The notes under the pieces: model-generated
The model's database searches: none
What the model saw: only the letters and a program-made list of their open reading frames with translations
What the model was told of the DNA's origin: nothing
Assembly (NCBI GenBank): GCA_030538425.1
Contig: JAUNTZ010000001.1
Location: 1-55,453, forward strand
Direction: 5' to 3'
DNA length: 55,453 nt
Source: Paracoccus sp. (in: a-proteobacteria)
GTDB lineage: Bacteria > Pseudomonadota > Alphaproteobacteria > Rhodobacterales > Rhodobacteraceae
Shown here: positions 1-55,453 of the stretch, piece by piece
Layout: every line of letters starts with the position of its first letter
Numbering within the stretch: the stretch's first letter is position 1
Program-made: the position numbers and the translations under genes

Positions 1-2393
1 CCGCGCTGCGGGCGGGGGGCGTCGGCGCTGATCGGGTCGGGGCGGAAGCGGCGCAGCAGCACAAAGACGGTGATCGCCACGATGGCCAGAACCGTGATCT
101 CGCCGAATGTGTCAAAGGCCCGGAAATCGACCAGAATGACGTTCACGACATTGGTGCCGCCGCCCTCGGAATAGGCATTGCGCAGGAACCAGTCGCCGAC
201 ATTCAGCCCCGCCGGCACCATCATGATCGCATAGGCAATCGCAGCCATGCCCGCGCCGCCCGCAACCGCGATGACCACATCGCGCCCGCGCCGCATCCGC
301 GCCTTGAGCAGCCGGTCGCCCGGGATCTCTTCATCGCGCTGCGGCAGCCAGCGCAAGCCCAAAAGCAACAGAACCGTGGTCACGATCTCAACCAGAAGCT
401 GCGTCACGGCCAGATCGGGCGCCGACAGCCAGACAAAGGTCACGCAGGTCACCAGACCCGCGCCGCCCATCATGATCACAGCGGCAAAGCGGTGATATTT
501 CGCCTGAAACGCCGCGCCAAGTGCACAGGTCGCCCCCACGGCCCAAAGCAGCGCGAACATCAGTTCTTGCATGCCAAAGCGGGGCAGGCCGGGGAACCAG
601 ATCGTGCCGGGCAGCACCACCGCGCCGACCAGAACCGCCGACAGCACCATCGCCATCAGCTGCGTCTGCAACCCGTTCGCGTTCATCACCCGGTAGACAC
701 GGGCGGGCCAGTCGCGGGTCAGCCCGGTCATCAGCCAGTCGAACATGCGCTGCGCCCGCAACCGGCGGATCAGCGGCGGGCCCTCGGGGCCGTTGTCGAT
801 GCGGTTGCGGAAGAGCAGATAGATCAGCGCCCCGCCAACCAGCGCAATCGCGCTCATCATCAGGGGCATGTTGAAGCCGTGCCAGATCTTCAGGCTGTAA
901 TAGGGCACGTCATCGCCCAAGATGGACACCGCCGCATCCTGCAACATCAGCCCCAGGAACATCGCCGGGAACAGGCCCACCGCGATACAGATCAGCACCA
1001 GCAGCTCGACCGGGCGGCGCATCCATGCGTTCGGCTCATGCGGGGGCATCTTGGGCAGCTCCTTGGCCTTGGGACCAAAGAACACGGTCAGGATAAAGCG
1101 CAGCGAATAGGCGACTGAGAAGGCCCCGGCAATGGTCGCCAGATAAGGCAACAGATTGTCCAGCGTGCTGCCATTGTTCCAGGCCTCGGCCACCTCAAAG
1201 AACATTTCCTTCGACAGGAAACCGTTGACCAAAGGCACCCCCGCCATGGCCGCCGAGGCGACAATGGCCAGCGTCCCGGTGATCGGCAGCCAGGCGTAAA
1301 GCCCCGACAGGCGGCGCATGTCGCGGGTGCCGGTCTCATGATCGATGATGCCCGCGACCATGAACAGGCTGGCCTTGAAGACCGCATGGTTCACGATATG
1401 GAACACGGCGGCAACAATGGCCAGCGGACTTCCGATCCCCGCAAGCGCGGTGATCAGGCCCAGATGAGAGATCGTCGAATAGGCCAGCAAGCCCTTGAGA
1501 TCATGGCGAAACAGCGCCACGATAGATCCCATCAGCAAGGTGATCATGCCGGTGCCCGCGACCAGCAGGAACCACGCATCCGTGCCGCCCAGCGCCGGGA
1601 AAAACCGCACCAGCAGGAACACCCCCGCCTTCACCATCGTGGCCGAGTGCAGATAGGCCGAGACCGGCGTCGGCGCGGCCATGGCGTTCGGCAACCAGAA
1701 ATGGAACGGGAATTGCGCCGATTTGGTAAACGCGCCCAGAAGGAACAGCACCAGAACCGGCAGATAAAGCCAATGCGCGCGGATCAGATCGCCCGAGGCC
1801 AGCACGACCTCCAGATCATAGCTGCCGACGATCTGGCCCAGAATGATCATCGCCGCCAGCAGGCACAGCCCGCCCGCCGCCGTCACGGTCAGCGCGGTGC
1901 GGGCGCCGTCGCGCGCCTCTTGCTTCTGGTGCCAGTAAGAGATCAGCAGAAAGGACATGAAACTGGTGAGTTCCCAGAACACCACCAGCATGATGATATT
2001 GCCCGCCAGCAGCACCCCCGCCATCGCGCCGGTAAAGCCCAAAAGCGCCGCAAAGAACCGCGCGGCGGGGTCGTCCTCGGACAGGTAGTAACGCGCGTAA
2101 AGCACGACCAGAAAGCCGATCCCCGAGACCAGCAGCATGAACAGCCAGGCAAACCCGTCGATGCGAAAGGTCAGGTTCAGCCCGACCGCCTCAACCCAGC
2201 CGATGGTGGTCGCCACGCTGCCGCCCTCATGGACCCAGGGGCGCAGAAACATCAGGATCGCGACCATCGCCAGCATGGTGGCCCCGGCCAGCAAAGCCTC
2301 ACCATTGCGGGCGGTTTGCGGCAGGGTTGCCGCTCCGAAAGCGGCCAGAAAAGGCAGAACAACCAGCATCGTGAGCAAGTTTTGTTCGATCAT
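1..2393 (-). CDS. mnhA: Mrp/Mnh-type monovalent cation/H+ antiporter subunit A (3' end outside window)
   Basis: About 797 residues of a polytopic membrane protein related to complex I subunit NuoL/ND5. The visible part contains the conserved proton-channel core, with stretches such as FTKSAQFPFHFWLPNAM and YLHSATMVKAGVFLL. After the NuoL-like half it continues into the MnhA-specific C-terminal half (VWLSAPDLAVTQLLVEI), and it is still open at base 1, where an MnhB-like extension begins. The start is ATG at 2391-2393, with a GAGG Shine-Dalgarno about 10 bases upstream. Subunit A is the largest part of the seven- or six-subunit Mrp complex, which exports Na+ or K+ in exchange for protons and supports pH and salt homeostasis; the remaining mnh genes should lie to the left. 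Hydrogenase-4 or NuoL paralogues are the alternative, but the C-terminal half favours MnhA. Confidence 0.88.
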   Translation of the reverse strand, partial: MIEQNLLTMLVVLPFLAAFGAATLPQTARNGEALLAGATMLAMVAILMFLRPWVHEGGSVATTIGWVEAVGLNLTFRIDGFAWLFMLLVSGIGFLVVLYARYYLSEDDPAARFFAALLGFTGAMAGVLLAGNIIMLVVFWELTSFMSFLLISYWHQKQEARDGARTALTVTAAGGLCLLAAMIILGQIVGSYDLEVVLASGDLIRAHWLYLPVLVLFLLGAFTKSAQFPFHFWLPNAMAAPTPVSAYLHSATMVKAGVFLLVRFFPALGGTDAWFLLVAGTGMITLLMGSIVALFRHDLKGLLAYSTISHLGLITALAGIGSPLAIVAAVFHIVNHAVFKASLFMVAGIIDHETGTRDMRRLSGLYAWLPITGTLAIVASAAMAGVPLVNGFLSKEMFFEVAEAWNNGSTLDNLLPYLATIAGAFSVAYSLRFILTVFFGPKAKELPKMPPHEPNAWMRRPVELLVLICIAVGLFPAMFLGLMLQDAAVSILGDDVPYYSLKIWHGFNMPLMMSAIALVGGALIYLLFRNRIDNGPEGPPLIRRLRAQRMFDWLMTGLTRDWPARVYRVMNANGLQTQLMAMVLSAVLVGAVVLPGTIWFPGLPRFGMQELMFALLWAVGATCALGAAFQAKYHRFAAVIMMGGAGLVTCVTFVWLSAPDLAVTQLLVEIVTTVLLLLGLRWLPQRDEEIPGDRLLKARMRRGRDVVIAVAGGAGMAAIAYAIMMVPAGLNVGDWFLRNAYSEGGGTNVVNVILVDFRAFDTFGEITVLAIVAITVFVLLRRFRPDPISADAPRPQR

Positions 2394-2761
2394 GCGCGCC
2401 TTTTCCCTCTTTGCAAAAATAGCTCTGAACAGGCCCGCCGCAGATCACGTCCCGCCCTTGCGGCTGGGCCCGGATGGGCGCCGCATGGCAGGATGCAGGT
2501 TGCCTTTCTGTCACGATATGCCGCGAATCCGCGTCATGTCGCAACTGCAACCTGTCTTTCAGCGCGATTTTCCGGCTTGCTGTTCAGCAAGGCGGATCGC
2601 GCCGGGATCGACAAATGGGCCCGCCCTGCGCGTCAAGCGGCACGGGAAAGCCCTTGTGATCACCAAATGCGCAAGCCGGATTGTTGCCAAAACGCATAAT
2701 ATATCCGCAAAACCGCCACAACCCTGCGCCGGGCAGAAATACGCCTGTTCTTGTCGTGATT
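2394..2761. other. Intergenic region upstream of mnhA, no gene recognised
   Basis: A 368-base gap between the end of the xdhC-like gene and the mnhA start, both on the minus strand. I see no convincing coding sequence in it. It contains an 8-bp inverted repeat, CAGGTTGC at 2496-2503 and GCAACCTG at 2547-2554, and a short AT-rich patch near 2690-2710. The mnhA promoter probably lies here, but no -35/-10 pair stands out. Confidence 0.5.
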
Positions 2762-3619
2762 TTACAGATTCTGCGCCAGCTCAAGGATCTCGGTCAGGGC
2801 TGAGGCCGCCAGCAGGCGCGGCTCTCGGGCCTGTGTGATGGCGCCAATCGGCCCACGCGCGCGTGCGATGAGCGCATCGTCAAGGCCCAGATCCCGAAGG
2901 CCCGCATCGCGCACAGCCCGCGCCGCCCGGCTGCCCTGCGCGCCGACATAAAAAGCCCGTGATCGGAGGGCTGCGGCCATCAGCGGCGGCTCTCGGTCAT
3001 GGTCGTGAAAGAACAGCACGACGGCGGAGAACGGGTCGGGCGCGAAATCCTCAGGCCAGAGCGCGCCAAGGGGCTGGCTTGGCCCGTCATGACCCGCGCG
3101 GGTGGCAGCGTCGGGCGACAGCAACAGATGCGGCAGCCCCGCCGCCTGCGCCAGCCGGGCCAGCGCGACCGGCTCAGGCCCTGTGCCTGCGATATAAAGC
3201 TTGATCTCGGGCCTGAGCCGCAGCGGATGGGTGCCGCCATCCGGCCCGGCCAGCGCCAGCGTGACGGCCTCACGCTGCGCCAGCCGGTCAAGCGTCTTTG
3301 CAATCGTTTCGGGGCAGGGCGCGGGGGTCAGCAGAACCTCGATCATCCCGCCACAGGGCAGGCGCAGATCGCCAAAAGGTGAGCCGCGCCCGTAGCGCAG
3401 CGTGACAGGCTTTCCGCTTGCGCGGACCGCCTCCGCGTGGATCTGGATATCCGCCTCGATACAGCCCGCCGAGAGCGTGCCCACCCGCCCGCCATCCGGC
3501 AGACAGGCCATCACTGCCCCCGGCGCATGCGGTGCAGGGCCCTCGGTCGCGATGAGCACGGCCAGAACGCCGCCGGGCTGGGCGGCAAGGGCGCGGATTG
3601 GATCGGTGGGGTCAAGCAT
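2762..3619 (-). CDS. XdhC/CoxF family protein
   Basis: A 285-residue protein of the XdhC/CoxI family, which loads or matures the molybdenum cofactor of xanthine dehydrogenase and related hydroxylases. The N-terminal part carries the family's typical GAVMACLPDGGRVGTLSAGC and LPCGGMIEVLL stretches. The C-terminal half has a Rossmann-like YVGAQGSRAA segment followed by GPIGAITQ, as in XdhC proteins that end in an NAD-binding-like domain. No xdhA/xdhB or cox structural genes are next to it, so its client enzyme must be elsewhere. The start has no strong Shine-Dalgarno. It sits inside the last unit of a tandem repeat array and overlaps the stop of a 65-codon upstream frame (3612-3809), which suggests translational coupling. 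The family is clear; the client is not. Confidence 0.82.
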   Translation of the reverse strand: MLDPTDPIRALAAQPGGVLAVLIATEGPAPHAPGAVMACLPDGGRVGTLSAGCIEADIQIHAEAVRASGKPVTLRYGRGSPFGDLRLPCGGMIEVLLTPAPCPETIAKTLDRLAQREAVTLALAGPDGGTHPLRLRPEIKLYIAGTGPEPVALARLAQAAGLPHLLLSPDAATRAGHDGPSQPLGALWPEDFAPDPFSAVVLFFHDHDREPPLMAAALRSRAFYVGAQGSRAARAVRDAGLRDLGLDDALIARARGPIGAITQAREPRLLAASALTEILELAQNL

Positions 3620-3853
3620 CCGGCGAGGATGGCCGCAGCGCGCAGGATTTGCAAACGCGAACCGTGACGGACTGAAGGGCCAAGGGGGCTGATCGGATCG
3701 TTGCCATCAGGCAGTCTGCGAAGACAGCCGCGACTGGCAGGATTTGCAAATCTGAACCGCGCTGGGTTGGGCGGGCAAGCGCGCGGATCGGATCGGTGGG
3801 ATCAAGCATCCGCCGAAGATTACGGCAGCGCGCAGGATTTGCAAATCCAAACC
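3588..3853 (-). repeat. Three tandem ~95-bp degenerate repeats spanning the xdhC start
   Basis: Read on the minus strand, three units begin at 3853, 3758 and 3664, so the periods are 95 and 94 bp. Each opens with GGTT and a TTTGCAAA core; in the first unit this is the perfect palindrome GGATTTGCAAATCC. Each then runs CCTGC-GC-GC to a copy of the xdhC start region. The third unit contains the real xdhC start. The first unit preserves the first 12 codons of XdhC (MLDPTDPIRALA), and the three base differences are all synonymous. The units fill the whole space between the LysR gene and xdhC. Confidence 0.85.
3612..3809 (-). CDS. Possible 65-codon upstream frame coupled to xdhC
   Basis: An open frame generated by the tandem repeats. 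It starts with the same 12 residues as XdhC (MLDPTDPIRALA), crosses the second repeat unit and stops at a TGA that overlaps the XdhC start by 8 bases. No strong Shine-Dalgarno precedes it. The only base differences from the xdhC start are synonymous, which could mean that it is translated. It could equally be a recent duplication with too few changes to judge. Treat it as a candidate leader frame; no protein function is implied. Confidence 0.25.
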   Translation of the reverse strand: MLDPTDPIRALARPTQRGSDLQILPVAAVFADCLMATIRSAPLALQSVTVRVCKSCALRPSSPDA

Positions 3854-3862
3854 CTCGCCCGC

Positions 3863-4765
3863 TCAGGCTTTGGCGGTCACGCCCTGGATATGCTCGCGCA
3901 CCAGCCGCATGAAGGCGCGGGCGGGGGCGGCGAGGGGGCGGGTGGCCGAGACCATGAACGAACTTTGATAAAGGATTTCCGGGCGAAACGGGCGCATGAC
4001 GATTTGCGCGTCGCTTTCGGGCACGATGGGAAAGGGGCAGATCACCGTCACGCCCATCCCGCGCCGCGCCAGATCAAGCGCCGCCGCCCCGGTCGAGACC
4101 TCTGCCACGCGGCTTGGACGATAGCCGCCCGCCGCCAGCAGCCGGTCAAGCTGGCCGCGCACCATATGGCCGCGTGAGACCGCAATAAAGTCAACGCCAT
4201 CAAGATGTTCGGGCAGGATGGTGCGGTAATGCGCAAGGTGGTGGCGACGCGGAATGATGCACACCGCGTGGGATTGATGGAACGGAATCCGCTCGATCCC
4301 GGAATGGGTCAGTTGCGCGGTGGTGAAGCCGATATCGGTCTCATGGCCCGCGACCTGCGCCACCAATTCGCGCGAGGTGGCAACGCCCAGCTGCACGGGC
4401 TGGCCCGGATGGCGCGCCATGAACTCGGCCAGAAGCCCTGTCAAAAACCCATGCGCCATGCTGGGCGGCGCGGCGATGCGCAGCGGCACCGGCCCCTCAG
4501 CGGGCGCGGCCCCGTCCAGCGCGTTCATCGCCTCGAACAGCCCGTCAAGCTGGCTGTTGATGCGCAACGCTTCGGCGGTCGGGTAGAGACGCCCCGCGCG
4601 ACGCTCAAACAGGATCACCCCGCGCCGCGCCTCAAGCTGCGCCAAGGCCCGGCTGACGGCGGGCTGGGTCACGCCCAGATAGGCCGCCGCAGCCGTGGTC
4701 GAGCCGGTCGAGATCATCGCCCGCAGCGCCTCATATTCCCGCAATGATCCCCAGTTGCGCCGCAT
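3863..4765 (-). CDS. LysR-family transcriptional regulator
   Basis: A 300-residue LysR regulator. The N-terminal winged helix-turn-helix reads ISTGSTTAAAAYLGVTQPAV, followed by SRALAQLEARRGVILFERRAGR, and the C-terminal two-lobed co-inducer domain is complete. I chose the ATG at 4765; a GTG directly before it (4768) is also possible, and both share an AAGG upstream. The gene is divergent from the peptide-type ABC transporter operon beginning at 4901, with a T-N11-A inverted repeat between them, so it probably controls that operon and itself. The inducer is unknown; an N-acylated amino acid or peptide would fit the operon content. Confidence 0.88.
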   Translation of the reverse strand: MRRNWGSLREYEALRAMISTGSTTAAAAYLGVTQPAVSRALAQLEARRGVILFERRAGRLYPTAEALRINSQLDGLFEAMNALDGAAPAEGPVPLRIAAPPSMAHGFLTGLLAEFMARHPGQPVQLGVATSRELVAQVAGHETDIGFTTAQLTHSGIERIPFHQSHAVCIIPRRHHLAHYRTILPEHLDGVDFIAVSRGHMVRGQLDRLLAAGGYRPSRVAEVSTGAAALDLARRGMGVTVICPFPIVPESDAQIVMRPFRPEILYQSSFMVSATRPLAAPARAFMRLVREHIQGVTAKA

Positions 4766-4784
4766 CACCTATGCCTTTTGGTTA

Positions 4785-4797
4785 TGTCTATATGACA
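4785..4797. promoter_or_regulatory. Candidate LysR box between divergent genes
   Basis: ATGTC-TATAT-GACAT at 4784-4798 is an interrupted palindrome containing the T-N11-A pattern typical of LysR operators. It lies 19 bp from the LysR start and about 100 bp from the transporter start. It is the most symmetrical element in the spacer. Assignment is by position and pattern only. Confidence 0.5.
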
Positions 4798-4900
4798 TGA
4801 TCGCATCAATCCAAGGCTTCTTTTGTGGCGCGTTGCGGTTAGCCTGACCCAAGGGAAAAGGACCGCGCGACAAGCTGCGGCCACCAATGGGAGGAAAGAG

Positions 4901-6520
4901 ATGAATTGCAAGAAACTGGCGACAACCGCCTGTGCCGCCGCCATGCTGGCCGCACTGCCGGTGCTGGCCGCAGCGCAGGAATTGCGCATCGGTGTCGCGT
5001 CCGAGGCGAGCTCGGCCGATCCGCATTTCCACAATATCGGCACCAATAACCAGCTGCGCCGCGGCATTTTCGAGGCGCTGATCGACACGGATGAGGCGCA
5101 GCAGCTTCGCCCATTGCTGGCCACCAGCTGGGAGCCGCTGGATGAGACCACATGGCAGTTCAACCTGCGCGATGATGTGAGCTTCACCGATGGCTCGGCT
5201 TTTGATGCCTGGGACGTGGTTTATACCGTCTGCCGCATCCCGAACGTGCCTGATTCGCCCTCGGCCTTCACCACCTATACCAAGGCCGCGATTGGCTTTG
5301 AGGTGCCGGACCCGCACACGCTGATCGTCAAGACCGCCGAGCCCTATCCGCTTCTGCCGACCGAATTCGCGACCTGGGGCATCATCTCGGCCAAGGCGAA
5401 CGGGGTCTCGCCCGATGATATCGCCTTCACGCCTGAGGGCTGCGGGGATATCGCCTATCCCTCGACGCAGGATTTCAACGATGGCAGCGCCGCCATCGGC
5501 ACGGGCCCCTTCAAGCTGGACGCGTTCCGCCGGGGCGAATCCGTGACGGTGGTGCGCAATGACGATTATTGGGGCGATGCGGCGCCTTGGGAAAAGGTCA
5601 CCTATCTGCCGCTGACCTCGGACGGGCCGCGCGTGGCGGCTCTGCTGGCCGGTGACGTCGATCTGGTTGAGGTTCCGCCCTTGCAGGATCTGGAGCGGTT
5701 GGAGAACACCGACGGCATCACCTTGATCGAGGGGATCTCGAACCGGGTGATCTATATCCATCTGGACAGCGACCGTGATGAGAGCCCGATGATCACGGGC
5801 GCTGAGGGCAACCCGCTGAAGGATCAGCGCGTCCGTGAGGCCCTGTCCATCGGCATCGACCGGGGCGCGATTGTGGAACGGATCATGCAGGGCGTGGCCA
5901 TTCCGGCGGGTGAGTTGCTGCCCGCAGGCATGTTCGGCGCCCATGCCGAGGGCGATTTCCCCGCCCCCGCCTATGATCCCGACCGCGCCCGCGAATTGCT
6001 GGCCGAGGCGGGCTATCCCGAGGGCTTCGGCATCACCCTGGCGACCCCGAACGACCGCTATATGAACGATGCGCAGGTCTCGCAGGCGGTCGCGCAGATG
6101 TGGTCGCGCATCGGCGTCGATACGCAGGTCGATGCCTCGACCGCGACGACCTTCTTCTCGCGGCGCAACAATCTGGAATTCTCGGCCTATCTCGCGGGCT
6201 GGGGCTCGGGCACGGGTGAGATGTCGTCACCGATCAAAGCGTTGACGGCCAGCTACGGCCCGGAGCGCGGCTATGGCGGAGCCAATGGCGGGCGTTATTC
6301 CAACCCGGAGCTGGATGACCTGCTCAGCCGTGCCTTGGCGACCGTTGACGACGACGCCCGCGAGGCGCTGCTGCAAGAGGCATCGGCCATGGCGATGGCG
6401 GATGTGGGCGTGATCCCGCTTCATTTCGAGGTGACGCCCTGGGCGATGAAATCGACCATCACCTACACGCCCCGCGTCGATCAATACACGCTGCCTTATC
6501 ACATCCGCCCGGCAGAGTGA
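4901..6520 (+). CDS. Family-5 ABC transporter substrate-binding protein
   Basis: A 539-residue periplasmic binding protein of the DppA/OppA (SBP_bac_5) family. The start at 4901 is set by GGGAGGAAAG just upstream. It leads into a signal peptide with a Lys-rich n-region, an Ala/Leu core and cleavage near AAAQ at residue 24. Typical family segments follow, such as FEALIDTDEAQQ, WQFNLRDDVSFTDG, GTGPFKLDAF and VREALSIGIDRGAI. It should capture the substrate for the permeases and ATPases encoded next. The last two operon genes encode hydrolases of the N-formylglutamate amidohydrolase and AstE/AspA families, so the cargo may be N-acylated amino acids or short peptides; this is inference. A 70-base gap with a GC-rich hairpin separates it from the first permease gene. 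Confidence 0.9.
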   Translation: MNCKKLATTACAAAMLAALPVLAAAQELRIGVASEASSADPHFHNIGTNNQLRRGIFEALIDTDEAQQLRPLLATSWEPLDETTWQFNLRDDVSFTDGSAFDAWDVVYTVCRIPNVPDSPSAFTTYTKAAIGFEVPDPHTLIVKTAEPYPLLPTEFATWGIISAKANGVSPDDIAFTPEGCGDIAYPSTQDFNDGSAAIGTGPFKLDAFRRGESVTVVRNDDYWGDAAPWEKVTYLPLTSDGPRVAALLAGDVDLVEVPPLQDLERLENTDGITLIEGISNRVIYIHLDSDRDESPMITGAEGNPLKDQRVREALSIGIDRGAIVERIMQGVAIPAGELLPAGMFGAHAEGDFPAPAYDPDRARELLAEAGYPEGFGITLATPNDRYMNDAQVSQAVAQMWSRIGVDTQVDASTATTFFSRRNNLEFSAYLAGWGSGTGEMSSPIKALTASYGPERGYGGANGGRYSNPELDDLLSRALATVDDDAREALLQEASAMAMADVGVIPLHFEVTPWAMKSTITYTPRVDQYTLPYHIRPAE

Positions 6521-6529
6521 TCTGACACC

Positions 6530-6556
6530 GCCCCGTCGCCCGATTGGCGGCGGGGC
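6530..6556 (+). terminator. Intra-operon stem-loop after the binding-protein gene
   Basis: GCCCCGTCGCC and GGCGGCGGGGC form an 11-bp stem with one G-T wobble around the loop CGATT. There is no long U tract. Such hairpins after binding-protein genes commonly stabilise the upstream mRNA or attenuate read-through, so that the binding protein is made in excess over the membrane parts. Confidence 0.6.
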
Positions 6557-6590
6557 AAGCTGACCCTTTCCCGCATCGCAGGGGCCGCCC

Positions 6591-7565
6591 ATGCTGGTCT
6601 ATCTTCTGCGCCGCATCGCCCAGTCGGTCTTTGTGCTGGCGGCGATGATGGTGATCGTGTTCTTCGGCATCTATATGATCGGGAACCCGCTTGACATTCT
6701 GGTCGCCCCCGACGCGACCCCCGCCGAAATCGCCGCCGCCGAGGCCCGGCTTGGTCTCGATCAACCCCGGCTGGTGCAGTTCATGAATTTCGTGGGCAAT
6801 GCGCTGCAAGGCGATCTGGGCCGCAGCTTTACCCATGGCGAAAGCGCGGTGCGGCTGATCCTGCATTACATGCCCGCCACGTTGGAACTGGCCGCGCTTG
6901 GGCTGGTGATGGCCATCGTGATCGGCGTGCCTCTGGGCGTTTATGCGGGCTACAAGGCTGATAAATGGCAGGGCCGGGCGATTATGACCGGCTCGATCTT
7001 CGGGTTCTCGCTGCCGAATTTCTGGGTGGGCATGCTGCTGATTTTGATCTTTGCGGTGAACCTGCAATGGCTGCCCTCAACCGGGCGCGGGGCGACGGTG
7101 GACGTGTTCGGCGTGCGTTTGTCAATTTTCTCTCATAACGGTTTGAAATATATGATCCTTCCGGCGCTGACGCTGGCGCTTTACAAAGCCTCTCTGGTGA
7201 TCCGTCTGGCCCGTGCCGGGACGCAAGAGGCGCTGATGCAGGATTACGTCAAATTCGCCCGTGCCAAGGGCCTGTCCGAGACCCGCATCCTGATCGTGCA
7301 TGTTCTCAAAAACATCATGATCCCGATTGTGACCGTGCTTGGGCTGGAGCTTGGCTCAATGATCGCCTTCGCCGTCGTCACCGAAAGCGTGTTCGCATGG
7401 CCCGGCATGGGCAAGCTGCTGATCGATTCAATCCGCAATCTCGACCGGCCCGTGGTCGTGGCCTATCTGATGATGACGGTGATAATCTTCATTGTTATCA
7501 ACCTGATAGTGGACATTGTTTATACTTTGCTTGACCCGCGCGTGCGGGTGACGGGGGCGGCGTGA
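6591..7565 (+). CDS. ABC transporter permease, DppB type
   Basis: A 324-residue inner-membrane permease with the DppB/OppB layout: an N-terminal membrane helix (LLRRIAQSVFVLAAMMVIVF), a periplasmic stretch containing LGLDQPRLVQFMNF, then the transport domain. The coupling (EAA) loop is visible as RLARAGTQEALMQDYVKFA and RAKGLSETRILIVHVLKN, and a VVTESVFAWPGMG segment follows. It pairs with the next gene to form the membrane channel. Its stop codon overlaps the next ATG. Confidence 0.9.
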   Translation: MLVYLLRRIAQSVFVLAAMMVIVFFGIYMIGNPLDILVAPDATPAEIAAAEARLGLDQPRLVQFMNFVGNALQGDLGRSFTHGESAVRLILHYMPATLELAALGLVMAIVIGVPLGVYAGYKADKWQGRAIMTGSIFGFSLPNFWVGMLLILIFAVNLQWLPSTGRGATVDVFGVRLSIFSHNGLKYMILPALTLALYKASLVIRLARAGTQEALMQDYVKFARAKGLSETRILIVHVLKNIMIPIVTVLGLELGSMIAFAVVTESVFAWPGMGKLLIDSIRNLDRPVVVAYLMMTVIIFIVINLIVDIVYTLLDPRVRVTGAA

Positions 7566-8599
7566 TGGTGGATGTGACCCAGGAAGCGACCCGCCCGCGC
7601 CGCGACTTGACCGTGCCGGTGGTGCTGGCGGTCATGGCGGCATCGGTCCTGCTTTTGCTTGCGGGCGTCCAGCCTGCGTCGCTGCCCGCGCGGATCGCGC
7701 TGTTCGTGGGCTTTCTGATATTGGGCAGGCGCGCGCTTGGCGACCGGATCGGGCAGTATTTCAGCGGGCCCATGGCCTATATCGGCACGGGCTTCATGCT
7801 GTTTTTCATGATCCTTGCGCTATTCGCGCCAGAGATCGCGCCGCAGAACCCCTATGATCTGCGCCAGCTTGATATCATGGACGGCCGCCTGCCGCCCGGC
7901 GGGACCAATTTCGCCGAGACCTTCACCTATCATCTCGGCACCGATGAACAGGGTCGCGATATTCTCTCGGCCATTCTCTACGGGCTGCGGGTCTCGCTGC
8001 TGGTCTCGGTCACGGCGACCTTGGCCGCCATGGTGATCGGGATTTTGGTCGGCATCTATGCGGCCTGGGCGGGCGGGCGCATCGACGCCATTCTGATGCG
8101 CATTGTCGATCTGCAACTGTCATTCCCGACGATCCTTGTCGCGCTGATGCTGATGGCGGCCTTTGGGCGCGGGATCGACAAGATCATCATCGCGCTGATC
8201 ATCGTGCAATGGGCCTATTACGCGCGCACCGTGCGCGGCACGGCGCTGTCTGAGGCGCGCAAGGAATATATCGATGCGGTGCGCGGGCTTGGCCTGCCGC
8301 AATGGCGCATCCTGCTGGGCCATCTGCTGCCAAACTGCATTCCGCCGCTGATCGTGATTTCAACCGTGCAGGTCGCGAACACGATCGTGGTTGAATCCTC
8401 GCTGTCCTTTCTGGGCGTGGGCGTGCCGATCACCCAGCCCTCGCTGGGTCTGCTGATCGCGAACGGCTATAGCTACATGCTGTCGGGGCAATACTGGATG
8501 AGCATGTTTCCCGGCGTCGCCCTGCTGGGCGTGGTGGCCTCGATCAATATGGTGGGCGACCGGCTGCGCGATACCCTGAACCCGAGGTTGCGGCGATGA
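7565..8599 (+). CDS. ABC transporter permease, DppC type
   Basis: A 344-residue permease of the DppC/OppC type. After a variable N-terminus with two hydrophobic segments it has the family's FHLGTDEQGRD-like block (YHLGTDEQGRDILSAILYG). It also has the EAA coupling loop ARTVRGTALSEARKEYIDA with AVRGLGLPQWRILLGHLLPN, and the C-terminal ESSLSFLGVGVPITQPSLG block. I chose ATG at 7565, which overlaps the upstream TGA; an in-frame GTG one codon earlier is less likely. It is the heterodimer partner of the preceding permease. Confidence 0.9.
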   Translation: MVDVTQEATRPRRDLTVPVVLAVMAASVLLLLAGVQPASLPARIALFVGFLILGRRALGDRIGQYFSGPMAYIGTGFMLFFMILALFAPEIAPQNPYDLRQLDIMDGRLPPGGTNFAETFTYHLGTDEQGRDILSAILYGLRVSLLVSVTATLAAMVIGILVGIYAAWAGGRIDAILMRIVDLQLSFPTILVALMLMAAFGRGIDKIIIALIIVQWAYYARTVRGTALSEARKEYIDAVRGLGLPQWRILLGHLLPNCIPPLIVISTVQVANTIVVESSLSFLGVGVPITQPSLGLLIANGYSYMLSGQYWMSMFPGVALLGVVASINMVGDRLRDTLNPRLRR

Positions 8600-9570
8600 G
8601 CGTTCTGGAAGTCAAAAACCTGCAAACCCATTTCTTCACGCAGTCAGGCACGGTGCGCGCCGTGGACGGGGTGGATTTCACCGTCGACCGAGGCGAGGTT
8701 CTGGGTCTGGTCGGTGAAAGCGGCTCGGGCAAGTCGGTCACGGGGTTTTCGATCCTGCGGCTGGTCGATGCGCCGGGCCGGGTGGTCGGCGGTCAGGTGC
8801 TGTTCAAGGGGCAGGATCTGGCCCGCCTGTCGGAACGCGAGATGCGGCGCCTGCGCGGGCGCGACATCTCGATGATCTTTCAGGACCCGATGATGACGCT
8901 GAACCCCGTGCTGCGCATCGACACGCAGATGATCGAGGCGGTGCGCACTCACGCGCGGGTCAGCCACAAGGCCGCGCGGGCGCGGGCGGTGGAAACCCTG
9001 GCCCGCGTCGGCATCCCCTCGCCCGAGGAGAGGATCAACGCCTATCCGCACCAGTTTTCCGGCGGGATGCGGCAGCGTGTGGCGATTGCGATTGCGCTGC
9101 TGAACGGGCCTGACCTGATCATCGCGGATGAGCCGACCACCGCGCTTGACGTGACTATCCAAAGCCAGATTCTGGCGGAAATGCAGGGGCTTGCGCGGGA
9201 AACCGGCACGGCGATGATCTGGATCACGCATGACCTTGCCGTGGTCGCGGGTCTCGCGCAGAGCCTCTGCGTGATGTATGCGGGCCGGGTGGTTGAGGCA
9301 GGGCCGACCGATGCGGTTCTGGCCGCGCCGCGTCACCCTTACACGGCCGGGCTGATCGGCTCGATCCCGTCGCATAACCGGCGCGGCGAAAGGCTGGCGC
9401 AGATCCCCGGCATGGCGCCCTCGATGGCGAACCTGCCTGCGGGCTGCGCCTTTTCGCCCCGCTGCGCCCATGCGCGTGAGGATTGCCGCGCGAGCGCCCC
9501 GCCCGAGACGCGCGAGGGCGCGCGTCGGTTGCGCTGTTTCCACCCTCTGAGCCATGAGGTGACGGCATGA
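8596..9570 (+). CDS. ABC transporter ATP-binding protein, DppD type
   Basis: A 324-residue ATPase with Walker A GESGSGKS, signature FSGGMRQRVAIAIAL, and Walker B LIIADEPTTALD followed by the switch His in WITHDLAVVAG. The C-terminal extension carries the Cys-containing AGCAFSPRCAHAREDC block found in oligopeptide transporter ATPases (oligo_HPY domain). It starts with a 4-bp ATGA overlap with the permease gene and ends the same way into the next ATPase gene. It energises the importer together with the following protein. Confidence 0.9.
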   Translation: MSVLEVKNLQTHFFTQSGTVRAVDGVDFTVDRGEVLGLVGESGSGKSVTGFSILRLVDAPGRVVGGQVLFKGQDLARLSEREMRRLRGRDISMIFQDPMMTLNPVLRIDTQMIEAVRTHARVSHKAARARAVETLARVGIPSPEERINAYPHQFSGGMRQRVAIAIALLNGPDLIIADEPTTALDVTIQSQILAEMQGLARETGTAMIWITHDLAVVAGLAQSLCVMYAGRVVEAGPTDAVLAAPRHPYTAGLIGSIPSHNRRGERLAQIPGMAPSMANLPAGCAFSPRCAHAREDCRASAPPETREGARRLRCFHPLSHEVTA

Positions 9571-10565
9571 GCGCGCTTCTGGAGCTTGACGGGCTGAGCA
9601 AGCGGTTCGAGAAAAAGCCCGACCTGATCGAGCGTTTCGCGGCCCGGCTTGGCGCGCGGGTGCGCCATGTCTCGGTCCGGGCGGTCGATGGTGCGAGTTT
9701 CACCGTGGCGAAGGGTGAGGTGGTCGGTCTGGTCGGTGAGTCCGGCTGCGGCAAATCCACCCTTGGCCGGATGGTGGCGGGGCTGCTGCCGCCCTCGGTC
9801 GGTGCGATCCGCTACGGCGGGCAGGACGTCACGCAGGCCGAGACGCCCTCGGCGCGCAAGGCGCGGCTGCGCATCCAGATGATTTTTCAAGACCCGATGT
9901 CCTCGCTGAACCCGCGCATGAAGGTGCGCGACATTATCGGCGAGGCAGCGGTCTATCACGGCTTTACCACCCCGCGCGAAATGCCCGCCTATGTCGCGGA
10001 TCTGCTGGAAAAGGTGGGGCTGGACGGCTCTTACGCCGACCGCTATCCGCATCAGTTCTCGGGCGGGCAGCGACAGCGGATCGGCATCGCCCGCGCTTTG
10101 GCGGTCAAGCCCGATTTTCTGATCTGCGATGAAAGCATCGCCGCGCTTGATGTCTCGATTCAGGCGCAGGTCATCAACCTGTTCCAAGATCTGCGCCGTG
10201 AGCTGGGCCTGACCTATCTGTTCATCAGTCATGATCTGGGCGTGGTCGAACATATTGCTGACCGGGTGGTTGTCATGTATCTGGGCCGGGTGGTCGAGAT
10301 CGGGCCGACCGACGCGCTGTTCTCCGGGCCGCTGCATCCCTATACGCAGGCGCTGCTGGACCAGATTCCGCGCATCGACAGCGGCGCGCGCGCCTTCACG
10401 CCGATCAAGGGCGAGATCCCCAGCCCGCTGAACCCGCCCTCGGGTTGCCATTTCCACCCGCGTTGCCCGATGGCAGGCCCTCGCTGCCGCGCCGAGGTGC
10501 CGCGCCTGATCGAAACAAGCGCGCGTGCCGCCGCCTGCCACCTACATGACGGAGGAACCGGATGA
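9567..10565 (+). CDS. ABC transporter ATP-binding protein, DppF type
   Basis: A 332-residue second ATPase. Walker A is GESGCGKS, the signature is FSGGQRQRIGIARAL and Walker B is FLICDESIAALD. The family's usual DEP is DES here, which leaves the catalytic Glu in place. The C-terminal SGCHFHPRCPMAGPRC motif is the oligo_HPY domain. It should form a heterodimer with the preceding DppD-like protein. Its stop overlaps the next gene's ATG by 4 bp. Confidence 0.9.
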   Translation: MSALLELDGLSKRFEKKPDLIERFAARLGARVRHVSVRAVDGASFTVAKGEVVGLVGESGCGKSTLGRMVAGLLPPSVGAIRYGGQDVTQAETPSARKARLRIQMIFQDPMSSLNPRMKVRDIIGEAAVYHGFTTPREMPAYVADLLEKVGLDGSYADRYPHQFSGGQRQRIGIARALAVKPDFLICDESIAALDVSIQAQVINLFQDLRRELGLTYLFISHDLGVVEHIADRVVVMYLGRVVEIGPTDALFSGPLHPYTQALLDQIPRIDSGARAFTPIKGEIPSPLNPPSGCHFHPRCPMAGPRCRAEVPRLIETSARAAACHLHDGGTG

Positions 10566-11425
10566 GCGACCATATCCCGAACGTGCTGACCATTGAGGGG
10601 CGCGAGACGCAAAGCATCCCTCTGGTTCTCGACAGCCCGCATTCCGGCACGATCTACCCGCCCGATTTCGGCCATGGGGTCGATCCGCACGGGCTGCGCC
10701 ATGCCGAGGACACCCATGTCCATGACCTTTGGCGCGGGGGCCTGGATCATGGCGCGGTGCTGCTGCACGCCCTGTTCCCGCGCAGTTACATCGACTGCAA
10801 CCGGCGCGAGAACGATATGGACCCCGCCCAGATCGAGGGCGCGATGCCCTATCCCCTTGATCCCGGTGAGAAAAGCCGCCTTGGCATCGGCCTGTGCTGG
10901 ACGCGTGAGCCGCCCGGTGGCGGGCCCCTATATGACCGCAAGCTGACCGCCTCTGAGGTGATGGCCCGGATCGAGACCTATCACCGCCCCTATAAGGCCG
11001 CCCTGCGCGAGCTTCTGGACGCGACCCATGCGCGCTTTGGCGAGGTCTGGCACATCAATTGCCATTCCATGCAAGAGGTTGCCTCGGCCATGTCCGATCA
11101 GCCGCGCGGCACCCCGCGCCCCGATTTCGTTCTGGGCGACCGCGACGGAACCACCTGCGCGCCCGAACTGACCGCGTTTGTGCGCGATTTTCTGGAGGGG
11201 CGCGGCTATTCGGTAGCGGTCAACGATCCCTATAGGGGGCAGGCGCTGATCATCGAGAATGGCGATCCGGCGGCGGCTCGGCACTCGATGCAGGTTGAGG
11301 TGAACCGCAAGCTCTATATGGATGAGGCCAGCCGCGAGCCGAATGAGAGCTATGCGGCGACCCGCGAGACCTTCACCGCGCTTTCGGCGGCGCTTGCGGA
11401 TTTCATCGGAGGGCGTCATGGCTAA
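10562..11425 (+). CDS. N-formylglutamate amidohydrolase family protein
   Basis: A 287-residue hydrolase with the family's landmarks: LDSPHSGTIYPPDF near the N-terminus, HAEDTHVHDLWRGG, SYIDCNRRENDMD, a central WHINCHSMQEV, and a late MQVEVNRKLYMDE. HutG-type enzymes of this family remove the formyl group from N-formylglutamate, and relatives hydrolyse other N-acyl amino acids. It is translationally coupled to the transporter ATPase gene before it and overlaps the next hydrolase gene by 8 bp. No hut genes are nearby, so a role in processing the imported substrate is more likely than histidine degradation. That role is inference. Confidence 0.82.
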   Translation: MSDHIPNVLTIEGRETQSIPLVLDSPHSGTIYPPDFGHGVDPHGLRHAEDTHVHDLWRGGLDHGAVLLHALFPRSYIDCNRRENDMDPAQIEGAMPYPLDPGEKSRLGIGLCWTREPPGGGPLYDRKLTASEVMARIETYHRPYKAALRELLDATHARFGEVWHINCHSMQEVASAMSDQPRGTPRPDFVLGDRDGTTCAPELTAFVRDFLEGRGYSVAVNDPYRGQALIIENGDPAAARHSMQVEVNRKLYMDEASREPNESYAATRETFTALSAALADFIGGRHG

Positions 11426-12377
11426 AGGTTCCGGCACCGGGCTTGAGAATATCTATCCGGTCGAGCTGACCCCGCCCGATATCTCGGCCTATGCGAAGGG
11501 CACGGACGGGATTCCCTTCATCCACAGCTTCGATTCGGGCCAGCCCGGCCCGCATGTGGCGGTCTCGGCGCTTGTCCATGGCAATGAGCCCTGCGGGGCC
11601 ATCGTGCTGGACGAATTGCTGCGCATGGGGCTGCGGCCTGTGCGCGGGCGGCTGTCGCTGGCCTTCATCAATATCGACGCCTATGCCGCCTTTGATCCTG
11701 AGGAACCCGATGCAAGCCGTTGGGTTGATGAGGATTTCAACCGGATCTGGGCGCCGGGTCGGCTGGACGAGGGCGCGCGCCTGACCGTCGAGGTCGAACG
11801 CGCCCGCCAGATCCGGCCCTGGCTTGATACGGTCGATCTGCTGCTGGACATCCATTCGATGCAGCACAAGACCCCTGCATTGTCGCTGTCGGGCTGGCGC
11901 GCGCGCGGGGCGGAACTGGCCCGCGCGATGGGCACGCCCGGCTTCATCGTGGCCGATCAGGGCCATGCCGAGGGGATGCGGATGCGCGACTATGGCGGGT
12001 TTTCCGCGCCGGGCGGCGATAAAACGGCGGTTCTGGTCGAATGCGGCCAGCATTGGGAGGCAGGCGCGGCGCAGATTGCCCGTGACTGCACGACGGGCTT
12101 TCTGCGCGCCACCGGCGCGGTCGCGCCCGACTGGGGCGAGATGCCGCAAGCCGCCACGCCCGAATTGCTGCAAGTGACCGAGGCCGTGACCATCGAGAGC
12201 GACAATTTCCGTTTCGCCCAAGACTGGCGCGGGTTTGAGCGTCTGCCGAAAGGCACGCTTCTGGCTATGGATGGCGCGCGCGAAATCCGCGCCCCGCATG
12301 AGGAAACGGTGCTGATCATGCCCTCGCGCCGGTTGTGGAGGGGGAAAACAGCAGTGCGCTTGGCCCATCCGGCTTGA
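11418..12377 (+). CDS. Succinylglutamate desuccinylase/aspartoacylase family (M14-like) deacylase
   Basis: A 319-residue zinc hydrolase of the AstE/AspA family. The zinc-binding motif is visible as ALVHGNEPCG (His and Glu) and again as LLLDIHSMQH (His). The substrate-binding DFNRIW block is also present, as is the late VECGQHWE with its catalytic Glu. The start at 11418 lies inside the end of the preceding gene, an arrangement typical of co-translation. AstE and AspA split N-acyl amino acids. Together with the preceding hydrolase this suggests an uptake-and-deacylation pathway for N-acylated amino acids or related compounds. It is the last gene of the operon. Confidence 0.82.
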   Translation: MAKGSGTGLENIYPVELTPPDISAYAKGTDGIPFIHSFDSGQPGPHVAVSALVHGNEPCGAIVLDELLRMGLRPVRGRLSLAFINIDAYAAFDPEEPDASRWVDEDFNRIWAPGRLDEGARLTVEVERARQIRPWLDTVDLLLDIHSMQHKTPALSLSGWRARGAELARAMGTPGFIVADQGHAEGMRMRDYGGFSAPGGDKTAVLVECGQHWEAGAAQIARDCTTGFLRATGAVAPDWGEMPQAATPELLQVTEAVTIESDNFRFAQDWRGFERLPKGTLLAMDGAREIRAPHEETVLIMPSRRLWRGKTAVRLAHPA

Positions 12378-12378
12378 G

Positions 12379-13050
12379 GACGGGCAAGGGGCGCGGAGCC
12401 ATCCTATAGAGCCCTGTCAGCGCGATAGATACGGCCTTCAACCACCATGTGCGGGTGCTGCGCGCTATCCGGCCTCAAAGTGGGTGACAGGGCGGGCAAG
12501 CGCACCTAGCGTGTCCTTGCCATGGCGGTGGTGAACCATTCGGTGATCGTGGTCGCATGGGTGATTGCGGTGTCCACGCGGACCGCAAAGGCGGCCATGT
12601 GCAGCGCCTGTGCGGCCTGTTCGCGGGCATGCCGCCGTCGGGCGGTCCCGCACGAGACCGGCGAAGGGCCGCGCAGCCGTCCCTAGCGCGCCCGTGCCAT
12701 GGCAGCGGCGAACCATCCGTTGATTGTGGTCGGGTGGCTGATCGCGGTGCCGACGCAGACCGCGAAAGCGCCCATGTGCAGTGCTTGCGCGGCCTGTTCG
12801 GGTGTTTGGATGCGGCCCTCGACCACCACGGGTCGGGTGCGATGTGCAATCTCGCCTGAGGCCGGCAAGGCGCGCGCAGCCGCCCCTAGCGGGCCCGCGC
12901 CATGGCGGTGGCGAACCATCCGGTGATCGTGGTCGGATGGGTGATCGCCGTGCCGACGCAGACCGCGAAGGCGCCCATTTGCAGCGCCTGCGTGGCCTGC
13001 TCGGGTGTGTGGATGCGGCCTTCGACCACCACGGGGCGGGTGCAATGGGT
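12379..13050 (-). repeat. Tandem degenerate copies of the nanE 3' end
   Basis: Four copies of the last ~150-200 bp of nanE lie in tandem. Copy A is the gene's own end (stop at 12886). Copy B (stop at 12683) still encodes most of the NanE tail, for example QTPEQAAQALHMGAFAVCVG and AMARAR before the stop. Copy C (stop at 12506) keeps REQAAQALHMAAFAV and AMARTR in frame. Copy D (about 12379-12460) keeps the stop context and a VVEGRIY fragment but has lost the middle. Periods are 203 and 177 bp. The array occupies the whole 508-base space between the deacylase gene and nanE. Nothing else was seen in that space. Confidence 0.88.
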
Positions 13051-13566
13051 CATCACCTCTTTCACGAAGTCGAAATCGGGGCCCTCGGTTTTGGGCCTCT
13101 CGCCGGTATAGCCTGCAAGCGTGGTGCCGATGAGATCGGCGCCCGCCGCCTCGGCGGCAAGCGCGTCGTCAAGCGACCCGCAATCGGCCATGACCAGAAC
13201 CTCGCGCGCGGCCTTCAGCGCGGCGACCGTCTGAGCAAAGCTGCGCCCGTCGGGACGGGGGCGGCTTGTGGCGTCGATGGCCACGATCTGTGCGCCCGCA
13301 TCGGCGCAAGCTATCGCGTGGTCCAGCGTGGGGGTGATATAGACGCCCTCATCTCCGTCTTTCCACAGCCCGACCACCGGCACATCGACCGCTGCAACGG
13401 TGGCGCGGATATCGTCCAGCCCCTGCACGCGCACGGCCACCGCGCCGCCTCGCACGACCGATTGCGCCATCTGCGCGGTGGTGCGGGGGTCGCGCAGAGG
13501 CTCGCCCGGATATGCCTGACAGGACACGATCAGCCCGCCGCGCAGGGGATGCAACAAAGCGTTCAT
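12886..13566 (-). CDS. nanE: N-acetylmannosamine-6-phosphate 2-epimerase
   Basis: A 226-residue TIM-barrel epimerase. Family segments are GGLIVSCQAYPGEPL at the N-terminus, GLWKDGDEGVYITPT, AQIVAIDATSRPRP, MADCGSLDDALAAEAAGAD and a C-terminal phosphate-binding region ending in VCVGTAITHP. It converts ManNAc-6-phosphate to GlcNAc-6-phosphate, the third step of sialic acid catabolism. It overlaps nanK by 4 bp and is the last gene of the nan/sat operon. Its 3' end has been duplicated downstream into a degenerate tandem array. Confidence 0.92.
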   Translation of the reverse strand: MNALLHPLRGGLIVSCQAYPGEPLRDPRTTAQMAQSVVRGGAVAVRVQGLDDIRATVAAVDVPVVGLWKDGDEGVYITPTLDHAIACADAGAQIVAIDATSRPRPDGRSFAQTVAALKAAREVLVMADCGSLDDALAAEAAGADLIGTTLAGYTGERPKTEGPDFDFVKEVMTHCTRPVVVEGRIHTPEQATQALQMGAFAVCVGTAITHPTTITGWFATAMARAR

Positions 13567-14468
13567 TCTTGCCTCGCGATATGGTCCAAAGCCTGTTTCG
13601 CCGCGCCAAGGATCGGGGCTTGCCCGCCAAGCGTGCTGCGGCGAAGCGGCACCTCGGCCAGAGGCTCGATCAACTGGCTGCGGATCTCATCCTCAAGCGG
13701 GGTCCACCAGAGCGGGCCGATCTCGGCCACGCCGCCGCCAAGCACCACCACCTCAGGGTCGAACGTCGTGACCAACCCCGCGATCACCCCGCCAAGCGCG
13801 CGGGCCGCCTCGGCAATCGCGCGGAGGGCAAGCGCCTCGCCACCATGCGCGCGGGTCACGATTGCGCGGGTATCGGAGGGCGCGCCGCCAAGCGCGGCGT
13901 AATGCGCCGCGATCCCTGCGCCCGAGGCGATGGCCTCAAGATGGCCCTTGCGCCCGCAGGGGCAGCGCAGATGCGCGGCGAGGGGCGTGGGGAAATGGCC
14001 GATCTCGCCCGCGACATGATGCGCGCCGCGCACCACGCGTCCGCCGAAGATCAGCCCCGCCGCGATGCCGGTGCCGACCGCGACAACAAGGGCCGAGCCG
14101 GTGCCACGCGCCGCGCCCATCCAGAACTCACCCATCGCATGGGCATCGACATCGTTCTGCGCCACCACCGGCAGGCCCAGCTCTGCCGAGACGCGCGCCG
14201 CCAGTTCGGTGCCCGCATAGCCGGGCAGGGTGTCGGTGGCCGACAGGACCCTTCCGCTGCGGCTGTCCACCACCCCGGCCGAGCCGATGCCCACCGCCAC
14301 CACATCCGGCCCGGTCAGGGGCCGGATCAGCGCGGTCACCGCGTCAATAATCGCATCGGGGCCGCTGCGGGGGGTGGCGGTGGTCACGACCTCACCCACC
14401 GCGCCTGCCTGATCGACACGCGCGGCGGCGATCTTGGTGCCGCCCAGATCGACCCCGATCACCCTCAT
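13563..14468 (-). CDS. nanK: ROK-family N-acetylmannosamine kinase
   Basis: A 301-residue ROK sugar kinase. The N-terminal phosphate-binding loop reads GVDLGGTKIAA. The DVDAHAMGEFWMGAA block carries the catalytic Asp region. The zinc motif is CPCGRKGHLEAIASG, with His in place of the second usual Cys. It phosphorylates ManNAc at C6, between the lyase and epimerase steps encoded on either side. It has 4-bp overlaps with both nanA and nanE. Other ROK kinases such as glucokinase are possible on sequence alone, but the operon settles the substrate. Confidence 0.88.
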   Translation of the reverse strand: MRVIGVDLGGTKIAAARVDQAGAVGEVVTTATPRSGPDAIIDAVTALIRPLTGPDVVAVGIGSAGVVDSRSGRVLSATDTLPGYAGTELAARVSAELGLPVVAQNDVDAHAMGEFWMGAARGTGSALVVAVGTGIAAGLIFGGRVVRGAHHVAGEIGHFPTPLAAHLRCPCGRKGHLEAIASGAGIAAHYAALGGAPSDTRAIVTRAHGGEALALRAIAEAARALGGVIAGLVTTFDPEVVVLGGGVAEIGPLWWTPLEDEIRSQLIEPLAEVPLRRSTLGGQAPILGAAKQALDHIARQE

Positions 14469-15391
14469 CGCGCAGGCAGTCCAGTGTCGTGCAGGATGGC
14501 GCGGATCTTTTCGACCGGCGCACCCTCAAGCGCGCGGACAGGGAAGGCCATGGTCGCGCTGTCCAGCAGGCCAAGCTGGGCCATCGCGGCCTTGAACGCG
14601 CCCACGCCCGCCGCATCGCCCGAACGCCCGGTCGAGGAGAACACGATCTCAAACACGCGGTTCAGATGCTCCTGTTCGTGCAGCGCGGTTGCCATGTCGC
14701 CCGATTTGGCGGCCTTCCACAGTCGCACATAGGCGGCGCAATCGACATTGGCGAGGCCCGGCACCGCGCCATCGGCCCCGATCTGGGCCATCACATCGAC
14801 AAGCAATTCGTGGCCGGTGAAGAGCGCAAGCGGGCTGCCCGCGGCCTTGTTCGCGGCAATCAGGCGGCGGAAGAACACGTCATCGCCCGAGCTGTCCTTG
14901 ACGCCGACGATCACCCCCTCGGTGCCAAGCTGCACCAGTTGGCCGACCGTCAGCTTGCGATGCACCCGCACCGGCACGTCATAGGCGAAAAGCGGCGCGG
15001 AGATATTCGCCGCGATATGGCGGAAATGGTCGCTGATCTCATCCTCCGAGTTAATCGCGTAAAGCGGCGCGGTGGTGACGATGGCATCCGCGCCCGCGTC
15101 GATAAGCCTGCGCGCGGCCTCAGTCGTGCGCGCGGCGGTCAGGTCGATGGCGCCTGCGATCACCGGCACCCGGCCTGCGGTCGTGCGGGCGACGGTTTCC
15201 ACAATCGCGCTGCGCTCGGCATCGGTGAGATAGGCGACCTCGCCGGTCGAGCCCATCGCGAAGAGCCCGTCCACGCCTGCCTCGATCATATGGGTGACAT
15301 GGCGGGCGAGATTGTCGTGATTGACCGACCCGTCGGGGTTCAGCGGCGTGACGATCGGGGGGACAATGCCGTGAAAGCGTGTGTTGGCCAT
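14465..15391 (-). CDS. nanA: N-acetylneuraminate lyase (DapA-family aldolase)
   Basis: A 308-residue class I aldolase of the DHDPS/NAL family. It has the GSTGE substrate-carboxylate motif (GLFAMGSTGEVAYLT), the catalytic Tyr in LFAYDVPVR and the Schiff-base Lys in IVGVKDSSGDD. It splits N-acetylneuraminate into ManNAc and pyruvate. It is encoded directly before nanK and nanE and after a sialate-type ABC transporter. The protein is closer in general appearance to generic DapA-like lyases than to E. coli NanA, so its assignment leans partly on context. It starts 32 bases after the last transporter gene. Confidence 0.85.
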   Translation of the reverse strand: MANTRFHGIVPPIVTPLNPDGSVNHDNLARHVTHMIEAGVDGLFAMGSTGEVAYLTDAERSAIVETVARTTAGRVPVIAGAIDLTAARTTEAARRLIDAGADAIVTTAPLYAINSEDEISDHFRHIAANISAPLFAYDVPVRVHRKLTVGQLVQLGTEGVIVGVKDSSGDDVFFRRLIAANKAAGSPLALFTGHELLVDVMAQIGADGAVPGLANVDCAAYVRLWKAAKSGDMATALHEQEHLNRVFEIVFSSTGRSGDAAGVGAFKAAMAQLGLLDSATMAFPVRALEGAPVEKIRAILHDTGLPAR

Positions 15392-15423
15392 GTTGTTGTT
15401 CTCATTGGCTTGGGGGGTGAAAA

Positions 15424-16221
15424 TCAGGCATGCAGCAGGCTGGGCGCTGCGGCAAGCAGTGTTCGGGTATAGTCCTGAGAGGGGTGCTCGAAGACCTGCG
15501 CGGCGGGGCCATGTTCGACGATGCGGCCATTGCTCATCACCGCGATTTCGTCCGAGACATAGCGCACGGTCTGGATGTCATGTGAGATGAACACCATGCC
15601 AAGGCCAAGGTCGCGCTTGAGGTCTTGCAACAGGTTCAGAATCTGCGCCCGGACCGAGACATCAAGCGCGCTTGTCGGCTCGTCCGCGACGATGATCTGC
15701 GGTTCCAGCGCAAGGGCGCGGGCGATGGCGACGCGTTGGCGCTGCCCGCCGGAAAGCTGCGCGGGAATGGCGTCCAGCACCGATTGCGGCAGGCCCACCT
15801 GCGCGACCAGATCCGAGACACGGGCGCGGCGGCTGGCGGCATTGCCGATGCCGTGGACCTCTAGCGGGTCGGTCAGCGCATCCGCGACCCGCATCCGCGC
15901 GTTGAGCGCGGTGGCCGGGTCCTGAAACACGACCGAGACCACGCGGCCAAGGCGGCGGCGGGTGGCGGCGCCAAAGCGGCGCACCGGCTGGCCGTCGAAA
16001 AACACCTGGCCCGAACTCGGCGTCTCCAGCCCGATCAGCACCTTCGCGGTGGTCGATTTGCCCGAGCCGGATTCGCCCACGATGCCAAGCGTCCGCCCGC
16101 GATGCACCGACAGCGAGACGCCATCGACCGCGCGCACATATTTCGGGTTGAACAGCGTCGAGCCGCGCGCGCGATAGGTGACGGAAATATCGCGCAGCTC
16201 GATCACGGGGTGGGTGGTCAT
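15424..16221 (-). CDS. ABC transporter ATP-binding protein (sialate transporter, DppF type)
   Basis: A 265-residue ATPase with Walker A GESGSGKS, signature LSGGQRQRVAIARAL and Walker B IIVADEPTSALD. It corresponds to the second ATPase of the transporter and pairs with the ATPase domain fused to the permease in the preceding gene, which it overlaps by 4 bp. The oligo_HPY tail seen in its partner is short or missing here. With the nan genes downstream it most likely serves N-acetylneuraminate uptake, as in Sat-type transporters. Confidence 0.87.
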   Translation of the reverse strand: MTTHPVIELRDISVTYRARGSTLFNPKYVRAVDGVSLSVHRGRTLGIVGESGSGKSTTAKVLIGLETPSSGQVFFDGQPVRRFGAATRRRLGRVVSVVFQDPATALNARMRVADALTDPLEVHGIGNAASRRARVSDLVAQVGLPQSVLDAIPAQLSGGQRQRVAIARALALEPQIIVADEPTSALDVSVRAQILNLLQDLKRDLGLGMVFISHDIQTVRYVSDEIAVMSNGRIVEHGPAAQVFEHPSQDYTRTLLAAAPSLLHA

Positions 16222-18188
16222 GCAGCGCCTCCTTTCACCACCGGCGCATCGCCGGGATGGGCCGCATAGGAATGTTCGGTGCCGGGGATAGTGCGGCGCA
16301 CAGGCGTGACACCGGCGCGGCCTGCCGGGTCGGATGAACGCGGCGCGAAACGGTCTCCGGGCGGGAAATCGCGCGGGCTGGGCACGGTGCCGCGCACCTG
16401 ATGGAGGCGTTCTGCCCCCGCCTCGATGGACAGGACCGCGCCAAGCAGGCCACGGGTATATTCATGCACCGGCTGGGTGAGAATTTCGCGGGTCCGGCCC
16501 TGTTCGACCACCTGTCCCGCATACATGACGGTGATGCGATGGGCGAGTTCGGCCACAAGCGCAAGATCATGGCTGACGAACAGCATCGCAAAGCCCAGTT
16601 CGCGTTGCAGCCGCGTCAACAGCGCGATGACCTGTTTCTGCACGGTCACGTCAAGCGCGGTGGTCGGTTCATCCGCGATCACCAGCTTGGGGTCGCGGGT
16701 CAGCGCCATCGCGATCAGCACCCGCTGGCGCTGCCCGCCCGAGAGCTCATGCGGATAGGATGCCAGCGTGCGGTCGGGGTCAAGCCCGACCAGTTCCAGC
16801 AGCTCCTCGGCGCTGCGGGTGCCGCCGCGCGCGGTCAGTTGCGCCATCTGCGCGCGGATCAGCATCGCCGGGTTCAGCGAGGACAGCGCGTCCTGATAGA
16901 TCATCGCGATGCCCCGCCCGCGCAAGCTGTTGCGTTCGCGGGGCGACATGGCCAGCAGGTTGCGGCCCTCGAACAGGATCTCGCCACTGATGCGGGCCTT
17001 GGGGTCCAGAAGCCCCATGATCGCCAGCGAGGTGATCGACTTGCCGCAACCCGATTCACCGACCAGAGCCATGGTCTCACCGGGCCGCAGGTCGAAGCCG
17101 ATATTATCCACCACATCCACATCGCCATGGCGCGGAAAGCCGATGGACAGGCCGCGCACCTCCAGCAAGGGCGCGGCCTCGCCCTGATAGATCAGCCGGT
17201 CGCTGCGGGCGCTCTCGGCGCGGGCCAACTCGTCCAGACGGGCTTGCAGGCTTGTCTCGGGCACCTGGGCTTCGGCGGCGTCGATAGCCGCCTCGACCGC
17301 CGCCGCGCTGACATTGGCGCTTGCGCGCGGGGCGGCCATGGCGTCGGTCATGCCCTCGGAGAGGATGTTCAGCGCCAGAACCGTGGTGGTAATCATCAGC
17401 CCGGCAAAGAAGGTCGGCCACCATGAGCCCGACATAATCAACTGACGGCCTGCAGCCAGAACGTTGCCCCATGAGGGCTGCGGGTCGGGCACTCCGGCCT
17501 GAATGAAGGAGAGCGAGGCCTCGAACACGATGGCATCGGCGACCAGAACCGTGGCAAAGACAAGGATCGGGGCAAGGCAGTTGCGCGCGACATGCTTTGA
17601 CAGGATGCGCGGGGTCGAGGCGCCCATGATCCGCACGGCAGCGACGTAATCCTCGCCGTATTGGTCGATGATATTGGCGCGGATCACCCGCGTCAGTTGC
17701 GGCGTGTAGAGAAAGGCGATGGTCAGCACCAGAACCGGCAGCGACTGGCCGAAGACGGTGACGAATACGGCGGCCAGCGCGATGCCAGGGAATGACATGA
17801 CCATGTCGAGCGCGCGCATCAGCGCCTCGGCCACCCATTTATGTGCCGTCGCGGCAATCGCGCCCAAGACGGCGGCGGCAGCCAGCGCAACCCCGGTCGC
17901 CGCCAGCCCGATCACCAGCGAATAACGCGCGCCGTAAGCCAGCCGCGAGAAGATATCCCGGCCCAGCCGGTCGGTGCCGAACCAATGGGTCGCATCGGGC
18001 GGCGCGGGGCGGCGGGTCAGCCCGGTCGCCAGCGGATCGAAGGGCGCGATGATCGGCGCAAGCGCGGCCATGGCGCAGATCACCGCCAGAAAGCCCAGCG
18101 CGATTTTCGAGGCCAGCGGCAGGCCGCGCAGCCCCGACAGGCGCATTCCGGGGCGGGACAGTTTACGGGTGAGTTCCTGACGCAGCAT
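16218..18188 (-). CDS. Fused ABC permease-ATPase of the sialate (Sat-type) transporter
   Basis: A 656-residue fusion. Residues ~1-290 are a DppC-type permease (WFGTDRLGRDIFSRLAYGAR, later EASLSFIQAGVPDPQPSWGN). A linker rich in Ala and Glu follows at ~290-335. Residues ~340-650 are a DppD-type ATPase with Walker A GESGCGKS, signature LSGGQRQRVLIAMAL and Walker B LVIADEPTTALD, and an HPY-like tail. The start is ATG at 18188, overlapping the upstream TGA; a GTG one codon earlier is possible. Permease-ATPase fusions of this kind are a recognised feature of some sialic acid Sat transporters, from memory including Haemophilus ducreyi SatC, and the downstream nanAKE genes agree with that role. Confidence 0.88.
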   Translation of the reverse strand: MLRQELTRKLSRPGMRLSGLRGLPLASKIALGFLAVICAMAALAPIIAPFDPLATGLTRRPAPPDATHWFGTDRLGRDIFSRLAYGARYSLVIGLAATGVALAAAAVLGAIAATAHKWVAEALMRALDMVMSFPGIALAAVFVTVFGQSLPVLVLTIAFLYTPQLTRVIRANIIDQYGEDYVAAVRIMGASTPRILSKHVARNCLAPILVFATVLVADAIVFEASLSFIQAGVPDPQPSWGNVLAAGRQLIMSGSWWPTFFAGLMITTTVLALNILSEGMTDAMAAPRASANVSAAAVEAAIDAAEAQVPETSLQARLDELARAESARSDRLIYQGEAAPLLEVRGLSIGFPRHGDVDVVDNIGFDLRPGETMALVGESGCGKSITSLAIMGLLDPKARISGEILFEGRNLLAMSPRERNSLRGRGIAMIYQDALSSLNPAMLIRAQMAQLTARGGTRSAEELLELVGLDPDRTLASYPHELSGGQRQRVLIAMALTRDPKLVIADEPTTALDVTVQKQVIALLTRLQRELGFAMLFVSHDLALVAELAHRITVMYAGQVVEQGRTREILTQPVHEYTRGLLGAVLSIEAGAERLHQVRGTVPSPRDFPPGDRFAPRSSDPAGRAGVTPVRRTIPGTEHSYAAHPGDAPVVKGGAA

Positions 18189-19153
18189 CACACCGACCTG
18201 ATCCGCGGATTGACCAGCACATAAAGCAGGTCAACGATGATATTGATCACGACAAAGGCCAGTGCCACCGTCAGCGTTACACCCTGCACCAGATTGGGTT
18301 CGTTATTCGTCACCCCGTTCAGGATCAGCATGCCCATGCCGTTGATATTGAAGATGATCTCGATAATCACCGCGCCGCCCATCAGATAGCCGATGCGCAG
18401 GCCCAGAACCGTGATCGGCGTGATCAGCGCATTGCGCAGCACATTGCGCGCGACCACCACGCGGCGGGGGATGCCTGCGCCCAGCGCGGTGCGCACATAG
18501 TCGCGGTCCAGTTCCTCGACCATGGCGGTGCGCACGACCCGCGACAATTGCCCGATCACCGGCACCGCAAGCGCAAAGGCGGGAAGCAGCATGCGCAGGA
18601 ACCAGCCGCTGAAATTGTCGGTCATCGCGGGCAGCGGCCCCGAGGTCGGGAGCAGCGAGAACACGCCCACCCGGTGGCCCAGCAACTGGATCAGCAGCAT
18701 CGCCAGCCAGAAGGATGGCGTCGACAGCGAGGCAATCGAGACGATGCGGATCACCTGATCGGGCCAGCCATCACGCCAGATCGCGGCGACCACGCCAAGG
18801 ATCAGCGCGCCGATCACCGCAAAGATCAGGCCCAGAAAGGTCAGTTGCAGCGTGATCGGAAAGGCGGCCATGACCGCATCCGAGACCGGCAATTGCCGCG
18901 CCGAATAGGTGCCAAGATCGCCCTGCAACAGCCCGCCCAGAAAGTTGACATAGCGGGTCAGCAGCGGCTCATCGAGCCCATGCGCCAGCCGGTAGGCGGC
19001 GCGCGCCTCAAGCGAGGCGCCTTCGCCCAATGCGGTAATCGCCGGGTCGATCTGTGAGAACGACATGATGTAGAACACCAGAAAGGTGATCCCCAGAATC
19101 ATCACCGGAAGCTGCACAAGGCGTCTGCCGATCAGGCTAAGCAGGTTGGTCAT
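18188..19153 (-). CDS. ABC transporter permease, DppB type (sialate transporter)
   Basis: A 321-residue permease with the DppB arrangement: an N-terminal helix (RRLVQLPVMILGITFLVFYI), a periplasmic segment containing LAHGLDEPLLTRYVNFLGGL, an EAA loop region (VVRTAMVEELDRDYVRTALG with IPRRVVVARNVLRNA) and a final IEIIFNINGMGML block. It forms the channel with the permease half of the fused gene that follows. A 167-base gap holding a strong hairpin separates it from the binding-protein gene upstream. Confidence 0.88.
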   Translation of the reverse strand: MTNLLSLIGRRLVQLPVMILGITFLVFYIMSFSQIDPAITALGEGASLEARAAYRLAHGLDEPLLTRYVNFLGGLLQGDLGTYSARQLPVSDAVMAAFPITLQLTFLGLIFAVIGALILGVVAAIWRDGWPDQVIRIVSIASLSTPSFWLAMLLIQLLGHRVGVFSLLPTSGPLPAMTDNFSGWFLRMLLPAFALAVPVIGQLSRVVRTAMVEELDRDYVRTALGAGIPRRVVVARNVLRNALITPITVLGLRIGYLMGGAVIIEIIFNINGMGMLILNGVTNNEPNLVQGVTLTVALAFVVINIIVDLLYVLVNPRIRSV

Positions 19154-19285
19154 CTGCGGCGGGGTCTCCGGGTCTGGTGGCGGTCCTGCGCGGGGTTTGG
19201 CGCAGGCCCAAGGGCGTGCGTGGGGTGGCTTCGCGGGTTTGTGCGCAAAGCGCCGTGGTTAACGTGGCGCTGTCGTTTTGCGAAA

Positions 19286-19310
19286 GCCGGGGGCGACGCG
19301 CGCCCCCGGC
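19286..19310 (-). terminator. Strong hairpin between binding-protein and permease genes
   Basis: GCCGGGGGCG and CGCCCCCGGC form a perfect 10-bp stem around a 5-base loop, 11 bases after the stop of the sialate binding-protein gene. On the minus strand it is followed by TTTCG. It probably ends or stabilises part of the transcript, so that the binding protein is made in excess of the membrane components. Confidence 0.75.
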
Positions 19311-19320
19311 GATGTTACGT

Positions 19321-20883
19321 TTAGCGGCGCACGCCCACATCCAGCAGCGACAGGCCGGTGGTTGGCACGGGCGCAAAGCCCTCCAGCACCTCGGCATTCC
19401 AGGCGGTCGGAAGCTGGCGGTGGAACAGCGGATACAGCGGAACCTGTTCGGAGAGCAGATCGAACGCCTCGTTCCACTTCTCCTGCTGCGCATCGCCCTC
19501 AAGGCGGAGCGCCTCGTCCAGCGTGGCGGTCAGCTGGGCATATTCCGCGCTGTCCGACCAGCGATAACGCTGCTTCGGCCAGACATTGTCACCATACCAC
19601 CAGCGCATCAGGATATCGGGATCGTTGCCGAAGACCGAGGGGTCGCCCGGCGCGATCATCACCTGCATATTGCCATCATCGACCTTGCCATACTGGCCGC
19701 CCGACTGGCCGATATCCAGCGTGGTGTTGAACCCCGCCGCATCCAGCGATTCCTTGATGATCGGCGCCACATCCGTGACCCAGCCGTGATCGGTGGTCAT
19801 CAGCGTGATATCGAGTTCCGGCGTCCCCGCCTCCGCCAGCAATTCGCGGGCGCGGTCGGGGTTGTAGCTGTAAACCGTTGACGCCTCATGATAGTTCGGA
19901 TGGGTCGCGGGCAGGAAAGAGGTCGCAGCTTCGGCATTGCCCAGCATCGCGATGTCGATGATCTTGTCCATGTCCAGCGCATAGAAGAACGCCTGACGGA
20001 CGCGGACATCGTCGAAGGGTTCGGCCTGGGTGTTGAACATCGCGAACAGCAGGCCGAAGGATTGCGCGCTTTCCAGCGTCTCGGTTGCGGCCACGGCATC
20101 GGCGTCGATATAGGGCACATCCTCCATCGCCATGACGGTGCCCGAGGTCAGCGCATTGACCCGCGCGGTCGGATCGGAAATCAGGTTCCAGACCATATCC
20201 GCGGCCAAAGCGGGGCGCGGGCCGGTGTAATGCTCATTGCGCTCAAACACGATCTTGTCGCCGGGCACGGCCGAGACCATGCGGTAGGGGCCGGTGCCAA
20301 GGGGCGCCTGATCGAAGGCATCGGCATCGCCCTCAGCCGCCGCGCGTGAGACGATCTTGACCGAGCCCAGCCGTTCGTTGAACAGCGAGAAGGGGAACTT
20401 GGTCGTGATCCGCACGGTGTTGTCATCGACCGCCTCGACCGTGTCGATGAAGGACACGAAGGACAGGAACAGCGAGTTCTGCTCCGGGTCCAGCACCCGG
20501 TTGAACGAGAACACCACATCATCGGCGGTCACCGGCGTGCCATCGCTGAAGGCCGCGCCGTCGCGCAGGGTGATGTCGTAGGTGGTGCCATCCTCCGAGG
20601 CAGGCATCTCGGCGGCCAGCGCGGCATAGGGCTCACGCGTCACCGGGTCCAGATCGACCAGACCTTCCAGCGTGTGCCAGTTGGCCGAAAGCGTCACCGC
20701 GCCCGAGGCTTTCTGCGGATCGAATGAGCCCGACAGCCCGTAGGCAATCGCAACCTCAAGCGTGGCATCGGGGTCGGTTTCGGCCTGTGCCTTGCCGCCT
20801 GCGCCGACAAATAGCGCCGCAGCCAGCGCCGCCGAAGCCATCAAGGTGGTGCGACGGGTCACGCCGCGGATCGAGTTTTTCAT
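19321..20883 (-). CDS. Family-5 ABC substrate-binding protein, probable sialic acid binder (SatA-like)
   Basis: A 520-residue SBP_bac_5 protein. The start at 20883 is fixed by CGGGAGG 6-12 bases upstream. The N-terminus has a twin-Arg (TRRTTLMA) before a long Ala-rich core ending GKAQA, so Tat or Sec export is possible. Family segments include DITLRDGAAFSDGTPVTADD, PLGTGPYRMVSAVPGDKI and RQAFFYALDMDKIIDIAM. It is the first gene of the minus-strand operon that continues with the Sat-type transporter and nanAKE, so N-acetylneuraminate is the expected ligand. Ligand identity is inferred from the operon. Confidence 0.85.
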   Translation of the reverse strand: MKNSIRGVTRRTTLMASAALAAALFVGAGGKAQAETDPDATLEVAIAYGLSGSFDPQKASGAVTLSANWHTLEGLVDLDPVTREPYAALAAEMPASEDGTTYDITLRDGAAFSDGTPVTADDVVFSFNRVLDPEQNSLFLSFVSFIDTVEAVDDNTVRITTKFPFSLFNERLGSVKIVSRAAAEGDADAFDQAPLGTGPYRMVSAVPGDKIVFERNEHYTGPRPALAADMVWNLISDPTARVNALTSGTVMAMEDVPYIDADAVAATETLESAQSFGLLFAMFNTQAEPFDDVRVRQAFFYALDMDKIIDIAMLGNAEAATSFLPATHPNYHEASTVYSYNPDRARELLAEAGTPELDITLMTTDHGWVTDVAPIIKESLDAAGFNTTLDIGQSGGQYGKVDDGNMQVMIAPGDPSVFGNDPDILMRWWYGDNVWPKQRYRWSDSAEYAQLTATLDEALRLEGDAQQEKWNEAFDLLSEQVPLYPLFHRQLPTAWNAEVLEGFAPVPTTGLSLLDVGVRR

Positions 20884-20906
20884 GGTTAACCTCCCGGTCA
20901 GTGGAC

Positions 20907-20920
20907 ATCTGACGTCTGAT
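20907..20920. promoter_or_regulatory. Candidate GntR operator in the divergent sialate promoter
   Basis: A 14-bp near-palindrome, ATCTGACGTCTGAT, 24 bases upstream of the binding-protein start and between the divergent binding-protein and GntR genes. Only the symmetrical positions 4 and 11 do not match. It also contains two TCTGA half-sites on the plus strand. Position and symmetry suit an operator for the adjacent regulator. Confidence 0.45.
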
Positions 20921-21037
20921 AAGTGATAACAGAAGTGAGGGACAACGCAACCCCTGCCTTCGCCAACAGTGTCGCCGGTGCTTGACTGGCGCAAGCTCTC
21001 GCAGGTCTATAGGGGATGCGAAATGAGGGGGAATGAC

Positions 21038-21754
21038 ATGACAGCAGCCGCAGATCCCGCCAAGAGGCGGCCCCGGATGCGCCGCAACACGACGGCGGAG
21101 CAGATCAAGCGGCTGATCCTGACGCGCGGCTTGCGCCCGGGCGACACGATCCCGACCGAGTCGGAACTCTGTGCTGAGCTGGGCGTGTCGCGCTCATCCG
21201 TGCGTGAGGCAATCCGCACCTTGTCCACGCTTGATATCGTCGAGGTCCGCCACGGCCATGGCACCATGGTCGGGCAGATGAGCCTTGATTCCTTGGTCGA
21301 GACGCTTGTGTTCCGGGGCGTGCTGTCCCCCGCCGACGATCTGGCCGCCCTGCGTGAGGTGGTTGAGCTGCGCTGCGCGCTTGATCTGGCGCTTGCCCCG
21401 AATGTGGTTGCGGCACATCGCGGGCAAAGCGACGCCTCGCTGGCCGGACTGGTCGCGCAGATGGTGGAGAATGCCGCGCAGGGGCAGCCGTTTTTGCAGG
21501 CCGACCGGCAGTTCCATACCGAATTGCTGGCCCCGATCAACAACCGGCTGGCGGGCCAGCTTGTCGCCGCCTTCTGGGACATTCACACGGCGGTTCTGCC
21601 GCGTCTGGGTCTGGCCTTGCCCTCTGATCTGCGCCAGACGGCCAAGGCGCATGGCGACATGCTGGACGCCGCGCAGGCGGGCGATATCGACGCCTATCGC
21701 CGCGCGGTGGTCGAACATTACCAGCCCTTGCAGCGGATGCTGAGCGAGATCTAG
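21038..21754 (+). CDS. GntR/FadR-family regulator (FCD domain), probable sialate repressor
   Basis: A 238-residue regulator. The N-terminal winged helix reads IKRLILTRGLRPGDTIPTES then ELCAELGVSRSSVREAIRTL, followed by VEVRHGHGTMV. The C-terminal FCD-type helical domain carries the metal-binding Asp/His pattern (DRQFHTELL, later HGDMLDAAQAGD). I chose 21038 because GAGGGG lies 8 bases upstream; an ATG at 21023 is possible. It is divergent from the sialic acid transport and catabolism operon, so it probably plays the part NanR plays in enterobacteria. Its stop codon shares the palindromic CTAG with the convergent next gene. Confidence 0.85.
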   Translation: MTAAADPAKRRPRMRRNTTAEQIKRLILTRGLRPGDTIPTESELCAELGVSRSSVREAIRTLSTLDIVEVRHGHGTMVGQMSLDSLVETLVFRGVLSPADDLAALREVVELRCALDLALAPNVVAAHRGQSDASLAGLVAQMVENAAQGQPFLQADRQFHTELLAPINNRLAGQLVAAFWDIHTAVLPRLGLALPSDLRQTAKAHGDMLDAAQAGDIDAYRRAVVEHYQPLQRMLSEI

Positions 21755-22563
21755 GGCTTAAACAGCCGCGCCATGGCAAGGGTCAGCCCCAGCACGATCA
21801 GCGGCGCGGCAAGGATCAGCGGCAGGGTAAGCGGTGAGAGATCGGCGCCCTGAGGATGGGTCAGGATCAGCGCGGCCCAAGCGTAACAGCTTTGAAACGC
21901 ATGGGCCATAATCGCCGCGATCAGCGATCCGGTCAGCATATAGACCGCCGGAAACAACAGCGCCACCAGCAGATAGGGCAGAAATTCCGCATCGCCCGGA
22001 GCCGCATGGGGCAGGGTGAAGATCAGCGCCGAGAGCCCAAGGCTGACTGGCCCGCGCAGCCGGAAGCCCCGAAGCCCGTCATGCAGCGGCCGGAAAATCG
22101 CCACCCTAAATGCCAGTTCCTCAAAGACCGGCGCCAGAACAGCAACCGTCAGCGCCGCGATGAGGTCGCGCAGCGGACCCGCGCCGAAGCCGCTATCGCT
22201 AAGTTCAGTCCCGCTGACGCCCGCGATCTGGCCAGGCGCAATCATCGGCCAGATGATCATCAGCGCGTTAAAGGCCAGAACCGCCACCAGCGCCACCGCC
22301 AGATCTCGGCCAAGCCTTTCGGCCCCAAGCCCCATCTGCCAGCGCGACGGCCACCGCTGCGCCACCCCGATAACCGCCGCCAAAGGCAGAACCCCGATGG
22401 CCAGCATGCTCAGCACCGAGGCCGCCACCGGGTTCGCAACAAAGATCGTCACAAACCCCGCCAGCATCAGCCCGGCATAGGCGATGAGAAAATACCATAG
22501 CGGCCAGCCTGTATCGCGCGCAGCCAGCCGGTTGGTGAACAGGGCGGGGTTGGGGTTGGTCAT
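21751..22563 (-). CDS. CPBP-family intramembrane metalloprotease
   Basis: A 270-residue membrane protein with about seven or eight hydrophobic segments and the Abi/CAAX-protease motifs: EELAFRVAIFRPL (EExxxR), FTLPHA (first His) and a later IMAHAFQSCYAW (second His). I chose the ATG at 22563, where hydrophilic TNPNPALFTNRLAARD precedes the first helix; a longer frame upstream runs into repeats. The family includes prenyl-protein proteases and bacteriocin self-immunity proteins; no function can be assigned here. It is convergent with the GntR gene, sharing CTAG as both stop codons, and stands between that gene and a repeat array. Confidence 0.8.
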   Translation of the reverse strand: MTNPNPALFTNRLAARDTGWPLWYFLIAYAGLMLAGFVTIFVANPVAASVLSMLAIGVLPLAAVIGVAQRWPSRWQMGLGAERLGRDLAVALVAVLAFNALMIIWPMIAPGQIAGVSGTELSDSGFGAGPLRDLIAALTVAVLAPVFEELAFRVAIFRPLHDGLRGFRLRGPVSLGLSALIFTLPHAAPGDAEFLPYLLVALLFPAVYMLTGSLIAAIMAHAFQSCYAWAALILTHPQGADLSPLTLPLILAAPLIVLGLTLAMARLFKP

Positions 22564-22614
22564 ATGTGTCGCGGCCTTGTTGTGTGGGTGATGGGTGCTG
22601 TGCCGGTGCATGTT

Positions 22615-22995
22615 CGGGTCGCGGTGCCGGGCGTGATTCCGTGCCAAGCCAACCAGTGGCAGGTCTGCGCGACCTCTCGCCGCAGCGCGCGGCCATTGTC
22701 GCGCTCAGGCCGTGGGTCGCTCATATCTGTTTCGACCTTTCTGCCGGGGCAACCTTCTCGGTGCCACTGCCCGGCGCGATGCTGTCCCAAGTCCACCAGT
22801 GACGCGTCTGCGCCATCTCTCGCCGCCATCGTCTTTGAAAGGCCGTAAGTCGCTCATCTGTGCTGCGGGCTCTTTGACGGGCCAACCTGTCCGGCACCAA
22901 TCCCGCCCGCGATGCTCTCCCACGCCCACCAATGGCGCGTCTGCGCGACCTCTCGCCGCAACGCGCCGCCATCGTCGCGCTTTAGCCTCGGGTCG
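22615..22995 (-). repeat. Three tandem degenerate repeats derived from the glycosyltransferase 3' end
   Basis: Three units with periods of ~133 and ~143 bp, read on the minus strand. The first codes for the end of the glycosyltransferase (DPRLKRDDGGALRREVAQTR). The second, starting just after the gene's stop, keeps DLRPFKDDGGE. The third keeps DPRPERDNGRALRREVAQTC. Each unit junction shows ACAGAT(AT)GAGCGAC. The array fills the 290 bases between the protease and glycosyltransferase genes, and nothing else was seen there. The gene's own C-terminus may itself be a repeat unit. Confidence 0.85.
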
Positions 22996-24422
22996 GTGGC
23001 GGGGGGGAGGGTCAGGCATTCGGCGCTCAGGCCCAGCCGGTTGCCATGCAGGCCCGCCGCCACCTCGTCGCTGGCAAAGCTGCGGCCCAAGTATTTGCGC
23101 AAGGCGGCCTCCTGGCTCAGCACGATATAATGGCGCAGGTTGTGCGATATCGGCGACAGCCGCAGCGGCCCCAGCAGCTGATGCCCCCCGCGCGCGATAT
23201 TCGTCAGGCCCGCGCCATGGCGGAACATGCGCATCAGCCGCCAGGCCTGCGGTTCATGCAGGTAATAGCGGCGCATCTCACGCAGGTAATCGCGCCCGGC
23301 GTAATCGGCGCCCGGCTCGGGCAGAAAGACCATCTCGTCGAAATTGATGGCGTTATAGCCGTGGCGGTCGGCCTCGGAGGCCGCGTCGAGCAGCGAGGCG
23401 CCGGGGCTTTGATGCTCGATGATCTCATCGGCGTCGATATTCAAAACCCATTGCGGCGCGTGGGCCTCGGCCAGTTCCGCCTTGAGCCGCAACTGCGCGG
23501 CCACCGAAAACTGGCCGTCAAAGGGCAGGTGATGGACCGCCGAGATGCCCGGCAGTTCGGCGGCGAGAGAGGCGCTGTCATCGCGTGATCCGTTGTCGAT
23601 ATAGATCAGCGGCACGCCTTCGTCGTGCATCCGCGCGGCCAGAACCGGCAGATGATCCGCGACATCGCGCCCGCAGCACAGCGCCAGAAGGCGCGGGCCG
23701 CCGTGATGGAGCGCGGGCGCGGCGAGGGGGGGCAGATCGCGGGTCGGGATGGCTTGCGAGGCCGCCAATTCCAGCAAAGCCTCGGGCCGGGCGGCGATGT
23801 CGGCCAGGGGCGCGGGCGGCGCGGGGCGGTAGTCGGGGATGCCGAGCCGCTCCAGCAGGCGCGGGTCCGGCGCATCATCGACGATCAGCTGCGCGCAATC
23901 CGTGCCGCCAAGCGCCAGATCAAGCGCGGCGCGACCGTTGCGGATGTTCAGCACCATATTCTCGATCCGGCGGGGGTCGTAATCGGGGCGGAACGCGGCC
24001 TCGTCCGGGATCGGCAGGCTGCGTGGGTGGCCATCCGCATCGGTGCCGGTCAGCCAGATCTCGGCCCGCAAAGCGGCGAGTGTGGCGCGCAAAAGGTCCG
24101 CGCAGTCGATGCGCATCAGCTCGACCCCGCGCCCGCCGCCCGGCAGCAGATCGGCCAGCGGGCCCATCCCGTAAAGGCTTTGCGCGGCCAGCACCATCAC
24201 CCGCCTGCGCCCGCGCGACCCGGCCAGAGCATCTGCCAGACCAAGGCGCGCGCGGTCCCGCGCCTCAGGCGCGCGGGGGGGTGCCCATGCGGGCAGGGGC
24301 GAGGGGACCAGATCCGCGCCGCCCGCCTCCAGCGCCTGCAAGAACTCCGCCGGAACGCAGCTCATAAAGGGCGCCAGCAGGATCAGGCTCTCAGCCCGGC
24401 GAGTCTTGAGAAAGCGGAACAT
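22854..24422 (-). CDS. Family 2 glycosyltransferase-like protein
   Basis: A 522-residue protein. The N-terminal ~230 residues are not recognised. Residues ~245-460 form a GT-A fold related to family 2 transferases: RLLALCCGRDVADHLPVLA, then YIDNGSRDDSASLAAELPG (nucleotide-binding) and the DxD metal motif in WVLNIDADEIIE. It is followed by NFDEMVFLPEPGADY and a Tyr-rich MRRYYLHEPQAWRL region. It probably adds a sugar to an extracellular polysaccharide or surface glycan; the acceptor is unknown. It is divergent from wecB, which could supply a UDP-ManNAc donor. The last ~40 residues are encoded by the first unit of a tandem repeat array. Confidence 0.75.
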   Translation of the reverse strand: MFRFLKTRRAESLILLAPFMSCVPAEFLQALEAGGADLVPSPLPAWAPPRAPEARDRARLGLADALAGSRGRRRVMVLAAQSLYGMGPLADLLPGGGRGVELMRIDCADLLRATLAALRAEIWLTGTDADGHPRSLPIPDEAAFRPDYDPRRIENMVLNIRNGRAALDLALGGTDCAQLIVDDAPDPRLLERLGIPDYRPAPPAPLADIAARPEALLELAASQAIPTRDLPPLAAPALHHGGPRLLALCCGRDVADHLPVLAARMHDEGVPLIYIDNGSRDDSASLAAELPGISAVHHLPFDGQFSVAAQLRLKAELAEAHAPQWVLNIDADEIIEHQSPGASLLDAASEADRHGYNAINFDEMVFLPEPGADYAGRDYLREMRRYYLHEPQAWRLMRMFRHGAGLTNIARGGHQLLGPLRLSPISHNLRHYIVLSQEAALRKYLGRSFASDEVAAGLHGNRLGLSAECLTLPPATDPRLKRDDGGALRREVAQTRHWWAWESIAGGIGAGQVGPSKSPQHR

Positions 24423-24554
24423 GCGGGTTTACGTCCTTTGATCTGGCGGGCAAGATGACGGGCTTCGCAGCCTATGGCAAGCAGGGCGCGCGGGATATAT
24501 GGACAGGCAAGCGGGCGATATCCCCCGCGATGTGACAGAACGGGGATGGTGGCG

Positions 24555-25706
24555 ATGAAAGTGATGACGGTGTTCGGAACCCGTCCCGAGGCGATCAAGA
24601 TGGCCCCGGTGGCCCTTGCGCTGAAGGCCGATCCGCGGTTTCAGGGCACCGTCTGCGTGACCGGCCAGCATCGTGAGATGCTGGATCAGGTGACCGCTTT
24701 GTTCGGGCTGATCCCCGATCACGACCTTGACGTGATGCGGGCGGGGCAGGACCTTTACGGCGTGACGGCGGCGATCCTGACCGGGCTGAAAGACGTGTTC
24801 GAGGCGGAACGCCCGGATATGGTTCTGGTCCATGGCGACACCGCGACCACGCTTTCGGCCACGCTTGCGGCCTATTACGCGCGCATCCCGGTCGGTCATG
24901 TCGAGGCGGGGCTGCGCACCGGAGATATCTATGCGCCATGGCCCGAAGAGGGCAACCGCCGCGTGACCGGCGCCCTTGCAAGCCTGCATTTCGCGCCGAC
25001 CGAGACCGCGCGCGATGCGTTGCTGCGTGAGAATATCGCGCCCTCACGCATCGTTGTGACCGGCAACACGGTGATTGATGCGCTGTTGGATGTGGTGGGG
25101 CGGTTCGACCGAGACCCGGCCTTGGCGGCGCAGATGGCGGCGCGGTTCGGCTTTCTGGACGACGCTTCGCGGATGGTTCTGGTCACCGGCCACCGCCGTG
25201 AAAGCTTTGGCGGCGGGTTTGAGAGGATCTGCGCCGCACTTGGCCAGCTCGCCGCGCGCTTTCCGGACACCCGGATCGTCTATCCGATGCACCTGAACCC
25301 CAATGTCCGAGAGCCGGTCACGCGGCTGCTTGGCGGGCACAAGAATGTCCACCTGATCGAGCCGCAGGATTACCTGCCATTTGTCTGGCTGATGAACCGG
25401 GCGCATCTGATCATCACCGATTCAGGCGGCGTTCAGGAAGAGGCGCCCAGTCTTGGCAAGCCGGTTCTGGTCATGCGCGACACGACCGAGCGCCCCGAGG
25501 CGGTCCGTTCCGGCACGGTGAAACTGGTTGGCACGCGGACTGAGCGGATCGTCGATGAGGCCACGCGCTTGCTCTCGGATGAGGCCGCATGGCGTGAGAT
25601 GAGCCGCGCCCATAACCCTTATGGCGACGGCAAGGCGGTGTCGCGGATTCTGGAGGCTTTGGCGGGCTATGCGGCCTCTGAGAGGGGCAGAGACAGCGCG
25701 ATGTGA
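24555..25706 (+). CDS. wecB: UDP-N-acetylglucosamine 2-epimerase, non-hydrolysing
   Basis: A 383-residue epimerase that interconverts UDP-GlcNAc and UDP-ManNAc. Family landmarks are [88 protein letters not shown] and a late [21 protein letters not shown] chose ATG at 24555; an ATG nine bases earlier is also possible. UDP-ManNAc feeds polysaccharide synthesis, and a glycosyltransferase gene lies divergently next to it. The last 40 bases overlap the 3' end of the convergent sensor-kinase gene. Confidence 0.92.
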
Positions 25707-27049
25707 CAGCCCTTGGCTGAGGGCAGGATGCGCGCGTCGCCGCCTGCGGATTGCGCGATGGTGCGCACGATCGGCAGACCCAGCCCGCAGCCGGTGGAAT
25801 CGTCATCCGGGGCCAGACGGAAGAACCGCTCGAACACACGCTCTGCGTCCTGGGGCGCGATGCCGCGCCCCTCATCGGCGACGGTCAGCACCGCCATATC
25901 GGTATCGCGGCGCAGTGAGATGGCGAGCCTTGTTCCGGGCGCGGCACCATATTTCAGCGCATTGTCGATCAGATTGTCGATGGCCTCTTCGATCATCACC
26001 GGATTGATGCGGACGGGCAGGGGGGCCTCGGGCGCGTCGAGCTCCAGATCGACGCCCGCAGCCAGCGCCGCCGGAACACGCCTGCGCGCCACCTCGGCGG
26101 CAAGTGCGGAGAGATCGACCGCATCGCCTGTCTGAGCGGAGTGCTGCGCGGCATCAAGGCGCAGCAATTGCTGGCTCATCCGCGATAGCCTGCGCGCGGC
26201 GATGGTCAGATCGTCCAGCCGGGCGGCCATATCGGCGCTGCCCTTGGCGGCCTGCGCGGCCTCGGCCTGCGCCTGAATCGCGGCGACCGGGTTGCGCAAC
26301 TGATGGGCGGCGTCGGAAATGAACGCCTTGCGCCGGTCAAGTTCCGCCGAAAGTCGCGCGAACAGGCTGTTGATGGTGCTGACCAGAGGCGCCACCTCAC
26401 GCGGGACGCCGCGCCGGATCGGGCCAAGGTCGGTCTCACTTCGCCGCGCGACGGCGGCGCGCAGATCGGTCAAGGGCGCAAGCCCGCGATTGATGCCGAA
26501 CCAGACCAGACCCGCCGCAGCCAGCACCAGCAACAGCCCGTTCAGCATGGCTTGGCCGACTAGGTTCAGCCGCAGCGCCTGACGCTGTGTCACGGTTTGC
26601 CACACGGTCACGCTTGTCCAGCCGTCGAATTCAGGATCGGCGATGAATTCGCGCAGCATGACCACGCGCACCGGCATGCCGTGATAGACGGCATCGAAAA
26701 AGAACGGCACGCCGCCCGGCACTTCGGCGGTGTTTGCAGGCTCGGGCGCGTCGGAATGGCCGACGATGAAATAGCCCTCATCGGCGCGGACCTGATAAAA
26801 GATCGGGTCGCCCAAGGCGGTGACCAGCGATTCAAGCAGCGCATCCGTGACCAGATCGCCGCGCGTCAGCACCACTTCACGCGCGACGGTGTGGGCGACC
26901 ACGCGCAAGGTGTCGTCATAAAGCTGTTGCGACATATCGCGGGCGGTGTGAAACCGCGCCGCACTGGACAGGGCCGCGACCACGATCAGCGGCAGAACGA
27001 TCAGCACGAACAGCCTTGCGCGAAGGCTGCGCCGACCCAGCGGGCGCAT
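25667..27049 (-). CDS. Sensor histidine kinase, TctE/QseC type
   Basis: A 460-residue membrane kinase. It has an N-terminal helix ([20 protein letters not shown]), a periplasmic domain of the 2CSK_N type seen in TctE ([20 protein letters not shown]), a second helix ([20 protein letters not shown]) and a HAMP-like linker. The H-box is [20 protein letters not shown], the N-box is [12 protein letters not shown] and the G-boxes are [10 protein letters not shown] and GCGLGLPIV. It is translated with the response regulator through a TGATG overlap. It probably senses a periplasmic carboxylate, possibly through the divergent Bug-type binding protein. Confidence 0.9.
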
Positions 27050-27723
27050 CAGCCTTGGTCTTTCTGCTGCATGATATAGCCCAACCCTCGGATCGCGCGG
27101 ATCGAGATCCCCGCGCCCTCCAGCCTGCGCCGCAGCCGTGAGACCAGCAATTCGACGGCATTGATCTCGACATCGGCGCCGGTGCCATAGACGCTGTCGC
27201 AGATGGTGGCCTTGGAGACGACCCTTTCGGCATTGTCGAACAGCACATCCCACAGCGCCATCTCGCGCCGCGACAGCTCAACCGGGCCATCCGGTCCGGT
27301 CAGCATCCGGCCCAGCCGGTCATAGCTGAGGCCCCCGATTTTCTCGATGGTCTGGATCTTTTGCCCGCGCCTGCGGCCCAGGGCGCGCACCCTTGCGCAA
27401 AGCTCGGCCAGCTCGAACGGCTTGGTCAGATAGTCGTCGGCCCCCGCATCCAGACCCGCGATGCGGTCTTCAAGCCCATCACGCGCGGTCAGCACCAGAA
27501 CCGGGATCGTCCCGCCCGAGGCGATCAGGTCGCGAATGACATCCAAGCCCCCGCGCCCGGGCAGGTTCAGATCGACAATGGCCAGATCGGCGCCTTGCCC
27601 GGTCAGAAAACTGCTGCCCTCAAGCCCGTCGGCCAGCCAGTCCACCGAATGGCCGTCCTGTTCAAGCGCCTGGATCACCGCGCGGGCCAGCATCCTGTTA
27701 TCCTCGATCAGCACAATCCGCAT
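27049..27723 (-). CDS. OmpR-family response regulator, TctD/QseB type
   Basis: A 224-residue regulator. The receiver domain has the acidic pair in IVLIEDNRML, the phosphorylated Asp in AIVDLNLPGRGG, the Thr in LVLTARDG and the Lys in DDYLTKPFELAEL. The winged-helix output domain is VELSRREMALWDVLF through EINAVELLVSRLRRRLEGAG and IRAIRGLGYIM. The start at 27723 follows GGGGGCGGA. It is paired with the kinase gene downstream and is divergent from a Bug-type binding-protein gene, the usual target of TctD-like regulators. Confidence 0.92.
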   Translation of the reverse strand: MRIVLIEDNRMLARAVIQALEQDGHSVDWLADGLEGSSFLTGQGADLAIVDLNLPGRGGLDVIRDLIASGGTIPVLVLTARDGLEDRIAGLDAGADDYLTKPFELAELCARVRALGRRRGQKIQTIEKIGGLSYDRLGRMLTGPDGPVELSRREMALWDVLFDNAERVVSKATICDSVYGTGADVEINAVELLVSRLRRRLEGAGISIRAIRGLGYIMQQKDQG

Positions 27724-27745
27724 TCCGCCCCCGCTTACCCGCCGG

Positions 27746-27778
27746 TTTGGGGTTTTGTAACATGCACGCCTTTGGGGT
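27746..27778. promoter_or_regulatory. Two direct repeats in the tctD/binding-protein spacer
   Basis: TTTGGGGT occurs at 27746-27753 and again at 27771-27778, 25 bp apart, between the divergent response-regulator and binding-protein genes. OmpR-type regulators bind direct repeats, so these are candidate sites. The spacing is slightly longer than the usual two helical turns, so confidence is low. Confidence 0.3.
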
Positions 27779-27831
27779 GGAACAGGCCCGCGCCAAAGCC
27801 TAACATCAAGGAGAGGGCGAAGGAGGGGCGG

Positions 27832-28947
27832 ATGAGCAGTCAGGCAACGCGCAGGCAGGTGGTCAGGGCAGGTTTGGGCCTGCTGGGTGCCGCCGCCGTG
27901 ACGAGCGCGCCGCTGCGGGCCGGGGCGGGGTCGCGCCATGATTTCGCCGGTCAGGAGATCCGCTGGATCCTGCCCTTCATGCCGGGCGGCGGCTCGGATA
28001 TCTGGGCGCGGTTCAATGCGCCATTTCTGGAACGCCATCTGGCCGGGCATCCCACCGTCAGCGTCGTGACTGAACCGGGCGGCGGCAGCACGCGCGGCGC
28101 GAACCTTTATGCGCAGACCGCGCGGCCTGACGGGCTGTCGGTCTTTGGCACCTCGGGCTCGACGCAATTCCCGTGGCTTTTGGGCGATCAAAGGGTGCGA
28201 TATGATTATCGCGACTGGCTGGCGCTGATGGTCGCGCCAACGGGCGGCGTGGTCTCGGTCGTGCCGGGGCTTGGGGTCGAAAGCTGGCGTGACGTGGCGC
28301 GGCTGGCGGGGCAGAGGCTGGTCTTTGCCAGTCAGGGGCCGACCTCGCTTGATCTGGTGCCGATGCTGGCTTTTCGTGTGCTGGGCCTTGATGTGCGCTA
28401 TGTGTTCGGCTTTACCGGGCGCGGGCCGGGGCTTGCCGCCGCCGCGCGCGGTGAGGCCAGCATTGACTATCAGACCACGGCCTCATTCCTGCGCAATGTC
28501 GCGCCGATGGTGGCGGAAGGGCGGATGATCCCGGTGATGAGCTGGGGCGTCGTCGATGCGCAGGGCCGCGTGGTCCGCGACCCGACCTTTCCCGAGCTGC
28601 CAACCGTCGAAGAGGTTCACCAGACCCTCCATGGCCGCCCGCCCGAGGGGCGCGATTATGACGCCTACCGGATCTTTGCGACAGCGGGGTTCGGGGCGCA
28701 AAAGATGATGGTTCTGCCGCGCGAAACCCCGCCCGAGATCATCGCCACCTGGCGCGAGGGTTGGGCGGCGGTCTTTGCGGACCCTGAATATCAGGCGAGC
28801 GTGAGTGATGTGCTGGGCCGTTACGAGCAGGTCAGCGGCGATGCCGCGCTTGCGCTTTATGACATGGCCACGCGCATTGATCCGGGCTTGCGCAGCTATG
28901 TTCTGGAGCTGTTGGCCTCGGAATATGCGGTCAGGGTCGGGGATTGA
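27832..28947 (+). CDS. Bug/TctC-family tripartite tricarboxylate-type binding protein
   Basis: A 371-residue periplasmic binding protein. The start is set by AAGGAGGGGCGG. The N-terminus has an RR pair (TRRQVVRAGLGLLGAA), so Tat export is plausible, with cleavage after LRAGA. Typical Bug features are IRWILPFMPGGGSDIWAR, VVTEPGGGSTRGANLYAQ and an early substrate-loop Asp/Gly pattern. Bug proteins deliver citrate, other carboxylates or aromatic acids to a TctAB membrane pair, but no tctA/tctB genes are here. It may act as a sensory co-receptor for the divergent TctDE system, or serve a permease elsewhere. A strong hairpin ends the transcript. Confidence 0.82.
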   Translation: MSSQATRRQVVRAGLGLLGAAAVTSAPLRAGAGSRHDFAGQEIRWILPFMPGGGSDIWARFNAPFLERHLAGHPTVSVVTEPGGGSTRGANLYAQTARPDGLSVFGTSGSTQFPWLLGDQRVRYDYRDWLALMVAPTGGVVSVVPGLGVESWRDVARLAGQRLVFASQGPTSLDLVPMLAFRVLGLDVRYVFGFTGRGPGLAAAARGEASIDYQTTASFLRNVAPMVAEGRMIPVMSWGVVDAQGRVVRDPTFPELPTVEEVHQTLHGRPPEGRDYDAYRIFATAGFGAQKMMVLPRETPPEIIATWREGWAAVFADPEYQASVSDVLGRYEQVSGDAALALYDMATRIDPGLRSYVLELLASEYAVRVGD

Positions 28948-28948
28948 A

Positions 28949-28970
28949 AAAGGGGCCTTTCGGCCCCTTT
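28949..28970. terminator. Bidirectional intrinsic terminator
   Basis: AAAGGGGCC and GGCCCCTTT form a 9-bp stem around TTTC, between the convergent Bug-type gene (stop 28947) and the TRAP permease gene (stop 28972). The A-rich and T-rich flanks make it suitable in both directions. Confidence 0.85.
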
Positions 28971-28971
28971 C

Positions 28972-30294
28972 TCACCCGCCCAAGGCCCGCACCAGCCAAA
29001 GCGAGATGAACGGAAAGGCGACCAGAAAGACGATGCGGATCAGGTCGCTGACAAGGAAGGGGATCACGCCGCGAAAGCTGTCCCACATCGGCACATCCCG
29101 CGCCAAGCCATTGATCACGAACACGTTCATGCCCACGGGCGGGGTGATCAGCCCGACCTCGACCACCACCACGGCGAGGATGCCGAACCAGATCAGCGTC
29201 TCCTCTCTGCCCATGCCGAAATCAAGGCCCGCGATGATCGGGTAAAAGATCGGAATGGTCAGCAGCAGCATGGACATGGAGTCCATCACGCAGCCCATCG
29301 CCATATACAAAAGCAGGATGGCAATCAGCACCATCATCGGCGAGAGCCCGGATTCCGAGATCATCTGCGCGGCCAGAAACGGCGTGCGGGTGGCGGATAG
29401 AAAGGCATTGAACATCTCGGCCCCCAGCATGATCAGAAAGATCATGCCGGTGATCTTGGCGGTCCCTTCAAGGCAGCGGATCAGCCCGTCGAGCCGCATC
29501 CCGCCATGGATCACGGCCAGAACGAAGGTGCCGAACGCACCCACCGCCGCGCCCTCGGTCGGCGTGAACCAGCCGCGATACATGCCGGCCACCACGACCA
29601 GAAAGATCAGCGCGATGGACCATGTCTCACGGATGGCCTGCCATTTCTCGCCCGAGGTGGCGCGCGGCCCGGCTGGCCCTGCCGCCGGGTTGCGCCGCAC
29701 ATAAACGGCAATCGCCAGCATATAGCCAAGCGCCGCCAGTATCCCCGGCACCATGGCCGCCACAAACATCTTGGCGATGCTTTGTTCTGTCATCAGCGCG
29801 TAAAGCACCAGAATGACCGAAGGCGGGATCAGAATGCCCAGCGTCCCCCCCGCCGCAAGTGAGCCGGTGGCAAGCGCGCCCGAATAGCCATAGCGCCGCA
29901 TCTCGGGCAGGGCGACCTGACCCATGGTCGCCGCCGTCGCCAGAGACGATCCGCAGATCGCCCCGAAAGCCGCACTGCCCCCGATCGAGGCCATGGCCAG
30001 CCCGCCCCGCCTATGCCCGATAAAGGCGGCGGCTGCGCGATAAAGCGCGCGGCTCATCCCCGCACGGGTCGCGAACTCACCCATCAGCACGAAAAGCGGG
30101 ATCACCGACAGCGAATAGGTCGAGAATTGGTAATAGGTGTTGGTCTTCAGATAGGCCAGAAGCGGCGTTAGCCCGTTCATCAGCCCGTAACCCGCGACGC
30201 CCACGCTGAGCATCGCGACCGCAATCGGCACCCGCACCGCCATCAGCGCCAGCAGCACCGCAAACCCCGTCAGCCCGGCAGCAATCCCGGTCAT
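28972..30294 (-). CDS. TRAP transporter large permease, DctM type
   Basis: A 440-residue polytopic membrane protein of the TRAP DctM family, with ALMAVRVPIAVAMLSVG, ATRAGMSRALYRAAAAFIGH, GSAAFGAICGSSLATAATMG, GGTLGILIPPSVILVLYALM and EVGLITPPVGMNVFVINGLA. The start at 30294 overlaps the stop of the small permease gene by 4 bp. It is the last gene of the pob/pca operon. It carries the substrate across the inner membrane using the ion gradient, most likely an aromatic acid such as 4-hydroxybenzoate or protocatechuate, judged from the operon. Confidence 0.9.
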   Translation of the reverse strand: MTGIAAGLTGFAVLLALMAVRVPIAVAMLSVGVAGYGLMNGLTPLLAYLKTNTYYQFSTYSLSVIPLFVLMGEFATRAGMSRALYRAAAAFIGHRRGGLAMASIGGSAAFGAICGSSLATAATMGQVALPEMRRYGYSGALATGSLAAGGTLGILIPPSVILVLYALMTEQSIAKMFVAAMVPGILAALGYMLAIAVYVRRNPAAGPAGPRATSGEKWQAIRETWSIALIFLVVVAGMYRGWFTPTEGAAVGAFGTFVLAVIHGGMRLDGLIRCLEGTAKITGMIFLIMLGAEMFNAFLSATRTPFLAAQMISESGLSPMMVLIAILLLYMAMGCVMDSMSMLLLTIPIFYPIIAGLDFGMGREETLIWFGILAVVVVEVGLITPPVGMNVFVINGLARDVPMWDSFRGVIPFLVSDLIRIVFLVAFPFISLWLVRALGG

Positions 30295-30842
30295 GCGCGC
30301 CCCCCCGCCATGCGCAGATGGCCGATCATGGTGAAGAAGGTTGTGACAATCAGCAGCGAAAACGCGGGAAAGATGATGATAAAACTCCACCAGATCGGGA
30401 TGCGGCGGATCATGGTCTGTTCGTTATACTGGTAAAAATCCATCGCGCCATGCCACATCCGCCAGACAATCAGCGCCCCGATCAGCAGATAAAGCAGGTC
30501 GCCTATGGCTTCTAGCGCGTGGTTCAGGCGCGGGCTGGCCTTCATGGTGAAGAAATCGACCAGAACATTGCCGCGCGTGATCTGGCACCATGGCAGGAAA
30601 CAGAAGACGGTAATCGCGCAGGCGAGTTCCACCATTTCAAAATCGCCCGCGATGGGGGCGCCCAGAAGGCTGCGGCGGGTGATGCTGATCACCGTCATCA
30701 GCATCATCGCCATCAGCACCACGCCCCCCGCAATCGCGAAGGCGCGGGCAAGGGCAAGCAACCATGTCGGAACCGGGACCGGCAGGCCCTGTTCCTGTTC
30801 GGGGCCATCGCTGGCCGGGATCGTCTCACCCTCGCCCTGCAT
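30291..30842 (-). CDS. TRAP transporter small permease, DctQ type
   Basis: A 183-residue protein with four membrane segments after a hydrophilic N-terminus of about 25 residues. The DctQ hallmark stretches ISITRRSLLGAPIAGDFEMV and FLPWCQITRGNVLVDFF are clear. It is encoded between the TRAP binding protein and the large permease, as usual, with a 3-base gap to the former and a 4-bp overlap with the latter. Confidence 0.9.
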   Translation of the reverse strand: MQGEGETIPASDGPEQEQGLPVPVPTWLLALARAFAIAGGVVLMAMMLMTVISITRRSLLGAPIAGDFEMVELACAITVFCFLPWCQITRGNVLVDFFTMKASPRLNHALEAIGDLLYLLIGALIVWRMWHGAMDFYQYNEQTMIRRIPIWWSFIIIFPAFSLLIVTTFFTMIGHLRMAGGRA

Positions 30843-30845
30843 CGC

Positions 30846-31868
30846 CTACTCCTGCGCTGCGGCCAGCATGGCCTGCGCCGCATCCAGCAGGGCCTGCCCG
30901 TCATGTCCGGCGGCGTTCATCTGGGCGACCCAAGCGTCAACCACGGGCTGGGACGCCTCACGCCAGGGGCCAAGATCCGCCTCGGGGACCACGCGGATGG
31001 TCTGGCCCGCATCGACATATTTCTGCCGCTCATCGGCCTCCACACGGTCAAACGCCTCACCGGCAAGCGCCGCGAGGCTTGCGCCCGAATTTTCATCCAG
31101 AATCGCCCGCAGATCCTCGGGCATGCCGTCATATTTGGCCTGATTCATCACCAAGGCCATCACCGCCGTGGCGATGCCGCCGTTCTCGCGGCCAAGCTCG
31201 GTATGTTCGCGCGTGATCTCCTCAACCCGCAACGAGCCCACGACCTCCCACGGGATCACCGCGCCGTCGATCACGCCGGTGGTCAGCGATTGCGCGACCT
31301 CGGGCACGGGCATGCCCACCGCCGTGGCGCCAAGCGCGTTCAGCCCGTCGGTCATGGCGCGCGAGGGGGCGCGGATCTTCAACCCGGCCAGATCCTCCAG
31401 CGATTCAATCGAGGCGCTGACCGTGTGGAACTTATAGGCCGAGGGCGCATGCAGCATCAGCGTATGCACGCCCGCCAGTTCCTCAGTCAGATACTCGGCC
31501 TGAAATTCCTGCAAAGCCTGCGTGGTCGCGGTCGCGGTCGAGGCCATGAAGGGCAGCTCAAACACCTCGGCGATGGGGAAGCGGCCCGGCGTGTAGCCAA
31601 GCAGCGTCCAACTGACATCCACGATCCCGTCGCGGGCCTGATCGAAGAGCTGCGGCGGACGGCCGCCCAGCTGCATCGAGGGGTAGATCTCAACCGCGAT
31701 GCGGCCGCCGGACTGTTCCTCAAGCGCGGCTTTCCACGGCTCCAGCACCTCGGTCTGGATCGGGGCCGAGCCGGAGAGGAAATGATGCACGCGAAGGGTG
31801 ACATCCTGCGCGGCAAGGCTGGTGGTGCCCGCCAGCAGCGCGAGACTGGTAAAGATTGCGGTTTTCAT
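30846..31868 (-). CDS. TRAP transporter substrate-binding protein, DctP type
   Basis: A 340-residue periplasmic protein with a short signal peptide (MKTAIFTSLALLAGTTSLAA). Typical DctP features are the LRVHHFLSGSAPIQTEVLEP start, IYPSMQLGGRPPQLFDQARD and the conserved LEDLAGLKIRAPSRAMTDGL block containing the substrate-binding Arg. GGAGG lies 7-11 bases before its ATG, which overlaps the pcaB stop. Its place inside the pob/pca operon suggests an aromatic acid ligand. Confidence 0.9.
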   Translation of the reverse strand: MKTAIFTSLALLAGTTSLAAQDVTLRVHHFLSGSAPIQTEVLEPWKAALEEQSGGRIAVEIYPSMQLGGRPPQLFDQARDGIVDVSWTLLGYTPGRFPIAEVFELPFMASTATATTQALQEFQAEYLTEELAGVHTLMLHAPSAYKFHTVSASIESLEDLAGLKIRAPSRAMTDGLNALGATAVGMPVPEVAQSLTTGVIDGAVIPWEVVGSLRVEEITREHTELGRENGGIATAVMALVMNQAKYDGMPEDLRAILDENSGASLAALAGEAFDRVEADERQKYVDAGQTIRVVPEADLGPWREASQPVVDAWVAQMNAAGHDGQALLDAAQAMLAAAQE

Positions 31869-33199
31869 GGGGTTTCCTCCGAGTTGGTTATGTTTCGGGC
31901 GATGCTTTCCGCATCGCCGGTCGTGTTTTCGGGGGCCAGACGGGTGGCCCAGTCGGTGCCGGGGGCGCGGCCTGCCAGCGCCGATGCCAGATCTGGGGCC
32001 GCGCCTGACTGCACATCATTCAGCGCCGCCGCCACGATCCGCAGCGCCTCGGCGCGGGGCAGGGTCTCGGCCAGCGCAAAGCCCGCGGCCTCAGCCATCA
32101 TCCGCCCGCGATCCGCCGCGAATGTGGCTTTGATGCGAGCGGGCGCGGGGCGCAGGCTCTCGGCCAGCTCTTGCGCGATGCGCAGGGCTGCGCCGGTCCG
32201 TTCGGCCATCTCGGGCAGGGTCAGCCATTCCAGACCCAAAGCCGCGCCATCGCGTTCCTGCGCATGGATCAGCGCGTGATGCAGATTGGCCAGCGCGCCC
32301 GCATTCATCCGCGCCAGCGTCACCAGCGCCTCAGCCGCGACCGGGTTCGCCTTTTGCGGCATGGTCGATGAACCGCCGCCCGCGCCCGCCATGACCTCGC
32401 CGATCTCAGACTGGCCCAGCGCGATGAGATCGGCCCCGATCTTGCCCAGACTGCCCGAGATCAGCGACAGCAGCCCGCCCAGCTCTGCCACCATATCGCG
32501 GGTGGCGTGATGGGGCATGGCGGCGTCGTGAAGGCCCAGCGCCCGCGCCATGCCTGCGCGGACCTCACCCATCCGGCCTTGCAGCGCCGCGCCGGTCCCG
32601 GCGGCCCCGTAAAGTGAGACGGTGAGCAGGCGCGGGCGCAGCTCGGCCAGCCGGTCCAGATGCCGCATCAGCGGCGCGCGCCAGACGGCGATTTTCGCGC
32701 CCAGCGTGGTGGGCGCGGCGATTTGCTGGCGGGTGCGGGCGGGGATGGGCTGGCCCGCATAGTCACGCGCCTTTTCGGCCAGCGCCGCCTCAAGCCGCGA
32801 CAGCCGCTCCGCCAGCAAATCGCACAGATCACGATATTGCAGCGCCAGCGCGCTGTCGGTGATGTCCTGCGAGGTCGCGCCGAAATGCACCCAAGGCCCC
32901 GCATCGCCCGCCGCTTTTTTCAAAGCCGCAACAAAGGGTTGCGCGGCAATCCCCGCCTGCGCGGTGCCGCCCGCCAGCCCGCAGGCCAGATCGGTTTGGG
33001 GGACCGATGCCGCCCGCGCGACCGCTGCTAGATCCAGCGCGGCAATCGTCTGCGCCGCCTCCTGCGGGATGATCCCCAGATCCGCCTCAGCCGCGGCCAA
33101 AGCCTGTTCCACGCGCAGCATCGCGGCGATATGAGCCTGATCGCCCATCACCGCGCGGGTCTCTGCATCCCCGAAAAGCTGCGCGTAAAGCCCGCTCAT
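31865..33199 (-). CDS. pcaB: 3-carboxy-cis,cis-muconate cycloisomerase
   Basis: A 444-residue member of the fumarase/aspartase superfamily. The signature GSSTMPQKANPVAAEALVTL is present, as are VHFGATSQDITDSALALQYR and PARTRQQIAAPTTLGAKIA. It converts 3-carboxy-cis,cis-muconate, made by PcaGH, to 4-carboxymuconolactone. It has 4-bp overlaps with the BKACE gene upstream and the TRAP binding-protein gene downstream. Confidence 0.9.
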   Translation of the reverse strand: MSGLYAQLFGDAETRAVMGDQAHIAAMLRVEQALAAAEADLGIIPQEAAQTIAALDLAAVARAASVPQTDLACGLAGGTAQAGIAAQPFVAALKKAAGDAGPWVHFGATSQDITDSALALQYRDLCDLLAERLSRLEAALAEKARDYAGQPIPARTRQQIAAPTTLGAKIAVWRAPLMRHLDRLAELRPRLLTVSLYGAAGTGAALQGRMGEVRAGMARALGLHDAAMPHHATRDMVAELGGLLSLISGSLGKIGADLIALGQSEIGEVMAGAGGGSSTMPQKANPVAAEALVTLARMNAGALANLHHALIHAQERDGAALGLEWLTLPEMAERTGAALRIAQELAESLRPAPARIKATFAADRGRMMAEAAGFALAETLPRAEALRIVAAALNDVQSGAAPDLASALAGRAPGTDWATRLAPENTTGDAESIARNITNSEETP

Positions 33200-34029
33200 G
33201 CTGCGTTGAGCCGCAGGATCTCACGCGCCTGCGCGGGCGTGGCGACGGGGCGGTCAAAGCGCTCGCACAGCGCCACCGCCCGTTCCACCAAGGCCGCGTT
33301 CGAGGGCGCCAGCCGCTCGCGGTCGAGGCGCACGTTATCCTCCAGCCCGGTGCGCGCATGACCGCCCGAGGAAATCGCCCATTCGTTCACCGTCAACTGA
33401 TGCGCGCCGATCCCCGCCGCGCACCAGGGCGCGTCCTCACCGAACAGGCGCTTGACGGTGGCGATATAGAAATCGAACACGACACGATCGACCGGCATCG
33501 CGTTTTTCACGCCCATCACGAATTGCACATAGGGCCGTGCGGTCAGGCGGCCATCGTCGAACATCGCCTTGGCCTGAAAGATATGCGACAGATCGAAGGC
33601 CTCGATCTCGGGCGTGACGCCATATTCGCGCATCTGCGCGGCCAGCCAATCGACCAGATCGGGCGGGTTCTCATACACCCGGGTCGGAAAATTGTTCGAG
33701 CCGACCGAGAGGCTGGCCATGTCGGGCGCAAGCGGCAACATGCCGCCGCGCGCCTGACCCGCGCCCGAGCGCCCGCCGGTCGAAAGCTGCACGATCATGC
33801 CGGGGCAGTGCTTCTCAATCCCCTCTTTCAGTGCGGCGAAACGCGCGGGGTCGGAGGTGGGCCTCCCCTCATCGTCGCGGACATGGCAATGCGCGATGGA
33901 GGCGCCGGCCTCAAACGCCTCATGCGTGGATTCGATCTGTTCGGCCACGGTGACCGGCACGGCAGGGTTGTTTTCCTTGGTCGGAAGGCTGCCGGTAATG
34001 GCCACGCAGATGATGCAGGGATTGATCAT
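33196..34029 (-). CDS. Beta-keto acid cleavage enzyme (BKACE, DUF849)
   Basis: A 277-residue TIM-barrel protein of the family founded by 3-keto-5-aminohexanoate cleavage enzyme. Seen features are CVAITGSLPTKENNPAVPVT, the zinc-binding AHCHVRDDEGRPTSD, MIVQLSTGGRSG, SVGSNNFPTRVYENPP and the late WAISSGGHARTGLEDN. Family members transfer a beta-keto acid fragment to acetyl-CoA, giving acetoacetate and a CoA ester. Inside a pca operon that lacks pcaIJF, the likely substrate is beta-ketoadipate, giving acetoacetate and succinyl-CoA. That substrate is inference. I chose ATG at 34029, seven bases after the pcaG stop. Confidence 0.85.
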   Translation of the reverse strand: MINPCIICVAITGSLPTKENNPAVPVTVAEQIESTHEAFEAGASIAHCHVRDDEGRPTSDPARFAALKEGIEKHCPGMIVQLSTGGRSGAGQARGGMLPLAPDMASLSVGSNNFPTRVYENPPDLVDWLAAQMREYGVTPEIEAFDLSHIFQAKAMFDDGRLTARPYVQFVMGVKNAMPVDRVVFDFYIATVKRLFGEDAPWCAAGIGAHQLTVNEWAISSGGHARTGLEDNVRLDRERLAPSNAALVERAVALCERFDRPVATPAQAREILRLNAA

Positions 34030-34036
34030 AACACCC

Positions 34037-34642
34037 TCAGATATCGAAGAAAACGGTTTCATTCTCGCCTTGCAGGCGGATGTCGAAGCGGTAAACGCCG
34101 GCCTCTTGCCTCGCAATCAGTGTGGCGCGGCGGTTTTCCCACTCGATCAGGTTGAGAACCGGATCGGCGGCGTTGGCCTCGGCCTCATCCGCGAAATACA
34201 TCCGCGTGTTCAGCCCGATATTGATACCGCGCGCGACGATCCAGAGGTTCAGATGCGGGGCCATCATCCGCCCGTTCCGGCCCATGACCGGGCCGGGCTT
34301 CACCGTGTCGAACCCCCATTCGCCGGTCTCAAAATCGGTGATCACACGGCCCCAGCCGCGAAAGCCGTCCTCAACCTGGCCGCCTTCGGGATGGGCATAA
34401 TGGCCGTCGGCATTGGCCTGCCAGACCTCAAGCAGCACGTCCTTGACCGGGCTGCCGCTGCCGTCGATCACGCGCCCCTCAACCCGGATGCGTTCTCCTT
34501 TGGCATTGGGCCCGGCGATGTCCCAGCCGAGTTCTCGTTCGAAAATATCAAAGCCCGCCGCAACCGGTGCCAGCCCGATATGGACGTAAGGCCCGGCGGT
34601 CTGCGAGGGGGTTTCCTTCAGATAATCAAGCTGTTGTCCCAT
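34037..34642 (-). CDS. pcaG: Protocatechuate 3,4-dioxygenase alpha subunit
   Basis: A 201-residue intradiol dioxygenase subunit. Visible are TPSQTAGPYVHIGLAP, GDGSPVKDVLLEVWQANADG-like sequence with YAHPEGG, and FDTVKPGPV. The position of the iron-binding His pair in the beta subunit reads MMAPHLNLWIVARG here, as expected for the non-catalytic alpha chain. It forms an oligomer with PcaH and opens the protocatechuate ring between the hydroxyls. It follows pcaH with a one-base gap. Confidence 0.92.
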   Translation of the reverse strand: MGQQLDYLKETPSQTAGPYVHIGLAPVAAGFDIFERELGWDIAGPNAKGERIRVEGRVIDGSGSPVKDVLLEVWQANADGHYAHPEGGQVEDGFRGWGRVITDFETGEWGFDTVKPGPVMGRNGRMMAPHLNLWIVARGINIGLNTRMYFADEAEANAADPVLNLIEWENRRATLIARQEAGVYRFDIRLQGENETVFFDI

Positions 34643-34643
34643 C

Positions 34644-35366
34644 TCAGTTCCCCTCCAGCCGGTTTTCAAACAGGGTCGAGCGCCGCCCACGCAGCACGAT
34701 ATCGAACTTGTAGGCAATCGAATCCAGCGGAATCGTGGCGTTCATGTCAAGCCGCGCAATCAACTGATCAATCGCACCCGCGTCCGGGATGGTCTGCACG
34801 ATGGGGCATTGCGCGATCATCGGGTCGCCCTCGAAATACAGCTGCGTAATCAGCCGCTGCGCAAAGCCCGAGCCAAAGACCGAGACATGGATATGCGCGG
34901 GCCGCCAGTTGTTGACCCAGTTGCGCCAAGGATAGGCGCCGGGCTTGATGGTGCGAAAGAAGTAATAGCCGTTCTCATCGGTCAGGGTCCGCCCGCAGCC
35001 ACCGAAATTCGGGTCGATGGGGGCCAGATAAGTGTCCTTCTTGTGGCGATAGCGCCCGCCCGCATTGGCCTGCCAGATCTCAACCAGCGTGTTCGGCACG
35101 GGCCGCGCGTTCTCGTCCAGAACCCGGCCGTGAATGATGATCCGTTCGCCGACAGGGTCGCCATCCTTGGCGAAATTGCGGATCAGGTCATGGTCCAGCG
35201 CGCCGAAATCGCCATGGCCAAAGACCGGCCCGGTGATCTCGGAGGCCGAACCTTGCAGAGAGATCAGCGACAGGCGCGGGCTGCGCGCGACCGAGGTCTT
35301 GTAGTCGGGCGTCAGTGCGGGCGGGTGACGGCGGCGGTCGCGTTGATAGAACTCGGCTTGGGTCAT
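34644..35366 (-). CDS. pcaH: Protocatechuate 3,4-dioxygenase beta subunit
   Basis: A 240-residue catalytic subunit. The iron-binding residues are visible: the Tyr in [16 protein letters not shown] and the His pair in [37 protein letters not shown] is also typical. It converts protocatechuate and oxygen to 3-carboxy-cis,cis-muconate. It starts in a 4-bp overlap with pcaC and is followed by pcaG. Confidence 0.93.
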
Positions 35367-35758
35367 GGCTTGTCCCTTTCCATTTCGGCATAGGTTTCGC
35401 GGGCGAGTTTCAGCGCGTGATTGGCGCGCGGCACGCCGCAATAGATGGCAACATGCTGGAAAACCTGTTGAATATCGGTTTGCGTCGCGCCGGTGCGGGC
35501 GGTGGCGCGGATATGCATCGGGATCTCTTCGAAATTGCCGGTCGCGGCCAAAAGCGCCAGCGTCAGCATCGAGCGTTCGCGCCGCGTGATCGCGTCCGAG
35601 GCCCAGACCGTGCCCCAAGCGGCGCGGGTGATGAGATCCTGAAAGGGCGTGTCGAACGCGGTCTTGGCGGCCTCGGCGCGGTCCACATGGGCGCAGCCCA
35701 GAACCTCACGCCGGGTTTTCATGCCGATATCGTAACGATCCGTTTCCTGCTCAGACAT
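35363..35758 (-). CDS. pcaC: 4-carboxymuconolactone decarboxylase
   Basis: A 131-residue member of the CMD/AhpD family. Typical segments are [52 protein letters not shown] and [16 protein letters not shown]. It converts 4-carboxymuconolactone to beta-ketoadipate enol-lactone. It is a stand-alone protein here, unlike the PcaDC (PcaL) fusions of some bacteria. It overlaps pcaD by 8 bp and pcaH by 4 bp. Confidence 0.93.
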
Positions 35759-36532
35759 GGCCGATCCTTTCAAGAAAATCGCCAAGGATTGCGGCATATT
35801 CCGCCGACGCCTCGACAAAGGGAAGATGGGCCGCGCCCTTTATTTCAGCGTAATTCGCGCCCGGGATCAGCCGGGCGGTCTCGCGCACCAGATCGGGCGG
35901 GGTCGCGCCGTCAAGGCTGCCGCCGATCACCTGAACCGGCAGATCAATCGCGCCCACTTGCTCGCGCAGATCGGCATCGGCAATGGCCTGACAGCAGGCG
36001 ATATAACCCTCGACCGGCTGCCGCTCCATCATCCGTTGCCACGGACCCAGCGCTGGGGTCGCGCGAAAATCGGGTGAGAACCATCGTTCCATGGTGGGCG
36101 CAGAGATCGAGGCGATGCCGCCTTGGCGGATCGCCTCAACGCGGGCGTTCCACATCGCCGCATCGCCGATCTTTGCGGCGCTGTTGGAGATCACCAGACC
36201 GGCCAGCAGATCGGGATGACGCAGCGCCAGCGCCTGACCGATCAGCCCGCCGATGGAGAGCCCCACGAAGACCACATCGCGCAGGCCAAGCGCCCGGATC
36301 AGCGCCGCCGCATCATCGGCCAACTGGTCAATGGAATAGGGGCCGGGCGTGGCCTCAGACAGGCCATGGCCGCGCTTGTCGTAACGCACCAACCGCAGCC
36401 CCCCCGGCAGATGCGGGATCAGCGCATCCCAAAGCCGCAGATCGGTGCCAAGCGAGTTGGCAAAGACCAGCGCCGGACCCTCGCCCTGATCGGCATAATG
36501 CAAATCGCATCCATTCGCGCTTATGTTCCGCA

Positions 36533-36533
<1 letters not shown>
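35751..36533 (-). CDS. pcaD: Beta-ketoadipate enol-lactone hydrolase
   Basis: A 260-residue alpha/beta hydrolase. The nucleophile elbow is GLSIGG with Ser93. The oxyanion region is FANSLGTDLRLWDAL, the acid is in GGSLDGATPPDL and the catalytic His is in GAAHLPFVE. It hydrolyses enol-lactone to beta-ketoadipate. Its start overlaps the pobA stop. Confidence 0.92.
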
Positions 36534-37756
<1,223 letters not shown>

Positions 37757-37769
37757 TTATACCGCCATA
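37757..37769. promoter_or_regulatory. Candidate LysR (PcaQ) box between pobA and pcaQ
   Basis: TTATACCGCCATA fits the T-N11-A pattern and contains TAT...ATA symmetry, 25 bases before the pcaQ start and 55 before pobA. It does not closely match the ATAACC-N4-GGTTAA motif I associate with PcaQ, so it is only a candidate. Confidence 0.3.
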
Positions 37770-37793
37770 TGATTGCTTTTTTCGGCAAGTATC

Positions 37794-38699
37794 ATGGACC
37801 CCAGAATCAAGCTCCGCCATATCCGCGTCTTTGCTGAGATCGTCCGTCAGGGCAGTCTCAAACGCGCGGCTGAGCGGCTGAACCTGACCCAGCCCGCCAT
37901 ATCGCGCGCCTTGTCCGAGCTTGAGGCGATAGCCGGCGCGCAGCTTCTGACGCGGGGCAGGGCCGGGGTGTCGCTGACCCCCGCCGGTGAGGTGCTGCAC
38001 CATTATGCGCAGCTATCGCTGGCCGCGCTTGAGCAGGGGCTGGCGGGGGGCGCGCAGGCGGGGCGATCAAAGCTGCGGGTGGGGGCGCTGCCTTCGGTCG
38101 CGGCGCGGCTGATCCCTGAGGTCGTGGCCCAACTGGCCAGCATCGCGCCCGAGCTGCGCCTCTCGGTTCTGGACGGCGCGCATGGCTATCTGACCGGCCA
38201 GCTGCGCAACGGCGATCTGGACATGGTGATCGGCCGGCTTGGCGCGCCCGACACGATGCGCGGGCTGTCCTTCACGCAGCTGTACACCGAGGACGTGGCC
38301 TTCGTTACCCGCCCCGGCCACCCGATCCTCACGCGCCCCGAACTCACCCGTCTGGCCGAGTTCCCGGTGATCTTCCCGACCCGCAGCGCCGCGATCCGTC
38401 CCCTGGTCGAGCGATGGCTCATCGCCCGAGGCATCCCCGAGCCCGACCGCATCGTCGAGACCGTCTCAGGCGCTTTGGGCCACGTCCTGACCCGGCGCAC
38501 TGACGCGATATGGATCATATCCGCAGGGGTCGTCGCGCTTGCCATCGAGGAAGGCCGACTTGTCCGCCTGCCCTTCGACACAAGCGGCACCAGCGGCCCG
38601 GTCGGCCTGATGGTCCGCGCCAACGAGGCCCCCTCGCATGAGCGCCGGGTGATGCTGCGGGCCGTTGACCTTGCGGTTGAGGCGTTGGGGTTGGGGTAG
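37794..38699 (+). CDS. pcaQ: LysR-family regulator of protocatechuate catabolism
   Basis: A 301-residue LysR protein with the PcaQ-like start MDPRIKLRHIRVFAEIVRQG, helix-turn-helix SLKRAAERLNLTQPAISRAL and a full co-inducer domain. I chose ATG at 37794 over an in-frame TTG seven codons earlier, because the family begins close to the IKLRH motif. It is divergent from pobA-pcaDCHGB, where PcaQ normally sits and activates the operon in response to a muconolactone-type intermediate. A GCTGTC/GACAGC hairpin 22 bases after the stop may end the transcript. Confidence 0.85.
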   Translation: MDPRIKLRHIRVFAEIVRQGSLKRAAERLNLTQPAISRALSELEAIAGAQLLTRGRAGVSLTPAGEVLHHYAQLSLAALEQGLAGGAQAGRSKLRVGALPSVAARLIPEVVAQLASIAPELRLSVLDGAHGYLTGQLRNGDLDMVIGRLGAPDTMRGLSFTQLYTEDVAFVTRPGHPILTRPELTRLAEFPVIFPTRSAAIRPLVERWLIARGIPEPDRIVETVSGALGHVLTRRTDAIWIISAGVVALAIEEGRLVRLPFDTSGTSGPVGLMVRANEAPSHERRVMLRAVDLAVEALGLG

Positions 38700-38973
38700 G
38701 GGTGGTGAAATCGTTGGGTTGCTGTCAGCGGGACAGCATCTGGTGAGGGATCTGGCGCGCGTTTTGAGATGTCGTCTGAGAACTCAAACATGTGCCCATT
38801 CCATCGACACTATCTGTTTGACAACAAACAGATAGCACGGCGGTAATACAAAAAAACGAGGAAATATGGCAAAGGGACGGAACTTACGTCGAACCTTCTC
38901 CATTCAATAAAATTATGAAATCACGAATAATTGTCGGAAAATCAATATATGCCCATCTAAGCCCCGTGGGTCA
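38700..38973. other. AT-rich boundary spacer, no gene recognised
   Basis: A 274-base gap between pcaQ and the last gene of the peptide cluster. Its right half (about 38835-38960) is strikingly AT-rich for this genome. It contains a weak hairpin at 38721-38737 and a perfect inverted repeat at 38810-38835. No supported coding sequence was found. It looks like the left boundary of the imported island. Confidence 0.5.
38810..38835. repeat. Perfect 11-bp inverted repeat at the island edge
   Basis: CTATCTGTTTG and CAAACAGATAG are separated by ACAA. No T tract follows on either strand, so it is an atypical terminator. It may be a stem-loop ending the peptide-cluster transcript, an operator, or a trace of a mobile element end. 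Confidence 0.6.
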
Positions 38974-39861
38974 TCAAGGCCGCCTGATCAGAAAACTCTG
39001 GTTTGACCTGCATTCCGCCTTGTCCGTTTCAATTCGGTCGAGAGCGTCAAATCGCGTGTCGAAACCCCGGAACACCGTTCTGCAGTCTTGCTGCGTCCAG
39101 CAGCGGATAACATCTTGAAGCAAGCTCTTGACGATGCCCGTCCGCAGGTCCCACGTTACGGTCGCCCGCCCTTCGACGCCTTCGCGCAGAACACCTGTGC
39201 GGTAGAGAAATCCTCTGCCACTGCGATTGCACAAGAGTTCCCTCTGGCGTTCCTTTCCGTCCCCTGAGAGGCGGATATCGCCAAATACGACACCACCTGC
39301 GGCAAGGCTGTGATGCGCCCATTCGAGAATGCGCTGCGCGTCGTCGAGGGAGAAATGGTTCAGTATCTCGTAGTCAAGCAGCACAAGATCAAATTCGCCA
39401 AGTTCAGGCCGCGCCAGAAGTTCGGATTGGACCAAGCGGATACCGGGCATTCCGCCGAAACGCGACCGCGCCACCTCCAGACATGCCTTGGACCTGTCAA
39501 TCCCGGTGAAGCGGAGATTGCTCACATGCGATGCCAGAAAGCCGATCCAGTTGCCGACACCGCACCCGGCCTGGAGAACGCGCAGAGATCGACGCTTTAG
39601 GATTGGCGCGACCGGACGGCAGAGTTCTTCCAGATAGCGGATGCCGCGTGACCCGTTGTCGGTGCTTGGGCAAAGCTGCGCGGCGATCTGCCCCGCGTCA
39701 AAGCATGGCCGCAGGCGGTAGGGCAAATGGTTCGCTGTCGGTGCTATATCCTCGCCCCAGACCAGTTCCGGATCATCCGGCCCGAGATGCCCTGCTGGCA
39801 GGTCCCGCGGTGGCGCGCGCATCTCGTCGATGCTGGTCGCGAAGACAGCGCTGCCGGCCAT
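38974..39861 (-). CDS. Class I SAM-dependent methyltransferase of the RiPP cluster
   Basis: A 295-residue protein. The SAM-binding glycine-rich motif is LRVLQAGCGVGNWIGFLASH, followed by FTGIDRSKACLEVARSRFGG, and motif IV is FDLVLLDYEILNHF. The first ~90 residues are not recognised, though LPYRLRPCFDAGQIAAQLCP looks like a substrate-binding lead. It is the last gene of the minus-strand cluster; its start overlaps the stop of the PqqD-like gene by one base. It probably methylates the peptide product or a nucleotide- or sugar-derived group on it; the target is unknown. Confidence 0.75.
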   Translation of the reverse strand: MAGSAVFATSIDEMRAPPRDLPAGHLGPDDPELVWGEDIAPTANHLPYRLRPCFDAGQIAAQLCPSTDNGSRGIRYLEELCRPVAPILKRRSLRVLQAGCGVGNWIGFLASHVSNLRFTGIDRSKACLEVARSRFGGMPGIRLVQSELLARPELGEFDLVLLDYEILNHFSLDDAQRILEWAHHSLAAGGVVFGDIRLSGDGKERQRELLCNRSGRGFLYRTGVLREGVEGRATVTWDLRTGIVKSLLQDVIRCWTQQDCRTVFRGFDTRFDALDRIETDKAECRSNQSFLIRRP

Positions 39862-40118
39862 TATTGGAGGGCAATCACGGCACCTTCGGCTTCGAGGGTG
39901 TCGATGAAATCACTTACGTCGTATCGAATGACCTCTGGCTCAGCATCGTACTCTGCTGCCAGCGCGGCCGTAATGTCATCGACGGTAGTGGATTGTTCGA
40001 GACGTTTCCAAATCTCCTCGCCGACACCGGACAGTTCGATCGCTGAATTGGATCGGATCAGGAAGCTCCTTGTGCCGACCCGGCGCAGCCGGAACTCCAA
40101 GTTTTGTTCATAGTGCAT
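39861..40118 (-). CDS. PqqD-family RiPP recognition element protein
   Basis: An 85-residue stand-alone PqqD-like protein. Diagnostic positions are VGTRSFLIRSNSAIELSGVG, EEIWKRLEQSTTVDDITAAL and DVSDFIDTLEAEGAVIAL, matching the winged-helix pattern in which a hydrophobic 'N.t...iW..l.' core is followed by 'f...L...g.i'. Such proteins bind the leader of a RiPP precursor and present it to the modifying enzymes. AGGAAG lies 7-12 bases upstream of its ATG. It is encoded with a radical SAM maturase, short peptides and an exporter, which gives the cluster its RiPP identity. Confidence 0.82.
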   Translation of the reverse strand: MHYEQNLEFRLRRVGTRSFLIRSNSAIELSGVGEEIWKRLEQSTTVDDITAALAAEYDAEPEVIRYDVSDFIDTLEAEGAVIALQ

Positions 40119-40119
40119 T

Positions 40120-40938
40120 CTACACTTCCTCTAACAAGCTGTCTTGCTCTGCAATCTCGTTGAAAAGCCTCATCGCCGCCTGGATGGCCGTGGGGGTAAA
40201 TTTATTTTCGATCAGCAACTGTTCGAGACGCGTCGCTAAAGGTGCGACGCGTGGGCCGGCGTTGCGCAGGGTAAGCAACACCCACTTCTTGCGATCCACG
40301 CTTCGGCCAGCAAGAAAGCAAAGTGACATCCCGCCAAAAAGCAGAAGCTCATGTGTCAAGAGCGAAGCCGTCGCGGTGTCGCCCGCCGCCAGAACACCTA
40401 CCAAGTCCTCATAGACGTTGTCGCCGAGATTGGTGTGATAGCGGGCCTGCCAAAGGCAATAGGCCCGGTAGTCGAGGCTGTCCATCAACGCGCGATACCC
40501 GACCTCATCTTGTAGCACGATACCGTTTCGCAACCGATGCACAAGCTCGCCAACAGTCTCGTTGTCGTAATGAGGGCTTAGTCGGTCGAAGCTGAGGGAC
40601 TTGTGCGGGTCGCTGAAATCTATTGCCGAGATGGTGGCGAAGCTTTCAGCCAAGGCTTGCCTTGAGAGGACCTGGAAATCCAGCGTGGTCGAACCGAACG
40701 CTAGGATGTCGTTGGCACGCTTGGGGTGATTGTTGCGAAAGCGCCTGACTGTTTCATCGATGCGCTCTTCCTCAATCAAAGCGAATACGTCGAAGTCGGA
40801 ATTACGCGTCCCGTGGCCCTGAACGACGCTGCCGCCCAGCACAACGATTCCGTCTCTGTTGAGGGGTAACTGCGCCAGTATCGCATCAGGGGTAACGCCG
40901 TGGAACTTTGAAAAGGATTCAAGTGTCATGTAGCTCAT
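40120..40938 (-). CDS. Nucleotidyltransferase-superfamily protein of the RiPP cluster
   Basis: A 272-residue protein with the polymerase-beta-like nucleotidyltransferase motif: LGGSVVQGHGTRNSDFDVFA, in which Gly35-Gly36-Ser37 and the acidic pair Asp48/Asp50 would bind NTP and metal. The C-terminal ~150 residues are helical and unrecognised. I chose ATG at 40938 because GAGGAG sits 6 bases upstream; the gene overlaps the protease gene by 20 bp. Paeninodin-type lasso clusters pair a nucleotidyltransferase with a kinase that phosphorylates a C-terminal Ser, and this cluster also has a kinase and a Ser-ending peptide. An antitoxin/toxin or tRNA-modifying role cannot be excluded. Confidence 0.72.
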   Translation of the reverse strand: MSYMTLESFSKFHGVTPDAILAQLPLNRDGIVVLGGSVVQGHGTRNSDFDVFALIEEERIDETVRRFRNNHPKRANDILAFGSTTLDFQVLSRQALAESFATISAIDFSDPHKSLSFDRLSPHYDNETVGELVHRLRNGIVLQDEVGYRALMDSLDYRAYCLWQARYHTNLGDNVYEDLVGVLAAGDTATASLLTHELLLFGGMSLCFLAGRSVDRKKWVLLTLRNAGPRVAPLATRLEQLLIENKFTPTAIQAAMRLFNEIAEQDSLLEEV

Positions 40939-41692
40939 GGGGACTCCTCGACGAGGCAAGATTGCGAAGGATCAGCGGACCGAGGCGCGCGATGTTAAAG
41001 GTAATATGCGCCAGTATGCAGGCACCGAGCGAGCCGGTCACGAGATAAAGAAGGCCAAGCGCTACACCGGCAAGCATCTGGTTGGCGTAGTCTCTGGGCC
41101 GGAAGTCGCGGGAGGCCCAAGGCAGGCTGTAATGCGACAGCACGAACAGGACGACGGAAAGAAAAAGCGCGGTGCCTATGTCAGGGATCAAGGCGAAGAC
41201 GGCATAGCGGAAGAACAACTCTTCGAACACAGCGGCACCTGCCATTGATTGCACCGATAGCGCAAGGTTTGCCGCGCTCTGCCGAGGCACCACAATTTCG
41301 CGAAGATCACGATCCAGGAAGAGCTGCCTGCTTGGCCAAAGGAATACGAAAGAGAGCGCCGCTCCGACGAGGCCGCCAAGCGCCAGCGCAGGAAGGTCGG
41401 GCAACCCTGAAGTCAGCCCGGCGCGAAGCCCGGGAAGGCAAAGGACGGGAATAACCAGCGGTAGCCAGTAGGCCGCGCGTATCAGGGCGCGTTCAGTGAT
41501 CGTCGCGCCAAACGGAAGGGCCCTGATGAGCCCATTGAAGACGAAAGCCCCGGCCGTGCTTACGGCCAAGATTGCCGTTCCGGGCTGGGCCGCAGCGGCA
41601 AGAGCCGCCAATCCGCCGACCACCATCATCGCCATGAGAACCGGAAAGGGCCATGTGTTGCGATTGTTGGCATGCTGACCGGGACCGTTCAT
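40919..41692 (-). CDS. CPBP-family intramembrane protease of the RiPP cluster
   Basis: A 257-residue polytopic protein with the CPBP motifs VFEELFFRYAVFALI (Glu157, Glu158, Arg162), FVLSHYSLPW (His187) and ACILAHITFNIARL near the C-terminus. It starts in a 4-bp overlap with the exporter permease gene. In peptide clusters such proteases either remove the leader during export or give self-immunity, as with Abi proteins. Either role is possible here. Confidence 0.8.
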   Translation of the reverse strand: MNGPGQHANNRNTWPFPVLMAMMVVGGLAALAAAAQPGTAILAVSTAGAFVFNGLIRALPFGATITERALIRAAYWLPLVIPVLCLPGLRAGLTSGLPDLPALALGGLVGAALSFVFLWPSRQLFLDRDLREIVVPRQSAANLALSVQSMAGAAVFEELFFRYAVFALIPDIGTALFLSVVLFVLSHYSLPWASRDFRPRDYANQMLAGVALGLLYLVTGSLGACILAHITFNIARLGPLILRNLASSRSPHELHDT

Positions 41693-42453
41693 GCCCGCTC
41701 CAACCTTATCCGCAAGGCGCGGTGAAAGATGAGGGCCGTGACAATGCCGAAGATGAGGCAGACCACAATTTCTCGCCCAAGAGTCACCGCAAGACTCGGC
41801 GGCAGTAGTCCGTTGGCGTCATAGGTGGCGCGCAAAGCGGCAAGGCTGGCGTTGCCGGGTAACACGGATCGAACCGCTGTCCAGACATTTCCTTCAGGCA
41901 GGCGCGTGTCGGGCAGCAATGCCCCGCTAAGCAGGATGACGGCACTCCAGCAAATGTTGGAAAGCAGGTTGTAATCGTCGAACATCAGGCTCAGCGCTGA
42001 GAACAGGACGGCAAGGAAGCTGAGTGACGCGAGCGCAATGACTCCATAGCCAAGACCGGCCAGCGGCTGCTCGGGACCGTAGAGCACGCAGCCGATAAGC
42101 CAGACGACCAGAAGGATCGCAAGCCCTTCCAGCATCTGCGGCAAGATCCGCACAGCGACCAGATACACGAGGCTGCGGCTGCTCAAGGTAACGGCCGGAA
42201 GGACATTGGTCTCGGCTTCGGCACGAAAGATCTCTGGCGAGCGAAGGGCGACAAGCGCCCCGGCCTGAAGAACTGCCACCGCGACCAGCGTTTCAAACGC
42301 ATCGCGACCCGGCATTGCGAAGCCTGCAAGTGTCGAAAAAAGCGCTATGAACCATGCAGGATTGACAACCTTGTCGAGGATCATCTCGACGGGGTCGATC
42401 GGGACTGAATAGGCCCGATAGTTGCCAAAAGCCTGTTGCGCGAAAGCTCTCAT
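41689..42453 (-). CDS. ABC-2 type transporter permease (second subunit)
   Basis: A 254-residue integral membrane protein with six hydrophobic segments in the ABC-2 exporter pattern: an N-terminal cytoplasmic stretch ending IDPVEMILDKVVNPAWF, helices such as FIALFSTLAGFAM, and a late GREIVVCLIFGIVTALIFHR. It is encoded in a 4-bp overlap after the first permease, and both follow the ATPase. It probably exports the mature peptide and may confer immunity. Confidence 0.8.
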   Translation of the reverse strand: MRAFAQQAFGNYRAYSVPIDPVEMILDKVVNPAWFIALFSTLAGFAMPGRDAFETLVAVAVLQAGALVALRSPEIFRAEAETNVLPAVTLSSRSLVYLVAVRILPQMLEGLAILLVVWLIGCVLYGPEQPLAGLGYGVIALASLSFLAVLFSALSLMFDDYNLLSNICWSAVILLSGALLPDTRLPEGNVWTAVRSVLPGNASLAALRATYDANGLLPPSLAVTLGREIVVCLIFGIVTALIFHRALRIRLERA

Positions 42454-43232
42454 GCGATCTGCTCCTCGAGGGAAGCGCTGCGCCGGGCGGAGACCTCAGC
42501 AAAGCGCAGAGCGGCCCAGGCAATGACGAGTGCGCTGGACGACAGCAGCGCGCCAATGAAAAGCCCGATTGCGGGCGCCACCTGCGCGGGCTGTCCGAAT
42601 ACCACCTCGCGCATAACTGATACTGGCCAACTTGTCGGCAGTGCGCCTGAAACAGCACTCAGATGTGGCCCCAGAACGCTGATGGGAAAAAAGAATCCGG
42701 ACAGGAAGAAGATCGGCAGCTCAAGATAATTCATGACGAACCGTGACCTGTCGAAGATCACAAACAGCGCCGCGAATAAGAGGCCGAGCGCGAGCAACCC
42801 CAAGATAAATAGCACGACGGAAATTATCAGGAGTCCGGTAGACATAGCGCCCAGCCCCTTGGAAATTATTGCGAACACCAGCCAGACGACAACGGGTCCC
42901 CCGCTGAGAAGCGTGCTTCCGACGGCTTTTCGCAGAAATGTGCCCCAGAGACCGGAAGGCGTCAGCGCGATGGCGGCAAGAGTTCCCATGGCGCGCTCTC
43001 GGCCGATTTCTCCCACGGTCGTGAACACCACCGTGCCCCAAGCCGCGACCAGTGCCGCGGTGAGTGCCGCCTGGGAAACTGTTCGTTCAAAACCGGCCGA
43101 ATGGAAAACCGAGAGGACCAGCACGAGATAAACGAATGGCTGCACAAACAACGAATAACGAATCATAGAACGGCTCAGCGAAAGCCGGGCATGCAGCAAG
43201 AGCGTCGAATATCGGATGCAATCAGGAAGCAT
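42450..43232 (-). CDS. ABC-2 type transporter permease (first subunit)
   Basis: A 260-residue membrane protein. The start at 43232 (MLPDCIRYSTLLLHARLSLS) lies 11 bp inside the end of the ATPase gene. Six membrane segments are visible, including YSLFVQPFVYLVLVLSVFHS and LELPIFFLSGFFFPISVLGP, the latter with the Pro/Phe-rich block common in drug and bacteriocin exporters of the DrrB/NodJ type. It is probably the heterodimer partner of the next permease. Confidence 0.8.
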   Translation of the reverse strand: MLPDCIRYSTLLLHARLSLSRSMIRYSLFVQPFVYLVLVLSVFHSAGFERTVSQAALTAALVAAWGTVVFTTVGEIGRERAMGTLAAIALTPSGLWGTFLRKAVGSTLLSGGPVVVWLVFAIISKGLGAMSTGLLIISVVLFILGLLALGLLFAALFVIFDRSRFVMNYLELPIFFLSGFFFPISVLGPHLSAVSGALPTSWPVSVMREVVFGQPAQVAPAIGLFIGALLSSSALVIAWAALRFAEVSARRSASLEEQIA

Positions 43233-44178
43233 AGCGCAGGTAGATGTCTTCGAAAGTGACGTCGCGTGTCGAATAGCCGGCGACCGCAGCACCGAATCTC
43301 TCGAGCAGTTGGCGGTCTGTGGGATCCTGGCGTTCAAGAACCATGTGAAAGCCGCCATCATTCTTGCTTTCACGCGCGCCCAGTCGTGCGAGTTCTCCGA
43401 TAAGGCCGACCCTGCCAGCATCAAGCGGATCGCACAGGCTGATGCTGACAAACTTGCGGTTTTCGATCTCGCGGCGGCGCAGGTCCTCGTAGGGCTGGTC
43501 TAGGACCAGGCGGCCATCCTTGATGATGACGACGTGATCGCAGAGTTCTTCGATGTCGCGCATGTAATGCGATGTCAGCACGACGGTGCGGCCCTGATCC
43601 CTGAGCCGTCGCACCATTGTGCGAAAACGCTCGGCAGCTTCGACATCAAGGCCGATCGTCGGCTCGTCCAGAAACACGACCTCCGGGTCATTCAACAAGG
43701 TCCGCGCCAGATGCAGCTTCTGCCGCATACCCCTGGAATAGGTCATCACGCGGCGATGAAGGATTGTATCGTCTAGGCCGACCTCGGTTGCCAGTCGTGC
43801 AAGCGTGTCCGCCCGCGACGACATGGGGAGCGCGTGGAGGTTATAGAACATCGCCAGGTTTTCCTGGCCCGTAAGCCGTCCATAAAGTCCACGCTCGCCG
43901 CCGAACATGATCGCGATGCGTGACCGGATCCACCGATAGTCGCGCTTGACGTCGTGCCCGAGCACCTTGACTTCACCCGCACTTGGCAAAAGCAGCGTCG
44001 ACAGGACCTTCAGGATCGTCGTCTTGCCGGCACCGTTCTGGCCCAGCAAACCGAAAATGGAACCTTTCCGAACCTGAAAGGACACGTTCTGCAAGGCGTT
44101 TACGCATTTGGGTTGCGAGAAAAAACCGCGCTGCAAGCGAAAGTCCCGGCAAAGGTTTGTGACCTGGAGAGCTGTCAA
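43222..44178 (-). CDS. ABC exporter ATP-binding protein, DrrA/CcmA type
   Basis: A 318-residue ATPase. Walker A is GLLGQNGAGKTT (residues 43-54), the signature is YSRGMRQKLHLARTLL, Walker B is VVFLDEPTIGLD and the switch His is in LTSHYMRDIEEL. The C-terminal domain ending VTFEDIYLRYAS is typical of DrrA-like exporters, which often move antibiotics or peptides. The best start is a TTG at 44178 with GGAAA upstream. It opens the three-gene exporter directly after the 32-aa peptide gene and an intervening hairpin. Confidence 0.85.
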   Translation of the reverse strand: MTALQVTNLCRDFRLQRGFFSQPKCVNALQNVSFQVRKGSIFGLLGQNGAGKTTILKVLSTLLLPSAGEVKVLGHDVKRDYRWIRSRIAIMFGGERGLYGRLTGQENLAMFYNLHALPMSSRADTLARLATEVGLDDTILHRRVMTYSRGMRQKLHLARTLLNDPEVVFLDEPTIGLDVEAAERFRTMVRRLRDQGRTVVLTSHYMRDIEELCDHVVIIKDGRLVLDQPYEDLRRREIENRKFVSISLCDPLDAGRVGLIGELARLGARESKNDGGFHMVLERQDPTDRQLLERFGAAVAGYSTRDVTFEDIYLRYAS

Positions 44179-44235
44179 AATCTGGTTTCCATTATTTGCT
44201 GTTCTTGAGGCTCAGCCCATAAAGAACTCGTGGAC

Positions 44236-44262
44236 GCGTCAGCCGCGAAACACGGCTGGCGC
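44236..44262 (-). terminator. Attenuator hairpin after the 32-aa peptide gene
   Basis: GCGTCAGCCG and CGGCTGGCGC pair over ten positions with one imperfect pair, around a 7-base loop. It lies 27 bases after the stop of the short peptide gene and before the exporter ATPase gene. A short T-rich stretch (TTCTTT) follows on the minus strand. Partial termination here would make the peptide more abundant than the exporter. Confidence 0.6.
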
Positions 44263-44288
44263 AAGAGTTTCTTCGGGTTAATCCGTCA

Positions 44289-44387
44289 TCACGAGTAGAC
44301 GGTACCACCACCGCCGACGCTGGATTCAGCGCCCAGCGCAGCCGGCAGACGCACCGGAGTTGCCTTTGGTTTGATATAGGTCTTCAT
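44289..44387 (-). CDS. 32-aa RiPP precursor-like peptide ending Gly4-Thr-Val-Tyr-Ser
   Basis: A 32-residue frame, short enough to be easily missed. Its ATG at 44387 has a perfect AAGGAG Shine-Dalgarno with 6-7 bases of spacing. The N-terminal part begins MKTYIKPK and continues ATPVRLPAALGAESS; the YxxP pattern (Tyr4, Pro7) resembles the leader motif that PqqD-like proteins read in lasso-type leaders. The C-terminus is VGGGGTVYS: a flexible Gly4 run, then Thr-Val-Tyr-Ser as the last residues. Val-Tyr near the end recalls mycofactocin precursors, though those end in Val-Tyr itself. It lies between the HExxH enzyme gene and the exporter genes and is followed by a hairpin. I read it as the substrate of the cluster's enzymes; the leader/core boundary is a guess. 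Confidence 0.75.
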   Translation of the reverse strand: MKTYIKPKATPVRLPAALGAESSVGGGGTVYS

Positions 44388-44459
44388 GTCTTTCTCCTTC
44401 GATGTATCCGCGCCCGATTGCGCGAATGGGGATGTGTCGTCAGTCAGAGCACGACAACA

Positions 44460-45410
44460 CTAATTCATCGCTTGTTCCGCGGGCGCCTCCGGCCGCGTTG
44501 CTGCGCGAAACAACGTCTCGATCACCTCTGCGATCATCGGGGTTTGAAGATGGCTCAGAATATCGTCCAGGCTTCCAGCCATGGCGGACAGCCGCGCCGA
44601 TTGCGCGCGGGCTTGCAATGCCGCGTATTCGGCCTCGGCGGCAGGAAGATCAAGGCGCTTGAGCGCCGTGCGTAAGAACAGCACGACATAAGAGAACGCG
44701 ACAAAGGCATGCACCATCCCCGCCACCGGCCGCTCGACCCCGCGCCAAGGCGAAAGCCATCGTGGTTGCTCGGGCAGAGGTTCATCGAAATGATCGAACA
44801 GGTAGTTCAACCAGTTATGCGCGGACTCGTGCACCAGTGTCTCCGCATTGCGGATGGCCATCGCGTGGCTGTCCATGAAGATCGAGGCGTGAAGCGCGGT
44901 AATCGTGTAGCTCTCGAGATGTTCACCTTCAGATTTCCGGTCGAGCTCGATCAGCATCCCCATGGAGCGGTCAACAAGCTCGGAAAAGCCGGTCCCCTCC
45001 AGATACAATCTGGCCGCTGCAAGCCACGGCGCGGCCTGTTGCGGTTCGTTCCGGAAGAAGTCGTAGAGATAGATCGGCGACTGGAACGCGCTGTCCGCGA
45101 CATGGACACAGTCCGAGCGTGAAATACACATCAACTGCCCCTGCGCGGCTGAAGACACGCTCCAGCCTCGCACCGCATGGTCAAGCCTTTCAAGCGCATC
45201 GGATTTCTTGGCATTTGCGAGATCGAGTGCCAGATAGAAAAGATGGTCGATCAACGCCGCATCGGTGATGTTGGAAGACTCGCTCTGCTGTAACAGCACG
45301 CATTTATTCTCGGGAAACAATTCGCGCAGCGCCTCGCGTTTCTGGTTGAGGCGCGAGGCCTGTGCTTGCCTCACAGGTTCGTAAGTTTGGGTCATATCGA
45401 TTGGTGACAT
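44460..45410 (-). CDS. HExxH-motif putative peptide-modifying enzyme
   Basis: A 316-residue protein. The metal-binding HESAH (His194, Glu195, His198) sits in AETLVHESAHNWLNYLFD, and a further conserved-looking His is in PVAGMVHAFVAFSYV about 35 residues on. The layout resembles the 'HEXXH motif putative peptide modification' family seen beside radical SAM maturases. Some members of that family are described as alpha-ketoglutarate-dependent peptide beta-hydroxylases rather than proteases. The start at 45410 follows GGAG at a somewhat long spacing; an ATG at 45395 lacks one. It is encoded 2 bases after the kinase gene and directly before the 32-aa peptide gene, its likely substrate. Protease activity for leader removal is the alternative. 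Confidence 0.75.
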   Translation of the reverse strand: MSPIDMTQTYEPVRQAQASRLNQKREALRELFPENKCVLLQQSESSNITDAALIDHLFYLALDLANAKKSDALERLDHAVRGWSVSSAAQGQLMCISRSDCVHVADSAFQSPIYLYDFFRNEPQQAAPWLAAARLYLEGTGFSELVDRSMGMLIELDRKSEGEHLESYTITALHASIFMDSHAMAIRNAETLVHESAHNWLNYLFDHFDEPLPEQPRWLSPWRGVERPVAGMVHAFVAFSYVVLFLRTALKRLDLPAAEAEYAALQARAQSARLSAMAGSLDDILSHLQTPMIAEVIETLFRAATRPEAPAEQAMN

Positions 45411-45412
45411 GT

Positions 45413-46081
45413 TCAAACAATCTCCATATAATCCGCAGTCTGGGAAATTTCGTCGAGAACGGGGTGAAGGAGTGCTTGAAAAAGCGCCTCCATCCGGCCG
45501 GTTTCGTTTTCGAAACGGACAACCCTCATGCCGGTAAGATCTTCGCAAATAGGCAGCGTTTTCATATAGATGTCGCTGATACGGCGGAGGTCCACCTCGC
45601 GCTCGTAGTGGCGGCGATGCTTGCCTCGTTGGGCGATGCGCGCGACCGCAGTTTCAATATCGACGAAGACATAGATCAGTGTCCCTGGAAACAGGAAACC
45701 CTCATTTATGTATCGCCGGATCGCCGCGGCGGCATCCATGCCGTAAAGCGCTTCTTGATATACCGCATCGCTGACGATTGTGCGGTCCGCAAGAACGATT
45801 CCCCGGTCGAGCATCGGACGCACATTATACAATTCGTGCAGACGCTTGTCTTGGCGATAGGCCGCCTCGATGACTTCGGGTGCATAGCGCATCCGCTGTT
45901 CCCGAACACCAAGAATGACGCGCGCCGCTTCAACATCCCTCCAGGAATGCTGGCCGATCTCGATCATGTCCGGAGCGGTTCGGCGTAATTCGCGCGCGAT
46001 ACGCTGACGCAAAGTCGTCTTGCCGGCACCGTCGCAGCCTTCGAGCCCAATGAAGTTCGGATGTGAACGCGCTTTCTTCAT
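45413..46081 (-). CDS. Thymidylate-kinase-like P-loop kinase of the RiPP cluster
   Basis: A 222-residue P-loop kinase. Walker A is GLEGCDGAGKTT (Lys21), and the DRx catalytic region is IVLADRTIVSDAVYQEALYG. The FPGTLIYVFVDIETAVARIA segment and the following RGKHRRHYE lid resemble dTMP kinases. The TMP-specific Glu-Pro-Gly block of housekeeping enzymes is replaced by IGQHSWRDVEAARV, so the substrate probably differs. In this cluster it could phosphorylate the peptide, a sugar or a nucleotide used for tailoring. It overlaps the upstream unknown gene by 4 bp. Confidence 0.75.
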   Translation of the reverse strand: MKKARSHPNFIGLEGCDGAGKTTLRQRIARELRRTAPDMIEIGQHSWRDVEAARVILGVREQRMRYAPEVIEAAYRQDKRLHELYNVRPMLDRGIVLADRTIVSDAVYQEALYGMDAAAAIRRYINEGFLFPGTLIYVFVDIETAVARIAQRGKHRRHYEREVDLRRISDIYMKTLPICEDLTGMRVVRFENETGRMEALFQALLHPVLDEISQTADYMEIV

Positions 46082-46887
46082 TGCAACATCTCCCGGGCGG
46101 GAGGACCAAGATCCGACATCAGGTCGAACGGCGAATTGAAGATGACGGCTGCCCGGTTCCACAAGGGAAGCCAATAGGCGACCAACTCGTCGCAAAGCGG
46201 AAAACTTGTTCCGGCACCGAACACATCCATCAGCGAGTGCTCGCCTACATAAGTGTCTCGAATTCCTTCCAACACCTGATCACGGTCGATGATATGCGGC
46301 ACCCTCGCGGCAAACTCTGCGAGAAGTGAGGCCGCGAATACGTCAGCGCGCGCGTCAAGAAAATCAAGCGCCTGCGGGGAAAGAGGCGTAGAAAACGCGG
46401 CGCAGTCTGGGCCCTCTGCGCGCAGCCAAAGGATCAGGATTCCCTGCGCCACACGAACCAGTGCGCGCACCTCATCGTCCGCCGTTGCATCCTCATCCTG
46501 CTTCGCCTCGAATGGAGGAAGCGCGATGCCGACCAGGACGTCCAGGCCCGACGCGCGAAGCCGGGGGCCCACGCGATGCGGTCCCTCAGGATCGATCCCG
46601 CAGGTCGCAAACACTTCGTCCACCACTGAAAGCACTGGTTGCCGTGCCCCGAGCAGGTCTTCCAGTTTGGGGGGCAGGAGCGCCGGAGTGCCGGATCCGT
46701 CGATTGTGGCAGGACGACGCGCGGCCGGGTTCGCCGCCAGAAGACGGGGCTCGATGAACAGCACGTGTTGATAGACCGTGCGACCGTCGATCATGTATCG
46801 GTAGGGACCAGTATCAGACATGTCGCGTTCGAAAAGAGCGACAGAGTCCACATGATCAACGACTGGAAACTTGGCCATCTTGTTCAT
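46078..46887 (-). CDS. Unknown protein of the RiPP cluster
   Basis: A 269-residue soluble protein that I do not recognise. It has no signal peptide or membrane helix. Notable stretches are GPYRYMIDGRTVYQHVLFIE near the N-terminus, an acidic AKQDEDATADDEVRALVRVA in the middle and a final AYWLPLWNRAAVIFNSPFDL. It overlaps the Nudix gene before it and the kinase gene after it by 4 bp each, so it is certainly part of the same operon. It could be a tailoring enzyme or a scaffold; no catalytic motif is obvious. Confidence 0.75.
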   Translation of the reverse strand: MNKMAKFPVVDHVDSVALFERDMSDTGPYRYMIDGRTVYQHVLFIEPRLLAANPAARRPATIDGSGTPALLPPKLEDLLGARQPVLSVVDEVFATCGIDPEGPHRVGPRLRASGLDVLVGIALPPFEAKQDEDATADDEVRALVRVAQGILILWLRAEGPDCAAFSTPLSPQALDFLDARADVFAASLLAEFAARVPHIIDRDQVLEGIRDTYVGEHSLMDVFGAGTSFPLCDELVAYWLPLWNRAAVIFNSPFDLMSDLGPPAREMLQ

Positions 46888-47531
46888 GACGCGATCCCGT
46901 CCTGATACCCTTCGAGCGCGTCAAAATGCGCCGCCAACCATTCGGACTGACCAGCGATCAAGGTCAGATGGCGGTTTAGTGGCCGCCACTCGACGACGAA
47001 GTCGTGACCGTCGGCATGTTGCACCCAAGACAGGCGCCCGTCGTTTTCCGCTCTTGCGACAAAGAAGCTCCGACGAATCCTGGTCGCGAATCCGCAAAGG
47101 TCCGCCCACCCGGCGTCCACCGGAAGCTCTGCCGGCGGCTGCACGTTGAAATCGTAGACGAGTCTGCGGACGAGTACACGCGCGCCATCGCTTCGCTCAA
47201 TCCGGACGCGATGTCCGCGCTTTATTCGATCAGTTACGATACCCGACGCATCCCGGACCGCCGTATCCGCCAAGGCGACGGCTTCACCTTCCAGCGCCTC
47301 GACCCATTCACCAATCGCGACGAAATCAGTCAAACCCTCGAACCCGGTTTCCTCGATCACTTCTCGACGGGCAGCCTCGACTGGCAATTCGCCCTGTTCG
47401 ACTGAGCCAGCCGGTAGCTGTCTGCCTGCCAAAGGATGCAGGAATGTCAAAACTTCCGTATGGCGTGCACGATAACGAAGCACGAATACTGTAACCTTGT
47501 CGAAACTGTGTGAACCAACATCCGAATTCAT
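46884..47531 (-). CDS. Nudix hydrolase of the RiPP cluster
   Basis: A 215-residue protein with a perfect Nudix box, GX5EX7REUXEEXGU, from Gly42 to Phe64 (GSVEQGELPVEAARREVIEE followed by TGF). Nudix enzymes split nucleoside diphosphates linked to another group. The long C-terminal region (~140 residues), including DFNVQPPAELPVDAGW, is unusual and may be a separate domain. The start at 47531 overlaps the preceding gene by 4 bp. With the kinase and nucleotidyltransferase in this operon it suggests nucleotide-activated tailoring or a detoxifying immunity function. Confidence 0.82.
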   Translation of the reverse strand: MNSDVGSHSFDKVTVFVLRYRARHTEVLTFLHPLAGRQLPAGSVEQGELPVEAARREVIEETGFEGLTDFVAIGEWVEALEGEAVALADTAVRDASGIVTDRIKRGHRVRIERSDGARVLVRRLVYDFNVQPPAELPVDAGWADLCGFATRIRRSFFVARAENDGRLSWVQHADGHDFVVEWRPLNRHLTLIAGQSEWLAAHFDALEGYQDGIAS

Positions 47532-48151
47532 GACATCCCCGCTTTTCGACTGAATTCCTCTCTTAGAATTGGCATGAGCCAAGCCGTCGCTTCATCGATT
47601 CCGGAAAAGTAGGTTTTCTGGCCGGTCAGAGGTGCAAATTCAATATCGAGAACATCGCAACCTCGAGTCGGGTCGTTGAGTCTATGCCGAAGCACCCCAA
47701 GCGAAATATCACTCGCCCCATGGAATGAAATTCTGAATGAATTAACGACCGCATCCAAAAATTCGTTAACTTCAAAATATTCTTGGCTATCCCTCGGCAG
47801 GATGCCAACATGGCGCAGGCTGGATGGAGCGCCGATCCCCTCGTGGCCTTCGCAACTGGTGTATGTGATCCAACCGCATTCGTGGATGAAGAAAAGACAC
47901 AAATCCCGAATGCCGGGTTCAAGAAATTGTTCAAATCCGTCGTACCACGGCGGCAATGTCGGAGCCGTGAGGCTTTCGGCGCTTGCGCACCATGAAATTG
48001 CACCATTCGAAGCCCGCCCCGTCTGTGCAACCATATGCTCGCTCGCAAAAGTAGAGCCAGGCCGAGACCATTTTGTGATAATATCCGCAATGTCGATTGT
48101 GACATTCGGGGTGCGGGCGCGGTGCACCAACCCGTTGTCGAAACAAGTCAT
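47528..48151 (-). CDS. Unknown protein with a Ser-Cys-Glu-Gly-His motif
   Basis: A 207-residue soluble protein that I do not recognise by name. The central block ECGWITYTSCEGHEGIG contains Cys92, Cys100 and His103, a plausible catalytic or metal site. The C-terminal half is a mixed alpha/beta stretch with VGILPRDSQEYFEVNEFLDA and DVLDIEFAPLTGQKTYF. It sits directly after the radical SAM gene (4-bp overlap) and before the Nudix gene (4-bp overlap), so it is probably a dedicated maturation enzyme or partner of the radical SAM protein. Confidence 0.75.
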   Translation of the reverse strand: MTCFDNGLVHRARTPNVTIDIADIITKWSRPGSTFASEHMVAQTGRASNGAISWCASAESLTAPTLPPWYDGFEQFLEPGIRDLCLFFIHECGWITYTSCEGHEGIGAPSSLRHVGILPRDSQEYFEVNEFLDAVVNSFRISFHGASDISLGVLRHRLNDPTRGCDVLDIEFAPLTGQKTYFSGIDEATAWLMPILREEFSRKAGMS

Positions 48152-49299
48152 CCACGAGCCTCCGCAATGCGGTCCGCCATAAAATCGATCAACCCCTTAC
48201 GGTAGTTGCAGTAGTCTTCTTCTCGCCCAACCGTCCGGAATCGGCCTCGCGTTGCAACGCATCCTCCATGGCACCGATTGAGGTAATCGCAGGTCGAGCA
48301 TTTTTGCATCATCGCGCTCGCGGCGGCGGCGGCGCGACACCCTTTGTATCCAGTATCGTCAAGTCGAAGTTGATCCATACGGCCGATCGCAGCCTCGCCA
48401 CGGTCGAGTTCATCGCAAGAGCCCACTTCATCACCGGGGTAGAGTGTTACCACATGACCGCACTTAACTGACGAGTAGCTGCACGTGTCGGTTGAAACAC
48501 CTAGAAGGGATCGGGTGAGTGCGAGGAACGGCTCCAAAACGAAGCTTTCATTGAATCCTTCGGACAACCAAAGGTCGAACGCATTCTGCAGAAACGCCAA
48601 AAACTCAACAGGCGTAACCGACCATGCCGCACCCATGGCCACGCCAGAGGCACTTGCGGCGCGCGTCGCGACCGAGCGCCGGGGGCCCACGCCTTGCTGG
48701 ACACCAAAATCGAAACAGGGGACGAGCTTCAGCAGACGAACATTCGGGAACTGTGACGCAAGTTCCAGAAGCGCTTTCTCCTGCCCGAGCGATCGGCGCG
48801 TTACCACGGCGATGAGACCGGCACGGATTCCTTGCTCATTGAGCAAGGAAAGACCGCGAAGTATGGCATCCATCGCGGGTTTGCCCCGGTGATCAAGCCG
48901 CCACGAATTCATGTCGGCTGGTCCATCAAGCGAAACGCCGATCTCGAAGCGTTCCGCGATCGGCCTGAAGATTTCGATCCAACCGGAATCCAGCCGTGTT
49001 CCATTGGTTTGCATGGCCACGCTTTCGACCTGCGGAGTTTGCTGCAGAATCTTAACGATACGCTTCATCCGGTCCTTCGGATACAGAAGGGGCTCGCCGC
49101 CATGAAGCTCCACCCGCAATGGGCGATCAGGAAATTGCGCGAGCAGTCGCGCAACACTATCTGGTTCGATCAAACGGTTTCCGGAATACGGCTTTCTTCG
49201 CTCGTAACAATAGGCGCAATCGAGGTTGCAGACTTCGCCCACCAGCTTGAGCAAAAGGGATACTGTATCTCCCGACTGAACTGGATCGATATCTAACAT
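48148..49299 (-). CDS. Radical SAM/SPASM peptide maturase
   Basis: A 383-residue radical SAM enzyme. The [4Fe-4S]-SAM motif is Cys24-x3-Cys28-x2-Cys31 in EVCNLDCAYCYERRKPYSG. VELHGGEPLLYP carries the GGEP SAM-binding motif. The C-terminal SPASM domain has the Cys pattern CX2CX5CX3C (CSTCDYLNRCHGGC), with further Cys before and after it for auxiliary clusters. Such enzymes make C-C, C-S or C-O cross-links or decarboxylations in RiPP precursors. ATG at 49299 has GGAG 11 bases upstream; a GTG at 49311 is possible but too close to it. It follows a 50-aa leader-like gene and a hairpin, and is the key enzyme of the cluster. Confidence 0.88.
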   Translation of the reverse strand: MLDIDPVQSGDTVSLLLKLVGEVCNLDCAYCYERRKPYSGNRLIEPDSVARLLAQFPDRPLRVELHGGEPLLYPKDRMKRIVKILQQTPQVESVAMQTNGTRLDSGWIEIFRPIAERFEIGVSLDGPADMNSWRLDHRGKPAMDAILRGLSLLNEQGIRAGLIAVVTRRSLGQEKALLELASQFPNVRLLKLVPCFDFGVQQGVGPRRSVATRAASASGVAMGAAWSVTPVEFLAFLQNAFDLWLSEGFNESFVLEPFLALTRSLLGVSTDTCSYSSVKCGHVVTLYPGDEVGSCDELDRGEAAIGRMDQLRLDDTGYKGCRAAAAASAMMQKCSTCDYLNRCHGGCVATRGRFRTVGREEDYCNYRKGLIDFMADRIAEARG

Positions 49300-49362
49300 A
49301 TCCAGAGACACTCCAAACTAAAAATGGGTCGTACCGCTGTTATAGCGCCAAAGAGATGGTCT

Positions 49363-49382
49363 GGGCGGCCATTCGACCGCCC
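49363..49382 (-). terminator. Hairpin between the 50-aa peptide gene and the radical SAM gene
   Basis: GGGCGGCC and GACCGCCC pair over eight positions (one G-U in the minus-strand RNA) around a 4-base loop, 8 bases after the stop of the short gene. It repeats the arrangement seen after the 32-aa peptide gene and probably lowers read-through into the enzyme genes. Confidence 0.65.
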
Positions 49383-49390
49383 AAATAAAT

Positions 49391-49543
49391 TCAATCGGAG
49401 GTTTTTTGCATATTCTGAAGGATCTGGTCGCCGTCTTTGACGTTGGCTGCCGAATGATGACGCGCCGCTCGACCGAGGTCTTCTGCAAGCCCCTTCTTTT
49501 CCACGGCTTGAAGGAAGTTCTGAAGCTTTTCTTTCTGAGTCAC
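49391..49543 (-). CDS. 50-aa leader-like peptide at the head of the RiPP operon
   Basis: A 50-residue frame starting at a GTG (49543), with GGAGAAAG 6-13 bases upstream. It begins MTQKEKLQNFLQAVEKKG and continues LAEDLGRAARHHSAAN, which resembles the amphipathic first helix of Nif11-type RiPP leaders (FL..V....L...L). It ends VKDGDQILQNMQKTSD, with no Cys, aromatic or Gly-Gly site. It is immediately upstream of the radical SAM gene with a hairpin between. It may be a second precursor, a leader-only helper peptide or a regulator. The ribosome site and position are good; the function is open. Confidence 0.6.
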   Translation of the reverse strand: MTQKEKLQNFLQAVEKKGLAEDLGRAARHHSAANVKDGDQILQNMQKTSD

Positions 49544-49613
49544 GATCTTTCTCCTGCTTATGGTGAGGTAAATTTAGAGTGCTCGCGGAAAGATTTGTTT
49601 GCAATGATTCGAT

Positions 49614-49669
49614 CTACCTAAGCGATATTTCGCTGAAATAGAAAACTACCTAAGCGATAGTTCGCCGAC
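49614..49669. repeat. Two direct repeats upstream of the RiPP operon
   Basis: CTACCTAAGCGATA followed by (T/G)TTCGC occurs at 49614 and again at 49646, 32 bp apart. Each copy contains a small hairpin-like AGCGA...TCGC(T/C). They lie 71-126 bases upstream of the first peptide gene and at the edge of the adjoining pseudogene. They could be operator sites, or marks left by the event that joined island and pseudogene. Confidence 0.6.
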
Positions 49670-51160
49670 GTGGCAAATGACTCTGGCAGATTTGGCTCAC
49701 CCCATCTTCGCGCCCCAGAAGGACGTTTGGTCGGCCGAGACGTAGCCGTCCGCGACCCGGAAGGCCCCCTAAAGCTCGACGGTATCGCTTGCGGTGAGCG
49801 GCACCATGGTCTGCAGCAAGCCGGCGCCTTGGTAACGAAGCCGGTCTGCCATCTCAGCCCGAGATCGTCGCCTGCGGCCTCCTTGTTCATGGTGAAGAAC
49901 AGATCTCCGGTGCCCCCTCAGCCACGGTCTTTGCGGTCCAGAGCGCCGCGTTCAGCTTGCCCGAGAACGGAGAGCTGGACGAGCCCGTCGAAGATCCGCA
50001 GCGCCTCGTTATGGATGACATGCTTCTGGGCCTACGGCAGTTCGGTCTCCTGGCCGCCGGTCAGTTCCAGCACGTCGCCCTTTCGGGCGGCCACCAGATC
50101 GTCGGGTGCAAGGGTGGCGACGGAGGCCCGGCCGCGCATGACGAAGCGGACCACGCCCTGGGTCTCCACCGCGTCGAAGCCGCAATGCCGCGCAAGCGTG
50201 GTGATCGAGGCGCGCGGGCTCTCGAGCGCCGTGATGTCGTAGCTTTCGATCGCGCCCAATAGGCCCGTCACGTCGATCCGGGATGCGGGCAGCCCGGCAC
50301 GCAGGCAGAGGTGGCGGACCAGAGCCGCCAGAGACACCGTGCCGAGACGCTGGGTCAGCCAGTGCCCAAGCCGCCAGTTCGCGCCGTCCGTCCAGATGTC
50401 GGTCAACGCTGGGAAGAACGGATATGGCCGCGCGTCCCGGGTCCAGGCGGCACATTCGGGGACGTGCACCATCCGGCCGCCATAGACCGACGAGATCGGG
50501 TTGTTCGCGGCCTTGCCCCACCAGAGATATGTCGCCTCGAGCTAGGCCCGCTGGATGGCATCGCCGCGCCGGCCTCGCGAGAAATGCGGCGTGAAGCTCT
50601 TGGACGACTTCGGGTCGAAGACGACATTCGGCTGGTTGTTGCATGGTCGATGGCGGGGCATCCGAGCTCGGTGAACCAAACGGGCTTGGAATGCGGCGCC
50701 CATGCGGTCGGCGTGCCGCTCTCCACGCCTCCGGGGCGATTGGAATGCGCATTCGACCACAAGGCGCGCAGATCCTTGTAGCGGAAGGCCCACGGCTTGC
50801 TGGCGGGACCGTCGGTGATCGAGGTGCGCGGGCGTAAAACCAGTCGAGGCCTTCGCCGCCCGCAATGTTTCCATGCAGATAGGCCCGCTCGTAGATCGCA
50901 GGCCAGCCTTCCTGCGCGTCGACGTGCGCGAACCCATCCTGCAAGTCGGATAGCGGCATGTAGTTGTCGATCCCGATGAATTGGGTCTCGGGATCGGCCC
51001 AGACCTTCCATTGTTCGTCGTGAGCTGCATCCAGCTCACCGGGGCGATTGCATCCGGATCGGCTCGAACAGCCGCCGAAACGCACGAACGCGCTATCGAC
51101 ACGATGATGAAGATGGCGGGGTTTTCACCCCCGCCACATACAGGCATCCGATGGTGACTG
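49665..51160 (-). pseudogene. Frameshifted remnant of a GTA/phage baseplate multidomain ('megatron') protein
   Basis: Minus-strand fragments in shifting frames match what I know of the Rhodobacter gene-transfer-agent megatron (host specificity, TIM-barrel-like) protein. In order they are FIGIDNYMPLSDLQDGFAHV, YLHGNIAGGEGLDWFYARAP, FRYKDLRALWSNAHSNRPGG, TAWAPHSKPVWFTELGCPAI, QPNVVFDPKSSKSFTPHFSR, NPISSVYGGRMVHVPECAAW and DIWTDGANWRLGHWLTQRLG. Frame changes and stops interrupt the series (for example near 50545 and 50830). The fragment lacks both the N-terminal half and the true end. It abuts the direct repeats of the peptide cluster on one side and the helicase gene on the other. It is not functional as read. 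Confidence 0.8.
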
Positions 51161-51164
51161 CGCC

Positions 51165-54100
51165 TTATTTCGGGGTCTGGGAAAGTTCTCGCCAGTTGCG
51201 GCAGATGCTCAGATAATCCCTTGCGTCTTTGCTCAGCCGTGCGATTCCGGCGAGGCGTGCGATCTCAAGTTCAGGGTCCTCTGCCTCAGAAATCCGGGTA
51301 GCGTTGCGGTCGATCAATTCCGCAATCTCGGTTCGTGAAATCTCGCGCAGGGAACGCCCGTCCATACCCCTGAACGGCACCCGGTCCTTGATGCCGCCCC
51401 TGGTCCAGAGAAAGCGGATGCCGTCTTCTGTGGTGACATCGAATTGACCCTCCAGGGCGGCAAGACGCGCCTGAATCCGTGCCCCCGTGCGTTGCCAGCC
51501 GTGAAGCTGGGCCATATGCCGCGCCAGCGAGGTTGCGGGCATCGGGCCGTGCGCGGTGACGGCCTTTTGCATCAACGCCACAAGCTGCGGCGTATAGCTG
51601 TCCTCAAAGAACCGATCTGCATCAGGGGTGGTATCAGGTTCGGGAATGGCCGCTTGCGGTGCGTGCTGGTCCGCCGACCGCGCAAATTGCGCGACAGGTT
51701 CAGCCTCGGGAAGGAAATTTTCCCGGACGATGGTCGTCGGGGCAGCGATCTCTGGTTCGGGCGGCAGCGGGTCGGGGTCTTGCAGGCTTTCTTCTACCTC
51801 GGCCCGCCGCAGACGGTCCGCCTCCAGAATGTCCCGCAACCCGGCGTCGATGCGCCCGAGCGTTTCTGCCGGAGCGCGGAACCAGTCGGTTGACCAGATC
51901 CGCAGGATGGACCAGCCCAATCCCTCCAGAACGGCCTGCCGTATCCGGTCGCGATCCCTTGCCGTGGCCGAGGAATGATAGCGTGCGCCGTCACATTCCA
52001 CGCCAGCCAGCCAGACGCCCGCATGGTCGGGATGGCGCATGCCAAGGTCGATGCGGAAACCGGATACGCCGATCTGGCTGTGAACCTCCCAGCCTTTCGC
52101 AGTCAAGGCATCGCGCACCGCCTCTTCAAATGGCGATTCCACCGGACCAAGCGACCCGCTGTCCTGCGCAGCAAGCGCCACCGCGCCGCGATCCGCATAA
52201 TCGAGGAACGCCTTGAGGTCCGCCACCCCGCGCGCACGGGTGCGGGTCAGGTCGATCTGGTCGGCGGTGATCGACGCGAACACATGCAATTCAGACCGCG
52301 CACGCGTCACCGCCACGTTCAGCCGCTTTTCGCCGCCGTCCTTGTTCATCGCCCCGAAGTTCATCGTGAATTTCCCGGCCTGATCCGGACCGAACGTGAT
52401 CGAGAACAGCATGACATCGCGCTCGTCCCCCTGGATGTTTTCAAGGTTCTTGACGATCAGCGGCTCTTCGCGGTCATCTGAGAAGAACCATTCCAAATCC
52501 GGGCTCGCCTTGCGCGCAGCATCCAGCAGGTCGAGGATCAGGCCCTGCTGCTGCGCGTTAAAGGTGATGACGCCAAGCGTGGGGCGGTTGTCCTCGGGCA
52601 GTTTCAGCCATTCCGTCAGCCGCTTGCAGATGAAGGCGGCGATGGCCCGCGCCTCGTCGGGGTTGGTCGAGCCTTTGCCGCGCTGATAGACGCCCTTGAC
52701 CTTGTGCAGCCGCACCGCCTGTCCCGAGGCATCCGGCGAGGGAAAGGTGACCAGACCCCCATCGTAATAGAAATGGTTCGAAAACGCGATCAGCGCCTCA
52801 TCGCGGCTGCGGTAATGCCAGTTCAGCCGATGCGTTGGGATGCCTGCCGCCGCGACCTCATCGAGGATCGACGGCATGTCCTTCTCGAATTCGGCAAGAT
52901 CCGCGCTTTCGTCGTTGTCGTCATCGCTGCGGCCAAAGAAGTTTGTTGGCGGCAATTGCTTTGGGTCGCCCACAATGATGGCCTGACGCCCGCGCGCAAT
53001 CGCGCCGATCGCGTCCCAGGTCGATATCTGCGAGGCTTCGTCAAAGATCACCAGATCAAACTGCGCCTGCCCCGCCGGCAGATATTGCGCGACCGAAAGG
53101 GGCGACATCAACACGCAGGGCGCCAGTTTGGCAAAGCTGGTCGGCATATCGCCGATCAGATTGCGGATTGCCTTGGTCGGGCGCTGCAAGCCCAGCTGGT
53201 GACGCAGCCCGCCCAGTTCCGAGTTGCGCGGCACCGCGTCCCGCATCGGCAAATCATTGCCCAGACGGCGCATGACCTCGGTCGAGGCCAGATCGGCCAA
53301 AGCGGCGTCCAATTCGCGGAAACGCTGGATCAGCGCGTCATGTTGCCAATGCGCAAAGCCGCGCAGGCAGGGTTCGGCATCCATTGCCAGACGCAACCAC
53401 CACGCCATATAGGCGCGTTCGAACGCGCGGGCTGCGTCGTCGATATCGGCCTTTTCTTCAAGCGCGGCGACCAGAGGTTCCAGCCCTGCATGGACCGCCT
53501 CGGCCCGGCTGGCGCGCCATTTCAGCCAATCGGAAAAGCGATGTTGCAGGCTTTCCAGCCCGGCCAGCAGGGGGGCGCTATCCGGGGGCAAGGCACCGCC
53601 AAGGGCCGTAAAGGCGCTTGCGGCGGCCTGTTCGGCGTGGCTTGTCTGGGCGACCTGACGAAGCGCCGGCGCGAAGCTGCCGCCCGACAGCCGGGACAGT
53701 TCCGCCCGGTGTTCCTCGGTCCTTGATGCGGGCAGACCTGCGGCGCGCAGGTGGCGTTCCAGTTCCAGAAACGCCTTGGCGGCGTCCAATTCGGCGCTGA
53801 TGCGCGTGATGTCGGACGACTCGCCCGCGAATCCGGGCAGGTCGTGCAAGTCCGACGCGGCAATGTCCTGCCGCGCCCGCAGCAATTGGCGCAGCGCAGG
53901 CAAATCGCGCGCCGGATCGGCCTGCCCCGACATGGTATAGGTTTGCAGCAACCGGCGCAGTTTCCGTTGCGCCATCCCGGCAAAGGGCCATGATTTGCCT
54001 TGCGCGTCGCGCCATTGAAGTTCCAGCGTATCCAGCGGCATATCGGCCAGCCCCTCGTCGGGGTAACTGGCGGCAAGCGCGCCCCGTGCCTGCCGCGCCG

Positions 54101-55453
54101 CGGTCAGCACACCCGACAGCGTGTCAAGCTGCGCCTGCCCCCGGTCGGGATCGCGCAAGGCGGCGGGGGCAATCGCGGGGTGATCCAGCCGCTGCGTGGC
54201 AAGCCATGTCAGCGCGGCGGCAATATCCGGGCTGTCAACCTGTTCCTGCGACAGGCCAAGGTCACGCGCCAATTCCTGACGCGCATCAGCGGCACGGGTC
54301 TGCGCCTGACGCAGGGCCTGAGCGCTTGCGATATAGTCGTCCTGCCAGCCAAAGGACCATTCGCCCTGATCCAGCAGCGACAGCGGGCCTTGCGGGTCAA
54401 GGTCAGAAATGATCCGGTGGCGTTGCCCCAATTCATCGGCAAGGTTGCGCAGCCGCTGGTATCCGGCCGCGTCGTGGCAATCTTTGTTGTCAAAGCGCAG
54501 GGCAAAGCCGGGCATCCCGCCCGCGACGCGCCCGATGGCCTGATACACGCTGAACCCCTGGCGACCGGGACGGTGCAGCGCATCGACATAGTCGTTCAGC
54601 TCATCCCGGGTCAGGCGCAGATCGTCGGCCACGCGGATCCAGTCCTGCGCATTCGCCCCACTCGCGCGCTCCCATGATCGGCCAAGCTGCGCCAGCACGA
54701 TTTTGCGGTCGGCCTTGCTGGAATGCAGTTCCAGCACCGCGTCGCCAAGCCCGTGCCGTTCCAGCCTGCGATGCACCACATCCAGAGCGGCGGATTTTTC
54801 GGCCACGAACAGCACGGTCCGGCCACGGCCCAGCTGGTCGGCGATGATATTGGTGATGGTCTGGCTTTTCCCGGTGCCGGGCGGGCCGATCAGCACGAAA
54901 TCGCGGCCTTCGGCGGCGGCCAGCACGGCGGCCAGTTGCGAACTGTCGGCGGGCAGCGGTGCCAGAATATCGCCCGGCCCATGTTTGCGGTCGATGTCTG
55001 ACGGGCGCGGCATGGGCGTTTTCGCGCCCTCGAACGCTTCGGTCGGGTTATCGACCAGATGGGCGACCAGATTGCTTTCGCGCAAACTGTCGGTGCGATC
55101 AACAAGATCTTTCCACATCAGATATTTGGCAAAAGAAAAGGTCGACAGCGCGCAGTCTTCGACAATCTCGAACCCTGCCACATCGCGGACGCGCAGGCGC
55201 AGGATCTCCATGATGCGGGGGATGTCCAGCCCGCTATGGTCACGCGGCAATTCACCTTCCAGTTCGGGAATCCGCAGTTCGAAATCGCGTTTCAGCAGTT
55301 CCAGCAGGGTGGCGTTGATGCGCACCTCGTCCTCAAGCTGGGTCAGGCGGAATTCGGATTGGGCCGAGCGTCGTTCCAGCTTGACCGGCAACAGCAGCAA
55401 GGGCGCGCGATAGGAACGGCTGTCCCCTTCGCTGCGTTTCCAGCGCAGAAAAC
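51165..55453 (-). CDS. Large superfamily 1 helicase-nuclease with DUF4011/DUF3320-like ends (5' end outside window)
   Basis: About 1,429 residues are visible and the frame is open at the right edge. Near the edge RAPLLLLPVKLERR, then NATLLELLKRDFEL, matches the DUF4011-type N-terminal region. Walker A is LIGPPGTGKSQTI (about 54860-54890) and Walker B is FDEASQIS (about 53030). The helicase C-terminal part includes NWHYRSRDEALIAFSNHFYY and VAVTRARSELHVFASI. A DUF559/MTES_1575-like nuclease follows (FRIDLGMRHPD, VECDGARYHSSATARDRDRI, WSILRIWSTDWFRAP). A C-terminal DUF3320-like region ends with VPFRGMDGRSLREISRTEIA. Such proteins are common in defence islands. Targets are unknown. Confidence 0.85.
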   Translation of the reverse strand, partial: FLRWKRSEGDSRSYRAPLLLLPVKLERRSAQSEFRLTQLEDEVRINATLLELLKRDFELRIPELEGELPRDHSGLDIPRIMEILRLRVRDVAGFEIVEDCALSTFSFAKYLMWKDLVDRTDSLRESNLVAHLVDNPTEAFEGAKTPMPRPSDIDRKHGPGDILAPLPADSSQLAAVLAAAEGRDFVLIGPPGTGKSQTITNIIADQLGRGRTVLFVAEKSAALDVVHRRLERHGLGDAVLELHSSKADRKIVLAQLGRSWERASGANAQDWIRVADDLRLTRDELNDYVDALHRPGRQGFSVYQAIGRVAGGMPGFALRFDNKDCHDAAGYQRLRNLADELGQRHRIISDLDPQGPLSLLDQGEWSFGWQDDYIASAQALRQAQTRAADARQELARDLGLSQEQVDSPDIAAALTWLATQRLDHPAIAPAALRDPDRGQAQLDTLSGVLTAARQARGALAASYPDEGLADMPLDTLELQWRDAQGKSWPFAGMAQRKLRRLLQTYTMSGQADPARDLPALRQLLRARQDIAASDLHDLPGFAGESSDITRISAELDAAKAFLELERHLRAAGLPASRTEEHRAELSRLSGGSFAPALRQVAQTSHAEQAAASAFTALGGALPPDSAPLLAGLESLQHRFSDWLKWRASRAEAVHAGLEPLVAALEEKADIDDAARAFERAYMAWWLRLAMDAEPCLRGFAHWQHDALIQRFRELDAALADLASTEVMRRLGNDLPMRDAVPRNSELGGLRHQLGLQRPTKAIRNLIGDMPTSFAKLAPCVLMSPLSVAQYLPAGQAQFDLVIFDEASQISTWDAIGAIARGRQAIIVGDPKQLPPTNFFGRSDDDNDESADLAEFEKDMPSILDEVAAAGIPTHRLNWHYRSRDEALIAFSNHFYYDGGLVTFPSPDASGQAVRLHKVKGVYQRGKGSTNPDEARAIAAFICKRLTEWLKLPEDNRPTLGVITFNAQQQGLILDLLDAARKASPDLEWFFSDDREEPLIVKNLENIQGDERDVMLFSITFGPDQAGKFTMNFGAMNKDGGEKRLNVAVTRARSELHVFASITADQIDLTRTRARGVADLKAFLDYADRGAVALAAQDSGSLGPVESPFEEAVRDALTAKGWEVHSQIGVSGFRIDLGMRHPDHAGVWLAGVECDGARYHSSATARDRDRIRQAVLEGLGWSILRIWSTDWFRAPAETLGRIDAGLRDILEADRLRRAEVEESLQDPDPLPPEPEIAAPTTIVRENFLPEAEPVAQFARSADQHAPQAAIPEPDTTPDADRFFEDSYTPQLVALMQKAVTAHGPMPATSLARHMAQLHGWQRTGARIQARLAALEGQFDVTTEDGIRFLWTRGGIKDRVPFRGMDGRSLREISRTEIAELIDRNATRISEAEDPELEIARLAGIARLSKDARDYLSICRNWRELSQTPK

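Follow-up and report, generated by a model that had tools for sequence, protein, structure and literature searches.

A candidate two-unit RiPP gene island in Paracoccus sp. with radical SAM, HExxH, kinase and Nudix enzymes

Architecture of the gene block

The window, meaning the whole 55,453-nucleotide stretch of Paracoccus sp. DNA that was analysed, carries a block of 15 genes at 38974-49543, all of them, like every feature located below, on the minus strand. Nine of the 14 junctions are overlaps (1-20 nt) and two are gaps of 1-2 nt, while the three longer gaps of 79, 72 and 110 nt each adjoin one of two short peptide genes. The GC content is 57.7% in the block versus 65.3% in the left and 63.9% in the right flank. 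These values bear out the sequence-only reading, which had described fifteen mostly overlapping minus-strand genes forming one block of visibly lower GC than its surroundings. The block is a composite of two units with a seam formed by the 72- and 110-nt gaps on either side of the second peptide gene. Unit A comprises peptide A, a radical SAM/SPASM maturase, unk1, a Nudix hydrolase, unk2, a thymidylate-kinase-like kinase and an HExxH protein, and its own exporter is absent; unit B comprises peptide B, a PqqD-like protein, a nucleotidyltransferase, a CPBP protein and an ABC exporter. HMM matches upheld the earlier identification of radical SAM, HExxH, kinase, Nudix, PqqD-like, methyltransferase and CPBP proteins, and the two proteins then called unrecognised (unk1 and unk2) indeed gave no Pfam or NCBIfam match at E<=1. 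Rfam and tRNA scans were empty.

Unit A and its relatives in Streptomycetaceae

The radical SAM/SPASM maturase (48148..49311; 387 aa; PF04055 Radical_SAM, 59.8 bits) is trailed by unk1 (47528..48151; 207 aa), a TYxSCxGH-domain protein that equals the C-terminal domain of the Streptomycetaceae radical SAM protein. Its identity to two Streptomycetaceae cluster radical SAM proteins is 36-38% (BLASTP E 2e-88 to that of Streptomyces clavifer), and in a tree it groups with 13 such proteins (SH-aLRT 99). The CxxxCxxC motif and eight further cysteines of the SPASM region are invariant in the three sequences compared, as would be expected of a triceptide maturase. The best NCBIfam family was the anaerobic sulfatase maturase TIGR03942 (144 bits, below its cut-off of 349.45), and scores against 3-CyFE families all stayed under their cut-offs (AmcB 106.6/425, YhhB 96.9/445, GrrM/OscB 83.9/310, XyeB 73.9/450 and FxsB 65.1/370 bits). 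A scan of genome contigs yielded distant radical SAM proteins only, with a best identity of 31% among the best 80 of 457, because short exact patterns were used, and an alignment search of viral contigs gave three distant matches. By comparison with S. clavifer, unk1 was recognised at BLASTP E 3e-16; it had no credible PDB or Pfam match, nothing resembling it was found in viral contigs, and its AlphaFold model, made without an alignment, was poor (pLDDT 34).

Upstream of the maturase gene lies an open reading frame with a GTG start and an RBS-like sequence (peptide A; 49391..49543; 50 aa), carrying FLQAV near the N-terminus and RAARHHS with H29-x-S31. The precursor alignment has 15 other rows, every one of which shares F10, V14, H29 and S31 with peptide A, and the i/i+2 spacing of H29-x-S31 holds in 16 of 16 rows, giving the conserved aromatic residue and i+2 partner seen in triceptide precursors. 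By sequence alone peptide A does not resemble the Streptomyces precursors significantly: an HMM of 15 distinct outside precursors ranked it second of 1,296 window frames at E=0.55, hhalign gave a probability of 15%, and with an ungapped score matrix it came fifth, while 60 of 61 shuffled sets reached a higher best score. Its position differs too, for it precedes the radical SAM gene, whereas the Streptomycetaceae peptides precede the HExxH gene. We count peptide A as a candidate precursor by its position and common residues. Just 3' of it, a stem-loop (49360..49385; -22 kcal/mol, z -3.68) was matched in stability by none of 200 shuffles; it has the longest stem of a terminator scan that totalled 14 stems versus 11.9 expected.

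Searches with unk1, each scoring just 7 or 14 candidates in a genome and therefore liable to misses, placed kin of unit A in 16 of 394 Streptomycetaceae genomes; with one S. clavifer plasmid there are 17 loci altogether. Seven of them hold a counterpart for every unit A gene, with the radical SAM protein and unk1 as one fused protein. The fusion, Nudix, thymidylate-kinase-like kinase, HExxH protein and a short H-x-S peptide beside the enzymes occur together in all 17 fetched clusters, some of which are near-copies. Had the genes been scattered in related genomes, the sequence-only reading would have fallen; they travel together, with the precursor-beside-enzymes arrangement general to RiPP clusters. 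Conservation of unit A together with a short peptide is shown across two phyla. Clusters of the S type, on the S. clavifer plasmid NZ_CP107794 and in six genomes, share Nudix, radical SAM-unk1, unk2, kinase, peptide and HExxH with the window, but in them radical SAM and unk1 are fused, a protein kinase and a 2OG-Fe(II)-oxygenase-like protein are present in addition, and no PqqD, CPBP or exporter appears among the labelled genes. Ten Streptomycetaceae clusters contain a PEP-mutase-like gene. Weaker matches to unk1 (E 1e-6 to 1e-3) numbered eight, five of them among the 22 genomes of the Streptomycetaceae search and 2 and 1 in two other searches; they were taken for chance, and the two regions inspected (G1521 as L135 and G563 as L145) held no cluster genes.

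The other unit A enzymes have counterparts in these clusters. The Nudix hydrolase (46884..47531; PF00293 NUDIX, 36.0 bits) has an intact Nudix box and matches its S-type homologue in S. clavifer at BLASTP E 6e-7. For unk2 (46078..46887; 269 aa), hhalign gave an alignment of 64 columns with a 209-aa protein family of the S-type clusters (E 6e-6, probability 85%); unk2 matched nothing on plasmids, and its AlphaFold model without an alignment was poor (pLDDT 39). The thymidylate-kinase-like kinase (45413..46081; PF02223 Thymidylate_kin, 56.1 bits) matches S. clavifer at E 5e-19, and its best match in five of five S-type genomes was the cluster-linked kinase (61.6-77.2 bits versus 31.7-33.7 for the next); the other match in its own genome scored 29.7 bits. 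In the two K-type genomes examined, another kinase beat the cluster kinase (36 versus 21.9 and 33.9 versus 20.0 bits). Finally, the HExxH protein (44460..45410) carries a HESAH motif and scores 61.1 bits against mod_HExxH TIGR04267 (cut-off 40), which assigns it to the family as a putative aKG-dependent peptide beta-hydroxylase; it matches S. clavifer at E 3e-15 and has homologues in all 17 Streptomycetaceae clusters.

Unit B, the methyltransferase and relatives in Bacillota

Peptide B (44289..44387; 32 aa; MKTYIKPKATPVRLPAALGAESSVGGGGTVYS) begins MKxYxKP and is preceded by an RBS-like GGAG. It is the sole carrier of the pattern M.{0,2}Y.KP among 1,700 short readings of the window, the pattern having been picked after all three peptides (from the window and two plasmids) were known, and on two Bacillota plasmids its kin lie directly 3' of the nucleotidyltransferase gene. 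RNA folding was less striking for the stretch after peptide B (z -2.43, equalled in 3 of 200 shuffles) than for the peptide A stem-loop, and unremarkable for the stretch before peptide B (z -0.61). Of the exporter that had been read as three genes, the ATPase (43222..44178; PF00005; E 1.5e-71 to the Geobacillus unit ATPase) and ABC-2 permease 2 (42450..43232; PF01061) were supported by HMM, while permease 1 (41689..42453) scored a weak 18.1 bits to PF01061, under the cut-off, and had no match in a search of plasmids. The CPBP intramembrane protease-like protein (CPBP/Rce1; 40919..41692; PF02517) matches Geobacillus CPBP at E 2.9e-15. The nucleotidyltransferase claimed earlier corresponds to a nucleotidyltransferase-fold protein at 40120..40938 with a marginal PF01909 match (20.9 bits, cut-off 21), weakly similar to Geobacillus (8.6e-4) and Streptococcus (0.003) proteins; it also matched one Neorhizobium plasmid and, among 195 further genomes from the order, a single one, and no other cluster genes were found in those neighbourhoods. 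The PqqD-like stand-alone RiPP recognition element lies at 39861..40118 (PF05402, 63.6 bits), followed by a class I SAM methyltransferase (38974..39861; PF13649, 52.5 bits) with one weak Sphingobium match.

Kin of unit B were found without radical SAM or HExxH genes on a Geobacillus plasmid (pGeo12a) and a Streptococcus salivarius plasmid (pSaLI10), the latter with no CPBP annotated. Both share with the window an MKxYxKP-like peptide, PqqD, a nucleotidyltransferase-like protein, an ABC exporter, a thymidylate-kinase-like (dTMP) kinase and Nudix, and the Geobacillus cluster also shares CPBP. In place of radical SAM, unk1 and HExxH, they carry two thymidylate synthases, CYTH and QueA-like proteins and a protein whose annotation reads aminoglycoside phosphotransferase or phosphotransferase. 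Because unit B occurs there without radical SAM and HExxH, peptide B, and not peptide A, may be the partner of the PqqD-like protein. A similar ABC ATPase occurs in 23 plasmid records; of six inspected, one (Geobacillus) contained the unit, a Streptomyces HUAS 15-9 plasmid held the nucleotidyltransferase and exporter only, and four had neither arrangement. Around an Apilactobacillus thymidylate synthase match, no PqqD, kinase or Nudix was annotated nearby.

Possible pathway and competing explanations

That no described RiPP class has this enzyme set, as had been claimed, agrees with our search of the full-text open-access literature, which found no description of such a cluster. The earlier exclusion of lasso, PQQ and mycofactocin also stands, gene content making the first two unlikely and the Mft set not being matched. 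Lasso clusters share the PqqD-like B1 protein, and lasso leaders carry a Y-x-x-P motif similar to that here, but neither a B2 gene nor an asparagine synthetase-like C gene was present among the 15 genes or ten neighbouring frames. E-x3-Y is the motif of PqqA-type peptides, and neither peptide contains it. The radical SAM protein scored 41.5/265 bits against MftC, and no other Mft family was found among the genes scanned.

The assignment of the block to RiPP biosynthesis is strong. Beyond it, we tentatively favour an island of two units that would yield a cross-linked, hydroxylated, phosphoryl/nucleotidyl-decorated and exported peptide. The radical SAM/SPASM protein with unk1 would cross-link peptide A between its conserved His (i) and Ser (i+2) in a reaction of the three-residue-cyclophane type, and HExxH would beta-hydroxylate a residue close by, the His being the likeliest; both sites we infer. 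Among 3-CyFE radical SAM enzymes, PMC11002830 describes joining of His C2 to the C-beta of residue i+2 (HaaB, YhhB) and of Phe to Ser (MscB). Triceptide systems (XncB, OscB, MscB, HaaB, YhhB) resemble unit A in the SPASM radical SAM, short precursor and conserved aromatic-x-X motif, with precedents for His as the aromatic and Ser as the partner, but the window enzyme falls under the listed cyclophane cut-offs, is fused to or trailed by unk1, and has Nudix, kinase and unk2, which always adjoin the S-type radical SAM. PMC12636437 reports beta-hydroxylation of Asp and His by HExxH enzymes; ChlBH-type radical SAM-fused HExxH proteins, BpmH and PflC/PosC belong to this aKG-dependent family in RiPP clusters, unlike the window in which HExxH is separate, the radical SAM subgroup differs and kinase, Nudix, unk1 and unk2 are added. 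The kinase and Nudix (with unk2) would build or trim a phosphoryl or nucleotidyl moiety of the product, this decoration being put forward as a hypothesis; the nucleotidyltransferase might decorate a peptide or the product, PqqD would present peptide B, CPBP and the ABC exporter would process and export the product, and the methyltransferase could add a methyl group. No relative of the whole 15-gene block was found, and joint action of the units towards one product is a hypothesis.

If right, this two-unit reading would define a RiPP group, present in at least two phyla, in which one peptide pathway combines nucleotide- or phosphonate-type chemistry with hydroxylation and a radical cross-link, and would provide the first genetic context and a candidate radical SAM-partner role for the TYxSCxGH domain. 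Plasmid-borne clusters in cultured S. clavifer, Kitasatospora cathayae and Geobacillus thermodenitrificans would allow direct tests. A wider and speculative extension, which we judge improbable, is a peptide-nucleotide family made by ribosomal logic (peptide-phosphonate in the ten PEP-mutase-like clusters), in which kinase, Nudix and nucleotidyltransferase would build a special nucleotide or phosphonate for attachment to the cross-linked, hydroxylated His-x-Ser peptide, with the MKxYxKP peptide as carrier in some.

Rather unlikely, in our estimate, is that the block comprises two adjacent but independent RiPP pathways with no shared product, unit A acting on peptide A and unit B making or exporting another product from peptide B. 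The occurrence of unit A alone in Streptomycetaceae, that of unit B without radical SAM and HExxH on the plasmids of Geobacillus and S. salivarius, and the position of the longest gaps at the seam fit such a split; however, the units are contiguous on one strand at uniformly low GC, unit A here has no exporter, and the kinase and Nudix also travel with Bacillota unit B and so link the two halves. Oxidation of the conserved peptide A serine to formylglycine, with the aldehyde used for conjugation and no cross-link, would suit the TIGR03942 score and the conservation of Ser31 throughout the 16 aligned precursors, but that score is far under the curated cut-off, the radical SAM protein sits on a long branch apart from 45 genome-contig proteins in the tree, taken for sulfatase-maturase-like by homology alone, and the equally conserved His at Ser-2 would be left unexplained, which makes this route quite improbable. 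We consider it still more doubtful that kinase, nucleotidyltransferase and Nudix provide self-protection by phosphorylating or adenylylating a product inside the cell to be unmasked outside, with no nucleotide in the final structure. Classical enzymes of self-resistance include proteins of the nucleotidyltransferase and phosphotransferase folds, and phosphotransferases are annotated in the Bacillota clusters, but the thymidylate kinase family, Nudix and two Bacillota thymidylate synthases point to nucleotide substrates. The remaining alternative, a viperin-like antiviral system pairing the radical SAM protein with a viperin-associated kinase, draws on PADLOC scores of 46.5 bits to prokaryotic viperin and 39.6 bits to VakA, from an input of only radical SAM, HExxH, kinase, Nudix, unk1, unk2, nucleotidyltransferase, PqqD, methyltransferase and a flanking helicase. 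It is extremely improbable: sulfatase-maturase (144) and cyclophane-maturase (about 107 bits) models score higher, and HExxH, PqqD, two peptides and an exporter find no place in it. To our knowledge viperins lack a SPASM domain, and viperin-type defence was rejected on the SPASM cysteines of the window protein and the peptide genes.

Gene block in the window

The operon-like block of lower GC that the sequence-only reading had described was borne out on both counts: fifteen minus-strand genes run from 49543 down to 38974, with a GC content of 57.7% against 65.3% and 63.9% outside. From 49543, the order is peptide A, a radical SAM/SPASM protein (rSAM), unk1 (207 aa), Nudix, unk2 (269 aa), a thymidylate-kinase-like protein (TMK) and a HExxH protein, together termed unit A, followed by peptide B, an ABC ATPase, two permeases, CPBP, a nucleotidyltransferase, PqqD and a methyltransferase, of which all but the last are termed unit B. 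Nine of the 14 gene junctions overlap, and the three long gaps all flank the two peptide genes. Flanking the block on the left are aromatic-acid genes accompanied by a LysR regulator. On the right, a broken gene transfer agent TIM-barrel gene (50009-51147; PF13547, 74 bits over 61 residues), whose frame breaks off, adjoins the low-GC block, and a large helicase-nuclease with DUF4011/AAA/MTES_1575/DUF3320 lies beyond it (51165-55400), matching PADLOC candidate PDC-S37 with 1068 bits. The host assembly totals 2.69 Mb over 92 contigs, with a completeness of 86.6%. Among the plasmid DNA most similar to the first 24 kb are Paracoccus records with roughly 76% identity, and the host is accordingly taken to be a Rhodobacter-like alphaproteobacterium.

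Pfam assignment was clear for PqqD, Nudix, TMK and CPBP and borderline for the nucleotidyltransferase, while the HExxH protein scored 61.1 bits, above the NCBIfam cut-off of 40. The top NCBIfam model for the rSAM, anaerobic sulfatase maturase, reached 144 of 349.45 bits and thus stayed below its cut-off, as did the next models, the DynA and AmcB cyclophane-type maturases. Profile search of unk1 and unk2 against Pfam and NCBIfam gave no family match.

Relatives of unit A in Streptomycetaceae

A tblastn search of 72,556 plasmid records with unk1 gave a single match, to the C-terminal end of a radical SAM protein (631 aa) encoded on a Streptomyces clavifer plasmid (NZ_CP107794), in a cluster ordered Nudix, rSAM/unk1, 209 aa, 2OG-like oxygenase, TMK-like, protein kinase, 51-aa peptide and HExxH. 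Searching with HExxH added another cluster, carried by a plasmid of Kitasatospora cathayae. A three-row unk1 alignment was then run against 394 genomes of one family (presumably Streptomycetaceae) including the K. cathayae plasmid, giving matches at E<=1e-3 in 22 genomes, 17 of them at E<1e-25. Sixteen of these 17 possess a unit-A cluster, and one (G1281) has a different rSAM/HExxH/unk1 cluster. With S. clavifer included, the 17 unit-A loci comprise seven S-type and ten K-type clusters, among which are near-copies with identical precursors (L085 and L119; L123 and L124). The K-type order is 244 aa, TMK, PEP-mutase-like, Nudix, a TylF-like methyltransferase (7/10), 2-hydroxyacid dehydrogenase, nucleotidyltransferase-like, rSAM/unk1, 2OG-like (7/10), peptide and HExxH. 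By gene calls, all 17 loci carry Nudix, the fused rSAM-unk1, peptide and HExxH, and the kinase was found in each by gene call or tblastn.

The window itself was the only credible unk1 match in its order (292 genomes) and class (385 genomes), and 395 genomes of another actinobacterial class gave none. Among 197 genomes of a further class, that of G1169, unk1 occurred in one (G1661), within another rSAM-containing neighbourhood. At L134:312-5191, an unk1 homologue lies next to an rSAM scoring 285 and 281 bits as YhhB/FxsB-like, a HExxH protein and a subtilisin-like protein, a combination that ties unk1 to such rSAMs. Another unk1 homologue is next to a different rSAM gene at L144:8592-17849.

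The window rSAM shares 36-38% identity with the Streptomycetaceae cluster rSAMs. In a midpoint-rooted tree it sits on a long branch, clustering with 13 of them (SH-aLRT 99) apart from L134 and 45 other rSAMs, the latter part of 79 recovered from 80 loci by genome-contig scan. BLASTP against S. clavifer gave E values of 2e-88 (rSAM), 5e-19 (TMK), 3e-16 (unk1), 3e-15 (HExxH) and 6e-7 (Nudix). By hhalign, unk2 matched the S-type 209-aa family (E 6e-6, probability 85%) and gave no match to the K-type 244-aa family. Querying S-type genomes with the window kinase returned the cluster kinase on top in all five tested (61.6-77.2 bits, with the runner-up place at 31.7-33.7), and this order was reversed in both K-type genomes tested, where the cluster kinase was outscored. 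Because unk2 matches only the S-type family and the kinase best-match order agrees, unit A of the window is assigned to the S kind, and its relation to the Streptomycetaceae clusters is, as judged by sequence comparison, one of orthology beyond mere family likeness.

Relatives of unit B and a possible shared nucleotide theme

With the window ABC ATPase as query, a related cluster was located on a plasmid of Geobacillus thermodenitrificans (L147:290-10545), ordered short peptide, PqqD, thymidylate synthase, phosphotransferase, thymidylate synthase, Nudix, dTMP kinase (83.6 bits against a cut-off of 83.25), a weak UDG-like protein (15.5 bits), PqqD, nucleotidyltransferase-like, 21-aa peptide, CPBP, CYTH, ABC ATPase and two permeases. 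Its nucleotidyltransferase in turn led to a Streptococcus salivarius plasmid cluster (L152:5508-16289, one of two near-identical records) holding two thymidylate synthases, a TMK-like kinase, PqqD, a nucleotidyltransferase-like protein, a 20-aa peptide, a phosphotransferase, a CYTH-Nudix fusion and an exporter, with CPBP absent from the annotation. On both plasmids, the tiny peptide directly following the nucleotidyltransferase (MKKYEKP... or MVYKKP...) is similar to peptide B (MKTYIKP...). A pattern picked post hoc from these three peptides occurred once among the short readings of each locus (1,700 in the window, 478 in Geobacillus, 548 in S. salivarius) and in none of 336 readings of L146. 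Of 38,193 control readings, 3 had the pattern, and all three lacked an RBS-like sequence. The two Bacillota clusters, in which the thymidylate synthase pairs are divergent and one of two short peptides is rich in KCR/SRC, look like a separate nucleotide-linked RiPP type.

A TMK-like kinase and Nudix are common to the window, Streptomycetaceae and Bacillota settings, and their neighbours in the Bacillota clusters are plainly nucleotide-making. Taken together, this suggests that in these pathways a ribosomal peptide, or the product made from it, may be decorated with a phosphoryl or nucleotidyl group. The main rival reading takes units A and B as two neighbouring pathways without a shared product, set against their lying together in one operon-like block. 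No description of such a cluster was found in open-access full text, a scope that a family placed in supplements of subscription papers, such as the primary triceptide papers, could escape.

Candidate precursors and proposed chemistry

An H-x-S motif (HTS or HSS) follows a leader with F(L/V)xxV in all 17 outside precursors (15 distinct), among which the S. clavifer peptide is an unambiguous precursor. Peptide A carries FLQAV and HHS with a 19-residue spacing equal to that of S-type members. It ranked second of 1,296 frames against the precursor HMM (E 0.55), gave an hhalign probability of 15% against the outside precursors, and ranked fifth by score matrix, below the best score of 60 of 61 shuffled sets. 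The likeness is thus suggestive, not significant, and peptide A is regarded as a candidate precursor because of its position, the shared residues and a stable stem-loop behind the gene.

As stated in passages of PMC11002830, three-residue cyclophane enzymes link an aromatic residue to the C-beta of residue i+2, with His-to-Ala, His-to-Arg and Phe-to-Ser links reported. Asp and His are hydroxylated by HExxH enzymes, one case needing a prior cyclophane (passages of PMC12636437). An invariant His-x-Ser near a SPASM rSAM and a HExxH protein fits cyclophane and hydroxylation chemistry alike. Given that the window rSAM falls below every listed cyclophane cut-off, it is not classed as a triceptide enzyme.

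In K-type clusters (L085:4823-12501 and nine others, L119, L120 and L127-L133), PEP-mutase-like and 2-hydroxyacid dehydrogenase proteins accompany the RiPP precursor, the rSAM and the HExxH protein. The PEP-mutase-like protein scores 190 bits against a cut-off of 319.55 and carries EDSxYPK[CT]NSF in 10/10 loci; a RiPP-phosphonate hybrid is possible. The Nudix box is changed in nine K-type loci (RKVxQETG for REUxEExG, e.g. L085:7130-7618) and has no match in L133, while those of S type and the window are intact. Five S-type loci have genes of 431-443 aa after HExxH (e.g. L124:14776-16071), and the gene 3' of HExxH in L122 (L122:14835-16166) encodes a serine hydrolase similar to D-aminopeptidase/class C beta-lactamase.
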